DNA from: Paenibacillaceae bacterium
Lineage (GTDB): Bacteria > Bacillota > Bacilli > Paenibacillales > NBRC-103111
Assembly: GCA_029256185.1 (NCBI GenBank)
Contig: JAQSYI010000057.1
Location: 1 to 64,000 of the forward strand
Direction: 5' to 3'
DNA length: 64,000 bases
In this document: one piece after another, positions 1 to 64,000 of the stretch
Layout: each line of letters begins with the position of its first letter
Numbering within the stretch: position 1 is the stretch's first letter
Position numbers and translations under genes: made by a program
The notes under the pieces: generated by a model
What the model was told of the DNA's origin: nothing
The model's input: only the letters and a program-made list of their open reading frames with translations
Databases searched by the model: none

Positions 1-539
1 GTGTTGTCTTGTCTCTTTCACCAGAGCACCTCTTTCTCGTTGTTGTTATTATCGATCTGTTCTTAGGAGGTGTCTACTTTTTATTCTAGCAGCATTTTGC
101 AAGCTGTTGGCGTCACTCATAGTTGATAGACAGTCTCCCCCTCTCGTTATCTCAGACACTGGTATGAAGCGCAACGGATTGCAGCGGAGTGGTGTAAAAC
201 TGCAAATATGCAGTTACTTAGGCTGATTCCCCTCACGTTGCACCGAAAACTGCAAAACTGCAGGCATTAAACGGACTTCATCATTATTTTTCCACTGCAA
301 GCGGCAAAAGCCTGCATATTTGCAGGCTTGAACGCCTTTTTCCGCCTTTTAGCCAAAAATGCCTGCACATTTACAGGCTTGAATACCTTTTTCCGCCTTT
401 AGCCAAAATGCCTGCATATTTGCATTCCTGCTTACTCAGTTGCCCCGCTTTGCTTTCCCGCTCCTCCTTCATGTCCTGAACATGGATTCATCCTCTTGCA
501 TTTCGGTTCCTTTCACTTCACCAACCGGCAGCCCCATCA
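1..539. other. Gene-free left edge with palindromic repeats
   Basis: I see no convincing gene here. The stretch holds several copies of a short palindrome built on CTGCAWATTTGCAG (about 203-214, 247-265, 310-330, 361-380 and 410-425) and is AT-rich near 60-110. A strong ribosome-binding-like string AGGAGGTG at about 66-73 is not followed by a start codon that opens a frame. A minus-strand gene beginning near position 20 and running off the window is possible but cannot be judged. Confidence 0.5.
310..430. repeat. Tandem ~50-bp palindrome-containing repeat (2.4 copies)
   Basis: Unit 1 (310-360) and unit 2 (361-409) are near-identical, each beginning GCCTGCAYATTTRCAGGC and continuing with TTGAAYRCCTTTTTCCGCC and AGCCAAAA. 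A third unit is cut after about 20 bases. The leading palindrome can form a hairpin. Further diverged cores lie upstream at about 203 and 250. It looks like a small dispersed non-coding repeat; its function is unknown. Confidence 0.75.
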
Positions 540-1487
540 CTATTTCCGCCCTGAAGCCACTAGGCTATATAAGCCCAGACCGCAAACGGACGGCTCTGAA
601 TCGAATCGGTAGCAGCGTTCAAGAAACGGAGTCCGGTATTCCTCCGTATAAAGCAGCCTGCGGAGAATTTCACCGGGCAATGTCCGCGCCAGCGCTCCCG
701 GCCCCCCAAGCCGGATGCTGCCCAGTCCGGCCGCAGCCAATGCCTCAGCCAGCTCCTCCGGCCGGAACAAATAAGTGACAGGCCAAGGCGTACCGCCGCT
801 CATCATCTGCTGCAGCACCTCATCAGGCTCAGCCATCAGTCCTCTCTCCCACAGCATATCCGCCCGCTTAAACTCCGGCTGCCATTCCTCACGCTTCTCC
901 CACTCCCGGACATACCAACGCATCGCAGTATCGGGATCACTCTCGTCCACCAGAAAAGGCTTCTTGGTTGCCGGATTGAACCGGCCCGGATACGCGCCCA
1001 GACGGCTGGAGACGCATAGTACAATCCCCTTGGCGGCTATACGGACCAACTCCCCGATCACTTCATAATGCCTGGGATACGTGTACGAAACAGGCGCATC
1101 CAGGGAGATCACCAGATCGAATTGACCTTCCCCATATCCCGACAGGTCCGTCAGCTTCCCGTGCACAAATTCAATCCGGTCGGCTACCCCCTTCTTTTGC
1201 GCCTGCTCCTTGGCCTTGTCGAGCATAGGTACAGAGATATCCAGGTGGGTCACGTGAAACCCTTGCTCCGCCAGCCAGATGGAAAATCGCCCTGTACCTC
1301 CCCCCGCATCAAGAATGGTCTTGGCACCGGCCATCTGCGCCGTGATCTCGCGCTCAAAGTGGGCGTGGAGAATTTGGTCATCCATAAACAAGTGGTCCCG
1401 GTTCACCTCCTCCCCCGGCTTTTGCGGCAGGCTCCAGAATTTCGCCGAGATGCATTCGCATTCATAGTTTTTCTCCACATCGATCAT
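540..1487 (-). CDS. Class I SAM-dependent methyltransferase
   Basis: About 315 residues. Methyl transfer from S-adenosylmethionine is inferred from a clear Rossmann motif I (ILDAGGGTGRFSIWLAE), an acidic residue after strand 2 (VTHLDIS), and motif IV around QFDLVISLDAPVSYTY. The C-terminal half is variable, so the substrate (small molecule, lipid or quinone) cannot be told. The track ORF opens with a TTG codon, but an ATG seven codons in (MIDVEKNY) is preceded by GTGAGAGG at good spacing, so I start at 1487. The gene stands alone: a strong hairpin terminator for the same strand lies about 125 bp upstream, leaving a GC-rich leader that may fold. Confidence 0.85.
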   Translation of the reverse strand: MIDVEKNYECECISAKFWSLPQKPGEEVNRDHLFMDDQILHAHFEREITAQMAGAKTILDAGGGTGRFSIWLAEQGFHVTHLDISVPMLDKAKEQAQKKGVADRIEFVHGKLTDLSGYGEGQFDLVISLDAPVSYTYPRHYEVIGELVRIAAKGIVLCVSSRLGAYPGRFNPATKKPFLVDESDPDTAMRWYVREWEKREEWQPEFKRADMLWERGLMAEPDEVLQQMMSGGTPWPVTYLFRPEELAEALAAAGLGSIRLGGPGALARTLPGEILRRLLYTEEYRTPFLERCYRFDSEPSVCGLGLYSLVASGRK

Positions 1488-1611
1488 CCTCTCACATGAC
1501 TTCAGCAACTACCCGCCGATCCCCCGGGATAAAAGCCTGACGGTGTCCCTTGGCCACCTGCGTCTACCCGGTAATGGAACAATCATCCACGGATAAACTT
1601 TCCGGCGATTT

Positions 1612-1676
1612 CCCAAAAAAAGCCGCAGCACACCAGGGACTTGATCTTGCACAAGTCGCCTGGCGCCTGCGGCCCA
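1612..1676 (-). terminator. Long-stem intrinsic terminator, minus strand
   Basis: Read on the minus strand, GCCGCAGgcgCCAGG.GACTTG pairs with CAAGTC.CTGG..CTGCGGC, followed directly by TTTTTT. It can end the activase/CmpB transcript. It also lies 5' of the methyltransferase with about 120 nt of GC-rich sequence after it, so an attenuator role is not excluded. No known riboswitch consensus was recognised. Confidence 0.8.
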
Positions 1677-1794
1677 AACGGTAGGCATCCGATCCGGATG
1701 CATCCGGCTATTACCGGACTTACTGCCCTTATTGTACTTTCGTTGAATCCGCCCATCAAGAGAAACAACCGTTATTAACCATTCTTGCCGAACC

Positions 1795-1854
1795 GTGTCC
1801 GCCGGCAGCTAATCGTGTCCACCAGCAGCTAACCCTGTCCGTCAGCAGCTGTTA
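1795..1854. repeat. Three tandem 20-bp repeats
   Basis: GTGTCCGCCGGCAGCTAATC, GTGTCCACCAGCAGCTAACC and CTGTCCGTCAGCAGCTGTTA follow each other without gaps. The last copy runs into the stop codon of the CmpB-like gene on the minus strand. No function is evident. Confidence 0.7.
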
Positions 1855-2427
1855 CTCCGCCGCCGCGGGCACTTGCCGCTTCATATACTTGAAGCACGTG
1901 GCCAACAAATCCAGCAGCAGTCCTGCCGCAGCCGCTTCCCAACACCAGGCCCACAGCGGGCCTGCCAGCGCGTACAAGAACTCAAACAGAGGCTGCAGCA
2001 CATAGACCACAATGAAGCTTAAGGCCGCCCAGTATAAGGAGAACCTCAGGCAGATATGCCCTCCCAACTGGAAGCGCTGTTCCGAATAATCCCACCACTG
2101 CTTGCGGCAAAAATGCTTCAGCAGAAGCCCGCTGGTGAATTCCACCAGAGTGGGAACCAGCGTAATCAAAGCCGCCAGCCACCACCAGGGAGTCCCTGGT
2201 CCGGCAGAAGCAAGTATAAGAACAGGAGCGATTCCATACATGGGCTTGTAAGGACCATGCAGGAACCCCTCCTGGGCGAAGCTTCCCGTCGTCAGCTTAT
2301 GATAACCATGCTCCAGAATCCATCCGGCGCAGGAGTACAGCAGGAAATAAAACAATACCGCTTTAACATCCCACAACTGGATATACGCATCCTCCGGAAA
2401 CCACAGCCGTTGTGCTACAAATGTCAT
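1852..2427 (-). CDS. CmpB-like (PF06541) integral membrane protein
   Basis: About 191 residues with four or five hydrophobic segments. The family signature is visible as GWILEHGYHKLTTG, then FLHGPYKPMYGIAP, then VEFTSGLLLKHFCRKQWWDYS and FQLGGHICLRFSLYWA. These match the putative ABC-transporter type IV (CmpB) family, whose role is not established. The ATG at 2427 follows GGGGGAT at a normal distance, which is better than the upstream TTG in the track. It lies 30-40 bp downstream of the activase-like gene on the same strand, so the two are probably co-transcribed. Confidence 0.8.
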   Translation of the reverse strand: MTFVAQRLWFPEDAYIQLWDVKAVLFYFLLYSCAGWILEHGYHKLTTGSFAQEGFLHGPYKPMYGIAPVLILASAGPGTPWWWLAALITLVPTLVEFTSGLLLKHFCRKQWWDYSEQRFQLGGHICLRFSLYWAALSFIVVYVLQPLFEFLYALAGPLWAWCWEAAAAGLLLDLLATCFKYMKRQVPAAAE

Positions 2428-2466
2428 TTTCACCAATCCCCCGTTCCATAGAATGCCGACTACGGA

Positions 2467-5400
2467 TTAGGGTGCTCTCAGACAAGATAAATATTCATTA
2501 TTTTCCAGCGTTTCGGAAAGCTCCGGCACAAGCTCCTCTTCCATCCTGCTTCCCTTGAGAGCGCCGGCAATCATCAGCTTCAGGCGGTTAACCTGGTTTA
2601 CCTCCGCTGCACCGGGATCATAATCAATGGCGGCCAGATTGGCCTGCGGATATTGTTCTTTCAGCTTCTTGAACATGCCCCGGCCGGTGATATGATTGGG
2701 CAGACAGGCGAAGGGCTGGAGGCAGGCAATATTGCTCACTCCGTCGTCCAACAGCTCTATCATCTCGGCAGTCAACAACCAGCCCTCACCGCATTGATTG
2801 CCCAGAGAAACCAGTCCGCTCACCTTCTCCGTCAGTTCCATGATCGTATGCGGGGGACTGAAGCGCTCACTTGCCGCCAGCGCTTCACGCATTTCCTTGC
2901 GGTACCCCTCCAGAATCCGGGCCACTGCATTATACACCAGCTTGGCGCCCGCTCCCCTGTTCATATAACGGTAGTAAAAGTCCGAATCATATGTGCAATA
3001 TAAGAAAAAGTCCAGAAGGTCAGGCACAACAGCCTCCATCCCTTCACTCTCCAGAAAATCCACTATCCCGTTGTTGGCTCCCGGATGAAACTTGATCAGA
3101 ATTTCTCCCACAACGCCCACTCTCGGCTTGCGCTCCCCGCGGATCTCCAACTTGTCGAACTGCCGGACGATGTGGCGCATATTGGACTTGAATAGTCCGA
3201 ATTTGCCGCTTGCGACGGATTCCTTGCACTTCTCCATCCACTCGCGGAACAGGCCGGTGGCCGAGCCGGGAACCGCCTCATAAGGGCGGGTCCGGTACAG
3301 CACCCGCATCAGCAGATCCCCGTAAGCGAAGGCCATAATGGCCTTGTTCAGCAGTCCCGGGGTCAGCCTGAAGCCCGGAGTGGGCTTCTCACCGGAGAAA
3401 CCCAGCGGAATAACGGGGATATGACCATAGCCTGCATCTGCCAGCGCCTTGCGGAGGAACCCGATATAATTGGTGGCTCTGCAGCCTCCCCCGGTCTGGG
3501 TGATCATAACCGCTGTCTTATTCAGGTCGTATTCTCCAGACTGCAAGGCGGACAGCAGCTGGCCGATCACCAGAATGGACGGGAAGCAGGCATCGTTGTT
3601 CACCAGCCTTAATCCCGTATCCACCACTTGCTTATCCGTATGGGGCAGCACCACCATATGGTAGCCGGATGCCCGGAAGGCCACCTCCAGCATTTCGAAG
3701 TGAATGGGCGCCATCTGAGGTACAATAATGGTGTGGGTTTGGCTCATCCCTTCCGCAAACACCGCCCGCCCGCTTGGCTTGGCACCGGCAGGTACAGCGG
3801 TCCGCTTCTCCTTGCGCTCCTCTACAGCCGCCAGCATGGAGCGGATGCGGATGCGTACCGCCCCCAGATTGCCGCCCTCGTCAATCTTGAGCAGCGTATA
3901 CATCCGCCCGGAACGCTCAAGAATCTCCTTGACCTGATCCCCTGTAATGGCATCAATGCCGCAGCCGAAGGAATTCAGCTGAACCAACTCCAAGAGCGGC
4001 TCCTGCGCTACCAGACTGGCCGAAGCATAAAGCCGGGAATGGTACATCCATTGATCCACAAAAGTAAGAGGGCGCTCCACATGGCCCAGATGCGCCACCG
4101 AATCCTCCGTCAGCACTGCAAGCCCCATTCCTGCAATCAGATCAGGAATGCCGTGATGAATTTCCGGGTCCAGATGATACGGCCGCCCCGCCAGCACGAT
4201 GCCCGGCCGCCCCGTCTGCCGGAGCATGTGCAGGGTCTCCTCTCCCTTACTGCGGATATCCTGCTGCGCCCGCTCCTCCTCTTGCCTGGCCCAAGCGACT
4301 GCCTGGGCCACCTCCTGCCTCGTCACCCCGTACTCCTGCAGTTCTTCGTACAGCCGCCTGGCAAGCCGCTTGGTATCATCGAAAGGCAGGTAAGGATACA
4401 GAAAGGGAATGGACTTCTCCTTCAGCACATCCTGATTGGCATGAATCACTTCGGGATAGGAAGCCACTACGGGACAATTATAGTGGTTATTGGCGGAAGC
4501 ATGCTCATTGCGTTCGTACGGCAGGCAGGGATAGAAGATAAACCGCACATCCCGCTTGGCCAGACTGGCGATATGGCCGTGAGTCAGTTTAGCCGGATAA
4601 CAAGCCGTATCCGAAGGCACCGATTCCAGACCTTGCTCGAACAGCTTGCGTGTGGACTTGGGAGACAGCTCCACCCTGAATTTAAGAGCGGTAAAGAAGG
4701 TGAACCAGAAGGGATAATTCTCGTATACGTTCAGCACCCGGGGGATACCGACCTTGCCCCGGACAGCTTCCTCTTCCGACAGAGGGGTATATCCGAACAG
4801 ACGCTTCAGCTTATAGTCGAACAGATTGGGGGTCTCCACCTCCGGCTTCTCCCGGCCAGCTCCGCGTTCGCAGCGGTTGCCGGTCACATGCCTCCTGCCG
4901 TCCCCGAAGCTGTTGACTGTCATCAGGCATTGATTGCCGCACAGCCGGCAGCGCTCCATCTTGGACTCGAAGGCCAGAGCAGCCAAACTCTGCTTGCCGA
5001 GCAGCATGCTGCGTTCCTGGTGCGATCCCCGTTCCCGGGCGATAAGAGCAGCGCCGAAAGCCCCCATTATTCCCGCTATTTCCGGCCGGACCACCTCACG
5101 TCCTGTTACCAGCTCGAAGGCCCGCAACACCGCATTATTGCGGAAGGTTCCCCCCTGCACCACAATCCGCTTGCCCAATTCCTCCGGGTTCCGTACCTTG
5201 ATGACCTTGTATAACGCATTATTAATGACGGAGTAAGAGAGTCCGGCAGAGATGTCACCCACCGTGGCCCCTTCCTTCTGGGCCTGCTTGACCTTGGAAT
5301 TCATGAATACCGTGCATCTGGAGCCCAGATCGAGAGGCTCCTTGGCCAGCAGCGCCGCTTCGGCGAAGGCTTCCACATTCATCTGCAGCGACTCTGCGAA

Positions 5401-6762
5401 GGTCTCCAGAAACGAGCCGCAGCCCGAGGAGCAAGCTTCATTCAGCATGATGCTGTCGATAGCGCCATCCCGGATGCGCAGGCACTTCATATCCTGCCCG
5501 CCGATGTCAATGATCAGATCCACGTCCGGCAAGAAGTACCGGGCGGCCTTGTAATGGGCCACCGTCTCAATTTCGCCCCAGTCGGCGCACAACGCCGCCT
5601 GAATCAAGCCTTCCCCGTATCCTGTAACAACCGAACCGGCAACAACGGCGGAAGCGGGCAGTTCATCATACATGTCCTGAAGAATAGCCACTGTGGATTG
5701 CAGCGGTTTGCCTCCGTTGCGGAGATAGCGGGAAAACAGCAGATTGCCCTCCTCATCAATCAGCGCCGCCTTCGTTGTAGTCGAACCGGCGTCAATCCCG
5801 AGAAAGCATCTGCCGGAGAAGGACTTCAGCTCCTTATGTCCGATCCTGCGGTTATGCCGGGATAGAAAAGCATCCAGCTCTTCCTGGGAACCGAACAGTG
5901 GTCCAAGCCGACCGCTTTTCTCCCCTTTGCTCTCGAACATTCTGGGAAGCAGAGCCGCCAGCGCCTTCACCGTAATAGCCGGCTCCTGCCAGGCAGCCAA
6001 GGCTGCTCCCATAGCCACATACAGCTGGGAATGCTCCGGCATCATCACCTGATGGGGCTTAAGGTCCAAGGTTTGGATGAATCTGCTGCGTAGCTCGGAC
6101 AGGTAAAAGAGCGGTCCGCCCAGGAAAGCCACATTCCCCGTGATTTTCCTGCCTGCAGCCAAACCCCCGATCGTCTGATTGACCACCGCCTGGAATACGG
6201 ATGCCGCAATATCCTCCCGGGAAGCTCCTTCATTCAGCAGAGGCTGGATATCCGTCTTGGCGAATACACCGCACCGGGAGGCAATGGGATAGATCGTCTG
6301 GTGAAGCTTCGCCAGCTCGTTCAGACCTGCCGCATCGGTCTGCAGCAGCGCCGCCATCTGGTCAATGAAGGCTCCGGTCCCCCCGGCGCAGGAACCATTC
6401 ATCCGTTGGTCAATCCCGCCCCGGAAGAAGGTGATTTTGGCATCCTCCCCGCCCAGTTCCACTGCCACATCCGTTGCAGGGATGAATTGTTCCACTGCTT
6501 CCGTACCTGCTACCACCTCTTGAATAAAAGGAAGCCCCAGCCATTCCGAAACGGCAATTCCCCCTGAACCGGTTACCATAACGGATACGCTTGCGCCGCT
6601 GAAGCGGACACAGGCATCTTTTAGCAGGCGGAACACAGTGGTTCTTATATCCGAATAGTGCCGTTCATATCTGTCATAGATCAGCTGGTATCGTTCACTC
6701 AGGATAACAAGCTTCACTGTTGTAGACCCGATATCGAGTCCCATGGTTAACCGGTCCCTCAT
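2467..6762 (-). CDS. Double-domain 2-hydroxyacyl-CoA dehydratase activase-like protein
   Basis: 1431 residues. Two BcrAD/BadF/HgdC-type ATPase domains are fused in tandem: residues about 5-260 ([35 protein letters not shown]) and about 320-580 ([41 protein letters not shown]). Each carries the Cys of the SCAGGTG/CSSGCGS loop and the Cys of the C-x-VF motif, which in HgdC-type activases hold a bridging [4Fe-4S] cluster. A DUF2229-type region (about 640-890, CRLCGNQC) and an HgdB-like C-terminus follow. Known activases use ATP to inject an electron into a dehydratase, but here no separate HgdA/B gene is adjacent and the substrate is unknown. Such long fusions occur in anaerobes and many Firmicutes. 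A TATAAT-like box lies about 60 bp upstream (6819-6824). Confidence 0.88.
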
Positions 6763-6950
6763 GCTTTTGTCACACTCTTCCTCTCATGCAATATGCGCAG
6801 GCTACATTCCATCCTATTATTATAATCCGAGCTTGGGCAACAAGTAAGTCACAGTTCGCATATTTCGTGAAAAAACTTTGTACGGGAGCTAAATTTCATG
6901 TAAACCAGCCAAAAACTTACTATAGCTGTCCCATCATCCTGCTTTTCAGC

Positions 6951-6998
6951 AAAAAGAGGCTTCCTTACAGGTGTGCTGCCGCCTGCCGGGAAGACCTC
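6951..6998 (-). terminator. Intrinsic terminator of the LysM/GH18 gene
   Basis: On the minus strand, GAGGtcTTCC pairs with GGAAgCCTC across a long loop and is followed by TTTTT. It sits 12 bp after the stop codon of the spore hydrolase gene. Confidence 0.6.
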
Positions 6999-7009
6999 CT
7001 TTGATCGGT

Positions 7010-8296
7010 CTATTTTTTGACCACAATAAAGTTCTCTTCGATCAGAAGCCAGTTCTGCGGGAACGGCAGGCCCAGCTTCCAGTAGCTGATCCCCCGGAGA
7101 CCCAGTTCCTTCAGCAGATTGAACTTGGCCTGGATGGAGCGGGCATCCTCGAACCATACCGTATGGGCCTTGCCTTCGGAATCCGTATAATTGAAATGGG
7201 GGGCCTGAGCCTGATAATCATACGAGATGGCCACGTTGGCCTCCCGGGCCAGCGCAATCGCCGCCTGGGGACTGACCGCCTTGGCATACGGTCCTCCTGG
7301 GACGAATGGCAGCGTCCAGTCGTAGCCGTACAGATTTTGGCCCATCATGATCTTATTGGCGGGTATTTCCGAGATGGCGTACTGAAGCACCTGACGGACC
7401 GGTCCAATCGGGGAGACCGGCTGGGGAGGTCCGCCGCTGTAGCCCCATTCGTAGGTCATGATCACCACAAAGTCCACGATACGGCCATGTGCCGCGTAAT
7501 CATGAGCCTCGTACCAGCGTCCTTGCTGGCCGGCGCTTGTTTTGGGAGCAAGGGCCGTGGAAATCAGGTACCCTTGGGCATGGATCCGGGCCGCGGCTTT
7601 TTCCAGAAAGGCGTTATAAGCCTCCTTGTCCTCGGGCCGCAGGAACTCCATATCGAAGTGGATATCCCGGAAACCCAGCCGTGCCGCATCAGCCAAAATA
7701 TTATCAAGCAGCCTGTTCTGAATATCCGGGTCGTTCAATACAATCCGTCCCAGTTCATCGCTGAACTGGTCATTCTCCAGATTAGTGACCACCATCATCA
7801 ATGTCACATCGGCAGATTGGGCCACTGCGGGCAATTCGCCCAGCGGAGGCGCCAGCAGGGTGCCGTCACGCTGAATGCGGAAGCTGAACGGGGCCAAGTA
7901 CGTCAGATTGGGGGCAGCCTCCCTGGAAGCCTCTGTCAGTGCTCTGCTTACCGACCCGCCGCGGGGCTCCACGTAAGCATTAATCTCTGCTTTGCGCTTG
8001 GGGCGGGGCGGCACATACAATCTGGTGCCCACTTGCAGGACGCCGTTCACCGGAATCCGGTTCGCCTGAGCCAGTGTCCGGTAGTTCACGCCCAGACGGT
8101 TTCCAATCTTGTACAGGGTATCACCCGGGCTGACCCAATAATAAGAGCCTGTTATGGGAATCACCAGCGCTTGCCCCACCACAAGCCCGGCGGGATCAGG
8201 GATCCTGTTCGCGCTCACAATCGCATCCACCGTTGTTCCAAATGCCAGTGCAATGCCATAGAGCGATTGTCCTCTTTGCACAACGTGAATCTGCAC
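7010..8296 (-). CDS. LysM-GH18 spore cortex-lytic/germination hydrolase (SleL/YaaH type)
   Basis: 428 residues. Two LysM peptidoglycan-binding motifs form the N-terminus (HVVQRGQSLYGIALAFGTT..I and YWVSPGDTLYKIGNRLGVN), followed by a GH18 barrel from about residue 105. The acid region reads FRDIHFDMEFL, preserving the D-x-E pair of the GH18 DxxDxDxE motif with the glutamate as expected proton donor. The domain order and the absence of a signal peptide match SleL/YaaH, N-acetylglucosaminidases that trim cortex peptidoglycan during germination. It starts with GTG behind GGGAGGTGGAGCA. It is a single gene between two terminators, and expression in the mother cell is likely from family knowledge, although I found no convincing SigE/SigK box. 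Confidence 0.9.
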   Translation of the reverse strand: MQIHVVQRGQSLYGIALAFGTTVDAIVSANRIPDPAGLVVGQALVIPITGSYYWVSPGDTLYKIGNRLGVNYRTLAQANRIPVNGVLQVGTRLYVPPRPKRKAEINAYVEPRGGSVSRALTEASREAAPNLTYLAPFSFRIQRDGTLLAPPLGELPAVAQSADVTLMMVVTNLENDQFSDELGRIVLNDPDIQNRLLDNILADAARLGFRDIHFDMEFLRPEDKEAYNAFLEKAAARIHAQGYLISTALAPKTSAGQQGRWYEAHDYAAHGRIVDFVVIMTYEWGYSGGPPQPVSPIGPVRQVLQYAISEIPANKIMMGQNLYGYDWTLPFVPGGPYAKAVSPQAAIALAREANVAISYDYQAQAPHFNYTDSEGKAHTVWFEDARSIQAKFNLLKELGLRGISYWKLGLPFPQNWLLIEENFIVVKK

Positions 8297-8412
8297 TGCT
8301 CCACCTCCCGGTCATCCTCCTGCCTGCTGCGGGTTGCTCCGAACCCGTCACAGCACCACTACACCTTATGCCGAAAGTGGAAAAACATGCTAGTTTTATG
8401 GAATGTAACAAT

Positions 8413-8456
8413 AAAAAACGATGGTTGCAAGGAGTTTCTCTATCCTGCAAGCATCG
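8413..8456 (-). terminator. Intrinsic terminator overlapping the stop of the 83-aa gene
   Basis: Minus strand CGATGcTTGCAGGA pairs with TCCTTGCAAcCATCG, followed by TTTTTTATT. The TAG stop of the small upstream gene lies within the stem-loop. It probably ends the sigma/anti-sigma/small-gene operon. Confidence 0.85.
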
Positions 8457-8691
8457 TATTCTTTCGTATGTGAAGAGAGCAGACAGCAGCCGCATGTCTC
8501 ACCCGCTCCCGCTGAAGGGATTCGGGCAATGCCATGAAACCTTCTTCCCGGGCTATGGCAAGCAAGGCCAGCTTAGCCGCGGCGAGCGCCTCATCCTCTT
8601 TGCCAAGCAAATAATAGGCCGCCTGAAAACATAAGCATTCGTGCTGCCTCAACAACTGCTCCATCCCGGCAGCTTGCTGAATGGTTCCCAA
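8440..8691 (-). CDS. 83-aa protein resembling a degenerate sigma region 2
   Basis: It has a TTG start with a strong GGGGGAG seven bases upstream, and its stop lies inside an intrinsic terminator, so it is very likely a real gene. The sequence LLRQHECLCFQAAYYLLGKEDEALAAAKLALLAI follows the helical pattern of ECF sigma region 2 (plain pattern matching, no profile run), but lacks region 4, so it could not work as a sigma factor by itself. It lies 85 bp after the anti-sigma-like gene on the same strand, making it the likely third gene of that operon. Its function is unknown. Confidence 0.6.
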   Translation of the reverse strand: MGTIQQAAGMEQLLRQHECLCFQAAYYLLGKEDEALAAAKLALLAIAREEGFMALPESLQRERVRHAAAVCSLHIRKNTMLAG

Positions 8692-8776
8692 TGTTGATCT
8701 CCCCCAAATGGTCTCTCTCTAGCATGAACGTAAGGGAGCCGCTTTTTCTGACGCTTCAAAACCACTGTCATCCGGA

Positions 8777-9631
8777 TTAATTTATGGAGCGCGCCACCTT
8801 CATGGCCTCCTTCTCCGAAATCAACCCGCTAAGCACAAAGCTCATGGAAGAGGTCATCCACTGGAGGTGAACGAAGTTTCCGCCGCTTACCAGAATAACC
8901 CCCTTATGGCCGTTGATGCTTACTTCCTTAACCACAGCATCAGGATCGGATATGGTCATAGCAGATCCGTATTGCTCCGCAAGCAGCCTTTGTGTGAGCT
9001 GGAAGCTGTACCCGGCCGCTTTGTTATGATAGTTCAGGATAATCTCTCCGCTTTTCTCCTCCTTTTCCCCCAGGAATAAGAGTGCCGTTTGCAATACAGT
9101 TCCGTCAGGCAGGTGGGGAGGAACCATTACCGGAAAATCCACTAAGGGAGCCGCCTCTTCCACAGTGGCGAACTCCAGTCTGTCGGGCTGCCCGTAAGAA
9201 GCGGCCTCCTCGGCAGGAACAAAGCTGTGAGGCACAACCTCTTCCGGTCTGACCACCCGGCCATGCCGGTCCTCCTCCGGAGGCGGAGCCGTGAGCATGC
9301 CTTGGGGGTCCTTCATATCATAATTGCCAAACGATACACTGGTTGCCGAAGGACCGTAATAGACCTCCAAAAAATACTTGGAAATCGCCTGAACCGGATT
9401 CAGGGCGCCAAAGAACAGATGCAAAAAAATCATGATGCCGGCTGCAGTCGCAGCCAGCTTAAGCCGCTGCCTCCAGGGACGGAATACCCGCTTTCTGTCA
9501 TCGAGCCGCTGCTTCATCAGCTCCCAGGCCGCTTGCCCGTCCGGGATATCCAACTGCGAATGATATTGGCGCATGGCTTCTTGCAGGCGGGGTTCAGACT
9601 CGTGAAAGGCAGCACCGTGTTTCTCACGCAT
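8777..9631 (-). CDS. Anti-sigma-like single-pass membrane protein (DUF4367-like C-terminus)
   Basis: About 284 residues. A short cytoplasmic N-terminus (to about residue 60) precedes one membrane segment (LKLAATAAGIMIFLHLFFGAL), and the rest is predicted extracytoplasmic. The C-terminal part (ILNYHNKAAGYSFQLTQ, VSINGHKGVILVSGG, LQWMTSSMSFVLSG) resembles the DUF4367 domain found on anti-sigma proteins of spore formers. Its ATG overlaps the last codons and stop of the sigma gene by eight bases (ATGCGTGA), a hallmark of translational coupling, so I choose 9631 over the longer track start. It probably sequesters the sigma factor encoded upstream. No zinc-binding HxxxCxxC motif is visible, so it is not a ZAS-type anti-sigma. 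Confidence 0.8.
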   Translation of the reverse strand: MREKHGAAFHESEPRLQEAMRQYHSQLDIPDGQAAWELMKQRLDDRKRVFRPWRQRLKLAATAAGIMIFLHLFFGALNPVQAISKYFLEVYYGPSATSVSFGNYDMKDPQGMLTAPPPEEDRHGRVVRPEEVVPHSFVPAEEAASYGQPDRLEFATVEEAAPLVDFPVMVPPHLPDGTVLQTALLFLGEKEEKSGEIILNYHNKAAGYSFQLTQRLLAEQYGSAMTISDPDAVVKEVSINGHKGVILVSGGNFVHLQWMTSSMSFVLSGLISEKEAMKVARSIN

Positions 9632-10211
9632 GGCGATCCCCCCATTTCCCGGAGAACTGCGCGGCCAGCTTCTTCCGCGCTCTGGCAAGCCGCTGGGTAA
9701 GTACCTGCTCGGTTATACCGATTTCTTGGGTAATCTCAGCGTACGATAGCCCCGCAATGTAATACAGGAACAGCACCAGCCGATATTCATATTTCAATTC
9801 CCCCATTGCCTCATGCAGAGCTTCATCGCGAAGCATCTGCTCCACCGCATCCTCCACATCATCGGGGGAAACCAGCGGGGATTCCGTCTCCTCATTCCTA
9901 TTAACGGAGGATAGTCCTGTGACATGACGAAAACGCTTATTTTTGCGGAGCATATCATACGCGGTGTTCCGGGATACTTGACGCAGCCAGGCACGCATAT
10001 TGGAATTGTCGTGAGTTTTCGAGGCTTTAACGATTGCTTTCATGAAGGCTTCCTGAATGACATCCTCCGTCAACGCATGGTCACGCAGCAGGAAATAGAT
10101 GTCCCGGTATACCAATTGGCGGAAGGAAAAGAAGACCTGGCGCTGTGTTTCCGCATCCAGCGTATGGATATTGTGCCGAAGCAGCACATATGGTTCTTCG
10201 GTGTTGCACAA
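9624..10211 (-). CDS. ECF-family RNA polymerase sigma factor
   Basis: About 195 residues. Region 2 reads FRQLVYRDIYFLLRDHALTEDVIQEAFMKAI with WLRQVSRNTAYDMLRKNKR after it. Region 4 reads LKYEYRLVLFLYYIAGLSYAEITQEIGITEQVLTQRLARARKKL, containing the helix-turn-helix that reads the -35 element. The track start lies far upstream. A TTG at 10211 directly follows AAGGGGGAGG and gives the usual family length, so I start there. The next gene encodes the likely anti-sigma and overlaps by 8 bp. Stimulus and targets are not visible. Confidence 0.9.
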   Translation of the reverse strand: MCNTEEPYVLLRHNIHTLDAETQRQVFFSFRQLVYRDIYFLLRDHALTEDVIQEAFMKAIVKASKTHDNSNMRAWLRQVSRNTAYDMLRKNKRFRHVTGLSSVNRNEETESPLVSPDDVEDAVEQMLRDEALHEAMGELKYEYRLVLFLYYIAGLSYAEITQEIGITEQVLTQRLARARKKLAAQFSGKWGDRHA

Positions 10212-10378
10212 ACCGGCCTCCCCCTTCCGCCAAAAATCCCTTTCCCATTTTACCTTAATTTCCAAAAGTTGAAAACAAAAAATAAACCAATTGGAATATA
10301 ATCCCAAATGGTTTTGAAAAAACAGAATTTTAGACCTGCTTCTATCAGCGGGCGCATATCCATCCGCCCCCTTCGGCA

Positions 10379-10452
10379 TGATGGGGAGCGATCAGCCGTG
10401 CTGGCCCGCTCTGATATGATGGGGCAGTCAGCCGTGCTGGCCTGCTTTGACA
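10379..10452. repeat. Two ~36-bp tandem repeats at the DUF817 gene end
   Basis: TGATGGGGAGCGATCAGCCGTGCTGGCC.. is repeated as TGATGGGG-CAGTCAGCCGTGCTGGCC.. The second copy contains the last codons and stop of the DUF817 gene (minus strand). It looks like a local duplication of the 3' end. Confidence 0.7.
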
Positions 10453-11327
10453 TGCTTCAATTGGGCGACGATCATGAAGCTGACGATGACCAGCAGGAAC
10501 CAGCTGCTGACCTTGCCCAGATGCACCATGCTCCAGCCGAGCCTCTGATCCGGATATTGCCAAGCTCCCAGAAAAGTAGCGATATTCTCCGCCAGCCAGA
10601 TGAAAAAGCCGATAAGCAGAAACGAAAGCAGGAGGGGCATCCGGCGGACTGTATCCAGTGGGGTATATTCGACAAAGGTGCGGATGAATACCACGCACAA
10701 GAGCCCTGTTAGCACCCAACGCAAATCATAAAAATAATGATGGGTCATAAAATTCAAGTAAATTGCCAGACCAAGAGGAGCCGTATACGCGGCCCGGGGC
10801 CACCGGACCAGACGAACCTTAAGCCGTCTCCAGGCCTGGCACAGATAGCTGGCCACACTGGCGTACATGAAGCCGCTGTAGAGCGGAACGCCCAGCACCT
10901 TGATCCAGGCTTCCTGGGGATAAGCCCATGACCCCATGTGTACCTTGAAGATTTCCAGGCAGAGGCCGATGAGATGAAAGACGCAAATCACCTTCAGTTC
11001 ATCCTTGGTCTCCAGTCCGGACCGGACCATGAGAACCTGCACGAGGACGCAAACCAGCAGCACGAAGTCGTACTCGGGGATAACCGGGATGTCCACCACT
11101 TTCGTAAAAGCAATCGTGGCGAAGATCAGCACCGGGAACAGGCAGGAGAGCGCCTGCAAGTAACCGAAGGCCAGCAGTTCCCGGAATGCCCCGGATAATG
11201 AAGACTTTCGGGGAGGAAGCCTGTTGCTCCCGCGGGATGCATTGGCCTGATCTCCTGGTGCATCGATGTCCTCGCCTGGTTTAAGCGGCGAAAGGCGGGA
11301 AAAGCCGCTGTTCCTGCCGAACCTCAT
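10428..11327 (-). CDS. DUF817 integral membrane protein
   Basis: 299 residues, with a polar N-terminal tail of about 45 residues and then about eight hydrophobic segments. Conserved DUF817-like stretches are KVHMGSWAYPQEAWIKVLGVPLYSGFMYASVASYLCQAWRRL and WLAENIATFLGAWQYPDQRLGWSMVHLGKVSSWFLLVIVSFMIVAQ. The family has no assigned biochemical role. Its ATG overlaps the stop of the upstream CobW-like gene as ATGA, so the two are translationally coupled and share the Zur-like operator upstream of that gene. A part in zinc handling or zinc-limited growth is inference from context. It might be a transporter or a membrane enzyme; a histidine pair (MTHHYFYD) lies in one loop. Confidence 0.8.
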   Translation of the reverse strand: MRFGRNSGFSRLSPLKPGEDIDAPGDQANASRGSNRLPPRKSSLSGAFRELLAFGYLQALSCLFPVLIFATIAFTKVVDIPVIPEYDFVLLVCVLVQVLMVRSGLETKDELKVICVFHLIGLCLEIFKVHMGSWAYPQEAWIKVLGVPLYSGFMYASVASYLCQAWRRLKVRLVRWPRAAYTAPLGLAIYLNFMTHHYFYDLRWVLTGLLCVVFIRTFVEYTPLDTVRRMPLLLSFLLIGFFIWLAENIATFLGAWQYPDQRLGWSMVHLGKVSSWFLLVIVSFMIVAQLKHVKAGQHG

Positions 11328-12553
11328 TCGCTTGCCTGGCCTGTAGATGCCGCCGCTTGTCCACCGTCCGTTCCTGCAGCATCCCTTTGACCTCCCAGCT
11401 CTGCTTGCCTCTCTCGCCCTGGCTGCTCCAGTTGCTCCAGCTGTTCTTCCAGCAGCGCCTTGGGAATTTGCTCGCCAATGAATACCACTACATCGGGCAC
11501 GTTAATCTGCGGCGTTATTTTCATAAAATCCGCCTGCCTGTATGCATATTGGAACAAATAGCGGTTGGCCGTATCCGAGAATGTAAGCACTCCCTTGGCG
11601 CGGTATACGTTCTCGGGCAGGCGCCCTACGAGTTCCTCAAAGGAGCCGCTGTCCACTGGGCCGGACAAATAACGGGTGTACACCATCACGTGGTCGTGAG
11701 TGTGATGATGCCCGCGGGCATGGTGATGATCATGCTCGTGGCCGCATTGATGGTCATGGTTGTGATCATGATCATGGTCGCATTCACGGTCATGGTTGTG
11801 ATCATGTTGGTGCTCATGCCTGTGATCATGGTCATGCTCGTGGTCATGGCAGCCGCACTCTTCTCCATGTTCATGCCCTGCTTCATGCCGATGCCCGTCT
11901 TGGCAGGAACAAGCCTGTCCCTGTCCGGCACCGCTCCGTGTTATCCCTTCCAATGCATCGAAAATCCCCAGATCCACATCCGCCCGCACCGACCGGATAA
12001 TCTGGGCATGGGCGTTCCACTTCCCCAGCGTCTGCTCCAGGCCGTCCAGTTCGTCAGGACTGGCCAAGTCCGCTTTATTCAATATAATCACAGAAGCACA
12101 ACGGATCTGCTCCTCCAACAGCCGGTAGGTTTTACCTGCACCCTTGGCACTCTGCTCTCTCAGCAGTACGGCGTCCGCTACCGTAATAACGCCCTTCATC
12201 TCCACCTTCATATATAATGAAGCTTCCGTCACGCCATCAAGAATCTCCATCGGGTTAGCCACACCGGTTGCTTCAATGAAAATAATGTCGGGCTGCTCAT
12301 CCTTCACCAGTTGCTGAATGGTGATCCCCAGATCACCGCGCACCGTGCAGCAGATACAGCCGTCCAGCATTTCCGCCATCGGCACCTCAATGCCTACAGC
12401 AATGCCATCCAGATTGACCTCGCCTAATTCGTTCATGACAACAGCAGGCTTGCGTCCCCGTTCTTGGGCATGACGAATAACCCGGCTTAACAGGGTTGTT
12501 TTCCCGCTTCCCAGAAATCCTGATAAAATAAAGACAGGCACCGGATGATCCAT
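11324..12553 (-). CDS. CobW/COG0523 zinc-type GTPase metallochaperone
   Basis: 409 residues. A G3E-family GTPase with Walker A GFLGSGKTT (12-20), the metal-binding GCICC motif (CxCC at 66-69), a DIIFIEATG switch and NKAD guanine specificity. Between the GTPase and the C-terminal CobW_C domain (VYRAKGVLTFSDTANRYLFQYAYRQADF) lies a very His-rich insert of about 70 residues made of DHDH/HEHDH runs, typical of zinc-handling members. Such proteins supply zinc to client enzymes during zinc starvation. A near-perfect Zur box lies about 37-55 bp upstream, supporting zinc repression. The final 45 residues are a low-complexity Gln/Gly tail. The DUF817 gene follows with a 4-bp overlap. Confidence 0.92.
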   Translation of the reverse strand: MDHPVPVFILSGFLGSGKTTLLSRVIRHAQERGRKPAVVMNELGEVNLDGIAVGIEVPMAEMLDGCICCTVRGDLGITIQQLVKDEQPDIIFIEATGVANPMEILDGVTEASLYMKVEMKGVITVADAVLLREQSAKGAGKTYRLLEEQIRCASVIILNKADLASPDELDGLEQTLGKWNAHAQIIRSVRADVDLGIFDALEGITRSGAGQGQACSCQDGHRHEAGHEHGEECGCHDHEHDHDHRHEHQHDHNHDRECDHDHDHNHDHQCGHEHDHHHARGHHHTHDHVMVYTRYLSGPVDSGSFEELVGRLPENVYRAKGVLTFSDTANRYLFQYAYRQADFMKITPQINVPDVVVFIGEQIPKALLEEQLEQLEQPGRERQAELGGQRDAAGTDGGQAAASTGQASE

Positions 12554-12589
12554 ATGTGGCTGCTCTCCTCTTCATGATTGTTACTGATT

Positions 12590-12608
12590 AATAGTAATGC
12601 TTACGAAT
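12590..12608. promoter_or_regulatory. Putative Zur box
   Basis: On the minus strand it reads ATTCGTAAGCATTACTATT. Against the B. subtilis Zur consensus as I recall it (AATCGTAATNATTACGATT), it matches 15 of the 18 defined bases, with the 7-1-7 dyad arrangement. It lies just upstream of the zinc-type CobW GTPase start, the usual place for a Zur operator. Confidence 0.75.
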
Positions 12609-12682
12609 GTTGCTGACCATACTATAGTCCTTTCCATCATCCTGTGTCAATATGGAGTTGGATGCAGCCCGTCAGGCGAATC

Positions 12683-12711
12683 TGAACACCGTACGCGCCC
12701 TGTGGTATAAT
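12683..12711 (+). promoter_or_regulatory. SigA-type promoter for moaB
   Basis: TGAACA (12683-12688) and a perfect TATAAT (12706-12711) are separated by 17 bp, about 47 bp before the moaB start codon. Confidence 0.6.
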
Positions 12712-12757
12712 AATCGCTATTGAATCAAACCGGATCATTTCTGGACATGAGGAGTGT

Positions 12758-13282
12758 ATGATGATGAATAGCGTGGAACAACACCGCAACGAAGCCCCCG
12801 CCCGTGTAAATTGTATGATCATCACAGTCTCCGATACCCGCACGCCGGAAACCGACAAGAGCGGGTCGTTGATGAAGGAGTTGCTGGAGGCTAATGGGCA
12901 TCAGGTTACGGGATACAGGATTGTCAAAGACGAATATGAGCCGCTACGCCGGCTTCTTCTTGAATCGGCAGAGCATCCGGAAGCAGAAGCGGTGCTTCTC
13001 AACGGGGGAACAGGCATTGCCCTGCGGGATACGACCTATGAGGCGGTCAGGGACACACTGGATAAGGAGATGCCGGGCTTCGGTGAAATCTTCCGCTACC
13101 TCAGCTTCACAGAGGATATTGGCACCGCCGCGATACTAAGCCGTGCCGTGGCAGGCGTGATTGGAGGGATAGCGGTATTCTCTGTCCCCGGCTCCACAGG
13201 CGCGGTCCGACTGGCCATGAACCGGATCATTATCCCCGAGCTTGGACATGTCATCCGGGAAATCCGCAAGGACCGCAAATAA
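12758..13282 (+). CDS. moaB: MoaB/MogA-type molybdopterin adenylyltransferase
   Basis: 174 residues. The MoCF-biosynthesis fold is recognised from IITVSDTRTPETDKSG, VLLNGGTGIALRDTTYEAV (the GGTG loop and the acidic residue after it), GFGEIFRYLSF and VFSVPGSTGAVRLAM. Enzymes of this family adenylylate molybdopterin before molybdenum insertion; some MoaB proteins have lost activity, and the conserved loops here look intact. No other moa/moe genes are in the window. It has its own promoter and GAGGAG ribosome-binding site before three consecutive ATG codons, so the exact start (12758, 12761 or 12764) is uncertain by two codons. Confidence 0.9.
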   Translation: MMMNSVEQHRNEAPARVNCMIITVSDTRTPETDKSGSLMKELLEANGHQVTGYRIVKDEYEPLRRLLLESAEHPEAEAVLLNGGTGIALRDTTYEAVRDTLDKEMPGFGEIFRYLSFTEDIGTAAILSRAVAGVIGGIAVFSVPGSTGAVRLAMNRIIIPELGHVIREIRKDRK

Positions 13283-13290
13283 ATGACAAT

Positions 13291-13337
13291 CCAAAAAAGA
13301 ATAACCCCGGATCACAGCGGTCAGCCGCAATCCGGGG
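13291..13337 (-). terminator. Intrinsic terminator of the bacteriohemerythrin gene
   Basis: Minus strand CCCCGGATtGCGG pairs with CCGCtgtgATCCGGGG and is followed by TTATTCTTTTTTGG. On the plus strand the same hairpin follows moaB but lacks a T-run. Confidence 0.75.
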
Positions 13338-13433
13338 CAGTGGCAATCCAGGGCAATCGTAATTCCGGCAGGCAGCTATTCCCTCACCCCCGGACTTCAT
13401 TCGGGCCCTTCTATGTATGTATGGCAGCAGCAT

Positions 13434-13841
13434 TCAGATCAGATTGTTGATGCGCAGATATTGCCCGATCTTCATGTCATTCTTGCTGATATGGGTCAGG
13501 AGCCAATCGGTCAAGGTTCTGTTCAACTTCAGGGTAGACAGGATCGTGGCGCCCTGGTTCAGAATATTTTGCTCCAACTCGACGACTGTGGCAACGAAAT
13601 CATCGTGATCCTTTTTGTGGTCCGCATATTCGGGATAATCATACTTCAGCATGATCTCCTCTTCGCTCTTGAAATGCTCCACGGTATACTCCTTCAAAAA
13701 GGATAGGGTTTCAATGATCTGTTCCTTGCCCTTTTGTTGAATGCACGCATCCAAAAATTCATTTAGCTTCACTACCAGCTCCTGATGCTGCTGATCCACC
13801 GTATCAACACCAATATTGTAAGTTTCCCGCCATGCGATCAT
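13434..13841 (-). CDS. Bacteriohemerythrin
   Basis: 135 residues forming a four-helix bundle. The di-iron ligands of the family are all visible: H19 (DQQHQEL), H56 and E60 (EHFKSEEE), H75 and H79 (HKKDH), H117 and D122 (HISKND). Such proteins bind oxygen reversibly and serve oxygen storage, sensing or delivery. It is a cytoplasmic single-domain form with no signal peptide. It starts at ATG behind AAAAAGGAGCGG. It is a single gene with its own terminator; the 280 bp upstream are very AT-rich and presumably carry the promoter, but I cannot place the hexamers with confidence. Confidence 0.93.
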   Translation of the reverse strand: MIAWRETYNIGVDTVDQQHQELVVKLNEFLDACIQQKGKEQIIETLSFLKEYTVEHFKSEEEIMLKYDYPEYADHKKDHDDFVATVVELEQNILNQGATILSTLKLNRTLTDWLLTHISKNDMKIGQYLRINNLI

Positions 13842-14026
13842 TATTCACCGCTCCTTTTTTTGGATTATTGTTCATATTTATTCGTTATACTTCGAGCATT
13901 TCCTTCAATTTACATCTATTTCCTAAGAATAAGTATTAATTTCGTCACAATTCACACTATTTAAATTAAACTTTAATTAAAAAACAGTTCAAATTAATGC
14001 CCAGTGGAACAAAGGGGACATGTACG
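13842..14026. other. AT-rich intergenic region
   Basis: No gene is seen. The region 13855-13995 is strikingly AT-rich (runs such as TTTAAATTAAACTTTAATTAAAAAAC) between two minus-strand genes, and probably holds the bacteriohemerythrin promoter. Confidence 0.5.
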
Positions 14027-14062
14027 CCAAAACAAGCAGCTCTCGCAGGGAGAGCCGCTTGT
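14027..14062 (-). terminator. Probable terminator after the anion transporter gene
   Basis: Minus strand ACAAGCgGCTCTC pairs with GAGAGCtGCTTGT, followed by TTTTGG. It lies about 65 bp after the transporter stop codon. Confidence 0.65.
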
Positions 14063-14127
14063 TGCGATGGAGCTGCGCCGCTTCGGCAGTATGATGCGCA
14101 GTATTATGGCCTGACCGGCAGACCAGG

Positions 14128-15522
14128 CTACAGCAAGCCCAATAGCTGCCAGAACGGGACGCTAATGAGCAAGCCGATGATATTGACGGCCATGTAGATG
14201 ATGGAGCCGAGCATGGTTTGCTTAGCGGTGGCCATCTTCCCGTCAATGGCGTAATAGGTGGTAAGAAACGGCGGATTCTGGTACTGCAGAATCCAGATGT
14301 TGACCGAGGTGATCGTCGCAAAGGCGACAATGAACGGATTAATGTCGGTGCCGGCCAATAATGGGAGTACGATCAGAATAAAGATGGTGACCGCTGCGGA
14401 CAGGGAAACGAGTAGGAAGCGGATCGCATAGACCAGCAGAGCCAGCACCACAACCAGAATATACGGATTCTGCAGCACCGGCTCAATCACGGGAGTGAGT
14501 GTGCTTCCAATCCATTTGTCAATGCCCACCTTAGGCAGAACCGTTCCCAGATTCAAGGCGCAGCCGATGAAAATGATGGCATTCCAGGGAAGCTTGTTTT
14601 TGAAATCGGCCACTGTTATCACCTTAAGCCCCACAAGCAGCGAAACGGCGATGACGGCAATGATAGCCGACGAAATATTGGTCGTTTTCTCCAGCATCCA
14701 CAGCGTAAGGGTGCCGATCAGCACCACCGCCGTGATTTTTTCGTGCTTGCTCATCGCGCCCAATTGCTTCAGCTGGTTCTGGAGAAAATCCCCCGGCAGC
14801 TTCGTATCCTGCTCCGGCTTGAAGAAATGCCTGATGGCAAAATAGCCGCCCGCAATAAAGACGACGGACCAGGGCAGGGCATACAGAAACCAATTGCCCC
14901 AGGTCAATTGCTTCTGTACGGATTCCGCCAGCAGCCCCCTGGCTACATAGTTCATAAACGTAGCGCTCAGGAAGATGGGCGAGGCGCAGACAAAGCCGAA
15001 GAACATGGCCAGGAACAGCCCGGCGCTTGGCTTGCTTTTCCGCTCATATCCCATGGTATCGCTGATGGACATGCTCAAGGGAGCAGCGATAGAGCCTTTG
15101 GCATTGGTGCTGGGAATGGTAGGCGAGACAATCAAGCCCGCCAGCATAACGGCGAGACTCTGCCCTTTGAACGTGGTCGGGAAAAACTTCATCACATGCA
15201 GGGCAATCCGCTTCATCAGCCCGGTGCCGCTGACGGCAATGCCGATTCCCAGCCCGCCGATGACCATCCACCAGCTGGTTCCGGAAAATTGCGAGAAGGC
15301 TTCGTTGAAGGGCACCACCTTCAGAACGACCCAGGACGCGCACATCAACAGGCTTACGGCAAAGTCCGGAATCACATCAATAATCCAATAGACGACCGCA
15401 CAAACCAGCGTTCCCAGCACAATCATGGCTTTCCGGTCCAAGCCCTCGAAGGGCGGCATACAGGCAATTGCAGCGGCAAGCGCCAGTCCGGCAACGGCAA
15501 CGATATTTTTCTTGAGCTTCAT
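14128..15522 (-). CDS. DASS/SLC13-type sodium:anion symporter
   Basis: About 464 residues with roughly twelve hydrophobic segments. The divalent-anion:sodium symporter family is recognised from SWWMVIGGLGIGIAVSGTGLMKRIALHV, IVSPTIPSTNAKGSIAAPL (the SNT-like loop: STNAKG), LPWNAIIFIGCALNLGTVLPKVGIDKWIG and the C-terminal TSVNIWILQYQNPPFLTTYYA. Family substrates are di- and tricarboxylates or sulfate; which one here cannot be read. The ATG at 15522 has AGGGGTG eight bases upstream. It begins about 20 bp after the stop of the 2-hydroxyacid dehydrogenase gene, so the two form an operon and may import and oxidise the same hydroxy-acid. Confidence 0.88.
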   Translation of the reverse strand: MKLKKNIVAVAGLALAAAIACMPPFEGLDRKAMIVLGTLVCAVVYWIIDVIPDFAVSLLMCASWVVLKVVPFNEAFSQFSGTSWWMVIGGLGIGIAVSGTGLMKRIALHVMKFFPTTFKGQSLAVMLAGLIVSPTIPSTNAKGSIAAPLSMSISDTMGYERKSKPSAGLFLAMFFGFVCASPIFLSATFMNYVARGLLAESVQKQLTWGNWFLYALPWSVVFIAGGYFAIRHFFKPEQDTKLPGDFLQNQLKQLGAMSKHEKITAVVLIGTLTLWMLEKTTNISSAIIAVIAVSLLVGLKVITVADFKNKLPWNAIIFIGCALNLGTVLPKVGIDKWIGSTLTPVIEPVLQNPYILVVVLALLVYAIRFLLVSLSAAVTIFILIVLPLLAGTDINPFIVAFATITSVNIWILQYQNPPFLTTYYAIDGKMATAKQTMLGSIIYMAVNIIGLLISVPFWQLLGLL

Positions 15523-15540
15523 ATTATTCACCCCTGTCAC

Positions 15541-16527
15541 CTACTTCTTCCAGACTTCAGGATTGACCACATAGGCTGGCTTCTCTCCCCGGTGGAAATC
15601 GACGATGGCTTGTGCGGCGCCAACCGACAGATTTTCGATGGCCTCAGCCGTTGTTCCGGCAATATGGGGGGTGAGAATGACGTTCTTGGCTGCAAACAGC
15701 GGATTATTCAGCTCCGGCGGCTCCACCGAGTAGACGTCCACAGCAGCGCCTGCGATGATTCCCCCGTTCAAGGCATCCGCCAGATCCTGCTCATGGACAA
15801 TTCCGCCCCGGCTGGCATTGATCAGATACGCGGTAGGCTTCATCTGCTTCAATGCTGCGAGAGTGACCAGATTCTTGGTCGTTTCCGTCAACGGCACGTT
15901 GATGGTGACAAAATCGGAGGTTTCATAGATTTCCTGCGCCGTGCCGACCTGAATCACGTTGGGACTGTCCGTCTTCACATATTCATCATACACCGCTACA
16001 GCAACGTTCAGAGGCTTGACCAATTCCGCCACAATTGAGCCGATGCTGCCGAAGCCGATGATTCCCAGCCGCTTGCCCTTGATTTCACTGCCCCCCGCTT
16101 TGTACTTGCTGACCAATCCGGGCAAGGATGCGCCGGTATCCGACAGCTTGCCGGTTCTGATCAGCCGGTCGGCGGGGAACAGGTTTCTGCCCAGCGTCAT
16201 CATAGCAGAGACGATGTATTCGGCCACGGAATAAGAATTGGCGTTCAACACGCGGCTTACCAGTACCCCCCGTTCCGTAGCTGCCTCAAGATCGATATTG
16301 TCCACCCCGATTCCGTGCCGGGCAATGATGGATAGATGGGGAGCGGACTCAATCACCTCTCTGGGCAGGGGGCTGGTCCGGATAATGATGCCGGATACGT
16401 CCCTGCTCAAATTCTTCAGGGTTTCCACGTCCGTGGAAGGAGAAACCACCAGCTCGAACCCGTGCTCCTCCAGAAGAGCGGCTCCTTTCGGAGCGATTTT
16501 TTCACATAACAGCACTTTCTTGGACAT
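15541..16527 (-). CDS. D-isomer-specific 2-hydroxyacid dehydrogenase (SerA-like)
   Basis: 328 residues. NAD(P)-dependent oxidation of a D-2-hydroxyacid, or reduction of the keto acid, is expected. The Rossmann motif is LGIIGFGSIGSIVAELVKPLNV. The catalytic set of the family is present: Arg in NASRGGIVHEQDLADAL, Glu in AVDVYSVEPPELNNPLF, and His in LTPHIAGTT. The catalytic-domain stretch HGIGVDNIDLEAATERG is also clear. The long track ORF has a spurious N-terminus; ATG at 16527 follows GGAGGGT and gives the normal length. It lacks an ACT domain, so it is not the regulated form of PGDH. An anion transporter gene follows. A MerR-type promoter with a 19-bp spacer lies upstream. Confidence 0.9.
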   Translation of the reverse strand: MSKKVLLCEKIAPKGAALLEEHGFELVVSPSTDVETLKNLSRDVSGIIIRTSPLPREVIESAPHLSIIARHGIGVDNIDLEAATERGVLVSRVLNANSYSVAEYIVSAMMTLGRNLFPADRLIRTGKLSDTGASLPGLVSKYKAGGSEIKGKRLGIIGFGSIGSIVAELVKPLNVAVAVYDEYVKTDSPNVIQVGTAQEIYETSDFVTINVPLTETTKNLVTLAALKQMKPTAYLINASRGGIVHEQDLADALNGGIIAGAAVDVYSVEPPELNNPLFAAKNVILTPHIAGTTAEAIENLSVGAAQAIVDFHRGEKPAYVVNPEVWKK

Positions 16528-16594
16528 GTAGACCCTCCGTTGCAATAATAGAATATGGTTGAAAAACTTTGTGAAAAATTTATCAAGCAACTGC

Positions 16595-16625
16595 ATTCTA
16601 AGGGCTACACTTACTGTACTGTCAA
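16595..16625 (-). promoter_or_regulatory. MerR-type promoter with 19-bp spacer and central dyad
   Basis: On the minus strand TTGACA (16625-16620) and TAGAAT (16600-16595) are separated by 19 bp instead of 17. The spacer contains the dyad TACA-gtaag-TGTA (16606-16618). An overlong spacer with an operator between the hexamers is the textbook arrangement for activation by MerR-family proteins, and a MerR regulator gene lies immediately upstream. Confidence 0.75.
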
Positions 16626-16648
16626 TAACGGCTGCAAAAAAAATGAAT

Positions 16649-16692
16649 AAAAAAAGGAGCGAAACGGAGCAAAAGCGGCGCCATTTCATTCC
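16649..16692 (-). terminator. Intrinsic terminator of the MerR regulator gene
   Basis: Minus strand GGAATGAAATGG pairs (one mismatch, two G-U) with CCGTTTCGCTCC, followed by TTTTTTT. It separates the regulator transcript from the dehydrogenase/transporter operon. Confidence 0.7.
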
Positions 16693-16786
16693 TTTTCTGT
16701 TCTGCTGTTCCTATGCTCTTGATTTTCTGTCTGCCGCTCCTATCCTTCCGAACCGGTTTGCGCCTGCTTCTGCAGGCCCTCTACAG

Positions 16787-17647
16787 TTACTGTACCTTGT
16801 CCCTGAAAGGAATCCACGCTTCAAAATAGCGGTACCGCTCCTTGTGGCCGCCTCCGGCTTGCAGGGCATTGGCTATGGTGACTAATTGCACATCTCCGTT
16901 CAGCTCCAGACGGTTGTCCGCCATGAACTGCTCCGCATAATCCAGATAGCTCCATTTCACCGTATCATACGAATCTACCTTGAAGATCGTATAGATGCAC
17001 GCCCGCGGCTCCACATAGAAGGAAGTGGGGATTTGGTCGAAGCCGAAAAATTCGGCAGACGGCGCATCCATGGTCAAATCGCAATACGTGGACACAGGAT
17101 TGGGCTTGGTTTCAATGTCGGATTGTTTGATGGCCAAGGTATGCCGGCATAGAGGCATGGCTTCCATGGCGATTTTCCGGGCCAATGTGCCGTTATCCGA
17201 GTTTTCCAGAATGTCCTCGCGCAGATGAAGATGATGCCAGCGCCCCGGCAGGACCCGGTGGAAGCAGCGCTTGTAGAATACCGGGATGGACTCGACCAGC
17301 TCCTTGAATTGCTTCATTCCTTCCAGGCAAAATTGCTTTTTTTGCAGCTCCCTTTCCGTTTCTTCAATCTTTTCGCTCAAATTCCCGGCAAGCTGCTCCA
17401 GATCATTCTCATTGAAGATTTTTTCCGTTTCCTCTATGGAGAAGCCCATGTTCTGGTATTGTTTGCGGACCATAATTTTGTAGACGTCATAGGAAGCGTA
17501 CAGGCGCTCGTTCTTTTGCTTCTTCTCACTGGGAAGCACGATGCCCACCTTGTCATAATAACGGATGGTCTGGGGGTGCATGCCCAGCATATTGGCGATT
17601 TCACCGATGCGGTAAGTGGCCTTGAATTTCCGGTCTTTGTTTTCCAT
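16787..17647 (-). CDS. MerR-family regulator with GyrI-like effector domain
   Basis: About 286 residues. The N-terminal winged helix reads YRIGEIANMLGMHPQTIRYYDKVGIVLP, then a long dimerisation helix (about residues 70-125, NENDLEQLAGNLSEKIEETERELQKKQF), and a C-terminal domain of about 150 residues (SAEFFGFDQIPTSFYVEPRACIYTIFKVDSY) of the BmrR/GyrI-like effector-binding type. ATG at 17647 follows AGGGGC; M at 17686 is an alternative. It is divergent from the truncated esterase copy and upstream of the dehydrogenase/transporter operon, whose promoter has MerR architecture. Its first about 18 codons and the divergent promoter region also occur as a decayed copy at 42255-42330. Confidence 0.88.
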   Translation of the reverse strand: MENKDRKFKATYRIGEIANMLGMHPQTIRYYDKVGIVLPSEKKQKNERLYASYDVYKIMVRKQYQNMGFSIEETEKIFNENDLEQLAGNLSEKIEETERELQKKQFCLEGMKQFKELVESIPVFYKRCFHRVLPGRWHHLHLREDILENSDNGTLARKIAMEAMPLCRHTLAIKQSDIETKPNPVSTYCDLTMDAPSAEFFGFDQIPTSFYVEPRACIYTIFKVDSYDTVKWSYLDYAEQFMADNRLELNGDVQLVTIANALQAGGGHKERYRYFEAWIPFRDKVQ

Positions 17648-18162
17648 ACGCCCCTGCCAGCCTTTGATTGGTTTTGATACAGACATCTTATCATTGGGCG
17701 GGGAAAAGCTCAAACTTCCCTGCTTCCACTCTTCACTCGGGAGAACAGCCGGGAAATTACGTCCATATGAGCGAAATCCAGTGCATTCCCAAATCTGTCC
17801 AAACGTTCTATGATAGCTGAAGTAAACTGGAAATAAAAAGCCTAGAATGGCTGGAGCAAGCACAATAAAGGAGTGGGTCGGTCATGCGTTGGGAGCAGGT
17901 AGAACTGCATAATGTGGAGGAAAGAATAGAATTGCCGGATAGACCCGGGGTGCTGCTGCAGCGGCTGCCCGAGTCCGTTCGGGTGCAGCTTAATGAAGGG
18001 GCAAGGAATGCTGCCAGACGGGCCGCCGGTGTGGAGATCCGGTTTGTTAACGAAGGAGACGGCGCGGCCGTTGTCTCGCTGGCGTCGTACCAGTCCCCGA
18101 GCAAGGTATATGTGTATGCGGGCAGCCATTACGTGGCGGAATACCAGGAGGGGGAGGAGCCT
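17594..18162. repeat. Copy A of a duplicated merR-esterase junction
   Basis: This stretch is closely similar to 42255-42816 (mostly identical, with a few short indels). It spans the start of the MerR gene, the divergent intergenic region and the first about 93 codons of the SGNH hydrolase. In copy A the MerR gene is whole and the esterase is cut. The similarity stops at GAGCCT (18162), and a short patch (ACTGAGATGACG, about 18214) resembles sequence just after the intact esterase (about 43778), suggesting an internal deletion. Confidence 0.85.
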
Positions 18163-18171
18163 CCAAGATGA
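17884..18171 (+). pseudogene. Truncated SGNH hydrolase (N-terminal remnant)
   Basis: 95 codons, MRWEQVELHNVEERIELP, nearly identical to the first about 93 residues of the intact 350-residue SGNH hydrolase at 42538. After EYQEGEEP the frame ends within three codons. The missing part contains the whole catalytic SGNH domain (GTSIT and DLLHPGNNG in the intact copy), so no esterase activity is possible. The start, GGAGTGGG ribosome-binding site and promoter region are preserved, so a short peptide may still be made. Confidence 0.85.
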
Positions 18172-18476
18172 ATGGGTCAGGCAGGCGACACACGATGCAG
18201 AAATTCTGGCGGACTGAGATGACGCTATACGGGAAGAAACTATGACAGCAAGATTGACTCATCCATTCCTCCTTGAATGGGTTGCCTGCGATCCGCTTTG
18301 GCGCAACGAAAAAGAGAATCCCTGATAAAAGTGCCCGAATTCCCTTTTTGAACGCAGCAGCGATCAAAATGATAGCTGTTGGCCGGGGCGCGGGGCGCCA
18401 GGAGCCGAGTTATGTCCAGTTATCGTTAGCTTAGCCCTCCGGTTAGTTCCCTTAATCCTTAATCAGACTCTGCTGA
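18163..18476. other. Decayed sequence between remnants
   Basis: No reading frame with recognisable content. It carries a short patch resembling the region downstream of the intact esterase, and is otherwise unassigned. It joins the esterase remnant to the IS110 remnant. Confidence 0.5.
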
Positions 18477-18626
18477 GGAAAAACGTGTGAAGAGATCCGA
18501 GATCTGCGGGATCTGATCCGGTACCGTCGTAAGTTGACGCAGCACGTTACCCAAGAGAAAAATCGCGTGCACAAGATTTTGCAAGATGCCAATTTGAAAC
18601 TGACGACCCTTATAACGGAAGTGTAA
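18477..18626 (+). mobile_element. IS110-family transposase remnant
   Basis: Reading from 18477, the frame gives about 49 residues, EEIRDLRDLIRYRRKLTQ..EKNRVHKILQDANLKLTTLITEV, then a stop. This matches the middle of IS110-type DEDD transposases as I know them (typical text: IRELRDLTRYRRKLVQ..EKNRIQKVLEDANIKLSS). Both ends of the gene are missing, so it is an inactive fossil. It was not in the ORF track. It directly abuts a LacI C-terminal remnant. Confidence 0.75.
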
Positions 18627-18839
18627 GGTATTCAGGTACCTGTCGGCTGCCGGGTGATTGGCATCGATGATATTGCGACTTCCGCCTCCCCTCAGCCTTC
18701 GCTGACAACGGTCTGCCTGGCCAAAGAAGAGCTGGGGGTGCGGGTCGTCGAAGTGCTCCGGAGGCGAATCGTCAACAGCCATGCGGCTCCCGAGAAGATC
18801 ATTCTGTCCGCCCGGCTGGTAATCCGCCAAACGGTTTAA
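18627..18839 (+). pseudogene. LacI-family regulator remnant (C-terminal end)
   Basis: In frame it reads GIQVPVGCRVIGIDDIATSASPQPSLTTVCLAKEELGVRVVEVLRRRIVNS..PEKIILSARLVIRQTV and a stop, which is the classic C-terminal end of a LacI/GalR ligand-binding domain (VIGFDDI..PxLTTV..LxxRL..R.S). The DNA-binding and most of the sensor domain are absent. Its stop overlaps the stop of the convergent GH50-like gene by four bases, so a LacI regulator probably once stood next to that gene. Confidence 0.82.
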
Positions 18840-20851
18840 AAACAAACCCGTTCCATCTCCTCGGCCGGAGTTTTACACTTCTCAACTTTTCCATCTGCCA
18901 CCTGATAGAGCGTCCGGTTGGTCTTTGTCATATATTCTATAAACTCCTTGTAGGGTCTGTTGCAGACATCCACGCATCCGATCTGGTTACTTTCGCCATC
19001 GAATCTTCCCAGCACTGCCTGATCGTTATAAATGAAATAATGCGCTCCGGTAAAATACTTTTCCGCCGCACCATTTTCGAGATAAAATTGATACGCTTTC
19101 CCCCGTTCCGCCTGTGAACTCACCCCCCTCAAGCCGGTACTCATTAGTCCCCGGTCCAAGGCGCCAAAATGATATTCCCCTATCATCACCGGCAGATTTG
19201 TCATTTTCCCAATTTTCTCGATTTCTTTTGCGGGATCCATCTTGTAGCAGTTAAATGAAAATACATCAAAGTACTCGCAGCCTGATACTTGCTTGGCCTG
19301 ACATATTTCTCCATACCTCATGCCAAGGTTTAAATGATAGGGATCGACCCGCTTGACTGCTTCGCTCGGAATTCTGACGTAGTTCCTGATCATGATTTCC
19401 GAAAAATCCTCCAAATCTTGTGCCGCCGCTTCCGATAACCGAGAGGCCTTCTTGATGGGCTCCTTTAACTGTTCAAAAAAAATAAAGCCCGTATTCCATG
19501 CTGCATTAAGCTTTTCAATTGAGCCCTCATATCGATTAGAGATGAATTGAATCAACTCATCTTTGGAAGCCAAATCCTCCGGATAGGCCAACAGCTCTTC
19601 CGCAATATTGAGATCCTCGACAAACGCCCAGGTTGGTTCATTTCTAAGAAAATATCCGATCAAATACGAATCTCCTGCAAATTCCTTTAATTGTTGCGCA
19701 AACTTTTCCGCCTCTCGCTGATATTCCTCACTGAAAACATCAGGAAAGTCCCTGAATATTTTCTTTTCTGTCTGCGGGAAACCAACCAGCGGCCAGACGT
19801 AAGACATTTTGGCATACCTTATAAATTCCAATGAAGACCAATTTGCAATGGTATTTACTCCCCATTCCATCAGCCTCCTTTTTGTCAACCTCGCCCATGG
19901 CTCCCACCAATTCCGTCCAAAAGCCCTGATTAAATTGGCAACAGCAAAATTATAGTATGCTTGGTCATCAAATCTTTCGCCAAGCCTCCACGCATCACTA
20001 AATTCTCCATCCTTGTCAGGAAACTTCTCATAGAATGCTTCAATATCCTGAATTCTTCCAGCCTCTCCCGGATTGACACTGTCGATTCCCGTACTAATAA
20101 ATGCATATCCTTCCGGGTCCACCAGCCACCATCTCGTTCCATCGTGCTGAGTTCTAAAGTACCCTGTTGCATCAAACCTCTTTTCCTTCCAGCCGCCATA
20201 GCGGCTCCAGTTCTCAGGAAAAGCAGCCGTAACATCCTTGTCAGCTTCATCTGTCAAATACTGCTTCAGCTCTTCCACATCCCCGGTTTTCCCGGGCCAA
20301 TCACGAATCGTTAACTGTCCCAGCTCATCCACCATCTTCTTGGCAGGCAAAGGATAGTCAGGCTCTTTATCCGTGATATGCAGGTTGGAAATCTCCAAGC
20401 GTTGTTTATCAAAACATTTCATAGGGCCTACAGCAAACCGGCTAACCTCTGCGGTTTCCACCCTGTTTCCGAAAACGACAGATTTCAGCTTGCCGGGAGT
20501 ACGCGGAAGAAACATTTGCTGAGAGTCCAAAGCCTGCAACGGAAGGCAAAGCCTGGTTTTCACCCCGGGAATCAATCCAAAAAAAATATTCATATCTGCT
20601 TCCGCTGTTAGATTGGAGTCTTTCCAAAATCTGAATTCCACCCCCAAATTCCAGCCTTCCAGATTAGTCGCATCCAGTACAATATATTTATCGCTGCTCC
20701 AATCCACACCGCCTAACCTTCCGGAAGGACCGTTCAGAACAATTGCTCCTCCGGTTTTTTCCGCATTTATTATCATGCTATTCCCTTCGGCGGATTTTTC
20801 CAGTGTACAATGAAGGGGCGTGAAATCGTCCAGATCCAGTTTATATTCCAT
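18836..20851 (-). CDS. GH50-like (beta-agarase family) glycoside hydrolase
   Basis: 671 residues, no signal peptide. An N-terminal jelly-roll-like region (about 1-200) is followed by a TIM-barrel beginning with FRTQHDGTRWWLVDPEGYAFISTGIDSV. The proton donor is likely E405 (YFLRNEP) and the nucleophile E559 (MIGEYHFGALDRGLMSTGLRGVSSQAERG); the latter stretch, with GAHYFIYNDQAVLGRFDGESNQIGCVDV, is the signature I associate with GH50 beta-agarases. GH50 members act exolytically on agar or related galactans. The absence of an export signal suggests it works on imported oligosaccharides. It starts behind AAGGAG. A 64-bp element 60 bp upstream is shared with the ABC importer/PL8 operon. Confidence 0.82.
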   Translation of the reverse strand: MEYKLDLDDFTPLHCTLEKSAEGNSMIINAEKTGGAIVLNGPSGRLGGVDWSSDKYIVLDATNLEGWNLGVEFRFWKDSNLTAEADMNIFFGLIPGVKTRLCLPLQALDSQQMFLPRTPGKLKSVVFGNRVETAEVSRFAVGPMKCFDKQRLEISNLHITDKEPDYPLPAKKMVDELGQLTIRDWPGKTGDVEELKQYLTDEADKDVTAAFPENWSRYGGWKEKRFDATGYFRTQHDGTRWWLVDPEGYAFISTGIDSVNPGEAGRIQDIEAFYEKFPDKDGEFSDAWRLGERFDDQAYYNFAVANLIRAFGRNWWEPWARLTKRRLMEWGVNTIANWSSLEFIRYAKMSYVWPLVGFPQTEKKIFRDFPDVFSEEYQREAEKFAQQLKEFAGDSYLIGYFLRNEPTWAFVEDLNIAEELLAYPEDLASKDELIQFISNRYEGSIEKLNAAWNTGFIFFEQLKEPIKKASRLSEAAAQDLEDFSEIMIRNYVRIPSEAVKRVDPYHLNLGMRYGEICQAKQVSGCEYFDVFSFNCYKMDPAKEIEKIGKMTNLPVMIGEYHFGALDRGLMSTGLRGVSSQAERGKAYQFYLENGAAEKYFTGAHYFIYNDQAVLGRFDGESNQIGCVDVCNRPYKEFIEYMTKTNRTLYQVADGKVEKCKTPAEEMERVCF

Positions 20852-20910
20852 CGTGTCAACTCCTTCTTTTTCCGTGAGATAGTAGTGGCAAATCTTCCTC
20901 CACGCCCCAA

Positions 20911-20974
20911 TTGTAAACGCTATAATAAGGAAACCATATATCTGTAGACCAGATGTTTTTTATCCTTAAATCAG
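20911..20974 (-). promoter_or_regulatory. Shared 64-bp promoter/operator element, copy 1
   Basis: Ungapped alignment with 39182-39245 gives 51 of 64 identical bases. On the minus strand it contains TTAAGG-17-TACAGA as possible hexamers, a 15-bp direct repeat (AAACATCTGGTCTAC / AGATATATGGTTTCC) suited to an AraC-type activator, and a cre-like TTATAGCGTTTACA downstream. It drives the GH50-like gene. Confidence 0.72.
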
Positions 20975-20997
20975 CTTTCATCACCACGCGTCCTATA

Positions 20998-21984
20998 TCA
21001 TTTCCTCCGGGCCAACAGATTCTTCAGGAAATACATCTGCTTCTTGCGTCCCAGTGCAAGCATGGAGTGGGTCAGCCATTTGTCTCCTTGCCTGCGTGCT
21101 CTTTGAAGCATAGGACTCTCCGTAATTCCCGTTGCAGCGAACAGGCAATCGTCGGAGCGCACCAGATCCTCCAGAGCAAGAATGACACGATGGTCCTCTA
21201 TCCCCATTCTCCGGCAGCGGTCAGCTTCTACCCGGTCCTGGGGCATCAACCGGGCCTGCATATCCCCGCCCAAGCAACGAAGCGCTACCGCGGATACCAC
21301 ACCCTCCGGCGCTCCGCCAATACTATAGAACATATCGACAGCCGAACCGGGAACAGCCGGGGCCACCGCAACGGAAACATCTCCCTCCTGGAAGGTCATC
21401 ACCTTCGCTCCCGCTTCCCGCAGCGCTTCTATGGCAGCATCATGCCGCTCCCGCTTCTGGATGGCCACTGTCACTTCCTCTATCGGCTTGCACAAAGCCG
21501 CCGCAACGGCCCGCGCATTATCCACAATCGAACGGTTCAAATCAATACAGCCCCGGGCATCCGGACCCACGGCAAGCTTCTCCATATACATGTCTGGAGC
21601 ATGTAACAGACATCCTCGTGGAGCCATGGCAATGACTGAAATGGCATTATCCTGGCCGTCGGCCACCAGACTGGTGCCTTCCAGAGGGTCCACGGCAATG
21701 TCCAGCGCAGGTCCGTTTCCGGTTCCCAGCACCTCGCCGATATACAGCATCGGCGCCTCATCCAGTTCTCCCTCGCCGATCACCACCGTTCCCTTCATCG
21801 GCAGCCGGTTGAGAAGCTGGCGCATGGCGGAGGTGGCGGCGTCATCCGCCTCATACTTCTTTCCCCTTCCAATCCAGCAGGCAGAGGCAACGGCAGCGGC
21901 TTCACAGACTTCCACAAGCTCCAGACCAAGCAGTTTCATGGGATAATAACAATTTGGCATAGGGAATCTGTCCTTCATGTGCAT
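20998..21984 (-). CDS. glpX: Class II fructose-1,6-bisphosphatase
   Basis: 328 residues. It hydrolyses fructose 1,6-bisphosphate to fructose 6-phosphate in gluconeogenesis. GlpX motifs are clear: AAVASACWIGRGKKYEADDAATSAMR, TVVIGEGELDEAPML (metal-binding Glu/Asp), ALDIAVDPLEGTSLVADGQ, GGAPEGVVSAVALRCLGGDMQARL. Length is normal for the family. Its ATG follows GGGGGAGTGG, with a second ATG two codons on. It is a single gene: a terminator of the ROK regulator and a cluster of TTTCGTTTA repeats lie upstream. The repeats suggest control by a DeoR-type repressor encoded elsewhere. Confidence 0.93.
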   Translation of the reverse strand: MHMKDRFPMPNCYYPMKLLGLELVEVCEAAAVASACWIGRGKKYEADDAATSAMRQLLNRLPMKGTVVIGEGELDEAPMLYIGEVLGTGNGPALDIAVDPLEGTSLVADGQDNAISVIAMAPRGCLLHAPDMYMEKLAVGPDARGCIDLNRSIVDNARAVAAALCKPIEEVTVAIQKRERHDAAIEALREAGAKVMTFQEGDVSVAVAPAVPGSAVDMFYSIGGAPEGVVSAVALRCLGGDMQARLMPQDRVEADRCRRMGIEDHRVILALEDLVRSDDCLFAATGITESPMLQRARRQGDKWLTHSMLALGRKKQMYFLKNLLARRK

Positions 21985-21995
21985 CCACTCCCCCT

Positions 21996-22080
21996 TGTTT
22001 TCGTATACTTCAATAATATTATCATATATTTTCGTTTAACTTTCAATATACTTTCGTTTATTTTCGTTTATTTTCGTTTT
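21996..22080. promoter_or_regulatory. Five TTTCGTWTA repeats upstream of glpX
   Basis: TTTTCGT(A/T)T(A/T) occurs at about 21998, 22030, 22052, 22062 and 22072, the last three in tandem with a 10-bp period. On the coding strand this is a row of AAACGAAA boxes, the kind of array bound by DeoR-family sugar-phosphate repressors. No DeoR-family gene is in the window. Confidence 0.6.
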
Positions 22081-22084
22081 GGAT

Positions 22085-22124
22085 AATAAAATAGACCAGC
22101 CTGCCGGATATCCGACAAACTGGT
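22085..22124 (-). terminator. Intrinsic terminator of the ROK regulator gene
   Basis: Minus strand ACCAGTTTGTCGGAT pairs over 15 positions (with G-U pairs) with ATCCGGCAGGCTGGT, followed by CTATTTTATTATCC. Confidence 0.75.
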
Positions 22125-22143
22125 TCACAAAACTCTCCGCTTA

Positions 22144-23343
22144 TTATTGAATCCTGAGGGTCAGTTTCGGTTCGCTAAAGAAATCCTCAATGACAAAGTG
22201 GCATCCTCCCAGCCCACAGGTTTCCTCATCCAGCATTCCTAACTGGACGGTTACCTCTTGTATGGCATAATCGGATGTATTAATCTTGATGGTTTCATAG
22301 ATGGTTCTGTAGAAAATGTTAGCTTCACCGCAGCTTAAATCCCCGATGATGACACTGGAAACGTCCAGCAATTTAATCGCATTTGACAGATGGAGTCCAA
22401 AAATTTTCCCCGCCGCTTCCAGGACATGCATGGCATGAGGATCACCATGATCCGCTTTTTCAATCACGCTGTCAAAGGTCAGTTCTTGGCCCGCGCCTTC
22501 ATGAACCGAACCTACAGCCGCTTTATACTGTTTAACGATGGCTCTTTTGGAGCAATAAAGCTCCAGGCAGCCCCTTTTTCCGCATTCACAGCGCTCGCCG
22601 TTGGCATGAATGGCCGTATGTCCGATATAACCGGAATTTCCGAAATTGCCCTCATAAAGCGCATTGTTGATAAATATCGCCATGCCAATGCCCGAGCGGT
22701 ACAACACATACAGAAAATTGGCTTCTTTTATATTCAATAATTTCTTCTCAACCATTGCCAGAAGATGCGCATCGTTGCGAACGTAAACCTTCAGGCCCGT
22801 TCTATCCGTAATGGCGGTATGAATGGGGATATTGACCCACCCCTCAATCCGCTCTATTCTTACCGCCGCATTATCCGTCGCATTGATAATAGCCGGCATC
22901 CCCAGCCCCACCCCGATAATCGCCTGTCTGTCAATGCCTGACTCGCGGATGCTTTCTTCAATATGATGAACAATTGACTCGACAATTTGCGGAATATCCA
23001 CTCCATAATGGAGCTCCCATTTCCGTGAATAAACCTTTTCTCCCTTCAGATTGGATATCATCAAGCGGATCGGAGGATAGTCCATGTCGATTCCGATTGC
23101 ATAATAGCTTGATGTATCTATGGCAAACAATGCGGGCTGACGACCGCCCATGGATTCGGCAAAGCCGCACTTGCTGATCAGCCTTCCTTCCGTCAGTTCC
23201 TTGAGAAGGGTTAGTACAGTCGGCCTGCTCAGATGTGTTTTCCGGACAATATCCTCCACCGTAACCGGTTCATAGTCTTTAATCGTATTTAAAATAAGAA
23301 AACGATTGGCCGTTTTGATGATTGTTGAATGATTCGCCTTCAC
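22144..23343 (-). CDS. ROK-family transcriptional repressor (NagC/XylR type)
   Basis: About 399 residues. The N-terminal winged helix (about 10-70, VTVEDIVRKTHLSRPTVLTLLKELTEGRLIS) is fused to a ROK sugar-sensing domain with AIGIDMDYPPIRLMISNLKG and the zinc motif GHTAIHANGERCECGKRGCLELYC. The canonical DxGxTK ATP site is degenerate (GIDMDYPP), as usual in repressors. The track start is a TTG two bases from the ribosome-binding site; a GTG two codons in has GAGG eight bases upstream, so I use 23343. It is divergent from the kinase-deoC-glycosidase operon and probably represses it in the absence of a sugar or sugar phosphate. Two matching 19-bp sites in the intergenic region are operator candidates. 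Confidence 0.88.
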   Translation of the reverse strand: MKANHSTIIKTANRFLILNTIKDYEPVTVEDIVRKTHLSRPTVLTLLKELTEGRLISKCGFAESMGGRQPALFAIDTSSYYAIGIDMDYPPIRLMISNLKGEKVYSRKWELHYGVDIPQIVESIVHHIEESIRESGIDRQAIIGVGLGMPAIINATDNAAVRIERIEGWVNIPIHTAITDRTGLKVYVRNDAHLLAMVEKKLLNIKEANFLYVLYRSGIGMAIFINNALYEGNFGNSGYIGHTAIHANGERCECGKRGCLELYCSKRAIVKQYKAAVGSVHEGAGQELTFDSVIEKADHGDPHAMHVLEAAGKIFGLHLSNAIKLLDVSSVIIGDLSCGEANIFYRTIYETIKINTSDYAIQEVTVQLGMLDEETCGLGGCHFVIEDFFSEPKLTLRIQ

Positions 23344-23371
23344 CGGCAAAACCTCGCCTTTTTTTCATATC

Positions 23372-23390
23372 TTTCATAAAACACATTGAC
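23372..23390. promoter_or_regulatory. Candidate ROK operator, site 1
   Basis: TTTCATAAAACACATTGAC matches site 2 (23464-23482, TTTTGTAAAACATATTGAC) at 16 of 19 positions in the same orientation. It lies within the leader or promoter of the ROK repressor gene. Confidence 0.5.
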
Positions 23391-23463
23391 TGATTGATCA
23401 TATTATACACATATACAAGCTGGAAATACACTTCTTTTCCACGGTCTGCAATATATAAAATAC

Positions 23464-23506
23464 TTTTGTAAAACATATTGACGTTATAATTTTGTTCTTA
23501 TAAAAT
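23464..23506 (+). promoter_or_regulatory. Promoter of the kinase-deoC-glycosidase operon with operator site 2
   Basis: TTGACG (23478-23483) and TAAAAT (23501-23506) are spaced by 17 bp, about 50 bp before the kinase start. The repeated 19-mer TTTTGTAAAACATATTGAC (23464-23482) overlaps the -35 box, as expected for a repressor site. Confidence 0.7.
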
Positions 23507-23558
23507 ACTCTTGAGGAGCCCTTATACCGGTCCTGAGATTGGAATATGCGAGGTTTTT

Positions 23559-24453
23559 ATGAATCGAAACCAGCTTAACCTTGGAATTGACATCGGTGGA
23601 ACAAAGATCAGCATTGGCTTGGTGAATGATGCGGGTCACGTGGAGCAAAAGGCAAAAATACCAACGCAGCATCTCTCAATTTCTGCACAGCCATCAGCTT
23701 GGACTGGAGGATATCTGTTTTGTGGGCGCGGGTGTGCCCGGTACAGCAAGCACAGCGACGGGAATTATCGATTACTGCCCGAATCTTGACTGGAGCGACG
23801 AACCTGCCGGGAGCTATTTCGCTGAATTTCTGGGACGGGAGGTCAAGCTCATTCAGGACTCCAGAGCGGCGGCAGCGGCGGAAATGCTGTACGGAGCCGG
23901 CCGGGAATTCAGCGATATTCTATGCGTCACCATTGGTACAGGTATTGGCAGCGGCATTATCAGTCAGAGAAAGCTGCTTAACGGCGGCATGAATACGGCG
24001 GGAGAGCTGGGGCATATGTCCATTGCCAAAGGTGGCAGACCATGTGTATGCGGCTCCTGCGGCTGTCTCGAACAATACGTATCCGGCACAGCCATTATTC
24101 AGCGGGCGCTTGAGCGCTTTCCAGCCAAAATCGAAGGCCAGCCAGAGAATAGCGAAACCGTATTCAGTCTTGCCTATTCTGGAGACCGGCAGGCGCTGGA
24201 GCTATTGGATGCCTGCATGGATGATCTTGCGTTCGGGATATCCAATACCGTTGCCATTTTATCCCCGCAGGCGGTTATTATCAGCGGCGGTCTCTGCGAG
24301 CATGACTCACTGGTTATTGCGCCGCTGGCCAAAAAAATCCCGAAATATGGATACAAGTCCTGGGTCAAGAAAGCAGCCTTGAAAATTCTGAAGGCAGAGC
24401 TTGGAAGCGATGCGCCGATGATCGGAGCGGCATCCTTGTACAAAGTGCTCTGA
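23559..24453 (+). pseudogene. ROK-family sugar kinase, frameshifted
   Basis: The N-terminus with the ATP-binding site (MNRNQLNLGIDIGGTKISIGLVNDAGHV) is in one frame. From about 23665-23690 the family sequence continues in another frame (LGLEDICFVGAGVPGTASTATGIIDYCPNLDW, then CVTIGTGIGSGII, and the zinc motif GELGHMSIAKGGRPCVCGSCGCLEQYVSG). The stretch linking them is shorter than in typical ROK kinases by roughly 20 residues, so a small deletion with a frame change is likelier than a single base error. As read, no full kinase can be made. It is the first gene of an operon with deoC, GH1, an esterase and GH2, and would have phosphorylated the released sugar. Confidence 0.82.
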
Positions 24454-24473
24454 TTTTTTATGAGGTGAGAACA

Positions 24474-25208
24474 ATGGCAATCGATATCAACCATCTGGCC
24501 GCGATATGCGACCATACCGTCCTGAAGCCTGATACAACACGGGCAACTCTGGACAGGTTCTGCAAGGAAGCGATTGAATGGGGCTTTGCGTCAGTCTGTG
24601 TCAATCCGGTAAATGCGAAGTATGTTGCAGACCGCCTGAAGGGCAGCGCTGTAAAAACATGTACCGTGATCGGCTTTCCCTTGGGGGCTAACACCTCTGC
24701 TATCAAAGCGGCGGAAGCGAAGGAAGCCATCGCCAACGGTGCGGAGGAAGTCGATATGGTGATCAATATCGGCGCATTGAAGGACGGCCTTGACGATCTG
24801 GTATACCTGGACATAAAGGCTGTTGTTGATGCCGCCGTCGGTCAGGCGCTGGTCAAGGTCATTATCGAGACCTGCCTGCTGTCGGATACGGAAAAGGTCA
24901 GAGCCTGCCGGATAGCCAAAGACGCAGGCGCCGACTTTGTCAAAACATCCACAGGGATGAGCGTCGGCGGAGCCACAGCGGCGGATATTGCCCTCATGAG
25001 ACAAACCGTCGGTCCGAATATGGGGGTTAAAGCATCGACAGGTGTAAACAACCGCGAGATTGCCGTTGCCCTGGTCGAGGCAGGCGCGACTCGGCTGGGA
25101 ACCAGCAAGGGCATTCTCATTCAGACGGGGAAGGATCCGGCTGCACAGTCTTCCGCCAACGGCGGTTCTTCTTCAGAAGGCTCCGCGGATGCGAAGAATG
25201 GCTACTAA
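24474..25208 (+). CDS. deoC: Deoxyribose-phosphate aldolase
   Basis: About 244 residues. It cleaves 2-deoxyribose 5-phosphate to glyceraldehyde 3-phosphate and acetaldehyde by a Schiff base. Family motifs: [64 protein letters not shown], and the lysine in [15 protein letters not shown] (K157). ATG at 24474 follows TGAGGTGAGA; the earlier GTG in the track lies within that ribosome-binding site. The last about 25 residues ([21 protein letters not shown]) are a low-complexity tail absent from typical DeoC. It lies about 20 bp after the kinase and before a beta-glucosidase, an unusual setting for deoC, which usually sits with nucleoside genes. Confidence 0.92.
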
Positions 25209-25231
25209 TTTACAGGTTTAGGAGGATTTAT

Positions 25232-26602
25232 ATGGATATCAAGTCATTCCCGGAGGGTTTTATGTGGGGAACCGCTACTTCTTCCTTTCAGGTGGAAGGA
25301 GCATGGAATGAAGGCGGCAAGAGCGAATCCATCTGGGACAGATTCTGCTCCATTCCCGGCAGGATTCTCAATCGAGATACCCCTGCTGTTTCCTGCGACT
25401 ATTATCATTCGTATGAAAAGGATATTAATTTGCTGGAACAAATAGGCGTCAACACGTACCGCTTCTCCATCTCTTGGCCCAGAGTAATGCCCGAGGGCAC
25501 AGGGGCGCTGAATCCCGAGGGCATCCAATTCTACAAGAATGTGATTCAATATGTGAAGAGTAAGGGCATTCAGCCGGTTATCATGCTGTATATGTGGGAT
25601 CTGCCGCAGAAGCTCCAGAATATCGGGGGATGGGTTAACCCGCAGATCAGCGATTATTTTGCAGATTATGCAGGCGCCATGTTCCGTGAATTCGGAAGCG
25701 ATGTATCCATATGGATGACTGTGAATGAGCCTCATATTATTTCCCATCTGGGCCATGCCAGAGGTGTTTTTGCTCCCGGGCTGAGAGACTTTAAAGCATC
25801 CCTGGAGGTTTCGCATCAGCTGCTGCTTGCCCACGGCAAGGCAGTGAGAAGGTTTCGCGAATTGGAAGTAGTCGGTGAAATCGGTATCGGTCTCAATTTC
25901 GATATGGCCTTGGCAGCCAGCGGAAAGCCCGAGGATGCGGAAGCAGCGGACAGATGGAATGAGTTCCAGCGTTCCTGGTATTTTGACCCACTGTTGAAGG
26001 GACATTATCCGGAGAAGCTTATCGTCTGGTTTGAACAAAGAGGGCTGATGCCTGAAATCCTCCAGGGAGATATGGATGTTATTCAAACGCCGTTTGACTT
26101 TATCTCTCTTAACTACTACAAAATGATATTCATCCGGCATAATGGAAATAACTGGCCTCTGGAGACAGAAGAAGTGGATGTGAAAGGGCTCATCCCGTTT
26201 GACGGAATTGGCTCGGGACAAGCTTATCCCCAGGGACTCTATGATTACATTATGTGGGTGCATAACAAATATGGTCCAATAAAGCTGCTGATCGGTGAAA
26301 ATGGCATCCCTGTCAACGATGTTGTTTGTTATGACGGAGGGGTTCATGACCAGTCGCGGATTGACTATCTATACAGGCATCTGGAGATGGTGCATAAGGC
26401 CATCCAGGACGGGGCCAATGTCAGGGGATATATGGTTTGGTCCCTGCTGGACAATTTTGAGCTGACCTTCGGCTATTTCTTGCGGTTTGGTCTTGTATTT
26501 GTCGATCTGGAAACACAGAAGAGAACCTTCAAGGACAGTGCTTACTGGTACGGCGAGGTAGTCAGTCAAAACGGCCTGAGCCCTTACCGCCCGTGGCCAT
26601 AA
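25232..26602 (+). CDS. GH1 beta-glucosidase/6-phospho-beta-glucosidase family
   Basis: 456 residues, cytoplasmic. The GH1 signature at the N-terminus is FPEGFMWGTATSSFQVEGAWNEGGK. The proton donor is E166 in MTVNEPH and the nucleophile E356 in IGENGIPV. The C-terminal WSLLDNFELTFGYFLRFGLVFVDLETQKRTFKDSAYWY is typical of beta-glucosidases; a phospho-binding S-x-K-x-Y pattern was not evident, so a plain beta-glycosidase is preferred over the 6-phospho form. Its AGGAGG ribosome-binding site lies shortly after the deoC stop. It presumably removes a terminal beta-linked sugar from imported oligosaccharides, working with the downstream esterase and beta-mannosidase. Confidence 0.93.
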   Translation: MDIKSFPEGFMWGTATSSFQVEGAWNEGGKSESIWDRFCSIPGRILNRDTPAVSCDYYHSYEKDINLLEQIGVNTYRFSISWPRVMPEGTGALNPEGIQFYKNVIQYVKSKGIQPVIMLYMWDLPQKLQNIGGWVNPQISDYFADYAGAMFREFGSDVSIWMTVNEPHIISHLGHARGVFAPGLRDFKASLEVSHQLLLAHGKAVRRFRELEVVGEIGIGLNFDMALAASGKPEDAEAADRWNEFQRSWYFDPLLKGHYPEKLIVWFEQRGLMPEILQGDMDVIQTPFDFISLNYYKMIFIRHNGNNWPLETEEVDVKGLIPFDGIGSGQAYPQGLYDYIMWVHNKYGPIKLLIGENGIPVNDVVCYDGGVHDQSRIDYLYRHLEMVHKAIQDGANVRGYMVWSLLDNFELTFGYFLRFGLVFVDLETQKRTFKDSAYWYGEVVSQNGLSPYRPWP

Positions 26603-26663
26603 ACAGCTCGTCAAGGCAAGCGCAATGAGCCACTATAGTGGAGAACAGGAAGGGACAATCCAT

Positions 26664-28169
26664 ATGCAAGCCTCTGATTTTCAGCTTGATCCAATGTTTG
26701 GGGATCACATGGTGCTTCAGCGCCATAAGTCTATTCGCGTATGGGGGCATGGCGGCAACGGCTCGCCTGTCCAGGTATCCGTTGCCGGAGTGCAAGCGGA
26801 AACCACCGTGCAGGATGGCTGCTGGTATTTAGAGCTGCCTGCCCTTGAGGCAGGCGGGCCCCATACCCTTATTGCCGAATCCGGCCATACCTCCATCATC
26901 CTCCGCGACATCCTGATCGGTGATGTATGGCTGGCAGGCGGCCAATCCAATATGCAGTTTGCCCTTAAGGAGGCGGACGGCGGGCTGGATATGGCCTTGA
27001 CCACGCTGCCGTCGATGCGTTTTTTTACAATCCCCCAGATTTCCTGGGAGGACCCTGACAATCTTCAGACCGGCAGCTGGAAAACCTGCGCTAGGGAAGA
27101 TGCCCCCAACTTCTCCGCCGTCGCTTTTTACTTCGCCCGAAAGATGCTGGCGAATCAGCCGGATGTGCCTATTGGCATTATCGGCTGTTATTGGGGCGGG
27201 ACCTCCGCCGCGTGCTGGATTGCGGAGCAGGACATTCTCGACGCCCCTGAGCTTCATATTTACCGGGATGAATTTCTGGAGACCATCCGGGACTTTGACT
27301 GGGAGGCTTATAATAAGAAGGAGCAGGAATTCAATGCTGCCATGGATGAATATAATCGGAGATTTGCGGAGACGAAGGGCAAGGATCCCGGCACTAACCC
27401 ATGGCCCCCGCCACTCAGCCCCCGGCACTTCCTTCGCCCCTGGGGCCTGTATCACAGTATGCTGCAAAAAGCGGTCCCCTATGGCCTGAAGGGCTTTCTC
27501 TATTACCAAGGTGAAGAGGACACCAAGCGTCCTCACTTGTACGAAAAGCTGTTGACGATTCTGATCCGCCGCTGGCGGCAGGATTGGCAGAATGAGCAGC
27601 TTCCGTTTTTATTCGTGCAGCTGCCCGGCTACGGATGCCAGGGACGGCCCAATGATGAGGAATGGGCTTTGCTTCGCGAGGCTCAAAGCAAGGTGGCTGA
27701 CCAGGTCCCTGACGCTGCCCTCGCTGTCTCCATCGACTGCGGTGATCCGCGCAATATTCATCCCACCAACAAACAGCCGGTGGGAGAACGGCTGGCGCTG
27801 CTTGCCCTGGAGCAGGTTTACGGGTTCGAGGTGCAGGGGGAAAGTCCGGTGCTGGCCGAAGCTGTTGTCCAGGACGGGATTGTCAGCCTGAGCTTCCGCC
27901 ATTCCAACGGCGGTCTGGTAATGGGCAGTCCCGGCCCGGAGGAGGCAGGGCTGCGCGGGTTTGAGCTTGCCGGACGGGATGGCGTCTATGTTGCGGCAAG
28001 TTCCGCTCTAGGCAAGGATGGCAAAATTCTAGTGTGGAGCGAACAGGTGCCATCTCCCCAATATGTACGTTATGCCTGGGCCAACTATCCGAAGGCAAGC
28101 CTTTATAACGGATGCGGTCTTCCCGCCAGTCCTTTCCGGAAGAAGCTTGGAGGAGAGGCAGACGAATGA
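26664..28169 (+). CDS. Sialate O-acetylesterase-like SGNH protein (SASA domain)
   Basis: About 501 residues. An N-terminal beta-domain (FGDHMVLQRHKSIRVWGHG) precedes the catalytic core with the nucleophile serine in AGGQSNMQFAL and a likely acid/base pair in DPRNIHPTNKQPVGERLA. Related enzymes remove O-acetyl groups from sialic acids or plant polysaccharides. With beta-glucosidase and beta-mannosidase neighbours, deacetylation of an acetylated (gluco)mannan oligosaccharide is plausible but inferred. ATG at 26664 has AGGAAGGG upstream and begins at the family's usual start; the track's earlier ATG (26625) is weaker. The stop overlaps the next gene as ATGA. Confidence 0.85.
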   Translation: MQASDFQLDPMFGDHMVLQRHKSIRVWGHGGNGSPVQVSVAGVQAETTVQDGCWYLELPALEAGGPHTLIAESGHTSIILRDILIGDVWLAGGQSNMQFALKEADGGLDMALTTLPSMRFFTIPQISWEDPDNLQTGSWKTCAREDAPNFSAVAFYFARKMLANQPDVPIGIIGCYWGGTSAACWIAEQDILDAPELHIYRDEFLETIRDFDWEAYNKKEQEFNAAMDEYNRRFAETKGKDPGTNPWPPPLSPRHFLRPWGLYHSMLQKAVPYGLKGFLYYQGEEDTKRPHLYEKLLTILIRRWRQDWQNEQLPFLFVQLPGYGCQGRPNDEEWALLREAQSKVADQVPDAALAVSIDCGDPRNIHPTNKQPVGERLALLALEQVYGFEVQGESPVLAEAVVQDGIVSLSFRHSNGGLVMGSPGPEEAGLRGFELAGRDGVYVAASSALGKDGKILVWSEQVPSPQYVRYAWANYPKASLYNGCGLPASPFRKKLGGEADE

Positions 28170-30646
28170 ATGCCCTTGACTTAAACGGCATGTGGAAAAT
28201 GCGGCCCCTGAATGGCGGAGACTGGCTTCCAGCTGAGGTTCCCGGCTCTGTCTATGCGGATCTGCTGCGCAACGGCAGAATGGAGGACCCTTTTTACCGG
28301 GATTATGAAACTGCTGCACTGCGCCGATCCGATGAGGATTACGAATATGAGCGAAGCTTCACCGTCGATCCAGAAATGCTGTCCTCCGATCTTCTGGCTT
28401 TGCGTTTTGAAGGGCTGGATACCCTCGCTGATATCTATGTGAACGGAGAGCTTGCCGGAAGCGCCAATAACATGCACCGGACCTATGAGCTGGATGTGAA
28501 ATCCCGCTTGCGCCTGGGGAGCAATGATCTGCGCATTGTTTTTTCCTCCCCCACCCGCCATGTCGCTGCCCAGATGGAGAAGAACCCGATATGGGGAGTT
28601 GACATTGCGATAGAGGGCTTCAGCCACCTGCGGAAGGCGCATTCCATGTTCGGCTGGGATTGGGGCCCGCAGCTGCCGGATATGGGCATCTGGAGGAACG
28701 TCAGCCTGATATTCGGCAATGTTGCCCGTCTGGACGATATCAGGCTGGATCAAGAGCATAAGGACGGCAAAGTGACGCTTCTGGCTGCCGTCTCTTATGA
28801 GCCCCTCTGTTCCTCCGGTACAGAGGGGCTTTCTGCCAGGCTGCGGCTGACGGCACCCGATGGAAAAGCGGTGTACGAGGAAGAATGCGCCTTTTCGGCA
28901 GGCAAGCAGTTGCTTGATTGGCAGGCGCCGGTTGCAGAGCCACAGATATGGTGGCCCAACGGATATGGCAGCCAGCCATTATATACCGTGGAGGCAACCC
29001 TTTTACAAGATGGAGCCGTACTGGATGGCCGAAGCTATACCATCGGTCTGCGCACCATGGGGCTGCATCTGGAAAAGGATCAATGGGGTGAAAGCTTCGC
29101 CATCCAGGTGAATGGGGTTCCCATATTTATTCATGGAGCCAACTACATTCCGGAGGATAATATTCTGTCCCGTTATTCATCGGAGAGGACGGAGCGGCTG
29201 CTGCTGGATTGTGTGGACGCCAATTATAACTGCATTCGCGTATGGGGCGGCGGAATTTATCCCGACGAGACTTTTTATGATCTGTGTGACCGGCTGGGTC
29301 TTGTGGTGTGGCAGGATTTTATGTTCGCCTGCGCCGTTTATGACATGTCCGGGGATTTTGCCGGGAATGTCCGGCAGGAGGCTATCCAGCAGGTGAAGCG
29401 TCTGCGCCACCGGGCATGTCTGGCCCTATGGTGCGGGAACAACGAAATTGAGACTGCCCTAGTCAACTGGGACTTCCCCAAAACCGCCAAGTACCGGTCC
29501 GATTATATCCGCCTGTTTGAAATTATGCTGCCGGACATCATCCGCGCCCATGACCCGGCTAGGGATTATTGGCCCTCCTCCCCTTCCTCCGGAGGCGGAT
29601 TCGATGATCCGGACAACGAAAACCGGGGGGATACTCACTACTGGAAGGTGTGGCATGGGCAGCGGCCATTCACCCATTATCGCAAGTATCATTTCCGGTT
29701 CTGCTCGGAATTCGGCTTTCAGTCCTTCCCCGGCTTGAAGACTATTCAAGCCTTTACCCTTCCTGAGGATCACAATATCTTCTCCTATGTGATGGAGAAG
29801 CATCAGAAGAACGGCGCGGCCAACGGCAAAATCCTCTATTACATGGCCGAAACCTTCAAGTATCCGAAGGACTTTCCATCCCTCCTGCTGGTCTCCCAGA
29901 TGCTGCAGGCGGAGGCCATCAAATACGGAGTGGAGCATTGGCGGCGCAACCGAGGCCGGTGCATGGGGTCCATCTATTGGCAGCTGAATGATTGCTGGCC
30001 TGGGGCTTCATGGTCGTCCATCGACTACTTCGGCAGATGGAAGGCGTTGCATTATTTTGCCCGCCGCTTCTATGCGCCGGTACTGCTCTCCGCCATGGAG
30101 GAGGGCGACTCTGTGGAGCTGCATGTGACCAATGAACGGAGAGAGCCGTTCCGGGGAACCATCCGCTGGCGGCTGATGGAGGCGGACGGTACGGTGCTGC
30201 GTACCGGGGAGGCGGACGCAGCTGTGGAAGCGCTCTGCGCGAAGCTCTGCGTCGCCCTGGACTTCGCCCCCGAGCTGGAGGGAGACTGCCGGAGAAGGCG
30301 ATACGTGGACTTTGCGCTGATTGAAGAGCGCTCCGCTGTCAGCGTGTCGGAGGGAACGGTGTTGTTTGTCAAACCCAAGCATTTTGAATTTGCCAATCCG
30401 CAGTTGGATGTGAATGTGATGGAAACGGAAACCTCGTTCGAACTGGTCGTTCGTTCCGCGTCCTACGCCAAGTATGTGACTCTGGATTTGACCGAAGCCG
30501 ATGGCGTATTCAGCGACAATGTCTTTGACCTGTCCGCCGGGGATGGGAAGGTGGTACAGCTGCCGAAGAGCCGGCTCTCCCGCCCGCTAAGCCTGGTCAA
30601 GCTGAAGAGCCAACTGACGGTTTCTAGCGCATTCCACTGGTTTTAA
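28166..30646 (+). CDS. GH2 beta-mannosidase
   Basis: 826 residues. GH2 sugar-binding domain (about 1-180, LNGMWKMRPLNGGDWLPAEVPGSVYADLL), then the immunoglobulin-like domain and the barrel from about 310. The proton donor is E427 (WCGNNEIE) and the nucleophile E515 (CSEFGFQSFP). Markers specific to beta-mannosidase are HLRKAHSMFGWDWGPQLPDMGIW, WGGGIYPDETFYDLCDRLGLVVWQDFMFACAVY and GSIYWQLNDCWPGASWSSIDYFGRWKALHYFARRFYAP. No signal peptide is present, so it cleaves imported manno-oligosaccharides. The ATG overlaps the esterase stop by 4 bp with GGAGGAGAGG upstream. It is the last gene of the operon, followed by a terminator. Confidence 0.94.
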   Translation: MNALDLNGMWKMRPLNGGDWLPAEVPGSVYADLLRNGRMEDPFYRDYETAALRRSDEDYEYERSFTVDPEMLSSDLLALRFEGLDTLADIYVNGELAGSANNMHRTYELDVKSRLRLGSNDLRIVFSSPTRHVAAQMEKNPIWGVDIAIEGFSHLRKAHSMFGWDWGPQLPDMGIWRNVSLIFGNVARLDDIRLDQEHKDGKVTLLAAVSYEPLCSSGTEGLSARLRLTAPDGKAVYEEECAFSAGKQLLDWQAPVAEPQIWWPNGYGSQPLYTVEATLLQDGAVLDGRSYTIGLRTMGLHLEKDQWGESFAIQVNGVPIFIHGANYIPEDNILSRYSSERTERLLLDCVDANYNCIRVWGGGIYPDETFYDLCDRLGLVVWQDFMFACAVYDMSGDFAGNVRQEAIQQVKRLRHRACLALWCGNNEIETALVNWDFPKTAKYRSDYIRLFEIMLPDIIRAHDPARDYWPSSPSSGGGFDDPDNENRGDTHYWKVWHGQRPFTHYRKYHFRFCSEFGFQSFPGLKTIQAFTLPEDHNIFSYVMEKHQKNGAANGKILYYMAETFKYPKDFPSLLLVSQMLQAEAIKYGVEHWRRNRGRCMGSIYWQLNDCWPGASWSSIDYFGRWKALHYFARRFYAPVLLSAMEEGDSVELHVTNERREPFRGTIRWRLMEADGTVLRTGEADAAVEALCAKLCVALDFAPELEGDCRRRRYVDFALIEERSAVSVSEGTVLFVKPKHFEFANPQLDVNVMETETSFELVVRSASYAKYVTLDLTEADGVFSDNVFDLSAGDGKVVQLPKSRLSRPLSLVKLKSQLTVSSAFHWF

Positions 30647-30657
30647 GCAGTTAAATA

Positions 30658-30699
30658 AAGCAGCATACCCAAAGTCTCGCGACTATGGGTATGCTGCTT
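30658..30699. terminator. Bidirectional terminator between convergent operons
   Basis: AAGCAGCATACCC pairs perfectly with GGGTATGCTGCTT around a short loop, followed by TTATTATA on the plus side and TTATTTAA on the minus side. It separates the GH2 gene from the convergent PL8 gene. Confidence 0.85.
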
Positions 30700-30712
30700 A
30701 TTATATAAGGGA

Positions 30713-33700
30713 TTACGGGTACGTAATGCGGCTGGTTATATCCACTCTGCCGATCTGCGGATTCCATGCGTTGACCGGCGACGGCTTAAAGGCAATCTTC
30801 AAATACTGGGTGCCCTCTGGCAGCGTGCCTGTGTAATCCACTTCATTCCAACCGCCGGAAGTGGTTGACTTTGTCGGAGCAAATGGAGTGTACGTCACAT
30901 TGTCCGCCGAAATAAGGAATTGCAGATCTTCGGTGCTCTCATACGACCATGACCAGGCTTTGACGGCAAACTGGCTCATGTCCATGTCAGGCTCCGCTTT
31001 GTATACTACATATTCCTCCGTATTTGTTGTTCGGACCAGCCTGGATGTGTCTCCTCCAGTATGGCCTGCATTAGCGCCTGTGAAGATCAGATGGTTGCTA
31101 TGGGCGTACATGATGCTGAAGTCGTTCTGCTCGTCTCTTACAGTGATGCTTGGCACCTTGCTTGTCATTTTAAATTCGCCAATCTGTGCAGTCCAGGAAT
31201 ATGCGGCGGATTTCTGCATGAAAACAACCTTTATATATTTGGTGCCTGCCGGAAGCGACCCGCTGTAGTTAACCTTGTTGTACGAAAGCACTTCAACTGT
31301 TTTCACCGGTGTAAACTGGGTGTAAGCAGAGTTATCCGGTGAAGTGTATATTTGGAAGTCTGTCATGGCTTCCCATTTATAGAACCAGGTCGTGAGGTCG
31401 AAGCTGGTTATATCGAACCCGTAAGGAGACTTGTAAGTCAGATATTCGCCATTTGTATTGGCAGCCGCCCGGATGATCCGCGACTCATCCCCGTTGAAAT
31501 TTTGGGGATACCCGCTTTCAAACTTTAAGGTTGCCGTTCGGTCGAATACGTTAGAGAAATCGTTCAACGAATCCTCCAGCGTAATTTCCCTGACAGCCGG
31601 AACGGTGGGAGGAGCAATTGCGCTGGTAATTCTCACCTCACCAATCTGGGGATTCCAGATATAATTTGACTTAAGCGCATAGACGATCTTCAGAAATTTC
31701 GTTCCTTCTGGAAGCAACCCGCTATAGTTGACTTTTGTCCACCTCGGCACTGCTGTCGTTTTAGTAGGTGTATACAAGGTATAAGTGATATCGTCGGACG
31801 AAGTATAAATTTGGAAATCCGTCTTGGCTTCGTTCGACCAGAACCAGGTTGTGATATCGAAGCTTGTCATCTCACGGTTATCGGCAGCCTTGTAAATGAG
31901 ATATTCTTCATTCGTGTTAGTCGTTGTCCGGATGGCGCGCGATGTGTCTCCATTGAAGTACTCCGGAGAGCCGCGTTCAAAATCCAGATTGGAGCTGCGT
32001 GCATAGACCTGGGTATAATCGTCCAATACATCCACCGTAGTCAAAATCTCAGGCTCCGGCTCAGCGGGCGGATTAACCGGCGGGACAGGCGATGGTGTGG
32101 GCAGCGCGGTCTGAACCGCCGTGTCGTATGCGAACTTTATCGAATGGGAGTGCCCGTTCCGCTGCTCCGTATTCACTTCGAATCGGATGGTGGGCTGAAG
32201 CTGCAGGACGGTAACTGAATCATCCTGCTCGACAACGGCTAGGCCGTTTCTGGCGATTTCAAAGGTAAGCTTGCTCTGGAGCTGGGTCGGATCGGATACG
32301 GCAACATCCAGTACCCCTTCCTGATCCTTCAGCGTGATGGAGGAAGTGTCTGATGCAGTAACCCGATCGACGGTTCCCGGCTCCCAAAAGTTAGCGCCAA
32401 CTATATACTGCGTCCTTTCACGGACAGCCTGAATATTACGGTTGTTAGCGATAATCTCGATATCCGGATTCGCACTATAGCTTGCTGTCTCTTCCGCCGT
32501 CTTGTTGGGCAAGAGCACATAGGAATAATCCTTGTTGGTGGGACTCTTGCCGTGATCGTACCACAGCGTCAAGTAATTCTTCGAGATCGGATTGGTGGTT
32601 CCCCCCGCCGTTATTTCCGACCAAGTGCCTGTTGAGGTTGCGCGTTGGGCTTTAATCGAGGCCGATCCCGGGAAGTAATAGCCGCCTGTGCCTTCCAAGT
32701 AGGCATAATCCACACTATTCAGATCCTCCATCCATCCCAGATTGACCGGTTTGGACACCCCGTTGACGATAAATTGCTCATCGCCCATGGCCTTCTTCGA
32801 CGAATGCAGCGGGTTCAGAACAGGGCCCAGCGCATTGGGAGCGTAAAGCTGGATTTCGGAGACCCTATTGGCAGAGGACAGTTGATCGCCGTCAAACACA
32901 AATTTGACATATCTTGCCGTCGTATCTGCAAAATCATAGGGCATGATTTCCGCTGTACGCCCGATGCTGAAGCCGCTGTAGACCGTACTCCATACGGTTC
33001 CGTCCAAAGAGGTATCGATACGGAATGGGTACTCCGTCTGCGTTCCCTGGTAAAAGCTGATCCCGGCATGGCCGATCGGAACATCGCTGCCCATATCGAA
33101 TTGCACCCATTGTCCGCTGCCGTACGAGCTCCAGTAGCTTGTAATATTGTTGTCTATGGCTGATTTGTAGCTGGCGGAGTAGGTGCTATCCGTAACCGTA
33201 ACAGGGGATAACGGAACCACCTCCGGCATAATCACAAGATTGCCCGCCGCACAGGGGGCGTACAATTGTACTTCCGTAATGCTATTCCATAAATTAGTTG
33301 AATTTCCATGACCAACAATCTTCACATATCGGGCTTCCACATCCGGGAAATCGAATACTTGGATGGTATCATCGGCAACGATGCTGGAGCTTCCACTGAA
33401 AGCAGTGCTCCATGTTTGGTTGTCGGTAGAAACCAGAATATCGATTTGGGTCGTTCTGGTGCTCTGAACCATGAAGCTGATTCCGGCATAGCCTAGCGTC
33501 TGCGTCTTGCCAAGATCGTATTGGAGCCATTGCCCGTTGCCGGAGGAGGACCACCTTGTGGTAAAACTATTGTCTATGGTGTTCTCCGGAAGATTACCAT
33601 CGTTGCCGCTATCTGATACAGCGTATACCTTGAGGCGAACCGGTTCCCCTCCGAGTGAAGCAGAAGCGGGAGAGAGCAGATCAATGCCTTGGAAGGATTG

Positions 33701-35398
33701 GGTTTTATTCAGCATCCGGTTCTCAATGGTGGTTTCAATGGTCCGGCTATCGGAGCTGTAAATTCCGGCCCCTAGAGCAACCATCTCGTCATCAAACATA
33801 AACCAGGATTTCTTGGCTGTTAATGAGCTTCCGTACGCTTTATAGTCCATTCCGACGGTATAGGTTTCCCCCAGCAGCTCCGAACCGCCTGCGAAGGTGT
33901 TGGGGCTTCTGTATCCTGTCCCTTCATAATTCGCAGTACTCCGCGTCATGGTATCCACCGTTGTGCCGGGGAGGCGATACTTGTTCACCGTTGGCCAGAA
34001 ATCATAATATTGCCGCAGGTCATGGTTATTGTACAGGTAGGTCATGCCTGCCCCTGTATACCAGCCCTTCAAGTTCTCGCCAACAGTCGCTTCATGGGTC
34101 CCAATCCGCTTGGAGGACATACTAAGACCGATGCCGAAGCCGGGGCGAAGATGAACCGCGCGATCCATGCCGGCGTATATCTTGCTCAGGAGCTTCTCGC
34201 CTCTGGGCTCGATCGAAGCATCCTCCATGATTTGTTGGGTCCATAGGGCAATCCTCAAGTTGACAACGCTATAATAATTAAACTCCGTATCCGCCTGAAG
34301 CCAATATTTGACCATCGACTTCATTCTCAGGGCATCCGCTTCTGGCGCCATCTGGGCCAGGCGCACAATGGCCGCTATCGTATTATGACCGGTCGTATGA
34401 TCCTGTTCATAATTTCGGACGATTGCTCTTCCCCGGACCATATCCATCATGGCGCCGTTATAGATAAGCGGCTCATAGGCGTTATAGATCCATTCGTACA
34501 TATGATTGACATCCGGGTCTGTCACTTCCCATACAGAACCCTTCAGCATATAGAGAGCATTGCCCAACTCTTGCAGGAGGCTAACCCCATATCCGCCGGT
34601 ATACGCAAACACGGTGTGCTGAACAAAGGAGCCGTCCTCGTAGAATCCGTCGCCAACATTCACATAGTCAAAAACCGGACTTAGTCCGTCTCTTGCCGAG
34701 GCGATTTTGGCGGGATCCTTCACAATGATTCCACGCAGGGCAATAAGATTGCATTTCCAGACCAGATTAGCGCCGGTATTGTCCAACTGGTTATAGTTCA
34801 CCCTCTGGGGAACAGGCGAAAACCGCTCAATCGGCTTCATGTAATTGGCAATCTTCTCTGGTGTAGCAATCAGATCATCATACATAAGCACAACGGTATC
34901 ATTCAATTGCAGGGGAGAACCAATTTCCCAATCCCACCAGTTGTCATAATAAGCTCGGGTTTCGTTGTAACGGTTGACATACATCCAGTCCAATGCGCCG
35001 ATGATGTCCGTCTTCAACTGCGGATTGCCATAGAGGGCGGTACCCGGGGTGCTATAGGCAAGCGCCATGTTCTTAATCCGCTGATAAGATTGGGTAACAT
35101 GGCTTGAGTTTGTTGGACTGGCCAAATCACTCCACAGATAAGTCCGGGCCGTCACAGATGTATTCATGGTGCCCCAGTTGGTTTGACTCAAACTGTATAA
35201 TTGGGCGGAGACGATTGGGTCATTCACATCGTAGCCGCTGCCTCCGGTCAAATTATCCTTCCACCTTAATCTCGCCGTATCAAATTCGTCATTGGCAGCG
35301 CTTACGTTTGTTGCCATAAAAGGAGCAAATAACGAAACAAACAATGCCATAACAAGAAATATGCTTAACCTTCGGCTCCATTCTTTCCTAACCATCAT
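30713..35398 (-). CDS. Secreted polysaccharide lyase family 8 with nested discoidin domains and three C-terminal modules
   Basis: About 1561 residues. Signal peptide (LSIFLVMALFVSLFAPFMATNVSA) to about residue 36. The PL8 alpha/alpha toroid spans about 40-390. In track numbering the catalytic set N213 (LDNTGANLVWK), H263 (SFVQHTVFAY), Y272 and R326 (RGRAIVR) has exactly the spacing I recall for pneumococcal hyaluronate lyase (N349, H399, Y408, R462). The beta-domain is interrupted at about 588-855 by two F5/8C discoidin domains (IDNSFTTRWSSSGNGQWLQYDLG; IDNNITSYWSSYGSGQWVQFDMG) and resumes at FIVNGVSKPVNLGWMED. Three copies of a about 140-residue unknown module end the protein. PL8 enzymes act on hyaluronan, chondroitin or xanthan; which one is not readable. 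It is last in the ABC importer operon. Confidence 0.92.
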   Translation of the reverse strand: MMVRKEWSRRLSIFLVMALFVSLFAPFMATNVSAANDEFDTARLRWKDNLTGGSGYDVNDPIVSAQLYSLSQTNWGTMNTSVTARTYLWSDLASPTNSSHVTQSYQRIKNMALAYSTPGTALYGNPQLKTDIIGALDWMYVNRYNETRAYYDNWWDWEIGSPLQLNDTVVLMYDDLIATPEKIANYMKPIERFSPVPQRVNYNQLDNTGANLVWKCNLIALRGIIVKDPAKIASARDGLSPVFDYVNVGDGFYEDGSFVQHTVFAYTGGYGVSLLQELGNALYMLKGSVWEVTDPDVNHMYEWIYNAYEPLIYNGAMMDMVRGRAIVRNYEQDHTTGHNTIAAIVRLAQMAPEADALRMKSMVKYWLQADTEFNYYSVVNLRIALWTQQIMEDASIEPRGEKLLSKIYAGMDRAVHLRPGFGIGLSMSSKRIGTHEATVGENLKGWYTGAGMTYLYNNHDLRQYYDFWPTVNKYRLPGTTVDTMTRSTANYEGTGYRSPNTFAGGSELLGETYTVGMDYKAYGSSLTAKKSWFMFDDEMVALGAGIYSSDSRTIETTIENRMLNKTQSFQGIDLLSPASASLGGEPVRLKVYAVSDSGNDGNLPENTIDNSFTTRWSSSGNGQWLQYDLGKTQTLGYAGISFMVQSTRTTQIDILVSTDNQTWSTAFSGSSSIVADDTIQVFDFPDVEARYVKIVGHGNSTNLWNSITEVQLYAPCAAGNLVIMPEVVPLSPVTVTDSTYSASYKSAIDNNITSYWSSYGSGQWVQFDMGSDVPIGHAGISFYQGTQTEYPFRIDTSLDGTVWSTVYSGFSIGRTAEIMPYDFADTTARYVKFVFDGDQLSSANRVSEIQLYAPNALGPVLNPLHSSKKAMGDEQFIVNGVSKPVNLGWMEDLNSVDYAYLEGTGGYYFPGSASIKAQRATSTGTWSEITAGGTTNPISKNYLTLWYDHGKSPTNKDYSYVLLPNKTAEETASYSANPDIEIIANNRNIQAVRERTQYIVGANFWEPGTVDRVTASDTSSITLKDQEGVLDVAVSDPTQLQSKLTFEIARNGLAVVEQDDSVTVLQLQPTIRFEVNTEQRNGHSHSIKFAYDTAVQTALPTPSPVPPVNPPAEPEPEILTTVDVLDDYTQVYARSSNLDFERGSPEYFNGDTSRAIRTTTNTNEEYLIYKAADNREMTSFDITTWFWSNEAKTDFQIYTSSDDITYTLYTPTKTTAVPRWTKVNYSGLLPEGTKFLKIVYALKSNYIWNPQIGEVRITSAIAPPTVPAVREITLEDSLNDFSNVFDRTATLKFESGYPQNFNGDESRIIRAAANTNGEYLTYKSPYGFDITSFDLTTWFYKWEAMTDFQIYTSPDNSAYTQFTPVKTVEVLSYNKVNYSGSLPAGTKYIKVVFMQKSAAYSWTAQIGEFKMTSKVPSITVRDEQNDFSIMYAHSNHLIFTGANAGHTGGDTSRLVRTTNTEEYVVYKAEPDMDMSQFAVKAWSWSYESTEDLQFLISADNVTYTPFAPTKSTTSGGWNEVDYTGTLPEGTQYLKIAFKPSPVNAWNPQIGRVDITSRITYP

Positions 35399-35497
35399 TA
35401 ACACGCCCTTTCATTTCGCTTCCATTGCTGAGCAAACACGATTTTGTATGCGCTTTCTTTATATCCCGAAGTCATGCCTAAAACAAGCAGGTGTTTG

Positions 35498-35530
35498 GGG
35501 GAGCTCCTTGCCAATCGACAAGGAACTCCC
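35498..35530 (-). other. Intercistronic hairpin between importer and lyase genes
   Basis: Minus strand GGGAGTTCCTTG pairs with CAAGGAGCTCCC over an 8-base loop, without an immediate T-run. It lies between the binding-protein stop and the lyase start, and could reduce read-through or stabilise the upstream message. Confidence 0.6.
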
Positions 35531-35546
35531 TACCCGCCCGGACTGA

Positions 35547-37196
35547 TTACTTCAAGTTTTTATTCAGATCATCCAGACCAGGCTGAACCTCCTGGAGCTT
35601 CTGGTTCACCCAGTTATTCCAATCCTTCTCAATATCCTTGGAGGTCATCAACTCCGCAATCTTCTTGGAAATGTCCGTGTCTGTCATCGCCTTGGTAAAT
35701 ACAGGGGATGTATAATACGCCTGTTCCACATTCATCTTGATAACATTGCTTTCGGGGCCGCTGTACAGCTCCAGGTTGCGGCGAATCATATCCCGCGCCC
35801 ACTGCGGGTTGGAAATATTATCAAGGTTGGCTGCGTCGCGACCGCCGGCAGGTCTTAACCACGATGTACTCCCGTAGGCATACGGATAAACAGGGTTGCC
35901 ATTGGCATCCTTCTCTTTCCAAAGCACTTCCACTTTCCCTGCACTATCCAATTTCCAGTCTACATCCTTAATCCCGTATCCTGCAAACAGACGGCCTTCA
36001 TCTGATGTGTAGAAATCCATAATTGCCGCCCAGCGTTCCGCCTTCTCATCGCTCATCTTGTGATTCATGGCTGTTTGTGACCAGTGATCCGATCCTTGCC
36101 AGGCGACAAGCTTTCCGTTGGGCGCTTTCACCTTGGCCAATCCGATGGATGTCTGCGGATCAAGAGCCGGGTTGGCGTCCTTGAAGTTTTTGAACAAGCC
36201 TACGGTCGTACTCATCGTAACGCCTGAAGCAACAATAGAAAATGATTTGCCCGCAACGAAATTGTTGTCGGCGTCCCCCGATTTTACCAAAGGCTGATCC
36301 TTCCAGATGATTCCTTCATCGTATTGCTTCTTGATTTCCTTCACCGCTTCCAGCGTCTCCGGCAGTGTCGCACCCCATATCCAGGTTCCATTCTTGTCTT
36401 TCACAACGGTATCCATGTAGGGTGAGATTCCCCCGACTACATACTTGGGAAAAGCCCAGGCGTCTCTGAAAATCATCCCGATGGTTTTCCCGGCGCCATT
36501 CTTCCCGGGGTCCTTCTCCCGGACGGCCTTCACCAGGTTGTTCCACTCATCATAGGTATAAATATCGTCTTCCTTGACCATGCCTACGTCCTTGGCCCAG
36601 TCTTTCCGGTAGAAGTAGCCTGATCCATTATACACATAGTCATATTTGCTCAGGTCGCTAACGGCCGGCCAAGCGTACATTTTTCCGTCGATATTGAATT
36701 TCTTGCCTGCTGTCATTGCATCGTATTGCTTCTTCAGGTTGGGATACTTGGCCAGTTCAGGATAAGGCTTGAACAGTCCCGCTTTGACCCATTCGACGAA
36801 CTCGCCGTAGCGGCTTTGATGCACATCCAGCATAATCAAGTCCGGCGCCGAATCGGAATTAAGCCATACCCGGGTTTGATCCAGATAGTTTGCCCAGGTC
36901 AACGGTACAAATTCAAATTCCACATTGAATTTCTCGCTTAACCACTTGAAATTTTCCGCCGGTTGACCCGAGGCAGTCAAGCCAGCCTTCTCGGCGTCGA
37001 TGACGCTCATGGTGAATTTCAGCTTATTCTTGAACGGGTTGGCTTCCGGTGAAGCAGTTGCAGACGTATTGGCTGCTGCTGATGGTGAAGAAGCAACCTC
37101 CGGCTTGTCGGAACTACACCCCGCCATTAATCCTGCCGCCATGGTGAAGACCATTGTTCCTGCAAACCATTTGTACTTTCTAGTTCCAGTGGTCAT
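35547..37196 (-). CDS. Extracellular sugar-binding lipoprotein of ABC importer 1
   Basis: 549 residues. The lipoprotein signal ends in MAAGLMAGC, with the cysteine as lipidation site, followed by a Ser/Ala/Pro-rich linker. The rest is a family-1/LplA-like solute-binding protein (NPFKNKLKFTMSV, WLNSDSAPDLIMLDVHQ, AWPAVSDLSKYDYVYNGSGYFYRKDWAKDVG). It captures an oligosaccharide for the two permeases encoded just upstream. Start at ATG behind GGGAGG. The nearby PL8 lyase suggests unsaturated uronic oligosaccharides as ligand, which is inference. Confidence 0.9.
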   Translation of the reverse strand: MTTGTRKYKWFAGTMVFTMAAGLMAGCSSDKPEVASSPSAAANTSATASPEANPFKNKLKFTMSVIDAEKAGLTASGQPAENFKWLSEKFNVEFEFVPLTWANYLDQTRVWLNSDSAPDLIMLDVHQSRYGEFVEWVKAGLFKPYPELAKYPNLKKQYDAMTAGKKFNIDGKMYAWPAVSDLSKYDYVYNGSGYFYRKDWAKDVGMVKEDDIYTYDEWNNLVKAVREKDPGKNGAGKTIGMIFRDAWAFPKYVVGGISPYMDTVVKDKNGTWIWGATLPETLEAVKEIKKQYDEGIIWKDQPLVKSGDADNNFVAGKSFSIVASGVTMSTTVGLFKNFKDANPALDPQTSIGLAKVKAPNGKLVAWQGSDHWSQTAMNHKMSDEKAERWAAIMDFYTSDEGRLFAGYGIKDVDWKLDSAGKVEVLWKEKDANGNPVYPYAYGSTSWLRPAGGRDAANLDNISNPQWARDMIRRNLELYSGPESNVIKMNVEQAYYTSPVFTKAMTDTDISKKIAELMTSKDIEKDWNNWVNQKLQEVQPGLDDLNKNLK

Positions 37197-37283
37197 TGAT
37201 TGACAATCCTCCCTTTTTTATTTCATCATTTCATATATCGAAACCCGCAACAGGATTTCTTCGATTATGCCTTGCCTTACTCC

Positions 37284-38150
37284 CTATGCCTTAACGCCAC
37301 CCAGAGTCAAACCCTTGACGAAATATTTCTGGAGAAATGGATATACGATGGATATCGGCAGTATGGTTACAATGATCCCGGCCATCTGAATCCCTTGAGG
37401 GAATGTGTTGGGCCGTAGATCCTCAGGCAATTCGTTGATGACACTGCTGGCGGACTGCAGCATATTGCGTATCATCAACTGCAGCGGCAACTTGTCTATG
37501 GAGCGAATAAACAGCATCCCGTTATACCACTCATTCCAGCGATCCACCCCGTAGTACAATCCAATCGTGGCTAACATGGGTACAGATAAGGGCAAGTATA
37601 TTTTCATCAGAATCTGCATCTCTCCAGCCCCATCCAGCCGGGCTGCTTCATCCAGATCGATGGGAATGGTCTGGAAGTAACTGCGCATAATCATCAGATT
37701 CATCACTGCAATCCCCGCTGGCAGAATCATGGCGCCATAACTGTCAATGAGATGCAGATTCTTGATCAGCAGATATCCGGGAATGAGCCCTCCCTGGAAG
37801 AACATCGTGAAGATAACGAATAAATTAACAATCCGCCTCCCCGGTATCGGCTTGGAGAGTACATAAGACATGGTCACGGTCAAGAACAGGTTGTAGGCCA
37901 CGCCCAATATAACCACGATCACGGTTGACTTGAAGCCGGAGAAGAGTCCCCGCCATTGAAAGATGAACTCATAGGAGGAAAAGTCCAACTCGGGCGGATA
38001 GAGCAGGAAGGGAGACCGCACATAGACGGACATGGGCACGATAGAAGTTAGCACCGCATTATAGAAGGGGTAAAGAATAATGATTCCCCAGAGAATCATG
38101 AAACTGGCGGCGAAGATTTGAAAGGAACTGAACTTTTTCACATTGTACAC
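37284..38150 (-). CDS. ABC importer 1 permease, LplC/YtcP type
   Basis: 288 residues, about six membrane segments. The EAA loop contacting the ATPase reads SYFQTIPIDLDEAARLDGAGEMQILMKIYLPLSVPMLATIGLYYGVDRWNEW, typical of MalG/LplC proteins, and the end PFLQKYFVKGLTLGGVKA is characteristic of LplC. AGGAGGTG precedes the ATG. It starts four bases after the stop of the partner permease. No ATPase gene is nearby; this importer class normally shares an MsmX-type ATPase. Confidence 0.92.
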   Translation of the reverse strand: MYNVKKFSSFQIFAASFMILWGIIILYPFYNAVLTSIVPMSVYVRSPFLLYPPELDFSSYEFIFQWRGLFSGFKSTVIVVILGVAYNLFLTVTMSYVLSKPIPGRRIVNLFVIFTMFFQGGLIPGYLLIKNLHLIDSYGAMILPAGIAVMNLMIMRSYFQTIPIDLDEAARLDGAGEMQILMKIYLPLSVPMLATIGLYYGVDRWNEWYNGMLFIRSIDKLPLQLMIRNMLQSASSVINELPEDLRPNTFPQGIQMAGIIVTILPISIVYPFLQKYFVKGLTLGGVKA

Positions 38151-38153
38151 CTC

Positions 38154-39134
38154 CTATATCATTCTCGAATCGCTGTCCAGCCTGCCAATGATGAAATTGG
38201 CGGATAGCAGCAGGATGCAGTTGACGACACCCTTGAACAATCCCACCGCTGTACTAAGCCCATAATCTGGCGTCTGCTGGAAGCTGATGCGGTATACATA
38301 GGTATCGATAATGTCCGCCCACTTCATGACAATGGGATTATACAAATTAAATACCTGGTCGAAATTACCGCTAATAGAATATCCTACAGACATAATCAGC
38401 AGAATGGCCGCTGTGCTTCTGATGCCTGGCCAGGTAATATGCCATATGCGCTGAAAGCGGCTTGCTCCGTCTATCGTAGCGCTTTCATACAGAGCAGGGT
38501 CAATGCCTACAATGGCCGCCATGTAGATAATACTGCTCCAACCGGCCTCCTTCCATATACCACTGAAGACCAGCAGCCCACGGAATATATTGCCTTCTGT
38601 CAGAAACCCGACAGGTTGACCTCCCAGAGCAGTAATGAGAGAATTCAGCATTCCGTCCGTGGAGAGCAGATTCATCATAATGCCGCTGATGGTCACCCAG
38701 GACAGGAAGTGGGGCAGTGTGAACACAATCTGCAATCCTCGGCGCAGCTTGCTGGAATACAGCTCATTCAGAATAATCGCCAGAATAATCGGAACCGGAA
38801 ATGAGAACACAGTTCGGAGAAACGATATAATCAGCGTGTTCTTCAATGCGATCCAGAATTCCTGGCGGCCGAACAAGGTCTGGAAATTATCCAACCCCAC
38901 CCATGGACTGTGGGTAATCCCCTTCGCAATACTATACTGCTTGAATGCCAACTGAATGCCGTACATGGGTCCATAGGCAAACAGGGCGAAGAATATGACC
39001 CCGAAGCTCAATAGTACGTACAATTTCCGGTAATGCCAAATTTGACGTCTCAACTGGTGCATTCTCTCCGAACGCCCGCTTGTCCGTCCACGCTGCCCAG
39101 CCGCCGGACTTCCCTCTGTCACAGCAAGTTTCAT
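38154..39134 (-). CDS. ABC importer 1 permease, LplB/YteP type
   Basis: About 326 residues with a polar N-terminus of about 40 residues and six membrane segments. LplB markers: LFAYGPMYGIQLAFKQYSIAKGI, FILSFLRTVFSFPVPIILAIILNEL-like, and the EAA loop ALYESATIDGASRFQRIWHITWPGIRSTAAILLIMSVG. The track start is eight codons upstream; ATG at 39134 has GAGGGAGGAATT before it. It is the first gene of the importer/PL8 operon, with the shared 64-bp regulatory element 50-110 bp upstream, after the histidine kinase gene. Confidence 0.9.
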   Translation of the reverse strand: MKLAVTEGSPAAGQRGRTSGRSERMHQLRRQIWHYRKLYVLLSFGVIFFALFAYGPMYGIQLAFKQYSIAKGITHSPWVGLDNFQTLFGRQEFWIALKNTLIISFLRTVFSFPVPIILAIILNELYSSKLRRGLQIVFTLPHFLSWVTISGIMMNLLSTDGMLNSLITALGGQPVGFLTEGNIFRGLLVFSGIWKEAGWSSIIYMAAIVGIDPALYESATIDGASRFQRIWHITWPGIRSTAAILLIMSVGYSISGNFDQVFNLYNPIVMKWADIIDTYVYRISFQQTPDYGLSTAVGLFKGVVNCILLLSANFIIGRLDSDSRMI

Positions 39135-39181
39135 GCCAATTCCTCCCTCACTCCACATTCTGATTTTCTTCTATATCTCTA

Positions 39182-39245
39182 TTGTAAGCGCTGCAATGAA
39201 GGAGTCATATGTCTGTAAATCAGATGTCTTTTATCCTCAAATCAG
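39182..39245 (-). promoter_or_regulatory. Shared 64-bp promoter/operator element, copy 2
   Basis: 80% identical without gaps to 20911-20974. Minus strand features: TTGAGG-17-TACAGA, a 15-bp direct repeat (AGACATCTGATTTAC / AGACATATGACTCCT) and a cre-like TTGCAGCGCTTACA. It lies between the kinase gene and the importer operon and probably binds the YesN-like regulator encoded upstream. Confidence 0.72.
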
Positions 39246-39279
39246 GTTACCCCTTAATCAGACCTAAGCAGCACCCAAA

Positions 39280-41103
39280 TCAGTTCCTGTCCAGCTTGAC
39301 CTTCACCGTTATGCAGGTTCTTATATGGGGCTCACTATCCACCAGCAGCCCGCAGCTTTTTCCGTAATACAGCTTGATTCGTCCATTGATATTCGCCAGG
39401 CCAATCCGGGACCGCTGCCGGCCGGCTGCATCCCTTGCCCAACTGGTTTGAAATGTGTCATTTAGTTCCTGGACTTGCTCCTTATCCATTCCCGAGCCTG
39501 TATCTGAAACGGCAAAATAGGCAAATTCCCCATCCCGCCAACCGCTAATGGCTATCTGAAGCTCGTCATCCGTCACCTCTAGGCCATGGCGCACACAATT
39601 TTCGACCAGCGGCTGAAGAGACATTTTGATCATCGTACAGCTATTCAAGCTTTCATCTACATTGATGGACAGCTGGAGCCTGCCTTCGTAGCGGATAGAA
39701 ATAATCCGGTAATAATCCGTTACACATTCCAGTTCGGCCTGCACTGTGGTAGTAATCCCGCCATTGATGCTGTATCGAAAAATATTGGCCATGCTCCCCA
39801 CAATGACGACAATTTCCTTCGCCTTGTATACGGTGGCAATGCTGCGAATGCACTCCAGCGTATTGTACAGAAAGTGAGGATTAATCTGGCTTTGCAGCGC
39901 CAATATTTCCGATTCCTTCTGCATCAGCTCCAGCTTGTGCAGCTGCTCCTGCATATCAAATATATGCTGTGTCATCCAGTCTGACTTATTCAGCATATCA
40001 TTGATGTTTCCGGCAATCGTACCGAACTCATTCTTGTACCTGACCTTGAGTCGGGCTTCCCGGTTACCTTCCCCGATTTCCTTCAAGGTGGCCAGAATCG
40101 AGGTAAGGGGGCGATTGATCCCCTGAATCATCCCCAGACCCAGCAGAAAGAGTACTGCAATACTGACCGCTGTCAATCCAATCCCTTGGTAGAACAAGCG
40201 TGCAATGTCGGCGTACACCTCATGGACCGGCGTAATATTGATGGACTTCCAGCCTGATTGGGGGTTGGTTTTGATTAATACATAAGAACTCTGTCCAAGA
40301 AAGTCATATGTCCCTACAGTGTTGCTCAGCCCGTGGGCTTCAACCTGTCCCATCAGGCGGGCGATGGGTTCAACCACAGCTTGCGTATCTCTCCCGGAAT
40401 TAAGGGCAATAATCCGGTTGTTCCCGTCGGTAATCGCCACCAATGAATGGACTGTCGCCGCAGTGCCTGTCACTACCTCACTCAGCCACTTCTGCCTGCT
40501 CCACAGGATGCAATAGCCCGTCCTCTGGTTGCGCTCCTCATATAGCCCGGTTGTATGACGGATGGGCACCACATAGGCAAAATGCCGGTACAAGGAGGAA
40601 TCATCGGCGCTATAACTGATCCAGACCGGGGCCAGCTCCGGGTTGTCGCTCTCGAAGTCAATCTGCCGGCTGATGACCTGATAGATGGAGTAGGTGAAGA
40701 TGTTCTTGTAGGTCAACAGTGACCTGGTTCGGTCTACCAGAGCGATATCCAGAATAATGTCGCTGGAACCGGTAATTCCGCCGAAGAAATTGGATATGTT
40801 CTTCGCCAGCACGGACCGTTCGGTTATGCTCTCGGACAGGGAATCGTTCTGCAGCTGCAAATATTCCTGCACGTAGGGGTTATTGGCGATAGATTGGCCG
40901 GTTTTTTCAATCTGCTCCGACGTCTGGCTCAGAACCATATCCGTGCGGTTAATATTGGCATAAATTTCCGCCGTGTTCTCATTGCGCTGGCGGATATAAA
41001 TATTGGCATAGAAGAACAATTGCAGCAGCAAAATCATGAATGAGGCTGTGCAGAACATCAGAATCAACTGTCGGCGCAGACTTAAGGAGCGCAGTCGCTT
41101 CAC
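39280..41103 (-). CDS. YesM-type sensor histidine kinase
   Basis: 607 residues. Two membrane segments (about 12-32 and 303-325) enclose a Cache-like extracellular sensor domain. A HAMP linker (INRPLTSILATLKEIGEGNREARLKVRYKNEFGTIAGNINDMLNKS) leads to the His_kinase domain with the phospho-accepting histidine in LQSQINPHFLYNTLECIRSIA, and the ATPase with QPLVENCVRHGLEV and FAVSDTGSGMDKE. It starts at GTG four bases after the stop of the response regulator gene. With that partner it probably senses a sugar outside the cell and switches on the importer, the lyase and perhaps the GH50-like gene. Confidence 0.93.
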   Translation of the reverse strand: MKRLRSLSLRRQLILMFCTASFMILLLQLFFYANIYIRQRNENTAEIYANINRTDMVLSQTSEQIEKTGQSIANNPYVQEYLQLQNDSLSESITERSVLAKNISNFFGGITGSSDIILDIALVDRTRSLLTYKNIFTYSIYQVISRQIDFESDNPELAPVWISYSADDSSLYRHFAYVVPIRHTTGLYEERNQRTGYCILWSRQKWLSEVVTGTAATVHSLVAITDGNNRIIALNSGRDTQAVVEPIARLMGQVEAHGLSNTVGTYDFLGQSSYVLIKTNPQSGWKSINITPVHEVYADIARLFYQGIGLTAVSIAVLFLLGLGMIQGINRPLTSILATLKEIGEGNREARLKVRYKNEFGTIAGNINDMLNKSDWMTQHIFDMQEQLHKLELMQKESEILALQSQINPHFLYNTLECIRSIATVYKAKEIVVIVGSMANIFRYSINGGITTTVQAELECVTDYYRIISIRYEGRLQLSINVDESLNSCTMIKMSLQPLVENCVRHGLEVTDDELQIAISGWRDGEFAYFAVSDTGSGMDKEQVQELNDTFQTSWARDAAGRQRSRIGLANINGRIKLYYGKSCGLLVDSEPHIRTCITVKVKLDRN

Positions 41104-41107
41104 AACA

Positions 41108-41863
41108 TCACTCTCCCTTCCGCAGTCCGGCCGGTGTGACGCCTGTTATCTTCTTGAAGATTCTGTTGAAGTAAAAGTAGTCCGTATAGCCCACCTTCTC
41201 GGCTACCTCGGCAACAGGCAGCGACGTCTTGACAAGCAATTCCTTCGCTTTGTTGATGCGAATGGAATTCACGTATTCCGAATAGGTCATTCCCGTATGC
41301 TTCTTGAAGAGGGCACTGGCATAATTCTTGTTAAAAAAGAACTTCTGGGACAAGTCCTTCAGCTGAATCTGTTCCTGATAATGCTCATTCAGGTAGAGAA
41401 GCATCCTCCCGAAGCCGGTGGAATCGCTGTCATCTTCTTGCTCGCTTATGACAGCTTCCGGAGGGTTGCCTTTCATCGCAGCATGCTTCTCGTCCAGCCG
41501 TTTTTTGAGCCGCGGCAGCAAGGATTGGGAGGTTTCCTCACTCAAGGGCTTCAGGCAGTAATCGAAGGCGCCTGCCCGAATTGCTTGCTGGGCATACTCG
41601 AACTGGCCGAAGCCGCTGATGATGACAATCTCCGTATCCAGACCATTCTGCCGCAAGACTTCCATCAATTGAATACCGCTGACCCCCGGCATTTGAATGT
41701 CGGTAAATACCGCATCGGGACGTGTGGCCAGAATCTCGTCCAGAGCCATGGCCGATCTGGAATAGGCTCCGATTACCTGGAACCCCCATTCCGACCAAGC
41801 AAAGGTTTGGGCAATCCCCTTCAATATCCATGGCTCATCATCCACCAGAACCACACTGTACAT
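41108..41863 (-). CDS. YesN-type AraC response regulator
   Basis: 251 residues, short for the family. Receiver domain about 1-120 with phospho-acceptor aspartate in PDAVFTDIQMPGVSGIQLM and the conserved Lys in YCLKPLSEE. The C-terminal AraC double helix-turn-helix begins at about 150 (YLNEHYQEQIQLKDLSQKFFFNKNYASALFKKHTGMTYSEYVNSIRINKAKELL..VAEKVGYTDYFYFNRIFKKITGVTPAGLRKGE). The usual long linker between them is nearly absent. It is co-transcribed with the kinase. The direct repeats in the two 64-bp elements are its likely targets. Confidence 0.93.
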   Translation of the reverse strand: MYSVVLVDDEPWILKGIAQTFAWSEWGFQVIGAYSRSAMALDEILATRPDAVFTDIQMPGVSGIQLMEVLRQNGLDTEIVIISGFGQFEYAQQAIRAGAFDYCLKPLSEETSQSLLPRLKKRLDEKHAAMKGNPPEAVISEQEDDSDSTGFGRMLLYLNEHYQEQIQLKDLSQKFFFNKNYASALFKKHTGMTYSEYVNSIRINKAKELLVKTSLPVAEVAEKVGYTDYFYFNRIFKKITGVTPAGLRKGE

Positions 41864-42254
41864 ATTTCTCCCCCCCGTTTTCTAATTCTATCAACACCGA
41901 CAGATAAATAAAAGCGCCGATTTGCGGATTGCCCCTCGCCCCCCGCATAAGAATCGGAATACAACACAAAAAATAAAAGCGGATTCCAACAATAAATGTA
42001 GGTGTCCACAAAAGAAGCGGACTCCTTTGCCTACGTGGTTTGCTGTGGTCTTCTTTATCGCTCACGATAAATCCGGCATGCTAATCGGGATAGCCATTTT
42101 AAATAATAAGGGCACATTCAAAAGAAAAATAGACCAATTAAATGGGGGGTAGAAAGAATAGAACGGATGATTACGCATCAAACCTGAAAATTCCTGTTTT
42201 GGAAGTCGGAGAGTTTGCTGTCGTTGATTCGGGACAGATCCGCACCTCCGCATA
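41864..42254. other. Gene-free region upstream of yesN-like gene
   Basis: No supported gene. It should contain the regulator promoter (leftward), and several imperfect inverted repeats (for example GTAGG...CCTAC at about 41999-42035). Just before the duplication begins, a short open stretch (LKIPVLEVGEFAVVDSGQIRTSA, about 42183-42255) is not recognised. Confidence 0.45.
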
Positions 42255-42816
42255 GGCGATTTCACCGATGCGGTAAGTAGCCTTGAATTTCCGGTCTTTG
42301 TTTTCCGTACGCCGCTGCCAGCCTTCGAGTGGTTTTATACAGACATCTTATCACTGGGCCGGGAAAAGCTCAAACTCCCCTGATCCCGCTCTTCAGCCGG
42401 GATAACAGGTGTGAAACTTCGTGCATATCAGCGAAATCCTGTCCATTCCCAAATCAGTCCCAATGTTCTATGATAGCTGAAGTGACTGGAATAACATTGG
42501 GATAGCTGGAGCAAGTACATAAAGGAGAGGGTCGGTTATGCGTTGGGGACAAGTAGAACTGCATAATGTGGAGGAGAGCTTGGAATTGCCGGGGAAACCG
42601 GGTGTGCTGCTGCAGCGGCTGCCCGAGTCCGTACGGGTGCAGCTTAATGAGGGAGCAAGGAACGCTACCAGACGGGCCGCCGGTGTGGAAATCCGGTTTG
42701 TTAACGAAGGAGACGGCGCGGCCGTTGTCTCGCTGGCGTCGTACCAGTTCCCGAGCAAGGTATATGTGTATGCGGGCAGCCATTACGTGGCGGAATACCA
42801 GGTGGGGGAGGAGCCT
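42255..42816. repeat. Copy B of the duplicated merR-esterase junction
   Basis: Close copy of 17594-18162. Here only about the first 18 codons of the MerR gene remain (42255 to about 42310, on the minus strand, now without the rest of the gene), while the esterase is complete and continues past the repeat. The divergent promoter region is kept. The decay pattern is the mirror image of copy A. Confidence 0.85.
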
Positions 42817-43590
42817 GTGGAGATTGAAGCGGTTTATCCGTCGCCGGGCTTTACCCCCTGGGTGATACCTGAGCAATCCAGGGAGGGCTTCGCCCCGAAG
42901 GTATGGCGGCTTATCCCCCATGGCGGGGAGGTTCACCTGCTGGATGTCCGCGGCGACGGAATCCGGCCTCCGCATCAAGGGGAAACGCCGGAATTGACCT
43001 ATCTGGCCTATGGCACATCCATCACCTACGGCGCCAGCGCATTAACGCCGGATCTGAGCTATATCCGGCAGGCAGCAGGACGGCTGGGCTTGGACGTGCT
43101 GAATCTGGGCATGCCCGGCGCGGCGCACTGTGAAGCCGCTCTGGCGGATCATATTGCCGGACGCAAGGATTGGGATATCGCCAGCCTGTGCATGTCGATC
43201 AATATGCTGAACCAGAGCGTACCTGCGGATGAATTCCGGGAAAAAGCCTCCTATATGGCTATGACCGTTGCTTCACGCAATCCGGGTAAGCCCGTGGTGT
43301 GCATCAGCCTGTTTCCCAGCTTCGCCGATCTGGGCCATGTATGGCCTGGACGCAATCCGCAAGCTACCCCGGACGAATACCGGGAGGTGCTCCGGTCCAT
43401 CGTCGCCGGGTCCGGCTTGTCCAATCTGCACTATGTGGATGGCCGCGCGCTGCTCACCTCGTACAGCGGGCTAAGCCATGATTTGCTGCATCCCGGCAAC
43501 AACGGCATGATCGAGATCGGCGAGCGGCTGGCGGATTACATCCGGCAGCAGGGGCTGCTGGAGCAGCTGAAGGGGCAAGGGCGGGGATAA
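42538..43590 (+). CDS. SGNH/GDSL hydrolase with N-terminal beta domain
   Basis: 350 residues, cytoplasmic. The N-terminal about 125 residues (LPESVRVQLNEGARNATRRAAGVEIRFVNEGDGAAVVSLASYQ) form a predicted beta domain. The SGNH core has the serine in AYGTSITYGA, the block II Gly in NLGMPGAAHCE, Asn in MSINMLNQ, and the Asp/His pair in DLLHPGNNG. It is likely an acetyl- or acyl-esterase acting on sugars. Ribosome-binding site GGAGAGGG. A truncated copy of its N-terminus and promoter lies at 17884. A hairpin terminator follows at 43723. It once stood divergent to a MerR regulator, whose remaining intact copy is 25 kb away. Confidence 0.88.
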   Translation: MRWGQVELHNVEESLELPGKPGVLLQRLPESVRVQLNEGARNATRRAAGVEIRFVNEGDGAAVVSLASYQFPSKVYVYAGSHYVAEYQVGEEPVEIEAVYPSPGFTPWVIPEQSREGFAPKVWRLIPHGGEVHLLDVRGDGIRPPHQGETPELTYLAYGTSITYGASALTPDLSYIRQAAGRLGLDVLNLGMPGAAHCEAALADHIAGRKDWDIASLCMSINMLNQSVPADEFREKASYMAMTVASRNPGKPVVCISLFPSFADLGHVWPGRNPQATPDEYREVLRSIVAGSGLSNLHYVDGRALLTSYSGLSHDLLHPGNNGMIEIGERLADYIRQQGLLEQLKGQGRG

Positions 43591-43722
43591 CGCAGAGAGC
43601 AGCAGGTCTGCCGAACTCTTCAGAGTGTGTTCGGACACTCTCCCTTTCGCTCAGGTTGAGCCTGTTTTTCCTTTTGCAAATGCCTTCCTCGCATCGAAAG
43701 CCGGAACCTTCCGGCGCTTGAA

Positions 43723-43750
43723 CAGCCGCGGCTAATCCCGCGGCTGTTTA
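43723..43750 (+). terminator. Terminator after the SGNH hydrolase gene
   Basis: CAGCCGCGG and CCGCGGCTG form a nine-pair stem with a short loop, followed by TTTAAATT. A second hairpin (CCGGAACCTTCCGG) lies just upstream. Confidence 0.65.
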
Positions 43751-43809
43751 AATTGCACAAGATGAGATTCCAACAGACTGAGATGACGTTCTATGGGCAG
43801 ATCAGCCTC

Positions 43810-45246
43810 CTAATTGATAAACCCGGCTGACTTCAATATGCGTCCCAGCATCGCCGCCGCTTCGGCACGGGTGGAGCGTTCCGCGGGCTCCAAAGCATTA
43901 TTGGAGCTCCCCTCCATAATGCCGCCCGCCACCATCTGCGCCATATCCTCCCTGGCCCATACACTAATGTCATTGCTGTCGAAGAATGAATCAAGCTCCT
44001 GTTCCCTCACGGATTCCAGCCGCACGCCCGCATAAGCGGCCATTCTCGACAGGAACACCGCAAGCTCCTCTCTGCTTATGAACTCATCCGGACGGAAGCT
44101 GCCGTCGCCGTAGCCTTCTGCAAGTCCGGCCTTCTGAGCAGTTGTTACAGAAGCTGCATACCAGTCGGAGTTCATCACGTCCGTGAAGGGCGCTGCCGGT
44201 TCATACCGGACCAGACCGAGAGCGCGGACCAACAATGTTGCCAGCTCTGCACGGGTGATCAGAGCGTCGGGAGCAAATCGGTCCGTCTCTCTGCCCTCCA
44301 GCAGCAGCTTGGATGCCAGCCGCTCCACATCCTCTGCTGCCCAATGGCCATCCAGATCGGTGAATGAGCGTTCCACTGACACCGCGCCGTAGATGCTGTT
44401 GCTGTTGCGCCTGATCGTGACCCATGTCTGGCCTTCTTCGTCCGTTTCGAAGACGGAAGGAACAAATTCTATGGTGCCTTCCTGGGGATCAAAGGTAACA
44501 GCCGTTGCTCTGCCGACGTTCACCCTGTCGCTTACGGGAATGGTTCGGGCCACAAAGGTTGATCCAAAGCCGCTTATGGCTTGTTCCTTCTCACCGGACT
44601 GGAGCGCCAGTTGAAAATCGAACCAATCGCCCAGCACCGAAACTCCCCTCGCGCCGGCTGCTGCCGCTGCGTCTGCGGCCGTGGCTGCAGCTCCGGTCAG
44701 CCTGCTGAGCGAGACGGCCAGCTGCCACTCTCCGGGATCTCCTGCAATTCCTCCGGCCGTTCGTATCACATCCAACAGCGAAACGGGTATGTCATACTCG
44801 GCACCTGCTGCCCGGAAGGAGAGAATGCCCTGAGGCAGGCGAGCGGCAGCTGCCAGCAAGCTGTCTGCAGACAACAGAAAGCGCGCTGTATCTCCCTTAT
44901 CTACTCCTGATATCTGAATCACCAGCTTCTCTGTCCCGCCCGCGGCGGCCAAATCAACGGCTTGGGCAAAGCTGCCGGAGTCTGTCTGCACAGTAACAAG
45001 AGGAGCTCCCGTCTTACCAATGCCCCGGGATATCCGAAGTGCCTCCTGTTTCAGAAGAAACTCTGCCGCTACAGGCGAATCCGGTCCTGAGGCAGGGGGT
45101 GCAACGTTAATTTCAGCCGCCCTGGCAGGCTGCTCGACCTGCTCTGGTTCTTGCTCTGGTTCTTGCTCTGGTTCTTGCTCTGGTTCTTGCTCTGGTTCTT
45201 GCTCTGGTTCTTGCTCTGGTTCTTGCTCTGGTTCTTGCGGCGGCAT
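43810..45246 (-). CDS. SLH-domain surface anchor, probably the detached C-terminus of the upstream beta-helix protein
   Basis: 478 residues in the track. It begins with PPQ(EPEQ)8, a charged linker, then a domain of about 200 residues often found before SLH repeats, and three SLH domains (FTDLDGHWAAEDVERLASKLLLEG; FTDVMNSDWYAASVTTAQKAGLAEGYGDGSFRPD; SISVWAREDMAQMVAGGIMEG-like) that bind the cell wall polymer. It has no signal peptide and no convincing ribosome-binding site, and overlaps the end of the upstream ORF in another frame. The natural reading is that both ORFs were one about 1630-residue surface protein and a one-base change near GATGCCGCCGCAAGAA (about 45240-45250) split it. Confidence 0.85.
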   Translation of the reverse strand: MPPQEPEQEPEQEPEQEPEQEPEQEPEQEPEQEPEQVEQPARAAEINVAPPASGPDSPVAAEFLLKQEALRISRGIGKTGAPLVTVQTDSGSFAQAVDLAAAGGTEKLVIQISGVDKGDTARFLLSADSLLAAAARLPQGILSFRAAGAEYDIPVSLLDVIRTAGGIAGDPGEWQLAVSLSRLTGAAATAADAAAAAGARGVSVLGDWFDFQLALQSGEKEQAISGFGSTFVARTIPVSDRVNVGRATAVTFDPQEGTIEFVPSVFETDEEGQTWVTIRRNSNSIYGAVSVERSFTDLDGHWAAEDVERLASKLLLEGRETDRFAPDALITRAELATLLVRALGLVRYEPAAPFTDVMNSDWYAASVTTAQKAGLAEGYGDGSFRPDEFISREELAVFLSRMAAYAGVRLESVREQELDSFFDSNDISVWAREDMAQMVAGGIMEGSSNNALEPAERSTRAEAAAMLGRILKSAGFIN

Positions 45247-48200
45247 CCGCTTCCCGGAGGGTCAGCCCCGCTTTATCGCGGATGACAACCGCCTTGTTCA
45301 CGGAGTCCCGCAGCACCTCCACAGCCGCCGTAGGATAACGACTCGGCCCCTCTCCCGCAGTTGCTTGCTGAAGAAGCTGCTCCGTCTCTTCCACCATCGG
45401 CCAAAGCTTGGCCGTCAGCCGGTCCTGGAGCTGCTTCAGATACAGACTGTCGGGCGTCACTGGTCCCCGGGGAGATTCAAAATAGGCATTGCCGATAAAA
45501 GGCGAGCCCTCATAATAGAACGTTTCCCCCGAGCGGTCCTTGATCCAGTCCATGTTGGATTCGATCAACTGCGGGAAGTAAGACGGATCGATAGCATATC
45601 CGGTAATCCCCATGGCATAATTGTTGGCGGTGGGCGGGCTCATGAGCAGGACCATGGGAGCCTTGGAATTCCAGAAGACCATCTGCGCACCCGCCCAGCC
45701 ATGCCCGGAGCCCGAATCTCCCCGGTTGACCGCCGTCAGAAAGCTATTGGGACCCTCCAGAGAGATATTGTCGAAAAGCGCTCCCACGGACCAACGGTGG
45801 TGCGGCTCGCTCGCCGACCATGCCCCTTCTCCCACGCCATACAGGAACACATTGGGTCCCGGCACCCGTGAGCTGAGGGAGAAGTCATGCCGGGCATTGC
45901 GGGAATACACCCGCTGAACCAGACTAAGCTGTCCTTCAATATAGAAGGAATACCTCCGTCCCCCGGTGATAGTAGAAATCCCGTCCAGGTATTCCGAGTC
46001 CTGTACCGTTACATATTTGGCGCCTCTCTTGATGTAGACAGTGTTATATCCAAAGTAACGTGAAGTGACATTGCGCACCCAGGCGTGCTCCGCCTTGTCG
46101 ATCCCGATGGCCGTCCAGCCATGCTCCTCGTCCTGATCCCCCAAGGCAGGATTATAATAAGACTCCATCCGCAGAGACTCTATGCCTACCTGCCGGATTC
46201 TGCCGGGGAATTGATACTTGTAGACCGCACCGCCTCCGTATTGCTCCTCCATTGCGTTCACTACGGGGACATCCACTGTAATCCGATTGCCTTTAATCTC
46301 TGTAACCACACGCTCAAATTCAAGGTCGAATGTGCCGGGCTGCCACTGGGTGACCGCCGTGCTGCGGGTGGGAATGCGGTCCATGCCCAGATCATGAATC
46401 CATTTCTCCGTAGAAGGGCGGTAAATGACAATTGAATCCCCGACCGCATAAGAAGACGCATCGGCAACCGAGAAGGACCGGGTTCCCACAGGCACATAGG
46501 CATCGGTTATGGCCGTCCGCGTACCCGGCTGCTCCGTCCGGCTGCCTGCTCCCTCCACCAGAATAAGATCGTATTGCCTGGCGGCTGTGGCGTGCAGCAC
46601 CGTGCCGTCCTCGCCTTGTCCCTCACCCCGCAGCACTACACCATCCGTCCGAATATACAGGGTATCCGCCAGCCGGTACTGTCCCTTCTTCAGCAGAACC
46701 GCGCCCCGGAACCCGTCAGCATCTGCCGGCAGCAGAGACACCTCGTTAATCGCCGCCTGAATGCGCGCCGTGTCATCTCCTGCCGCCATTGCTTCCAGGG
46801 TCAGCTTAACCGGCACGTCGGGAATTTGCTCATCGCCGCCCTTATAGCCCACATTGGAAAAATCAGGGATGCTATTTCCCTGCCCATCCTCCGCATACAC
46901 CAGTCTCCCGTCCTCACCGGGATAGACCAGGGAGCTGTGCGCAGGAGCCTCCAGCTCAGCAGCCGGCCCCTGGACGTACAGCTGTACGGCAACAGACCGG
47001 ACAACGTCCGCACTGTCTGTTCCTGTCACAATAAAATTATCCATACCGGAATAGTCTTGATTCGGATTATAAGTAAAGGTTCCGTCTTCATTCACTACAG
47101 CCGCTCCGTTGGAGGGAGGAGCAGCAAGTCTGTACACAACATCCGACGCTTCAACAGGATAGGAATCCTTGACCTTCACGGTTCCGCTGCGGGATGTATT
47201 GCTGTACGCCACCAGATAATAAGCTTCTTTTAGCGACCGCACCGTAATAGAAGGATTGCCGGCGGTCCAGTTTCCGGTCTTATTCTGCGCCTGCACACTG
47301 AAGCTGTAAGGCGTATTGCTCACAAGATCCGTTATGGCATATGCCAGCTGTCCCGACGGCACCACCGCAAGCTCCTTCAGATCCCGGAAAATCTTGTACC
47401 CCTCAATTCCTTCCCCCTCCGGATCAAGCGCGGGCTGCCATTGCAACATCAATCCTGTCTGGGTAATATCCACGGCTCTCAGGTTTTCCCCGCTGCCCCA
47501 TTGGGGAACAATGCTCTTCTTGTATATTTCCAGCTCGGCGATATGAGGACCTCCTCCGGTGGTAGTGAGAATATGCAACCGGACATAACGGGCGGCAAGA
47601 GCCTGGTCTAAGGAATGAACCCTTCCTGCCCCAATGCCGTATCCCGAGGCAATATCGGTCCAATTGGCCAGGTCATCGGAGACCTGCACCTTGTACTCCA
47701 GGACGCGGTACCCGTCAGTGAGCTTGAATTCCCGGATCACGATCTTGTCAAGGACTTCAGATTCGGCAAATTCGGCCTGAAGCCAGCTATCCATGCCTGG
47801 TCCGGCCCAACGGGAGCTGATGCTTCCGTCCCTGGCCAGTTCCGGCTGGTACGTACCCGCATAGCCGCTCGCGCTCATTACCGCATTTTGACGCGCCACA
47901 TTCAATTCATTGCCCGCGATCAGAGGCTGTGCCGGCAGCAGGGTAACCGGTGCGGAGGGCAGACTGTCCCCTGCGCCGTTGACAGCCGCAATCCGATACG
48001 TATAGCTCACTCCATCTTCTGCCGACCAATCAAGATAATGGGTGGTTGCCGAAGTTCCGATTGTCTCGTAGACGCTGCAACCCACCGTATTGCACCGGTC
48101 AACCTTATAATGCAGGGCATCCGGCACCTCCTGCCAGGACAGATGGGCCATACCGCTTGCCGCCTCACCCGTTACCCAGGCAGGAGCTTCCGGCAGAGGC

Positions 48201-48703
48201 TGCTGCTCCTCCAGCCTGTCATAAATCTCAAATTCCGCAATGTGAGGACCATTGACCGCTGATACAACCAACAGACGGACGTAACGGACCGAATAACCCG
48301 GATCAAAAAGATAGGTCTTTTCGTTGCCGATCCCTGTATCCGCCGTAATATCGGTCCATTCCAAGCCGTCGCCGGAAATTTGAAGCTTGAAATTTTCCAT
48401 CCGGTAAGCGCCGCTAACCTTGTATTCCTTCAGCACAATTTTGTGAAAACGCTGGCTTTGTCCAAAATCCGCCTGGAGCCAGCTGCCCATGCCATTGCCT
48501 GAGGCGCCCCACCGGGTTGACGGATTCCCGTCATTGGCCAAGGACGGGGCATAAGAGCCCCCATATCCGCTGGAAGTCATGATTGCCTTTAGTGCCGCAT
48601 TCGTCTCCGCCCCGGCGGCTGTTGTCCGGTTAGGCAAATTGAAGGCGGACAGCAGCAGGGTCAGGCAGAGCATGCAGAGAAGGACGGAGCGAGCAGATTT
48701 CAT
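45113..48703 (-). CDS. Secreted discoidin/FN3/beta-helix (pectate-lyase-like) protein, frameshifted from its SLH anchor
   Basis: About 1196 residues. Signal peptide (VLLCMLCLTLLLSAFNLPNRTTAAG). Domains in order: F5/8C (about 30-165), FN3 (about 175-260), F5/8C (about 270-400), FN3 (about 410-495), a cadherin-like domain (about 500-580, NGAAVVNEDGTFTYNPNQDYSGMDNFIV), then a right-handed beta-helix of the pectate-lyase superfamily (about 630-1100, GDDTARIQAAINEVSLLP, RGAVLLKKGQYRLADTLYIRTDGVVLRGEG). The substrate is probably an acidic plant or microbial polysaccharide, but the catalytic residues cannot be assigned. The final about 45 residues (RTRARTRA..) are an out-of-frame reading of the EPEQ repeats, so the true C-terminus is the SLH ORF. 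It is last in locus 2. Confidence 0.85.
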   Translation of the reverse strand: MKSARSVLLCMLCLTLLLSAFNLPNRTTAAGAETNAALKAIMTSSGYGGSYAPSLANDGNPSTRWGASGNGMGSWLQADFGQSQRFHKIVLKEYKVSGAYRMENFKLQISGDGLEWTDITADTGIGNEKTYLFDPGYSVRYVRLLVVSAVNGPHIAEFEIYDRLEEQQPLPEAPAWVTGEAASGMAHLSWQEVPDALHYKVDRCNTVGCSVYETIGTSATTHYLDWSAEDGVSYTYRIAAVNGAGDSLPSAPVTLLPAQPLIAGNELNVARQNAVMSASGYAGTYQPELARDGSISSRWAGPGMDSWLQAEFAESEVLDKIVIREFKLTDGYRVLEYKVQVSDDLANWTDIASGYGIGAGRVHSLDQALAARYVRLHILTTTGGGPHIAELEIYKKSIVPQWGSGENLRAVDITQTGLMLQWQPALDPEGEGIEGYKIFRDLKELAVVPSGQLAYAITDLVSNTPYSFSVQAQNKTGNWTAGNPSITVRSLKEAYYLVAYSNTSRSGTVKVKDSYPVEASDVVYRLAAPPSNGAAVVNEDGTFTYNPNQDYSGMDNFIVTGTDSADVVRSVAVQLYVQGPAAELEAPAHSSLVYPGEDGRLVYAEDGQGNSIPDFSNVGYKGGDEQIPDVPVKLTLEAMAAGDDTARIQAAINEVSLLPADADGFRGAVLLKKGQYRLADTLYIRTDGVVLRGEGQGEDGTVLHATAARQYDLILVEGAGSRTEQPGTRTAITDAYVPVGTRSFSVADASSYAVGDSIVIYRPSTEKWIHDLGMDRIPTRSTAVTQWQPGTFDLEFERVVTEIKGNRITVDVPVVNAMEEQYGGGAVYKYQFPGRIRQVGIESLRMESYYNPALGDQDEEHGWTAIGIDKAEHAWVRNVTSRYFGYNTVYIKRGAKYVTVQDSEYLDGISTITGGRRYSFYIEGQLSLVQRVYSRNARHDFSLSSRVPGPNVFLYGVGEGAWSASEPHHRWSVGALFDNISLEGPNSFLTAVNRGDSGSGHGWAGAQMVFWNSKAPMVLLMSPPTANNYAMGITGYAIDPSYFPQLIESNMDWIKDRSGETFYYEGSPFIGNAYFESPRGPVTPDSLYLKQLQDRLTAKLWPMVEETEQLLQQATAGEGPSRYPTAAVEVLRDSVNKAVVIRDKAGLTLREADAAARTRARTRARTRARTRARTRARTRARTRARTRAGRAACQGG
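45140..45238. repeat. Eight 12-bp tandem repeats encoding the EPEQ linker
   Basis: Plus-strand unit TCTGGTTCTTGC, eight perfect copies. In the SLH frame it encodes (EPEQ)n; in the frame of the upstream ORF it encodes (RTRA)n. As the unit is a multiple of three, gain or loss of units changes linker length but not frame. Confidence 0.9.
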
Positions 48704-48785
48704 CAAAAATTCCCCATTTCTCGATATTATTTCCTTATATTAATTAAAATTCGCAAATTGCCGGCCATGCCTTAAGGCTGGTTAT

Positions 48786-49844
48786 TCATGCCATTGCTCC
48801 AACATCCTGTCCGTACGCCTCCCCTTCCGGTGCAAGAGGGATAACCATATTCCATGTATGGGACGCATTGGCGAATCCCCCCGGCCCGTCGGCTGTGGCG
48901 GCGAACAAGTGGGTGGGTTGCCCATCCTGGAACAGCAGGAACGGGCGCTCGAAGCTGCCCATAGTTCTGATGGTTCCATCCTCCCAGCGGATGGTTCTGG
49001 AATAAGCCATGGGCGTGTTGCTCAACCGCCAGTCCAGGCCGTCAGGTGAAACGGCGTGAATGCCTGCATGCTTCTCCCCGCACAAATTCCCGTCCATGTC
49101 CTTGGCAATCAGCTCGTAGCCACCCGCCGTTTTCCAGACAAAGGGGTCCTCCAGATGAAACTCCTCCGGAAATACAGGCGTTTCCTGCAAGACATGGTAC
49201 GGTCCTTCATAATGCGGCGCCCATGCCGCCCCGATGGTCATCCGGCCGTGCAGATTGCCCTCATAACACCGGGCTTTATAGATCAGCAGCACGGAGCCGT
49301 CCTCATGAACGCAGGGAGCCGGGTTGGAGGTCAGGAAGCTGTCGAATTTGCCGGGCCGGACGGGCATAATGGGGTAGTCCAGCCTATGCCAGGGCCCGAA
49401 TACGCTACGGGATACGGCAATACCGATGCGCTTGTTGGCTCTGGCCACGATGACCCGGGGATCATTCAGCTCCAAGGACTCTCCCGGAGCAGCATCAGGC
49501 AGAGGATTCGTCGAACCCATGTAATAAAGCACGTACTCCTCTCCCTGTCGGGTAATATGAGGATTATGGGTGCTGCGGCCGTCCCAATATTCCGCTCCCC
49601 TTGCTGGCAGCACGACCTCTTGGAACGAGTAGGGACCTTCGGGTGTATCCGAGACAGCCCGGACCACCTCCGAGGCCACCAGCCAGCCGGGATGGAACGG
49701 AATCGACTTGGGACAACGGGAAGCAAACATATGATAGCGGCCGTCCTCCCCCCGGACAACCGATCCGCACCAGATCCAATATCCTTCCATGCGGAAGCCG
49801 CCCTGAAGCGGAGCGGGAAGAAGCCGGTCATACAAGCTGCTCAT
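48786..49844 (-). CDS. Five-bladed beta-propeller glycoside hydrolase (GH43/GH117-like)
   Basis: 352 residues, no signal peptide. Repeated propeller strands are evident: WIWCGSVVRGEDGRYHMFASR, STHNPHITRQGEEYVLYYMGST, SNPAPCVHEDGSVLLIYKARCYEG, LEDPFVWKTAGGYELIAKDM, ERPFLLFQDGQPTHLFAATADG. Catalytic acids cannot be fixed without alignment; the Asp in GSVVRGEDG and the Glu/Asp of HLEDPF are candidates. Proteins of this type remove terminal arabinose, galactose or anhydrogalactose residues. AAAGGAGATG precedes the ATG. It begins about 20 bp after the GH95-like gene, in the same operon. Specificity is not known. Confidence 0.8.
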   Translation of the reverse strand: MSSLYDRLLPAPLQGGFRMEGYWIWCGSVVRGEDGRYHMFASRCPKSIPFHPGWLVASEVVRAVSDTPEGPYSFQEVVLPARGAEYWDGRSTHNPHITRQGEEYVLYYMGSTNPLPDAAPGESLELNDPRVIVARANKRIGIAVSRSVFGPWHRLDYPIMPVRPGKFDSFLTSNPAPCVHEDGSVLLIYKARCYEGNLHGRMTIGAAWAPHYEGPYHVLQETPVFPEEFHLEDPFVWKTAGGYELIAKDMDGNLCGEKHAGIHAVSPDGLDWRLSNTPMAYSRTIRWEDGTIRTMGSFERPFLLFQDGQPTHLFAATADGPGGFANASHTWNMVIPLAPEGEAYGQDVGAMA

Positions 49845-49864
49845 CTGTCAAACATCTCCTTTTC

Positions 49865-52216
49865 TCATGATGGTGAAGCGGGCAGCCGGCCGTCAGCGGA
49901 GCCGGATACCGGAAAACCATACAGCCGCCAGGGCTTGCTGCCGCCAAAAGGACGCACGGGACCGCAGGTGCTTCCCGCCGCCGGACCTGCTTGAAGCTTA
50001 AGCGCAGCAGTATCCTGGTACAATACCGCTTCCTGTCCACAGGCAAGCGGAAGAGAAACAACACCTTGGTTTTGCTCCAAATCAACGTTCCATTCCTGCT
50101 CCGAATCCGTAAGCCGCCAACGGCAGCCTTGGCGCCAGTCTGTCCTGATCCGGCACTGTTCTCCCGCCAGACTTTTCACAACAATCCATTGCGTTGTGCC
50201 GCAACGCCTTAATGCACTCACCAGAAAAGCCCCTTCTGCCCTGAAATCATGAAAGACCGCCTCGCTCCACTCTGCAGGTACAGCCGGGAAAACCCGGATT
50301 ACACCGCCCCAGCTTTGCAGCAGCATATCCTGAATCGCTTCGGCTGCCGCCAGGGGAGTCTCCATGACCGGTCCGGCCTCTTTGTACATGGTATTCGGCT
50401 TGATCATATGCATCAGAGCCTTCAGATAACCGTAGGCCTCGCTTCCTCTTCCTAATGCGGCCGCTACCGAAGCCGCTCCGGTCATGCTGAAGCCCCGCAG
50501 GTCCCCCTCCTTGCCGATCCAATGGGCCAGCGAACGGGCAATCAGGCGATGGTCTTCTTCCCGTTCGCTATCCAGCAGATGCAGCGGGAATACCGCCATC
50601 AGATGGCTGAAGTGCCGGTGTCCGTAGGCCAGAGGCGTACTGCGCCCGATCATCAGGCCCGTCTCGTCCTGGGGAAAGGGTGCCAGCCTCTCCAGAACCT
50701 CCTGCCACCTGGACTGCAGCGGATCATTCTCCAACCCCAGACGTTCGGATGCCGTGAGCAGAGTCCCGCAGCCCCAGCGCAGCAGAGCCAGATCATAATG
50801 GCAATCCCGCACCCTGGTTTTGGTGAAGGAGCCGTACTCCGGCGAGATAGCGGGCGGCAGATGGAGCAAGCCGTCCCCGCCTTCCTCCAGCAGGTGGAGA
50901 TAGTAGCCGATGCTGCGGCGAAGCAGAGGATAGAGCAACCGCCGAAGCAGATCATCGTCCATGGCATGCCGGTAATGACGCCACAGATTATGGCAGATCC
51001 AGGTGAGATTCCCCACCTCATCCTCCACCGGGGCAGCAAGGTCGAAGCTGCTGCTCCGTCCCAGCCCGGCGGAATCATGCCGGAATTCCTCCGGAACATT
51101 ATGCTGCAATTGAAGCTGCGCCTCCTCCAACGTCCGTACAAGAGAATCGCCCATGCTGAGCCGGTTGGAGGTATATACGGGGGAATAGCTCATCTGCACA
51201 TTCATATTGAACCAGCAGCCCGGCCAGGGACTGGGAGCGAGCCACGGTCCTTGATTATCGATCAGAGGCGCATCCGGCCTTGTTGCCGAAGCCAGCTTAT
51301 ACATCTGAATCCAGTAGAAGCTCTCCAGATGCTTATCAGGGATGGATACGAAGCTCTGGGGATAATAATCATGCCACCAGCTTCGGTGCCTCTCCACCCA
51401 TTCCCCGTATTCCGCCGAAGCGGCCTTCAGCACGGCCTCCGCCGCTTCATCCACCGCCGCCTCCCCGCAGCCCCGGACAAGGGACAGATAGCACACCCTG
51501 CGGGAATCCGGCAGGCTCCTTTCCTTCCAAGCGGCCACACAGCCGCCACCGCCCTGGTACATCTGCACAGATACATGTGTCCCGCGAACATCCGCGAACC
51601 GTTCGGTCCGCACCTCCGGAATATATTGATTGAGATTGATTCCATCCGCATTCTTCAGAATGGGGTCAACATTGGCATGCTCCACCCAATTCACCCGGCA
51701 GCGCGCTTCCCCCTGGTCCGGCGCCAGCTCGATCGCCAGCACAGGCTCCCTGGCGTGAGCCAGAGCCCGGATGCGCACCTGCCCCTTGGTCGTGGTCAGA
51801 CAGCCGCCCAACTCCGCATTCCATAGCTCCAGACGCAGATTGGTGGGATGATAGATCCAGCCCTCCAGCTCCAATTCAAGCTCACCGACAGGAACGCGGG
51901 GAGGAAAGCCGGAGCGGTCCGTGCGGACGGCAGTTACGTCTGTTCTTCCTGCGACCAGGCGCAGCACATGCCTTTTGCAGGAGTGCTCCTCGCCGTAGAT
52001 CATTGCCCCCAGCAAGCCGTTGCCAATAAAAGCCCCGTCATTCCAGCTGTCGGGCTTCACGACCCATTCCATATCCAGCGGGGCCAGGAAGCTCTCCCAG
52101 TCCACATCCGGCGCCAGCCTGCTTTGTCTTTCTTTTCCGGCCCTCTCTTGCCGTCCATCCATTCCCGGCTGTCTACCCGTCCGCAATTGCCCTTTCTTTC
52201 GCTCTTTCCCGCTCAT
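49865..52216 (-). CDS. GH95-like glycoside hydrolase
   Basis: 783 residues, no signal peptide; the first about 35 residues are very basic and hydrophilic. The GH95 architecture is suggested by the N-terminal beta region (WNDGAFIGNGLLGAMIYGE) and the (alpha/alpha)6 domain (PWLAPSPWPGCWFNMNVQMSYSPVYTSNRL, HLPPAISPEYG, GHRHFSHLMAVFPLHLL, DMLLQSWGGVIRVFPAVPAEW, FRAEGAFLVSA). GH95 members are inverting alpha-L-fucosidases or alpha-L-galactosidases; the family match is by motif only, so specificity is open. The gene overlaps the permease stop as ATGA, so production is tied to the importer. It probably trims imported, fucosylated or galactosylated oligosaccharides. Confidence 0.82.
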   Translation of the reverse strand: MSGKERKKGQLRTGRQPGMDGRQERAGKERQSRLAPDVDWESFLAPLDMEWVVKPDSWNDGAFIGNGLLGAMIYGEEHSCKRHVLRLVAGRTDVTAVRTDRSGFPPRVPVGELELELEGWIYHPTNLRLELWNAELGGCLTTTKGQVRIRALAHAREPVLAIELAPDQGEARCRVNWVEHANVDPILKNADGINLNQYIPEVRTERFADVRGTHVSVQMYQGGGGCVAAWKERSLPDSRRVCYLSLVRGCGEAAVDEAAEAVLKAASAEYGEWVERHRSWWHDYYPQSFVSIPDKHLESFYWIQMYKLASATRPDAPLIDNQGPWLAPSPWPGCWFNMNVQMSYSPVYTSNRLSMGDSLVRTLEEAQLQLQHNVPEEFRHDSAGLGRSSSFDLAAPVEDEVGNLTWICHNLWRHYRHAMDDDLLRRLLYPLLRRSIGYYLHLLEEGGDGLLHLPPAISPEYGSFTKTRVRDCHYDLALLRWGCGTLLTASERLGLENDPLQSRWQEVLERLAPFPQDETGLMIGRSTPLAYGHRHFSHLMAVFPLHLLDSEREEDHRLIARSLAHWIGKEGDLRGFSMTGAASVAAALGRGSEAYGYLKALMHMIKPNTMYKEAGPVMETPLAAAEAIQDMLLQSWGGVIRVFPAVPAEWSEAVFHDFRAEGAFLVSALRRCGTTQWIVVKSLAGEQCRIRTDWRQGCRWRLTDSEQEWNVDLEQNQGVVSLPLACGQEAVLYQDTAALKLQAGPAAGSTCGPVRPFGGSKPWRLYGFPVSGSADGRLPASPS

Positions 52217-53094
52217 CCCTTAACCGCCCCTATCAAGGCACCCTTGACAAAATACTTCTGAAGGAAGGGATACACGCAAAGAATGGGAACTGTCGCCACA
52301 ATAATGGTGGCATACTTCAGGGTTGCCGACAGCATGGCCACATCACCTGCGGAAGCTCCTGCAGCCATGCTGCTTGCCTCACCCTGCAGCAGAATTTCCC
52401 GCAGGATCAGCTGCAGCGGGAACAAGGAGCGCTCTTGAAGGAAGATCATGGCATAGAACCAGGAATTCCAATGGCTGACTCCGTAATACAGTAGCATCAC
52501 CGCAATTACCGGCATGGACAGAGGCAGAATAATCCGGAACAAAATAACAAAATCATTGGCTCCGTCTATTTTGGCCGACTCCTCCAGCGCGTCGGGAATG
52601 GCCTCGAAGGCGGTCCTCATCAGAATGAGATTAAAGGTATTGACCGCCTGGGGCAAGATCAACGCCAGCAAAGAATTGGCCAGACCCAAATTATTAACCG
52701 TCAGATACAGAGGGATCAGCCCCCCGCTGAAAAACATGGTAAACACAATACTGAGCATAATAGGCTTGCGGTACTTCAGACTTTTGCGCGAAAGCGCATA
52801 AGCCCCGAACGAAGTCAGCAGAATGTTGATTGCAAGACCAACGATTACAATGAACAAGGTATTGCCATAGCCCTTGGCGATCATGGGATTGGCGAATACA
52901 TTCCGGTAGGCGTCCAGGGAAAACCCTATGGGCTTCCACAGAAATCCCTTGTATGCCATCAATTGGCCCGCATCGCTGAAAGAAGCGAACAGCACATAGA
53001 TAACAGGATAGATCGTCACCAGCATGAGCAGCATCAGCAGCAAGCCGTTGCTCCAGTCGAATATTCTCTCCGATATGGTAGGTCGGTTCATCAT
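52213..53094 (-). CDS. ABC importer 2 permease, LplC/YtcP type
   Basis: 293 residues, six membrane segments. EAA loop: AFEAIPDALEESAKIDGANDFVILFRIILPLSMPVIAVMLLYYGVSHWNSW. The C-terminal PFLQKYFVKGALIGAVKG is the LplC hallmark. The ATG follows GGGAGGATATA. It is the partner of the permease encoded just upstream and overlaps the GH95-like gene by 4 bp. Confidence 0.93.
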   Translation of the reverse strand: MMNRPTISERIFDWSNGLLLMLLMLVTIYPVIYVLFASFSDAGQLMAYKGFLWKPIGFSLDAYRNVFANPMIAKGYGNTLFIVIVGLAINILLTSFGAYALSRKSLKYRKPIMLSIVFTMFFSGGLIPLYLTVNNLGLANSLLALILPQAVNTFNLILMRTAFEAIPDALEESAKIDGANDFVILFRIILPLSMPVIAVMLLYYGVSHWNSWFYAMIFLQERSLFPLQLILREILLQGEASSMAAGASAGDVAMLSATLKYATIIVATVPILCVYPFLQKYFVKGALIGAVKG

Positions 53095-53151
53095 TATATC
53101 CTCCCAAGAAGTTTTGCGCCGGCAATCATCCGGTCTGGCAAGCGGTTTTCC

Positions 53152-54120
53152 CTACCACAAGCTCGTATCATTCAATTTCCGGCTCATCCAGTTGGAGAAG
53201 ATCAGCAGGGTGAAGTTGACTACCGAATTGAACAGGCCAACGGCCGAACTGAAGCTGTAGTTGAAATCCTGCAGGCCTACCCGGTACACGTAGGAGGAGA
53301 CCACATCCGCCGTCTCATAGGTGCTGGGATTGTACAGAAGAATGATTTTCTCGAAGCCCACGTTCATCATCCGGCCTACCTCCAGAATCAGCAGGATCAC
53401 AATAGTGGGCATGATCCCGGGAATCGTAATGTTGGTGAGCTGCTTCCACCGTCCCGCTCCATCGATGCGGGCCGCCTCATACTGCTCCATATCGATGCCG
53501 GTAAGGGCAGCCAGATAAATAATGGTGCCCCAGCCGATATTCTGCCATATCCCGGATATGACATAAACCGGCCGGAACAATCCAGGCTCCAGAAGGAAGG
53601 TCATTCTGGTGCCGCCCAACCAGACAATCAGATCATTGATCACACCCTCGCTGGAGGTGAAATCCTTGATTATCCCGCATATGACCACCAGAGAAATAAA
53701 ATGGGGCATATACGTGATGGTTTGCACCGTCCGCTTGAACAAGGAGTGCTTCACTTCATTCAATAACAGAGCGAGAATAATAGGAGCCGGAAATCCGAAC
53801 AGCAGTTGGTAAAAGCTGATCAGCAGCGTATTTTTGATCGTCCTCCCAAAATAAGCTCCGGTAAAAAAAGTCTTGAAATGCTCCAAGCCCGCCCAGTCGC
53901 TGCCCATAATCCCCAGTCGCGGCGAGAAATCCTTAAAGGCAATAATAGCCCCGTACATAGGGGTATAATGAAACAGGATGTAAAACAGGATGACCGGAAG
54001 CAGCATGACGTACAGCAGCTTATTTTTTCTGATATCCAGGATCAGTCCCGCTTTTCTCCGCTTGGGAGCAGCATAGACCGCAGAATTTTCCACATTGGTT
54101 AGTGCAGGCATTTTCTTCAC
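53152..54120 (-). CDS. ABC importer 2 permease, LplB/YteP type
   Basis: 322 residues, six membrane segments. LplB features: LFHYTPMYGAIIAFKDFSPRLGI, LLNEVKHSLFKRTVQTITYMPHFISLVVICGIIKDF, EAA loop QYEAARIDGAGRWKQLTNITIPGIMPTIVILLILEVG. The track start is GTG; an ATG three codons later has GGAG eight bases upstream and is equally likely. It follows the binding-protein gene after a hairpin. No ATPase is encoded in the window, so an MsmX-type ATPase encoded elsewhere is expected. Confidence 0.92.
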   Translation of the reverse strand: MKKMPALTNVENSAVYAAPKRRKAGLILDIRKNKLLYVMLLPVILFYILFHYTPMYGAIIAFKDFSPRLGIMGSDWAGLEHFKTFFTGAYFGRTIKNTLLISFYQLLFGFPAPIILALLLNEVKHSLFKRTVQTITYMPHFISLVVICGIIKDFTSSEGVINDLIVWLGGTRMTFLLEPGLFRPVYVISGIWQNIGWGTIIYLAALTGIDMEQYEAARIDGAGRWKQLTNITIPGIMPTIVILLILEVGRMMNVGFEKIILLYNPSTYETADVVSSYVYRVGLQDFNYSFSSAVGLFNSVVNFTLLIFSNWMSRKLNDTSLW

Positions 54121-54147
54121 TCCATCCCATCCGTTGCTTTATTTAGC

Positions 54148-54176
54148 GGGAGAGCACGCTCTAAGCCTGCTCTCCC
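54148..54176 (-). other. Intercistronic hairpin between binding protein and permeases
   Basis: GGGAGAGCA and TGCTCTCCC form a perfect nine-pair stem with an 11-base loop and no T-run. Such structures commonly let binding protein be made in excess over permeases; that role is inferred. Confidence 0.7.
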
Positions 54177-54190
54177 GGAAGCTCCGCCTT

Positions 54191-55813
54191 CTACCGTTTA
54201 TTGTAGCGGTCATATGCATCCTGATAGATTTTAATAATTTTATCCACGCCCATTTCCTTAATGCGGGCCACATATTCATCGAATTTGTCCAGCGGCTCCT
54301 TGCCCATCAGAAACTTCACGAACATCTCTTCCTTGTAGCTGGCTATTGCGGTATTGAGCTTGGCCACTTCCTTGCTTTCTTCAATAGTGGGCGTGATGAA
54401 AGCGGGTAAAATATGCTTGGCTGCGTCGGTTTCCGCCCAGATAACTAATGCATCATCCTGCTCCTTGAAGGTGTTGAAGTTATTCTTCCTGTCATCTCCC
54501 AGGAAAGGCCCGTTTGGCTTGGTGTACTGGGAAATCATCTGCTGAAGATTGAATTTGGGGTCTTTGGTTATATTGTCGGTATAGGCCAGCGATCCGCCTT
54601 GGGTCGTGTAGCTTTCGCCTTCGATGCCGAAGTTGAAGAGCATGGCGCCTTGTTCACCGTAGGCATAATCCAGCCATTTGACAGCCAGCTCGGGATTCTT
54701 GCTGTCGGCGGATATGGCCTTGCTGGCGCCGGGGTTGTATTTAAAGTCCCGCTGCCCGATGAACGCCTTCTCGCCTTTATTGAGAGTCGGGTAGGGAGCG
54801 GCGACCAGCTGGTATTTGGGGTCTTGCTTCTTACCGGTTTCCATCCAGCGTCCCATGCCACCTGACAGCAGACCCACTGTGGCCCCGGATGCATGGCTCA
54901 GCATCTTGGTATCCACCGATTTGGAATCATTGTTCAAGGCGAAATCCTTATCAATGAGGCCTTCAGCATACCATTGGCGCAGGGTGGTAAGGGCATCCTT
55001 GAATTGGGGATCAATCGGGCCGTATTGAATCTTGCCATTGTCATCGATGTAGTAGCGGTTGGCTGTTTTGTACGCGCCGATAAAGGCATCCTGGAAGTTG
55101 ATTTCTGTAGTATATTGAGCGGTCAGAGGTGCGGTTGCGCCTTTCTTCTCCTTAAACGCTGTGAGTACCGTATGCCATTCATCGATCGTGGTCGGCACCT
55201 GCAGGCTTAGCTCATCCAGCCAATCCTTGCGGAGCATCGGGCCGCGGAAGACCAGGCCATTATCCGGCCGGATCATCGGGAACACATAATATTTCCCTGA
55301 ATCCGTCTTCAGCATCTTGTCCAGCTCTTTATTTTCCTGCAGAATCTTCTTCAGATTGGGCGCATGCTTATCGATGAGATCATTCAAGGGCAGAATAACC
55401 TTGTCGGCAATTGCCTTCTCCGGTCCGCCGGGGTAGCCGGTATTCCAGTCATATTCAATCACATCAGGCAGATTGTTGGAGGCGATCAGCAGATTGAACT
55501 GCTCCTTGGCCTGCCCGTCGGCGGGATGGGAATATTTCACCTTCACCCCGGTTTCCTTCTCCAGCTGCTTGCCGAATGGAGTCTCCGCCAGATTGGAGAC
55601 AAAGGTAGTCAAATTCGTGTTGATAGCTTCCCATGACGACAGCGTCTCTGATGTAGTGATGGGATAGGTGGCCGTTTGCGCGGAGCCTGCTGAGGCAGAA
55701 GGCTGCGGCGGCTGTGCAGCCTCGTCTTTTCCGGAGCAACCGGCAAGCAGGCTTGCAGAAGCCAGACAGACGGTCGCTGCCATTCCGATGGTGCGTTTCA
55801 GATGTTTATTCAT
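54191..55813 (-). CDS. Extracellular sugar-binding lipoprotein of ABC importer 2
   Basis: About 540 residues. The signal ends in ASASLLAGC (lipobox), followed by a Gln/Pro/Ser/Ala linker. The mature part is an LplA-like solute-binding protein (NNLPDVIEYDWNTGYPGGPEKAIADKVILPLNDLIDKHAPNLK, MIRPDNGLVFRGPMLRKDWLDEL). The second ATG (55813) is better spaced from AGGGGG than the first. Ligand unknown; the neighbouring GH95-like, GH43-like and DUF5054 enzymes suggest a branched hetero-oligosaccharide. Confidence 0.9.
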   Translation of the reverse strand: MNKHLKRTIGMAATVCLASASLLAGCSGKDEAAQPPQPSASAGSAQTATYPITTSETLSSWEAINTNLTTFVSNLAETPFGKQLEKETGVKVKYSHPADGQAKEQFNLLIASNNLPDVIEYDWNTGYPGGPEKAIADKVILPLNDLIDKHAPNLKKILQENKELDKMLKTDSGKYYVFPMIRPDNGLVFRGPMLRKDWLDELSLQVPTTIDEWHTVLTAFKEKKGATAPLTAQYTTEINFQDAFIGAYKTANRYYIDDNGKIQYGPIDPQFKDALTTLRQWYAEGLIDKDFALNNDSKSVDTKMLSHASGATVGLLSGGMGRWMETGKKQDPKYQLVAAPYPTLNKGEKAFIGQRDFKYNPGASKAISADSKNPELAVKWLDYAYGEQGAMLFNFGIEGESYTTQGGSLAYTDNITKDPKFNLQQMISQYTKPNGPFLGDDRKNNFNTFKEQDDALVIWAETDAAKHILPAFITPTIEESKEVAKLNTAIASYKEEMFVKFLMGKEPLDKFDEYVARIKEMGVDKIIKIYQDAYDRYNKR

Positions 55814-55940
55814 GCTCATCCCCCTGGTTGCAAATTAATCTTACACCGTCAGTATGGCGGAAGCCCGTACTTTTGGGAACACGCAAAAAGGCAACTGCAC
55901 CTTCAAAAACCTTAAAAATACCCATAACTATCCGCAGTGA

Positions 55941-55979
55941 CCCCTCAAAAAAGCGAAAGAACCGGCTTGCTCCGGTTCC
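55941..55979 (-). terminator. Intrinsic terminator of the membrane AraC regulator gene
   Basis: Minus strand GAACCGGAGCAAGCCGGTTC forms a stem-loop immediately after the stop codon, followed by TTTCGCTTTTTTGAGG. Confidence 0.8.
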
Positions 55980-55990
55980 TTATCCGCTTG

Positions 55991-58300
55991 CTACTGGATC
56001 TCTTTATATTTGCCGGGCGTAATTCCTTCATGCTTCTTGAAGATCCGGTTGAAGGTATTCATATCCGCGTACCCTACTCTTTTGGCTGCCTCCGCAATGG
56101 AACAGGACTCCTCCCGCAACAGACGCTTGGCCTCCTCCATCCGAATCTTGTTGATATAATCGGGGAGCGCTTCCCCGGCCTGAAGCCGGAACTGCTTGGA
56201 CAGGTAGGATGGAGTGAGCTTGAATGCTTCTCCGATCGACGATACATTCAAGTCGTCCGAACAATAGTGTTCTGTTACATATTGCATAATCTCCTTGCTG
56301 AGATGACGGCTCTGCTGCTTCTGATCCTCCTGGATGGATTGGCAGACGCGCCGCAGCACTTCATCAATCTGCTGTCTCATCTCTTCCATGGTCCCACAGG
56401 ATGTAAGCCGCTGCACCGGATCAACCTCCTCCATGAAGTCTGCCTTGCCGCTGGCCCCGGTCTCGTCCAAGGTTTTCACCATGGTGCCGATCAGGTCGAA
56501 CATAAGGCACTTTGCCAGAGAGACTGGCATGGCTCCTCCGGAGATATTGGCTTCCACAATCTCATTAAGAAGGGCGCTCGATTTCCCGTAGTCCCCCGAT
56601 TTCACGAAATTGATCAACTGCTGCTCCACATGAAGAGGAAAATGGTAGCGGGCCGGCTTGTCCGCCGCATCCAGTCGGGGAAGATCCCCGTACCGGATGA
56701 TCCGGTCACTGCCCAGTACAAGGCGGTACTCAAAGGCAGCCCTCGCCTCCTGATAAGCCTTGGCGATGCCGCTTACTTCCTCATGAACTCCACTCACTGC
56801 CACCGTCATCTGGACATGGAAATGCTCCAGCATAAAGGCCCGGATTTTCTGGACAATGGCCAGCACGTCGCGGTCTTCCGGATCTCTAAAATTGATGATG
56901 CACGCCTGCATTCCCTCCATCTCTGTGGTCAGAGCCAGATGGGCAGAGCCCGCCACTTCCTCAGCCACATTCATGATAATGAAATGCACCAGTTGGGCCT
57001 TCTGGGGCTCTACCTGGCCGGAATCGGCGAATTTGCCGTAATGATCCACCCCGAACAGAAGCACGGCGAATTCGGACGAAGTCAGCCGGATGCTATGGGC
57101 CTCCAACGACTCCTCCAGTTGTCCTTGGCTGTCTGCGCCGCCCTTCAGCAGGGTCTGCAAAACATGCGAGCGGATGGCATTGCGGTGCTGCTCCAGGCGC
57201 TGGCCCATCTTCCGCTTCTCATCCAAGGTATTATTGAAGGCGGATTGCAAGTAAACATATTCATCCGAGCCGGACTTGAAGGAGATCCCCGACTGGTTGA
57301 CCAGACTGTTGACCAGCGAGTTAATAGGAGAATAATTGCGCTTCAGGGACAGGAATGTTACAACGCCCCCTACTGCAACGCTAAGTCCCAGGCTGAGATA
57401 GATCAGAGTTTTCACCAGCTGCATTTTCTCATCAAAAATGTTGGCGGGGATAATGGAAGCATACTTCCACCCTGTATTACCCGAGGTTGTATACGATATG
57501 GCTACCTTACTTTTCCCTGAGCCGGCATAGTATACTCCATTCTTGCCGCTCATTTGACTGTAAGTCAACAATTCCGAGTTATATCCCTGACCGGCGGAGG
57601 CTATGATGCGGTTTTCCTTGTCCAGGATGGCTACGGTGGATCTGTCTCCGGCATTCGTCTGTCCCAGCAGCATGGACTCCTTGATGATGAACAGCAGCAC
57701 CGCTCCAGGCTGATCCTGATTGGCAAGAATCACAGACTTGGCATACATAACTCCCTTGGTGGCTTGTCCGTCATCCGTGATGGTGATGGGCAGATATTCC
57801 TGCACATACCGCTTGTCGAAAAAATCCGCCCATTCTCCCGCATCCCAATTGTCTTCCGTGCCGATGCTCCCGAACAGCTTGCGGCTGTCGCCGCGGTCCC
57901 GGTTGGATATAACCGTGTCGCTGTTCTTATAGTAGATGTAGATCTGCTCCAAATAATTATTGGCCATCTTGTACACCTTCAGATCGTTGCTGATCCCGAT
58001 TACATCATACAGGTCATTGTCCGTCAGAGGCTGGCTCACATCAATGAATCCGGCCAGACGCTTGCTCAACGCCATCTCCAGACTCAGGCGCTCAATTCCT
58101 GCAAGATTGCTGTCAATGCTCTGCTCCATCTGCTTCAGCACCGATTCATTGGCCCGGTTCACCTCCGAGACTACCACATTCCAGGTAGCCACATAGATTC
58201 CTGCACAAATCAGAATGGGCACCAGCAGCACGGAGATGTAGGAGACCAGCCAATTGACCACGACGCTTTGCGTATTTAAACGGATTCGGGGGAGCTTCAT
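55991..58300 (-). CDS. Membrane-anchored AraC-type regulator with extracellular Cache-like domain
   Basis: 769 residues. Two membrane segments (about 17-37 and 295-315, LIYLSLGLSVAVGGVVTFL) flank an extracellular sensor domain. A long intracellular linker (about 340-660) carries a degenerate cyclase-like region, and the C-terminus is a double helix-turn-helix (YVTEHYCSDDLNVSSIGEAFKLTPSYLSKQFRLQAGEALPDYINKIRMEEAKRLL..SIAEAAKRVGYADMNTFNRIFKKHEGITPGKYKEIQ). It is a one-component relative of YesN systems that binds DNA from the membrane. GGAGGTGAAAG precedes the ATG. It lies directly upstream of importer 2 with its own terminator between, and is the likely activator of that operon. Confidence 0.92.
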   Translation of the reverse strand: MKLPRIRLNTQSVVVNWLVSYISVLLVPILICAGIYVATWNVVVSEVNRANESVLKQMEQSIDSNLAGIERLSLEMALSKRLAGFIDVSQPLTDNDLYDVIGISNDLKVYKMANNYLEQIYIYYKNSDTVISNRDRGDSRKLFGSIGTEDNWDAGEWADFFDKRYVQEYLPITITDDGQATKGVMYAKSVILANQDQPGAVLLFIIKESMLLGQTNAGDRSTVAILDKENRIIASAGQGYNSELLTYSQMSGKNGVYYAGSGKSKVAISYTTSGNTGWKYASIIPANIFDEKMQLVKTLIYLSLGLSVAVGGVVTFLSLKRNYSPINSLVNSLVNQSGISFKSGSDEYVYLQSAFNNTLDEKRKMGQRLEQHRNAIRSHVLQTLLKGGADSQGQLEESLEAHSIRLTSSEFAVLLFGVDHYGKFADSGQVEPQKAQLVHFIIMNVAEEVAGSAHLALTTEMEGMQACIINFRDPEDRDVLAIVQKIRAFMLEHFHVQMTVAVSGVHEEVSGIAKAYQEARAAFEYRLVLGSDRIIRYGDLPRLDAADKPARYHFPLHVEQQLINFVKSGDYGKSSALLNEIVEANISGGAMPVSLAKCLMFDLIGTMVKTLDETGASGKADFMEEVDPVQRLTSCGTMEEMRQQIDEVLRRVCQSIQEDQKQQSRHLSKEIMQYVTEHYCSDDLNVSSIGEAFKLTPSYLSKQFRLQAGEALPDYINKIRMEEAKRLLREESCSIAEAAKRVGYADMNTFNRIFKKHEGITPGKYKEIQ

Positions 58301-58452
58301 CTTTCACCTCCACTAATCATAGGATCAATACATAACTACAGCATGAAGCGTTTTCACTTTTCTCATTATAGCAGAGGGCATTCTCCCCGCAAAGAGCCGG
58401 AGCAAGGAAGCTTGCTTCCGGTATGGAAGGAGCCTTCCTTATGACGCACACC

Positions 58453-58479
58453 AAAAAGGCGGAGACTCCTATCCCCGCC
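58453..58479 (-). terminator. Intrinsic terminator of the DUF5054 gene
   Basis: Minus strand GGCGGGGATAGGAGTCTCCGCC forms a stem followed by TTTTTGG, about 65 bp after the stop codon. A further palindrome-rich stretch lies at 58405-58440. Confidence 0.75.
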
Positions 58480-58544
58480 GGATGCTTTATTACTATAAAT
58501 GCTTTGTCACTTTGTCAATACGATGCCCACCAGCCCAAACTGCC

Positions 58545-60332
58545 TCACGCAAACTCCAGCCAAAAGCGGAATTTGGCATTGCCCTCCTGCCACATGGGAA
58601 AGTTGGTTCCCCATACGTTGTTGCTCAGCAGAAAATGCCATCCTCCCTCCAGGTCGGCAAAGCGGTCGTCAGACCGCAGCAGTCTGCCGGCTCCGGGAGC
58701 GGCCAGTGCCGCATCCAGCGTGCGGATGAGCACGGTCCCATCATAACCGGCATACCTCACCCCTGTCTGCACCGCATGCAGATGGCGGTTTCCTCCCCGC
58801 ACAACCGACTGCGGAGACAGCCAGCTCCCCGTCTTGTGCATGCCCCAGTGTCCGGGACAGGCAACCGACGGATTCAAGCCAAGCCATACTGCTTCAGGCT
58901 TGCGGTTTCCCGGCTTGTTCACCCAATGGACAGTCAGCCCGAGCCGGGAGTCGTGGGAGGTGAACCTGTACTCCAGCGTAATGACAGCCGGGGCGCCGTT
59001 ATCCCTGACAGCCGCCGCCGGCATACACAGTTGGGCATACACCCGTGTGTGCCCATCTTCCCGGACAGCGCACAGCCGGTCAAGGCGGGGACGGTATAGG
59101 CCATGCGCAGCAGGCGGCACGGCAAATTCCAGTCCTGGCTTGCCAAAGTCCGCCTCCGACCAGCTGTGGGTGACTTCCCGGTTGCGCATATATTCTCTGT
59201 GCCAGCGTTCGTAGCATTGAGGCCCGAAGGTCTCATAGCTGACGACGCCCAGCCGCTTATCAGGTTGGGCCCATATGCGCCCGTGCCTATCTTCCAGTAA
59301 TTCTATCGCTCCTTCATGATCGAAACGAACGCGGAAGCAGCCGAGGCTGTATTCGACTTCCGCCTCCAGCGGCTCCTCCCCCTGCGGCAGCTCCCCCTGC
59401 GGCTGCAGCTCTGCCAGCTCCCTCTCCGCCTCTGTCCTCAGCACCTGGGGCAGCGCCGACAAGGCCTCCCTCAGATAGCCCCGCTGCTCCTCCCAGGAAG
59501 CCGGGAATGCCGCCAGCTTCCATGGATCGCTTGCTGTTCCATGAATCCATGTATCGCCAATCTCCTCATTCACCACAGGCAGCTCCGGGTCCATCTCCAG
59601 CAGGGCGGCGGCATAATCGTCCATGGTGGAGGCTCTGACCTCCGCCCCCGGATACTGGGACTCCAATGAAGCGAACAGCCTGCGGATAGTATCTGCCTCC
59701 GGCGGCCCCAGATTATCTCCGGTATGGGCGAATACCAGCACCTCGCCAATACCTGCCGCGTCCACCTGTCCTCCGTAATCGTCGGCATAATTCACGATCA
59801 CCTCCCGGCCCGTTGCCGTTCTCCAGCGAAACAATGGCGGCACCTCCGGCACTCTGGAGGCCGGATTGACACCGAGATGGAGATAACGGATTCCCGCGGC
59901 CGCCAGAGCATCAACCATGCCGATGGTATGCCCCGGAACATCGGTCATCTTCGCAGCTATGGTCCGTCTGCCGAATCGTGCGTCCAACCGCCCGGCAATG
60001 GACAAGCCGTATTCCAGCAGAGAGGCATCCAGCAGCTCCGTATGTGTGGTGAAGGGCATCCCGTGCCAGACAATCTGTCCTTTCCCGATGGCCCGGAGCA
60101 TCCGCTCATGATCCGTATCCTCCCGTCTGAGATATTCATCAATGAGCCATGAGCCGGTTGTCCAGACGAATTGCGCCTGCCCTCCCGAGCGCTCCAGCTC
60201 CCCGGCCAAATCCATGGCCTTGGGAATATAGGCCAGCATGTACTTGTCCACGACCTGAGCCGCCAAATCCGTAAATCCGATGTCAAGATGAGTCTTGAAT
60301 ACAACATGAACCCGCCTGATCCTCTCTTTCAT
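58545..60332 (-). CDS. DUF5054 GH38-like protein
   Basis: 595 residues, no signal peptide. The N-terminus HVVFKTHLDIGFTDLAAQVVDKYM has the H-x-D pair that binds zinc in GH38/GH57-like polysaccharide-processing barrels, KMTDVPGHTIGMVDALAAAGIRYLHLGVN corresponds to the GH38 nucleophile region (D-x-x-G-H), and EEIGDTWIHGTASDPWK closes the site. The C-terminal half is a beta-sandwich. These features match the DUF5054 family, whose activity I do not know; an alpha-glycosidase acting by a GH38-like mechanism is inferred. ATG follows GAGGAGG. The gene is separated from the upstream CBM9 gene by a perfect hairpin and ends at its own terminator. Confidence 0.8.
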   Translation of the reverse strand: MKERIRRVHVVFKTHLDIGFTDLAAQVVDKYMLAYIPKAMDLAGELERSGGQAQFVWTTGSWLIDEYLRREDTDHERMLRAIGKGQIVWHGMPFTTHTELLDASLLEYGLSIAGRLDARFGRRTIAAKMTDVPGHTIGMVDALAAAGIRYLHLGVNPASRVPEVPPLFRWRTATGREVIVNYADDYGGQVDAAGIGEVLVFAHTGDNLGPPEADTIRRLFASLESQYPGAEVRASTMDDYAAALLEMDPELPVVNEEIGDTWIHGTASDPWKLAAFPASWEEQRGYLREALSALPQVLRTEAERELAELQPQGELPQGEEPLEAEVEYSLGCFRVRFDHEGAIELLEDRHGRIWAQPDKRLGVVSYETFGPQCYERWHREYMRNREVTHSWSEADFGKPGLEFAVPPAAHGLYRPRLDRLCAVREDGHTRVYAQLCMPAAAVRDNGAPAVITLEYRFTSHDSRLGLTVHWVNKPGNRKPEAVWLGLNPSVACPGHWGMHKTGSWLSPQSVVRGGNRHLHAVQTGVRYAGYDGTVLIRTLDAALAAPGAGRLLRSDDRFADLEGGWHFLLSNNVWGTNFPMWQEGNAKFRFWLEFA

Positions 60333-60352
60333 CCTGAAGCCTCCTCATGCTT

Positions 60353-60391
60353 CCGCCCGGGCCAATGGAGCATCCCATTTAACCCGGGCGG
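60353..60391 (-). other. Intercistronic inverted repeat upstream of the DUF5054 gene
   Basis: CCGCCCGGG and CCCGGGCGG are perfect inverted copies 21 bp apart, without a T-run on the minus strand. It lies between the CBM9-protein stop and the DUF5054 start; terminator, attenuator or protein site cannot be distinguished. Confidence 0.6.
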
Positions 60392-60443
60392 AATCCGTCA
60401 TTATTTTACTAATAAATCTATTTAATCAATATTTTTACTTAAA

Positions 60444-63400
60444 CTAATCCAGTACTCCGCTCTTATAGCTGAACGAAATCTGGTTGATATATTCATGCCA
60501 ATTCAGCCCTCCCGGGAATTGCACCTTCAAGTACCGGATGTTAGGCGGCAGGGCCTGGGACGGCGCATGCCGCTGCACGGCATATCCTTGCCCGGAGCTG
60601 AGCAGGGTTGATGAGTAGGCCAGCTCCCCGTAAGTAATACCGTCGGACGAGCCCCAGAACACGAATGCGGGCGTTCCTTGATATCTGGCGGTATCAACCT
60701 GAAAGGACGTAATCGCTCCGCCTGGAGATTCGTACTCCACGAATTCGGGAGCGACAGGATTGTTGCTGGTATGCTTGAAGCGGTCGGCATCGCCGCCGAA
60801 TTTTTCCGGCTGGTAATTCGCCACCACAATTGCAGGAGAGTGAGCGTACAGCTTGCTTAGATCCGACCCATTATCCGTAAACAGCAGCTCCGGCTCCTCC
60901 GGCTCCGTGTCGGTAACCCTGTATGTGAATTTCACATGATTCACATATTCATGCCAATTGGCCGCACCCGGGAATTGAATCCGCAGATAGCGTGTACCTT
61001 CCTCCAGCGCTTCCGACGGTATATTGGCATGGACCGCATAGCCTGATCCCGAGGTTACCAAGGTGCGGTTAACGGCGATCTGTTCATAATCCGTCCCGTC
61101 TGCCGACCCGTAGAACCGGAAGGGAGAATTGCCCTGATACAGCGCGGTTATTACCTCGAACTCCAGAATCTCCCCATCCGGAGAAGCATATTCCACATAT
61201 TGAATCTCTGCAGGATTGTCGGTTGCGTGCTTGAAGCGGTTGGCGTCACCGCCGAACTTCTGCGGCTCATAGGTAGCAATCCTGATGCCGGAGGAATACC
61301 GGTGCAGCTTGCTGAAGTCCGCCGCCGTATCCTCAAAATCCTGCAGGGAGGGATCTCCCGCGTATTTGAATTTTATATCAAGGATATTGGCGTGCCAGTT
61401 GAGCGTACCGGGAAACTCGACTTTCAAATAACGCATTCCTGCGCCGAGACGGTGGGAGGTCCGCTCCCGAACCGAATAGCTGTATTGCCCGCCCACCAGC
61501 TTGAAATCCGCATTGATCTGCGTATAGCTCACACCGTCGGCTGATACGAAGAATTTGAAGCCCGGTGTATTGTCGAATTGTCCGGTGAGAATCTCAAAGG
61601 AAAAAATGTCGCCGTAAGGGGACTCATAGACCACATACTCGGGAGTGGCCGGATTATCGTTGCGGTGCCCCAGCCGGTCGGCATCGCCATTGAATTTGTG
61701 GGGATCCCAGCTCACCACAATAATATTGCTCGACATCTCCGCGATTCTCGATAAGTCCCGCGCCGGATCATGGAACACCCGCAGCCCCGGCGGTTCTTGA
61801 ACCACATACTCTCTTGTGGGCAAATCAAAATTATGCAGAAGCAAATACCCATATCCGTCAGTGGAGGATACCGGATCGGCTGCGCCGCTCCAGGCCAGAA
61901 CAGCTGTCCCGCTGCTGTCCGTCCGGGTATAGACGATCTCAAGCCCAAGAGTCAGATGTCTGCTGGCCGCAGCCCCCAGCTCCGACCATGGAATAGCAAG
62001 CTCGATGGAATAGCCGTTCTCACGAACCGTCCTTCCAAAATGAACCACATCCAAATCCCCAACCGCCGTACCGGCAGCCCAATCCAGCTCAAGCCGGTAT
62101 GCAGCCGCCTCCCCGCTTCCCCGGTTAAGAACATCCGGCTCCAGGAACAGTTCAAGGATGTCTTCATCTGCAAGCTCCATACCGCTTGCCTCCACCTGAA
62201 GGGCGATATACAGATGATCCTTGTCACTCAACGCGCCGAAGGACAGGGCTCCCTGAGGACTGCCCGCCATAACCTGATGGACAGTCTGGCCGATGGTCCA
62301 GGCAGGCTCATCGAATATTCCGTTAATCACAATCGGCGCGCGGGCGGATGGGGCAATCGCAGCCGCATTGCCGTCGCTTAGCAGCAGGGAGCCGAAGGCG
62401 GAGGTATTGCTCCAATTGTCCAGATTGCCATGCCACATCAGTTGTCCTTGCCGGTAGCCGTTGTTGGTGCCGTCATCGTCATTGTTGCCGATATCGAAGC
62501 CGATCACCGTGCCGGTCTTGGGAGGATCAATTCCGATCCCGTTCCAGGGTATGGCGAACTCCACCGTATAGCCGTCAGGATCATCCTGCTGGGCATATTG
62601 GAGCCCGGTAATATTGCGGCCCACAGACAGCTCCGCATCCTGCCATCCCAGCGTAATCTGATGATCGTCACTGCCGTATGTGCCGGTACGTCCGTTGTTG
62701 CCGTCGATATAGATTTCTACGGAGTCATCCTCATAGCCCCGGGAGGAATCATTCACCTTATGAACATCGATTACACGGATGCCCACATACAAATATTCCT
62801 CGTTCCATGCCGTAGAGAAGGCGACATCATTATCACTCCGTCCGGCGAGCAGCTTCCTCGCCTGATGGTTCAGCTGCCAGTGGGCTTCATTGAGATTGCC
62901 GTCAATGATGATGTCCTGGGAGGCTATCCGCTTGGATTGGATCAGCCCCGGCGCAAGGGCATCGTCTTGTTGTACGGCCGCCGCAACCTCAATCTGGCGC
63001 ACGGACAAGTTGCCTGCCCGGTCCTCGGCGGTAAGTACAATCGTATTCAGCCCTTCCTCTACAGGCACGATCACCGCGAAGCTCAAATCCGCCTCCACCC
63101 GCTGAATCACCCCGTTAACACGCAAGACCGCTTCCTCACTCAGAGCTCCGCGCAATACGTAGCTTCCCGCGTAAGCCGTATCCGTTAAGGGCGAGTTGAT
63201 CGCCGGAGCTGCCGAATCATAGACAACCGTTATCACGGCGGGCTCACTTTGCTCATCATAGCCATTGCGCGCAGTGGCCCGGAGCACATTCTCGCCTTCC
63301 AGCAGTGTAATCTCTGCTGCGAAGGGTGCAAGCAGCGTCCCCGGAGCAAGCGTTGCCTGCACGGTTGCGGTGACTGTCTCCATCCCCTGATAAGTATGGA

Positions 63401-64000
63401 GCAAGGTGATTTCCGCCGAATCGTTTACTTCTCCCCTCACCGTGAACACCGGGTTATTGGTGTAGCTGTATCCGGCTTGCGGCAGGCTAACCCCAAGATA
63501 GGCCGGATCATGGCGGAGGAACAAGGCGGCAGGACTGCTGGCGTTGCCGTTGGCATCGGTTGCCTGAGCTGTAATGACATTGCCTCCCGCAGCCAGCGTA
63601 ACCACAGCAGCAAAGGTTAAGTCCTGCTCCACCAAGACAGGCAGCCCGTTAACCAGCAGCACACCCGGCTCATCAAGCCGTCCTGTAACCGTGAATGACG
63701 GCTGCCTGACGGCATAAACCGCATCAAGCACGGAGGAGCTGTCCTTCTGGTCGAAGCGGATGTATGGCGGAGCCTCATCCTGAGCGTTAGCTGCCAGCAC
63801 CGTTATGCTCCGCGCCGGAAGCACAAGATCATCCACACCTCCGCTTACAATATTGCGGACAGCCGTCCGGACCATCCCGTCAACCTCGGTCGTATGCTCG
63901 GTCATCTGGTAGATGCGGGCAGAAGCACCGGACAGTCCCCCGATATTAACCCTTCTGTCTTCATCGTGGGGATTGATCAGAAGGGCAACCGTTCTTCCGT
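60444..64000 (-). CDS. Large multimodular Ig-like/CBM9/repeat-module protein, 5' end beyond the window
   Basis: At least 1184 residues; the frame stays open from 63905 to the window edge (LLINPHDEDRRVNIGGLSGASARIYQ), so the track start is not the real one. The first visible part (to about NIVSGGVDDLVLPARSITVLAAN) resembles the C-terminal beta-sandwich of a clan GH-A glycosidase, so a catalytic domain probably precedes it. Then follow about three bacterial Ig-like repeats, two CBM9-type domains (IIIDGNLNEAHWQ..YLYVGIRVID..DSVEIYIDGN; IVINGIFDEPAWTIGQ..HLYIALQV), and three tandem about 130-residue modules (KFGGDADRFKHTSNNP..YVEYESPGG..RYLKVQFPGGLNWHEYIN) related to those ending the PL8 lyase. 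Probably secreted. It is the most upstream gene visible in locus 2. Confidence 0.85.
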   Translation of the reverse strand, partial: GRTVALLINPHDEDRRVNIGGLSGASARIYQMTEHTTEVDGMVRTAVRNIVSGGVDDLVLPARSITVLAANAQDEAPPYIRFDQKDSSSVLDAVYAVRQPSFTVTGRLDEPGVLLVNGLPVLVEQDLTFAAVVTLAAGGNVITAQATDANGNASSPAALFLRHDPAYLGVSLPQAGYSYTNNPVFTVRGEVNDSAEITLLHTYQGMETVTATVQATLAPGTLLAPFAAEITLLEGENVLRATARNGYDEQSEPAVITVVYDSAAPAINSPLTDTAYAGSYVLRGALSEEAVLRVNGVIQRVEADLSFAVIVPVEEGLNTIVLTAEDRAGNLSVRQIEVAAAVQQDDALAPGLIQSKRIASQDIIIDGNLNEAHWQLNHQARKLLAGRSDNDVAFSTAWNEEYLYVGIRVIDVHKVNDSSRGYEDDSVEIYIDGNNGRTGTYGSDDHQITLGWQDAELSVGRNITGLQYAQQDDPDGYTVEFAIPWNGIGIDPPKTGTVIGFDIGNNDDDGTNNGYRQGQLMWHGNLDNWSNTSAFGSLLLSDGNAAAIAPSARAPIVINGIFDEPAWTIGQTVHQVMAGSPQGALSFGALSDKDHLYIALQVEASGMELADEDILELFLEPDVLNRGSGEAAAYRLELDWAAGTAVGDLDVVHFGRTVRENGYSIELAIPWSELGAAASRHLTLGLEIVYTRTDSSGTAVLAWSGAADPVSSTDGYGYLLLHNFDLPTREYVVQEPPGLRVFHDPARDLSRIAEMSSNIIVVSWDPHKFNGDADRLGHRNDNPATPEYVVYESPYGDIFSFEILTGQFDNTPGFKFFVSADGVSYTQINADFKLVGGQYSYSVRERTSHRLGAGMRYLKVEFPGTLNWHANILDIKFKYAGDPSLQDFEDTAADFSKLHRYSSGIRIATYEPQKFGGDANRFKHATDNPAEIQYVEYASPDGEILEFEVITALYQGNSPFRFYGSADGTDYEQIAVNRTLVTSGSGYAVHANIPSEALEEGTRYLRIQFPGAANWHEYVNHVKFTYRVTDTEPEEPELLFTDNGSDLSKLYAHSPAIVVANYQPEKFGGDADRFKHTSNNPVAPEFVEYESPGGAITSFQVDTARYQGTPAFVFWGSSDGITYGELAYSSTLLSSGQGYAVQRHAPSQALPPNIRYLKVQFPGGLNWHEYINQISFSYKSGVLD

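Follow-up and report, generated by a model that had tools for sequence, protein, structure and literature searches.

Systems in which a YesM-type sensor kinase and a YesN-type response regulator accompany an LplABC-type importer are known in Bacillota, and YesN-type regulators rarely have known targets. In a tested precedent, XydS/XydR of Clostridium cellulolyticum, an AraC-type response regulator of 532 aa and its sensor kinase are encoded beside the target carbohydrate cluster; the regulator, whose targets are hemicellulase/CBM6 genes, binds (by EMSA) upstream both of the neighbouring cluster and of a distant gene, and the two bound regions share repeats (PMC3572039). A xanthan cluster of Paenibacillus taichungensis I5 combines PL8 xanthan lyases, importer binding proteins and kinase/regulator pairs with GH9, GH88, GH38 and GH92 enzymes (GH50 is unmentioned), and the signals and targets of its kinase/regulator pairs are stated to be unknown (PMC12827396).

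The 64,000 nucleotides of Paenibacillaceae DNA analysed here (the window) contain a cluster with features of all three. Like the YesM/YesN-LplABC systems, it brings together a kinase, an AraC-type response regulator, two permeases and a binding protein, but a second putative operator precedes a non-adjacent GH50-like gene and a third lies near a paralogous system. Like XydS/XydR, it has its kinase/regulator pair beside a putative carbohydrate target and repeats common to a near and a distant candidate target, although the regulator is only 251 aa long and is predicted to act on an importer/PL8 operon and on the GH50-like gene. It differs from the P. taichungensis I5 cluster in having GH50-like, GH1, GH2 and esterase genes, and the xanthan substrate is only putative (GH88 genes, with 39 matches in the genome, were uninformative as a substrate clue). 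The genes and elements concerned are as follows.

18836..20851, minus strand: GH50-like enzyme, 671 aa (PDB matches to GH50 agarases)
20911..20974, minus strand: copy A of a 64-bp promoter element, upstream of the GH50-like gene (51/64 against copy B)
30713..35404, minus strand: secreted PL8 lyase, xanthan-lyase-like (Pfam PL8 domains; best PDB matches 6f2p and 1j0m)
35547..37196, minus strand: extracellular solute-binding protein with a lipoprotein-type N-terminus (PDB matches to binding proteins)
37284..38150, minus strand: LplC-type permease (Pfam BPD_transp_1)
38154..39158, minus strand: LplB-type permease (Pfam BPD_transp_1)
39182..39245, minus strand: copy B of the element, upstream of the importer operon (51/64 against copy A)
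39280..41103, minus strand: YesM-type histidine kinase (Pfam His_kinase, HATPase_c, HAMP)
41108..41863, minus strand: YesN-type response regulator, 251 aa, candidate activator (Pfam Response_reg and HTH_18, i.e. a receiver and an AraC-type helix-turn-helix)

We think it quite likely that the two 64-bp elements each combine a YesN-type operator, an activator-dependent promoter and a CcpA site, and that they define a small regulon spanning two loci; both sugar-degradation units would then probably be turned on together by one sensor system. As an instance of gene control, the shared promoter element is convincing but of an ordinary kind.

A preliminary description of this DNA had aligned 20911-20974 with 39182-39245 at 51 of 64 positions without gaps, and re-alignment reproduced this exactly. 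With the window compared against itself, BLASTN gave a gap-free alignment of 68 bp (20910-20977 against 39181-39248; 79.4% identity, E 2e-9) and no similarity past that module. By a simple binomial estimate, about 4e-10 such 64-mer pairs would be expected by chance in the window, where the next-best match to the shared consensus, copies A and B excluded, reached 30/51 positions. Both copies lie on the minus strand, in the same orientation. From the end of copy A it is 60 bp to the start of the GH50-like gene; from the end of copy B it is 24 bp to the annotated ATG of the LplB-type permease gene, or 48 bp to what is more likely its start, the ATG at 39134 behind GGGAGG. On the other side, the upstream neighbour of copy A is a glpX-type FBPase gene, which ends 24 bp away, and that of copy B is the kinase gene, which ends 35 bp away; no terminator-like site was found between either copy and its upstream gene, so transcriptional read-through from upstream is possible.

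Within the element, numbered from index 0 at its distal end, the following parts can be distinguished.

20960..20974, minus strand: copy A distal half-site, CTGATTTAAGGATAA (10/15 against the proximal half-site, 22-bp spacing)
20938..20952, minus strand: copy A proximal half-site, CTGGTCTACAGATAT (genome scan, two mismatches)
20911..20926, plus strand: copy A cre-like site, TTGTAAACGCTATAAT (consensus scan, one mismatch; putative function)
20910-20915, minus strand: copy A candidate -10, TACAAT, overlapped by the cre-like site
39231..39245, minus strand: copy B distal half-site, CTGATTTGAGGATAA (10/15 against the proximal half-site, 22-bp spacing)
39209..39223, minus strand: copy B proximal half-site, CTGATTTACAGACAT (perfect in the genome scan; common to contig C28)
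39182..39197, plus strand: copy B cre-like site, TTGTAAGCGCTGCAAT (consensus scan, one mismatch; putative function)
39181-39186, minus strand: copy B candidate -10, TACAAT, overlapped by the cre-like site

The half-sites occupy index 0-14 and 22-36, and the 15-bp direct repeat noticed earlier is present in copies A and B alike, as two direct-repeat half-sites about two helical turns apart. At 22 bp in the related site on contig C28 (discussed below) the distal half-site is poor (1/15), although by eye a weaker one can be seen at 21 bp. Against WTGNAANCGNWNNCAW, which we take to be the cre consensus, the cre-like sites claimed for both copies, and that of the C28 site, have one mismatch each (3/3 sites); they lie at index 48-63 in A and B and 69-84 in C28. 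A -10-like hexamer stands at index 59-64 in all three (TACAAT in A and B, TAAATT in C28), and as it overlaps the cre-like site in A and B, conservation there cannot separate the one from the other. The promoter-like hexamers attributed to each copy are weak: TACAAT is common to both, but the -35 hexamer is poor, and a sigma-A consensus scan for pairs of -35 and -10 hexamers at 16-18 bp spacing returned a single 9/12 match in B and none on the minus strand in A, so that no standard pair is present in both copies. If the hexamer is indeed a -10, the predicted transcription starts are near 20903 (A) and 39174 (B), with the half-sites covering about -71 to -57 and -49 to -35. Such a placement resembles that of class II AraC-type activators.

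The scan for further copies proposed earlier covered the whole 8.57-Mb genome. A 25-base operator core was found, at up to three mismatches, in two places only (copies A and B), and a 19-base proximal half-site, at up to two mismatches, occurred three times, its reversed-pattern control giving zero genome matches. A further three matches, each with exactly three mismatches, were discarded because they resemble coding sequence. With two full copies and one extra half-site, the many unrelated copies of a dispersed repeat are ruled out. The half-site 19-mer, within one mismatch, was absent from all 398 of 398 other genomes of the order.

The third half-site is a perfect match at 26241-26259 of contig C28, about 80 bp before a gene for a secreted GH26-like protein (a weak GH26 match) that is followed by a GH94 phosphorylase gene. 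This contig encodes a sister of the window's system, with permeases 70% and 64% identical to those of the window importer, a binding protein at 51%, a YesN-like regulator of 499 aa at 60%, two kinases at 41% and 39% and a GH2 enzyme at 37%, together with distant GH50-like proteins. The C28 importer operon itself has no clear copy of the element. The genome contains 539 first-look candidates for YesN-type regulators. Of its regulator paralogues that were scored, the C28 regulator has the helix-turn-helix closest to that of the window regulator (61%, the next being 51%), and within the set compared NKNYAS in the first helix-turn-helix is found in these two only. Near the more distant paralogues in the genome there was no site: the best scores there reached about 10-17, while the three sites score 29-30. 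One short BLAST hit beside a regulator paralogue on contig C12 has no CTGATTT core and was discarded. That the motif occurs on the same contig as the sister DNA-binding domain is our strongest indication of which protein reads it. The idea of a single regulon, put forward in the preliminary description, is largely supported by the sequence, with its promoter-confined element, its two full copies and a half-site near the closest YesN-like paralogue of the regulator, but the hexamers offered with it are weak. Beside the paralogous importer, C28:41721-48319 encodes a protein with cohesin and S-layer-homology domains, as well as one of 1578 aa that matches cohesin and, weakly, dockerin, possibly a cellulosome-like surface assembly.

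The enzymes themselves fit their family assignments. The GH50-like protein has the catalytic (beta/alpha)8 domain of its family: it aligns with PDB 5z6p (E 1e-54) around its NEP and IGE motifs, and both catalytic-type glutamates of GH50 agarases, the acid/base and the nucleophile, are kept in the alignment; no signal peptide was evident in the N-terminus. The link between this gene and an importer is supported independently of the element by the neighbourhoods of its homologues: among the 41 homologue loci with enough flank, the GH50-like gene directly adjoins an LplBC-type permease gene in 11, an LplBC-type permease occurs anywhere in the locus in 25, and YesMN-type genes are found in 23. The element was not seen above background at GH50-like homologue loci in other genomes (best 30/51), and five genomes of the family had no site around the genes of regulators with 42-48% identity. 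The GH50-like gene has a G+C content of 45.5%, well under its surroundings, and the closest homologues of its product (about 57-62%) belong to Clostridia-type genomes and others of Bacillota, not to Paenibacillus; from this horizontal transfer seems likely.

In the PL8 protein the catalytic Asn and His motifs, TGAN and QHT, align with those of the xanthan lyases 6f2p and 1j0m, its nearest relatives of solved structure. Its two xanthan-lyase-matching halves are separated (at residues about 568 and 873) by F5/8-type carbohydrate-binding domains, in an inserted-domain arrangement. The 143-bp gap between the binding-protein gene and the PL8 gene holds a strong hairpin (35470-35545) with no T run, so co-transcription of PL8 with the importer is plausible but not certain; the hairpin is possibly a point of differential expression. 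A cre-like sequence lies near it, at 35445-35458.

We suggest that the half-sites would be bound by a YesN-family AraC-type response regulator, either the product of 41108-41863 (placed beside copy B in the preliminary description, and YesN-like by its Pfam matches) or its C28 paralogue, or by the two of them. The proximal half-site would end at about the -35 position, followed by a weak -35 and the TACAAT -10; because the cre-like site overlaps this -10, we propose that in the presence of a preferred sugar CcpA would shut the promoter. The kinase encoded at 39280-41103 may sense the sugar of the importer, or its loaded binding protein. Once phosphorylated, the regulator would activate the importer operon, the PL8 lyase probably included, and also the intracellular GH50-like enzyme encoded 18 kb away. 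The related site on C28 may add the secreted GH26-like protein and possibly the downstream GH94 phosphorylase. Such an operator would provide a 15-bp half-site for the regulator pair and connect the uptake of what the PL8 lyase releases with a GH50-like enzyme inside the cell; being unique in the genome, it would tie the pair to specific genes and so make it directly testable.

Might the element instead be read by the 499-aa C28 regulator alone, with the window's own kinase/regulator pair controlling something else? The 61% identity of its helix-turn-helix, and the perfect half-site near its gene, would allow this, but copy B lies immediately downstream of the window's kinase gene, and the targets of a two-component system are usually its neighbours. 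Shared control by both regulators would explain the same facts equally easily, and we regard exclusive control from C28 as unlikely. A more elaborate extension, in which two paralogous YesMN systems share the operator and cross-regulate both loci as a composite regulon for an undescribed route of polysaccharide degradation (with extracellular PL8 and GH26-like proteins, two sister importers, and intracellular GH50-like, GH94 and GH2 enzymes), is a tentative possibility that we would not favour at present.

It could also be argued that copies A and B are no more than a recent promoter duplication, served by no common regulator and keeping only CcpA/cre control, as they are 18 kb apart within one stretch bounded by direct repeats, and each has a cre-like site. 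Against this, measured on the shared consensus, the mismatches avoid the half-sites (two in the first 25 bases, against seven in 13 bases at index 40-52), the flanks of the two copies show no similarity, and the half-site recurs independently on C28, so that duplication alone seems to us decidedly improbable. Least probable by far is a structured RNA leader (a riboswitch or attenuator) in place of a DNA operator: the element does occupy the 5' intergenic region of both genes, but a search of Rfam with the sequence around copy A gave nothing up to E 1, copy B, which includes the cre-like palindrome, leaves only 24-48 bp to the start codon, and the C28 site, in keeping the half-site while altering its spacing to cre, is better suited to protein sites.

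Both copies of the element fall in a 24-kb stretch (18163-42251) bounded by direct repeats of 572 bp with 89% identity (17591-18162 and 42252-42816), of which the genome has no further copies. The G+C content of the stretch is 50.6%, compared with 54.1% to its left and 55.9% to its right, and it was possibly acquired as a single block, as would suit a regulator common to both genes. The left repeat links a MerR gene with a truncated GDSL gene, and the right repeat a 5' fragment of MerR with an intact GDSL gene, as if the cluster had integrated between MerR and GDSL, or a duplication had taken place. Further along the window, tandem direct repeats at 45140-45238, in the gene for an SLH protein, encode a proline/glutamate-rich stretch of the (PEQE)n type.

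Follow-up and report, generated by a model that had tools for sequence, protein, structure and literature searches.

What is a domain of about 140 residues that stands three times in tandem at the C-terminus of one secreted protein, and three times again at the C-terminus of another? The window analysed here, a 64,000-nucleotide stretch at the start of contig JAQSYI010000057.1 of a Paenibacillaceae bacterium, encodes both proteins and thus six copies of this module. We consider it probable, at roughly 70%, that the module constitutes an unnamed family of carbohydrate-binding modules (CBMs) and that it here holds a xanthan-type lyase to its polymer, a binding role that we infer.

The first triplet forms the C-terminus of a secreted PL8 lyase of 1563 residues (30713-35404, minus strand), delimited by its open reading frame and by Pfam and PDB matches, in which PL8 catalytic domains with two inserted discoidins precede the three modules. 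These lie on the minus strand at residues 1120-1265 (31610-32047), 1273-1419 (31148-31588) and 1419-1562 (30719-31150) and match the family profile with 167.9, 162.1 and 180.2 bits, respectively; the first was also delimited by BLASTP, and the third was modelled with AlphaFold. The second triplet, located by profile and BLASTP, lies on the minus strand at 61350-61784, 60909-61346 (the copy that was modelled) and 60453-60890. An earlier note on this DNA had placed both triplets almost exactly, although the second reaches upstream to about 61784 rather than 61750, and had described the second host as a CBM9 protein. The part of its reading frame inside the window (60444-63998, minus strand), which is cut by the window end, does show CBM9 in Pfam, together with Glucodextran_B and the three C-terminal modules, but the full reading frame (L057) of 1591 residues starts with a GH30-like catalytic domain. 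Specifically, residues 1-480 are similar to GH30 enzymes (5cxp, E 5e-11), and the other domains follow, which makes the whole protein a GH30-like enzyme with CBM9. Adjoining it is a DUF5054 protein (58545-60332, minus strand) whose start resembles, by eye, GH38 alpha-mannosidases.

That one module occurs in triplicate at both C-termini, as had been proposed, is confirmed by mutual BLASTP matches among all six copies, with E values from 1e-56 to 1e-7 and identities of 36-53% inside one protein and 23-30% across the two. This pairwise comparison is the independent evidence, as the family profile was built from 38 rows with all six window copies among them; against that profile, 2000 shuffles of the PL8 tail reached at most 10.7 bits, compared with 162-180 bits for the real PL8 copies. 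All six copies carry the same residue in ten columns (G31, D32, R35, Y50, F61, S81, D83, Y87, L110 and W129), and the residue pattern that had been read from the sequence comes close to them, except that the F before its GD varies. Across 154 module copies, D6, D34, R37, Y50, S81 and K118 are nearly invariant, and the polar residues D6, D34, R37, R40, S81, D83, K118 and Q132 are kept throughout; some of these may be structural.

The module as defined by these copies has no name in the general family libraries. No Pfam or NCBIfam model scores above its cut-off for any of the six window copies, which bears out the first impression that no named family could be recognised; the NCBIfam search gave no match of note, the Pfam models CBM_6 and CBM_35 match none of 38 members, and the profile searches yielded no clear match of the six copies to any CBM or discoidin family already on record. 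Pfam matches to CBM60 and Acb1 (E 0.06-0.2, one member each) were set aside as chance, as were PDB matches to the PH domains 3dcx and 3hsa (E 0.2-0.9), which were absent from the later PDB profile search. No account of the module was found in the literature covered, which takes in few subscription papers. The best Pfam match of the window copies is F5_F8_type_C (PF00754; E 0.01, 16.4 bits against a gathering cut-off of 28.2). Judged by sequence, these searches show a separate family outside Pfam and NCBIfam that appears weakly and remotely tied to the F5/8C/CBM32 superfamily.

This tie bears on the alternative that survives best, namely that the module belongs among the F5/8C (CBM32) discoidins as a divergent subgroup and needs no family of its own, a possible but rather doubtful reading that would itself be compatible with carbohydrate binding. 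Like the discoidins represented by PF00754 and YeCBM32, the module is an accessory domain of carbohydrate-active enzymes and a predicted beta-sandwich. A profile search of the PDB gave YeCBM32 (E 0.0013), followed by weaker matches to CBM32 and factor VIII, mostly through the second half of the module; weak PF00754 matches occur in 16 of 38 diverse copies (best E 0.0004), and a single copy, a distant homologue in a GH5 protein (L113), exceeds the cut-off, with 29.4 against 28.2 bits. An hhalign comparison with the discoidins of the same lyases reaches 91.9% probability, but over 68 columns only, all in the C-terminal half, where the two share by eye S-x-D-G-x-x-(W/Y) and Y-L-K-I, the latter in the broader form Y-(L/V)-(K/R)-I. 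The first half, in contrast, has a pattern of its own (D6, G-D34-x-S-R37-x-x-R40 and E-Y-x-x-Y50-K), in which D-x-S-R-x-x-R and E-Y-x-x-Y-K stand, again by eye, in place of the T-x-W and DLG of the discoidins. Moreover, a single-pass profile reached the discoidins of the same PL8 protein at just E 0.0065; an iterated profile also reached them, which was not counted as homology since such a profile may drift. These two discoidins (33248-33640, found by PF00754, and 32831-33208, a further PF00754 stretch; both minus strand) are of the ordinary F5/8C type and interrupt the catalytic part of the lyase, as they do in its close relatives; they belong to a superfamily related to the module, yet are not copies of it.

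The predicted fold also speaks against a simple assignment to the discoidins, since CBM6 and CBM35 outrank CBM32 in the fold search. The check by structure prediction that the earlier note had suggested gave confident beta-sandwiches for both copy types: AlphaFold models PL8 copy 3, from 36 sequences, with a pLDDT of 95.3 and a pTM of 0.90, and copy 2 of the GH30-like protein, likewise all-beta, with 92.8 and 0.88. In Foldseek searches of the PDB, the first model is closest to CBM35, CBM6 (both at E of about 1e-4 and TM up to 0.6) and MiXBM, with a Paenibacillus CBM35 in complex with glucuronic acid among its best matches; the second matches CBM6, MiXBM, CBM35, discoidins and Eph receptor domains, as well as toxin sandwiches. 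As to the eight-stranded sandwich of the discoidins, CBM32 and the factor V C2 domain are just distant matches. CBM6 and CBM35 reach a Foldseek probability of 1.00 and TM values of 0.45-0.63, but they differ from the module in the missing profile match, in an identity of 10-17% and in a large rmsd, and the similarities as a whole (TM about 0.4-0.6, rmsd 4-9 A) favour no single family. The models support a compact galactose-binding-like beta-sandwich, as in CBM6, CBM35, CBM32/discoidins and MiXBM.

If the module is a CBM, which polymer would it hold? For the first triplet, the catalytic part of its host provides a clue. The best PDB matches of the PL8 lyase are the xanthan lyases 6f2p (680 bits) and 1j0m (636 bits), whereas other PL8 lyases, including those acting on hyaluronate and chondroitin, match at 424 bits or less. 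Because of this proximity, and because the catalytic Asn-His-Tyr positions are retained, the enzyme is assigned to the xanthan-lyase group, with putative activity on xanthan side chains. Of the XalA residues Tyr315 and Arg612, the former is kept by eye and the latter is not; the arginine is also lost in 6f2p, so it gives no verdict on specificity.

Beside the lyase, on the minus strand, genes for a lipoprotein of solute-binding type, two permeases, a sensor kinase (His_kinase in Pfam; the others assigned from their reading frames by eye) and a response regulator form a sugar-uptake and regulation set (35547-41863), and a divergent group on the plus strand (25232-30646) encodes a GH1 enzyme (by eye), a SASA-type esterase and a GH2 enzyme of beta-mannosidase type. 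Permease and regulator homologues adjoin nearly all PL8 relatives, and the module-bearing ones are nearly always flanked by a sugar ABC transporter and a two-component system; some also lie near GH92 (L066, L119, L164), GH88 (L118, L119) or a GDSL esterase (L066). The xanthan locus of P. taichungensis comprises two PL8, two GH88, GH38 and GH92 genes (PMC12827396) and so shares GH88 and GH92 with these loci; by this analogy, the gene set around the PL8 relatives is of xanthan type. The same genome encodes a multimodular PspXan9-like GH9 xanthanase (6fhj, 1139 bits), another xanthan lyase (6f2p, 915 bits), six PL8 genes and 39 GH88-type matches. No GH9 gene was found at the window locus and no GH92 gene in this genome, and the substrate here may therefore differ from xanthan. 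The most likely target that we would name is xanthan or a similar exopolysaccharide bearing uronic acid.

The module is missing from the closest xanthan lyase of the genome and from its GH9 xanthanase. The loci G000:C76:255450-282907 and G000:C37:39326-40657 comprise further PL8 genes, one of them a close xanthan lyase, with a GH88 nearby and, elsewhere, the GH9 xanthanase; all of these are free of the module. Two gene interruptions were seen along the way. In the window, a reading frame that encodes discoidin, fn3 and Ig-like domains (45113-48706) overlaps another with SLH anchors (43810-45246) and loses its frame within a tandem repeat of 12-base units near 45130-45240; on the minus strand, 43810-48706 looks like one wall-anchored protein broken by a frameshift. 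In P. qinlingensis, the PL8-module gene (L067 5215-9902; the same gene in L123) comes as two reading frames, seemingly because the frame shifts where the first discoidin ends.

Beyond the window, the module occurs on nine more contigs of the same genome. Within the family, 39 of 105 genomes have it, as do 92 of 399 within the order and 3 of 399 across the phylum, one of which is the genome of the window and one other a member of the same order; it is thus frequent in the order and rare elsewhere in the phylum. Named relatives that carry it include Paenibacillus paridis, P. plantarum, P. oryzisoli, P. psychroresistens and Cohnella sp., and a search of viral contigs gave no relatives. The hosts of the module, all of them secreted and either enzymes or similar to enzymes, are of many kinds (PL8, GH5, GH30, GH42-like, GH66-like, GH123, Hepar_II_III and beta-helix) and bear one to five copies (five in L111), often together with CBM9, CBM4_9, CBM96 or SLH domains. 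Module-bearing proteins of four genomes (L062, L063, L064, L072) combine it with cohesin-type and sometimes dockerin-type domains, plus CBM9 and FIVAR. A group of secreted proteins of about 1000-1300 residues (L059, L085, L087, L088, L090, L095, L100, L102) carry one N-terminal module each; their large region has no Pfam family, apart from an fn3 domain seen in L059, and is possibly an unnamed lyase or hydrolase.

The type of module follows the type of enzyme. On a tree of 154 copies, built on few columns, host labels need 27 changes as compared with 107 when shuffled; the labels were set by hand from Pfam matches and best BLAST partners, some of them roughly, as single-linkage clustering lumped together dissimilar hosts that had accessory domains in common and was dropped. 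There is one supported clade apiece for the GH30, GH123, GH5a and toroid-type copies. The first copies of PL8 proteins cluster together across species and the third copies partly do so; in the window lyase and in P. paridis, copy 2 originated close to copy 1, which for the window is also its nearest neighbour on the tree. This agreement between clade and enzyme is compatible with binding domains evolving alongside the enzyme that bears them; much of it is also common descent of whole proteins.

Carbohydrate binding, as a putative function, is the reading best supported by fold, hosts and locus. The module is a non-catalytic domain joined to carbohydrate-active enzymes, which is one of the features of CBMs as a functional class. 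Secreted enzymes with one to five modules would thereby keep their catalytic domain on its polysaccharide, and tandem copies would raise avidity; the ligand of the PL8 modules would most likely be xanthan or a xanthan-like exopolysaccharide, and that on other hosts would vary with the enzyme. The PL8 modules carry a negative net charge (mean -3.2), which lends no support to plain electrostatic binding of anionic xanthan. The earlier note had left a choice between carbohydrate and wall binding, and of the two the latter has lost ground. Anchoring to the cell wall or wall polysaccharides of the producer, rather than to a substrate, would suit a module that is largely confined, within its phylum, to the secreted proteins of a single Gram-positive order and is reused on very different enzymes. 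Such a role is nonetheless unlikely, because several hosts (L089, L097, L107) already have separate SLH wall anchors beside the module and because module type tracks the enzyme, which would be unnecessary if all modules bound the same wall ligand. Less likely still are structural spacers or protein-protein contacts with no sugar ligand, to which the arrays of up to five copies and the fold matches to protein-binding Eph receptor domains might point, since modules are often terminal rather than between domains, adjoin CBMs, and keep polar residues over 154 copies, even if some of these serve the structure.

How does a putative xanthan-binding CBM of this kind compare with those already described? 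The xanthan-binding modules described so far fall into CBM84 and, in a single case, into CBM66 (PMC11002231, PMC10881899). The CBM84 and MiXBM modules (6fhj, 7ehg) are likewise found on xanthan lyases and xanthanases, and the fold of the module resembles MiXBM (TM 0.47-0.60); yet the module sits on a different set of lyases, and an identity with CBM84 was rejected, as two profiles left the C-terminal module of PspXan9 (6fhj) unmatched in PDB searches up to E 10. CsCBM66, of the Cohnella xanthanase CspXan9, comes from the same bacterial group and binds lyase-treated xanthan (PMC11002231), but is assigned to CBM66 and may differ from our module. The terminal module of PXL is also C-terminal, unclassified and xanthan-binding on a PL8 xanthan lyase (PMC10881899), but its chain 6f2p has no match to the module profile. 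We advance only tentatively, at somewhat less than even odds, the fuller proposal of a new CBM family of this order (Paenibacillus, Cohnella and kin) with subfamilies specialised for the polysaccharide of each enzyme, among which the PL8 subfamily would be a third independent type of xanthan binding beside CBM84 and the xanthan-binding CBM66.

Neither the fold nor the concept of accessory binding domains is new, and the module is a useful addition of moderate surprise. Practical use exists for xanthan-binding modules, and fusing one to a xanthanase is reported to have raised activity 16-fold (PMC10049358). For the order itself, the findings mean that about a quarter of the sampled genomes carry, on many types of enzyme, a module that two general libraries leave unnamed, and a family model would improve the annotation of many secreted enzymes. 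The enzyme-linked clades predict a polysaccharide for each clade and provide a ready test set.
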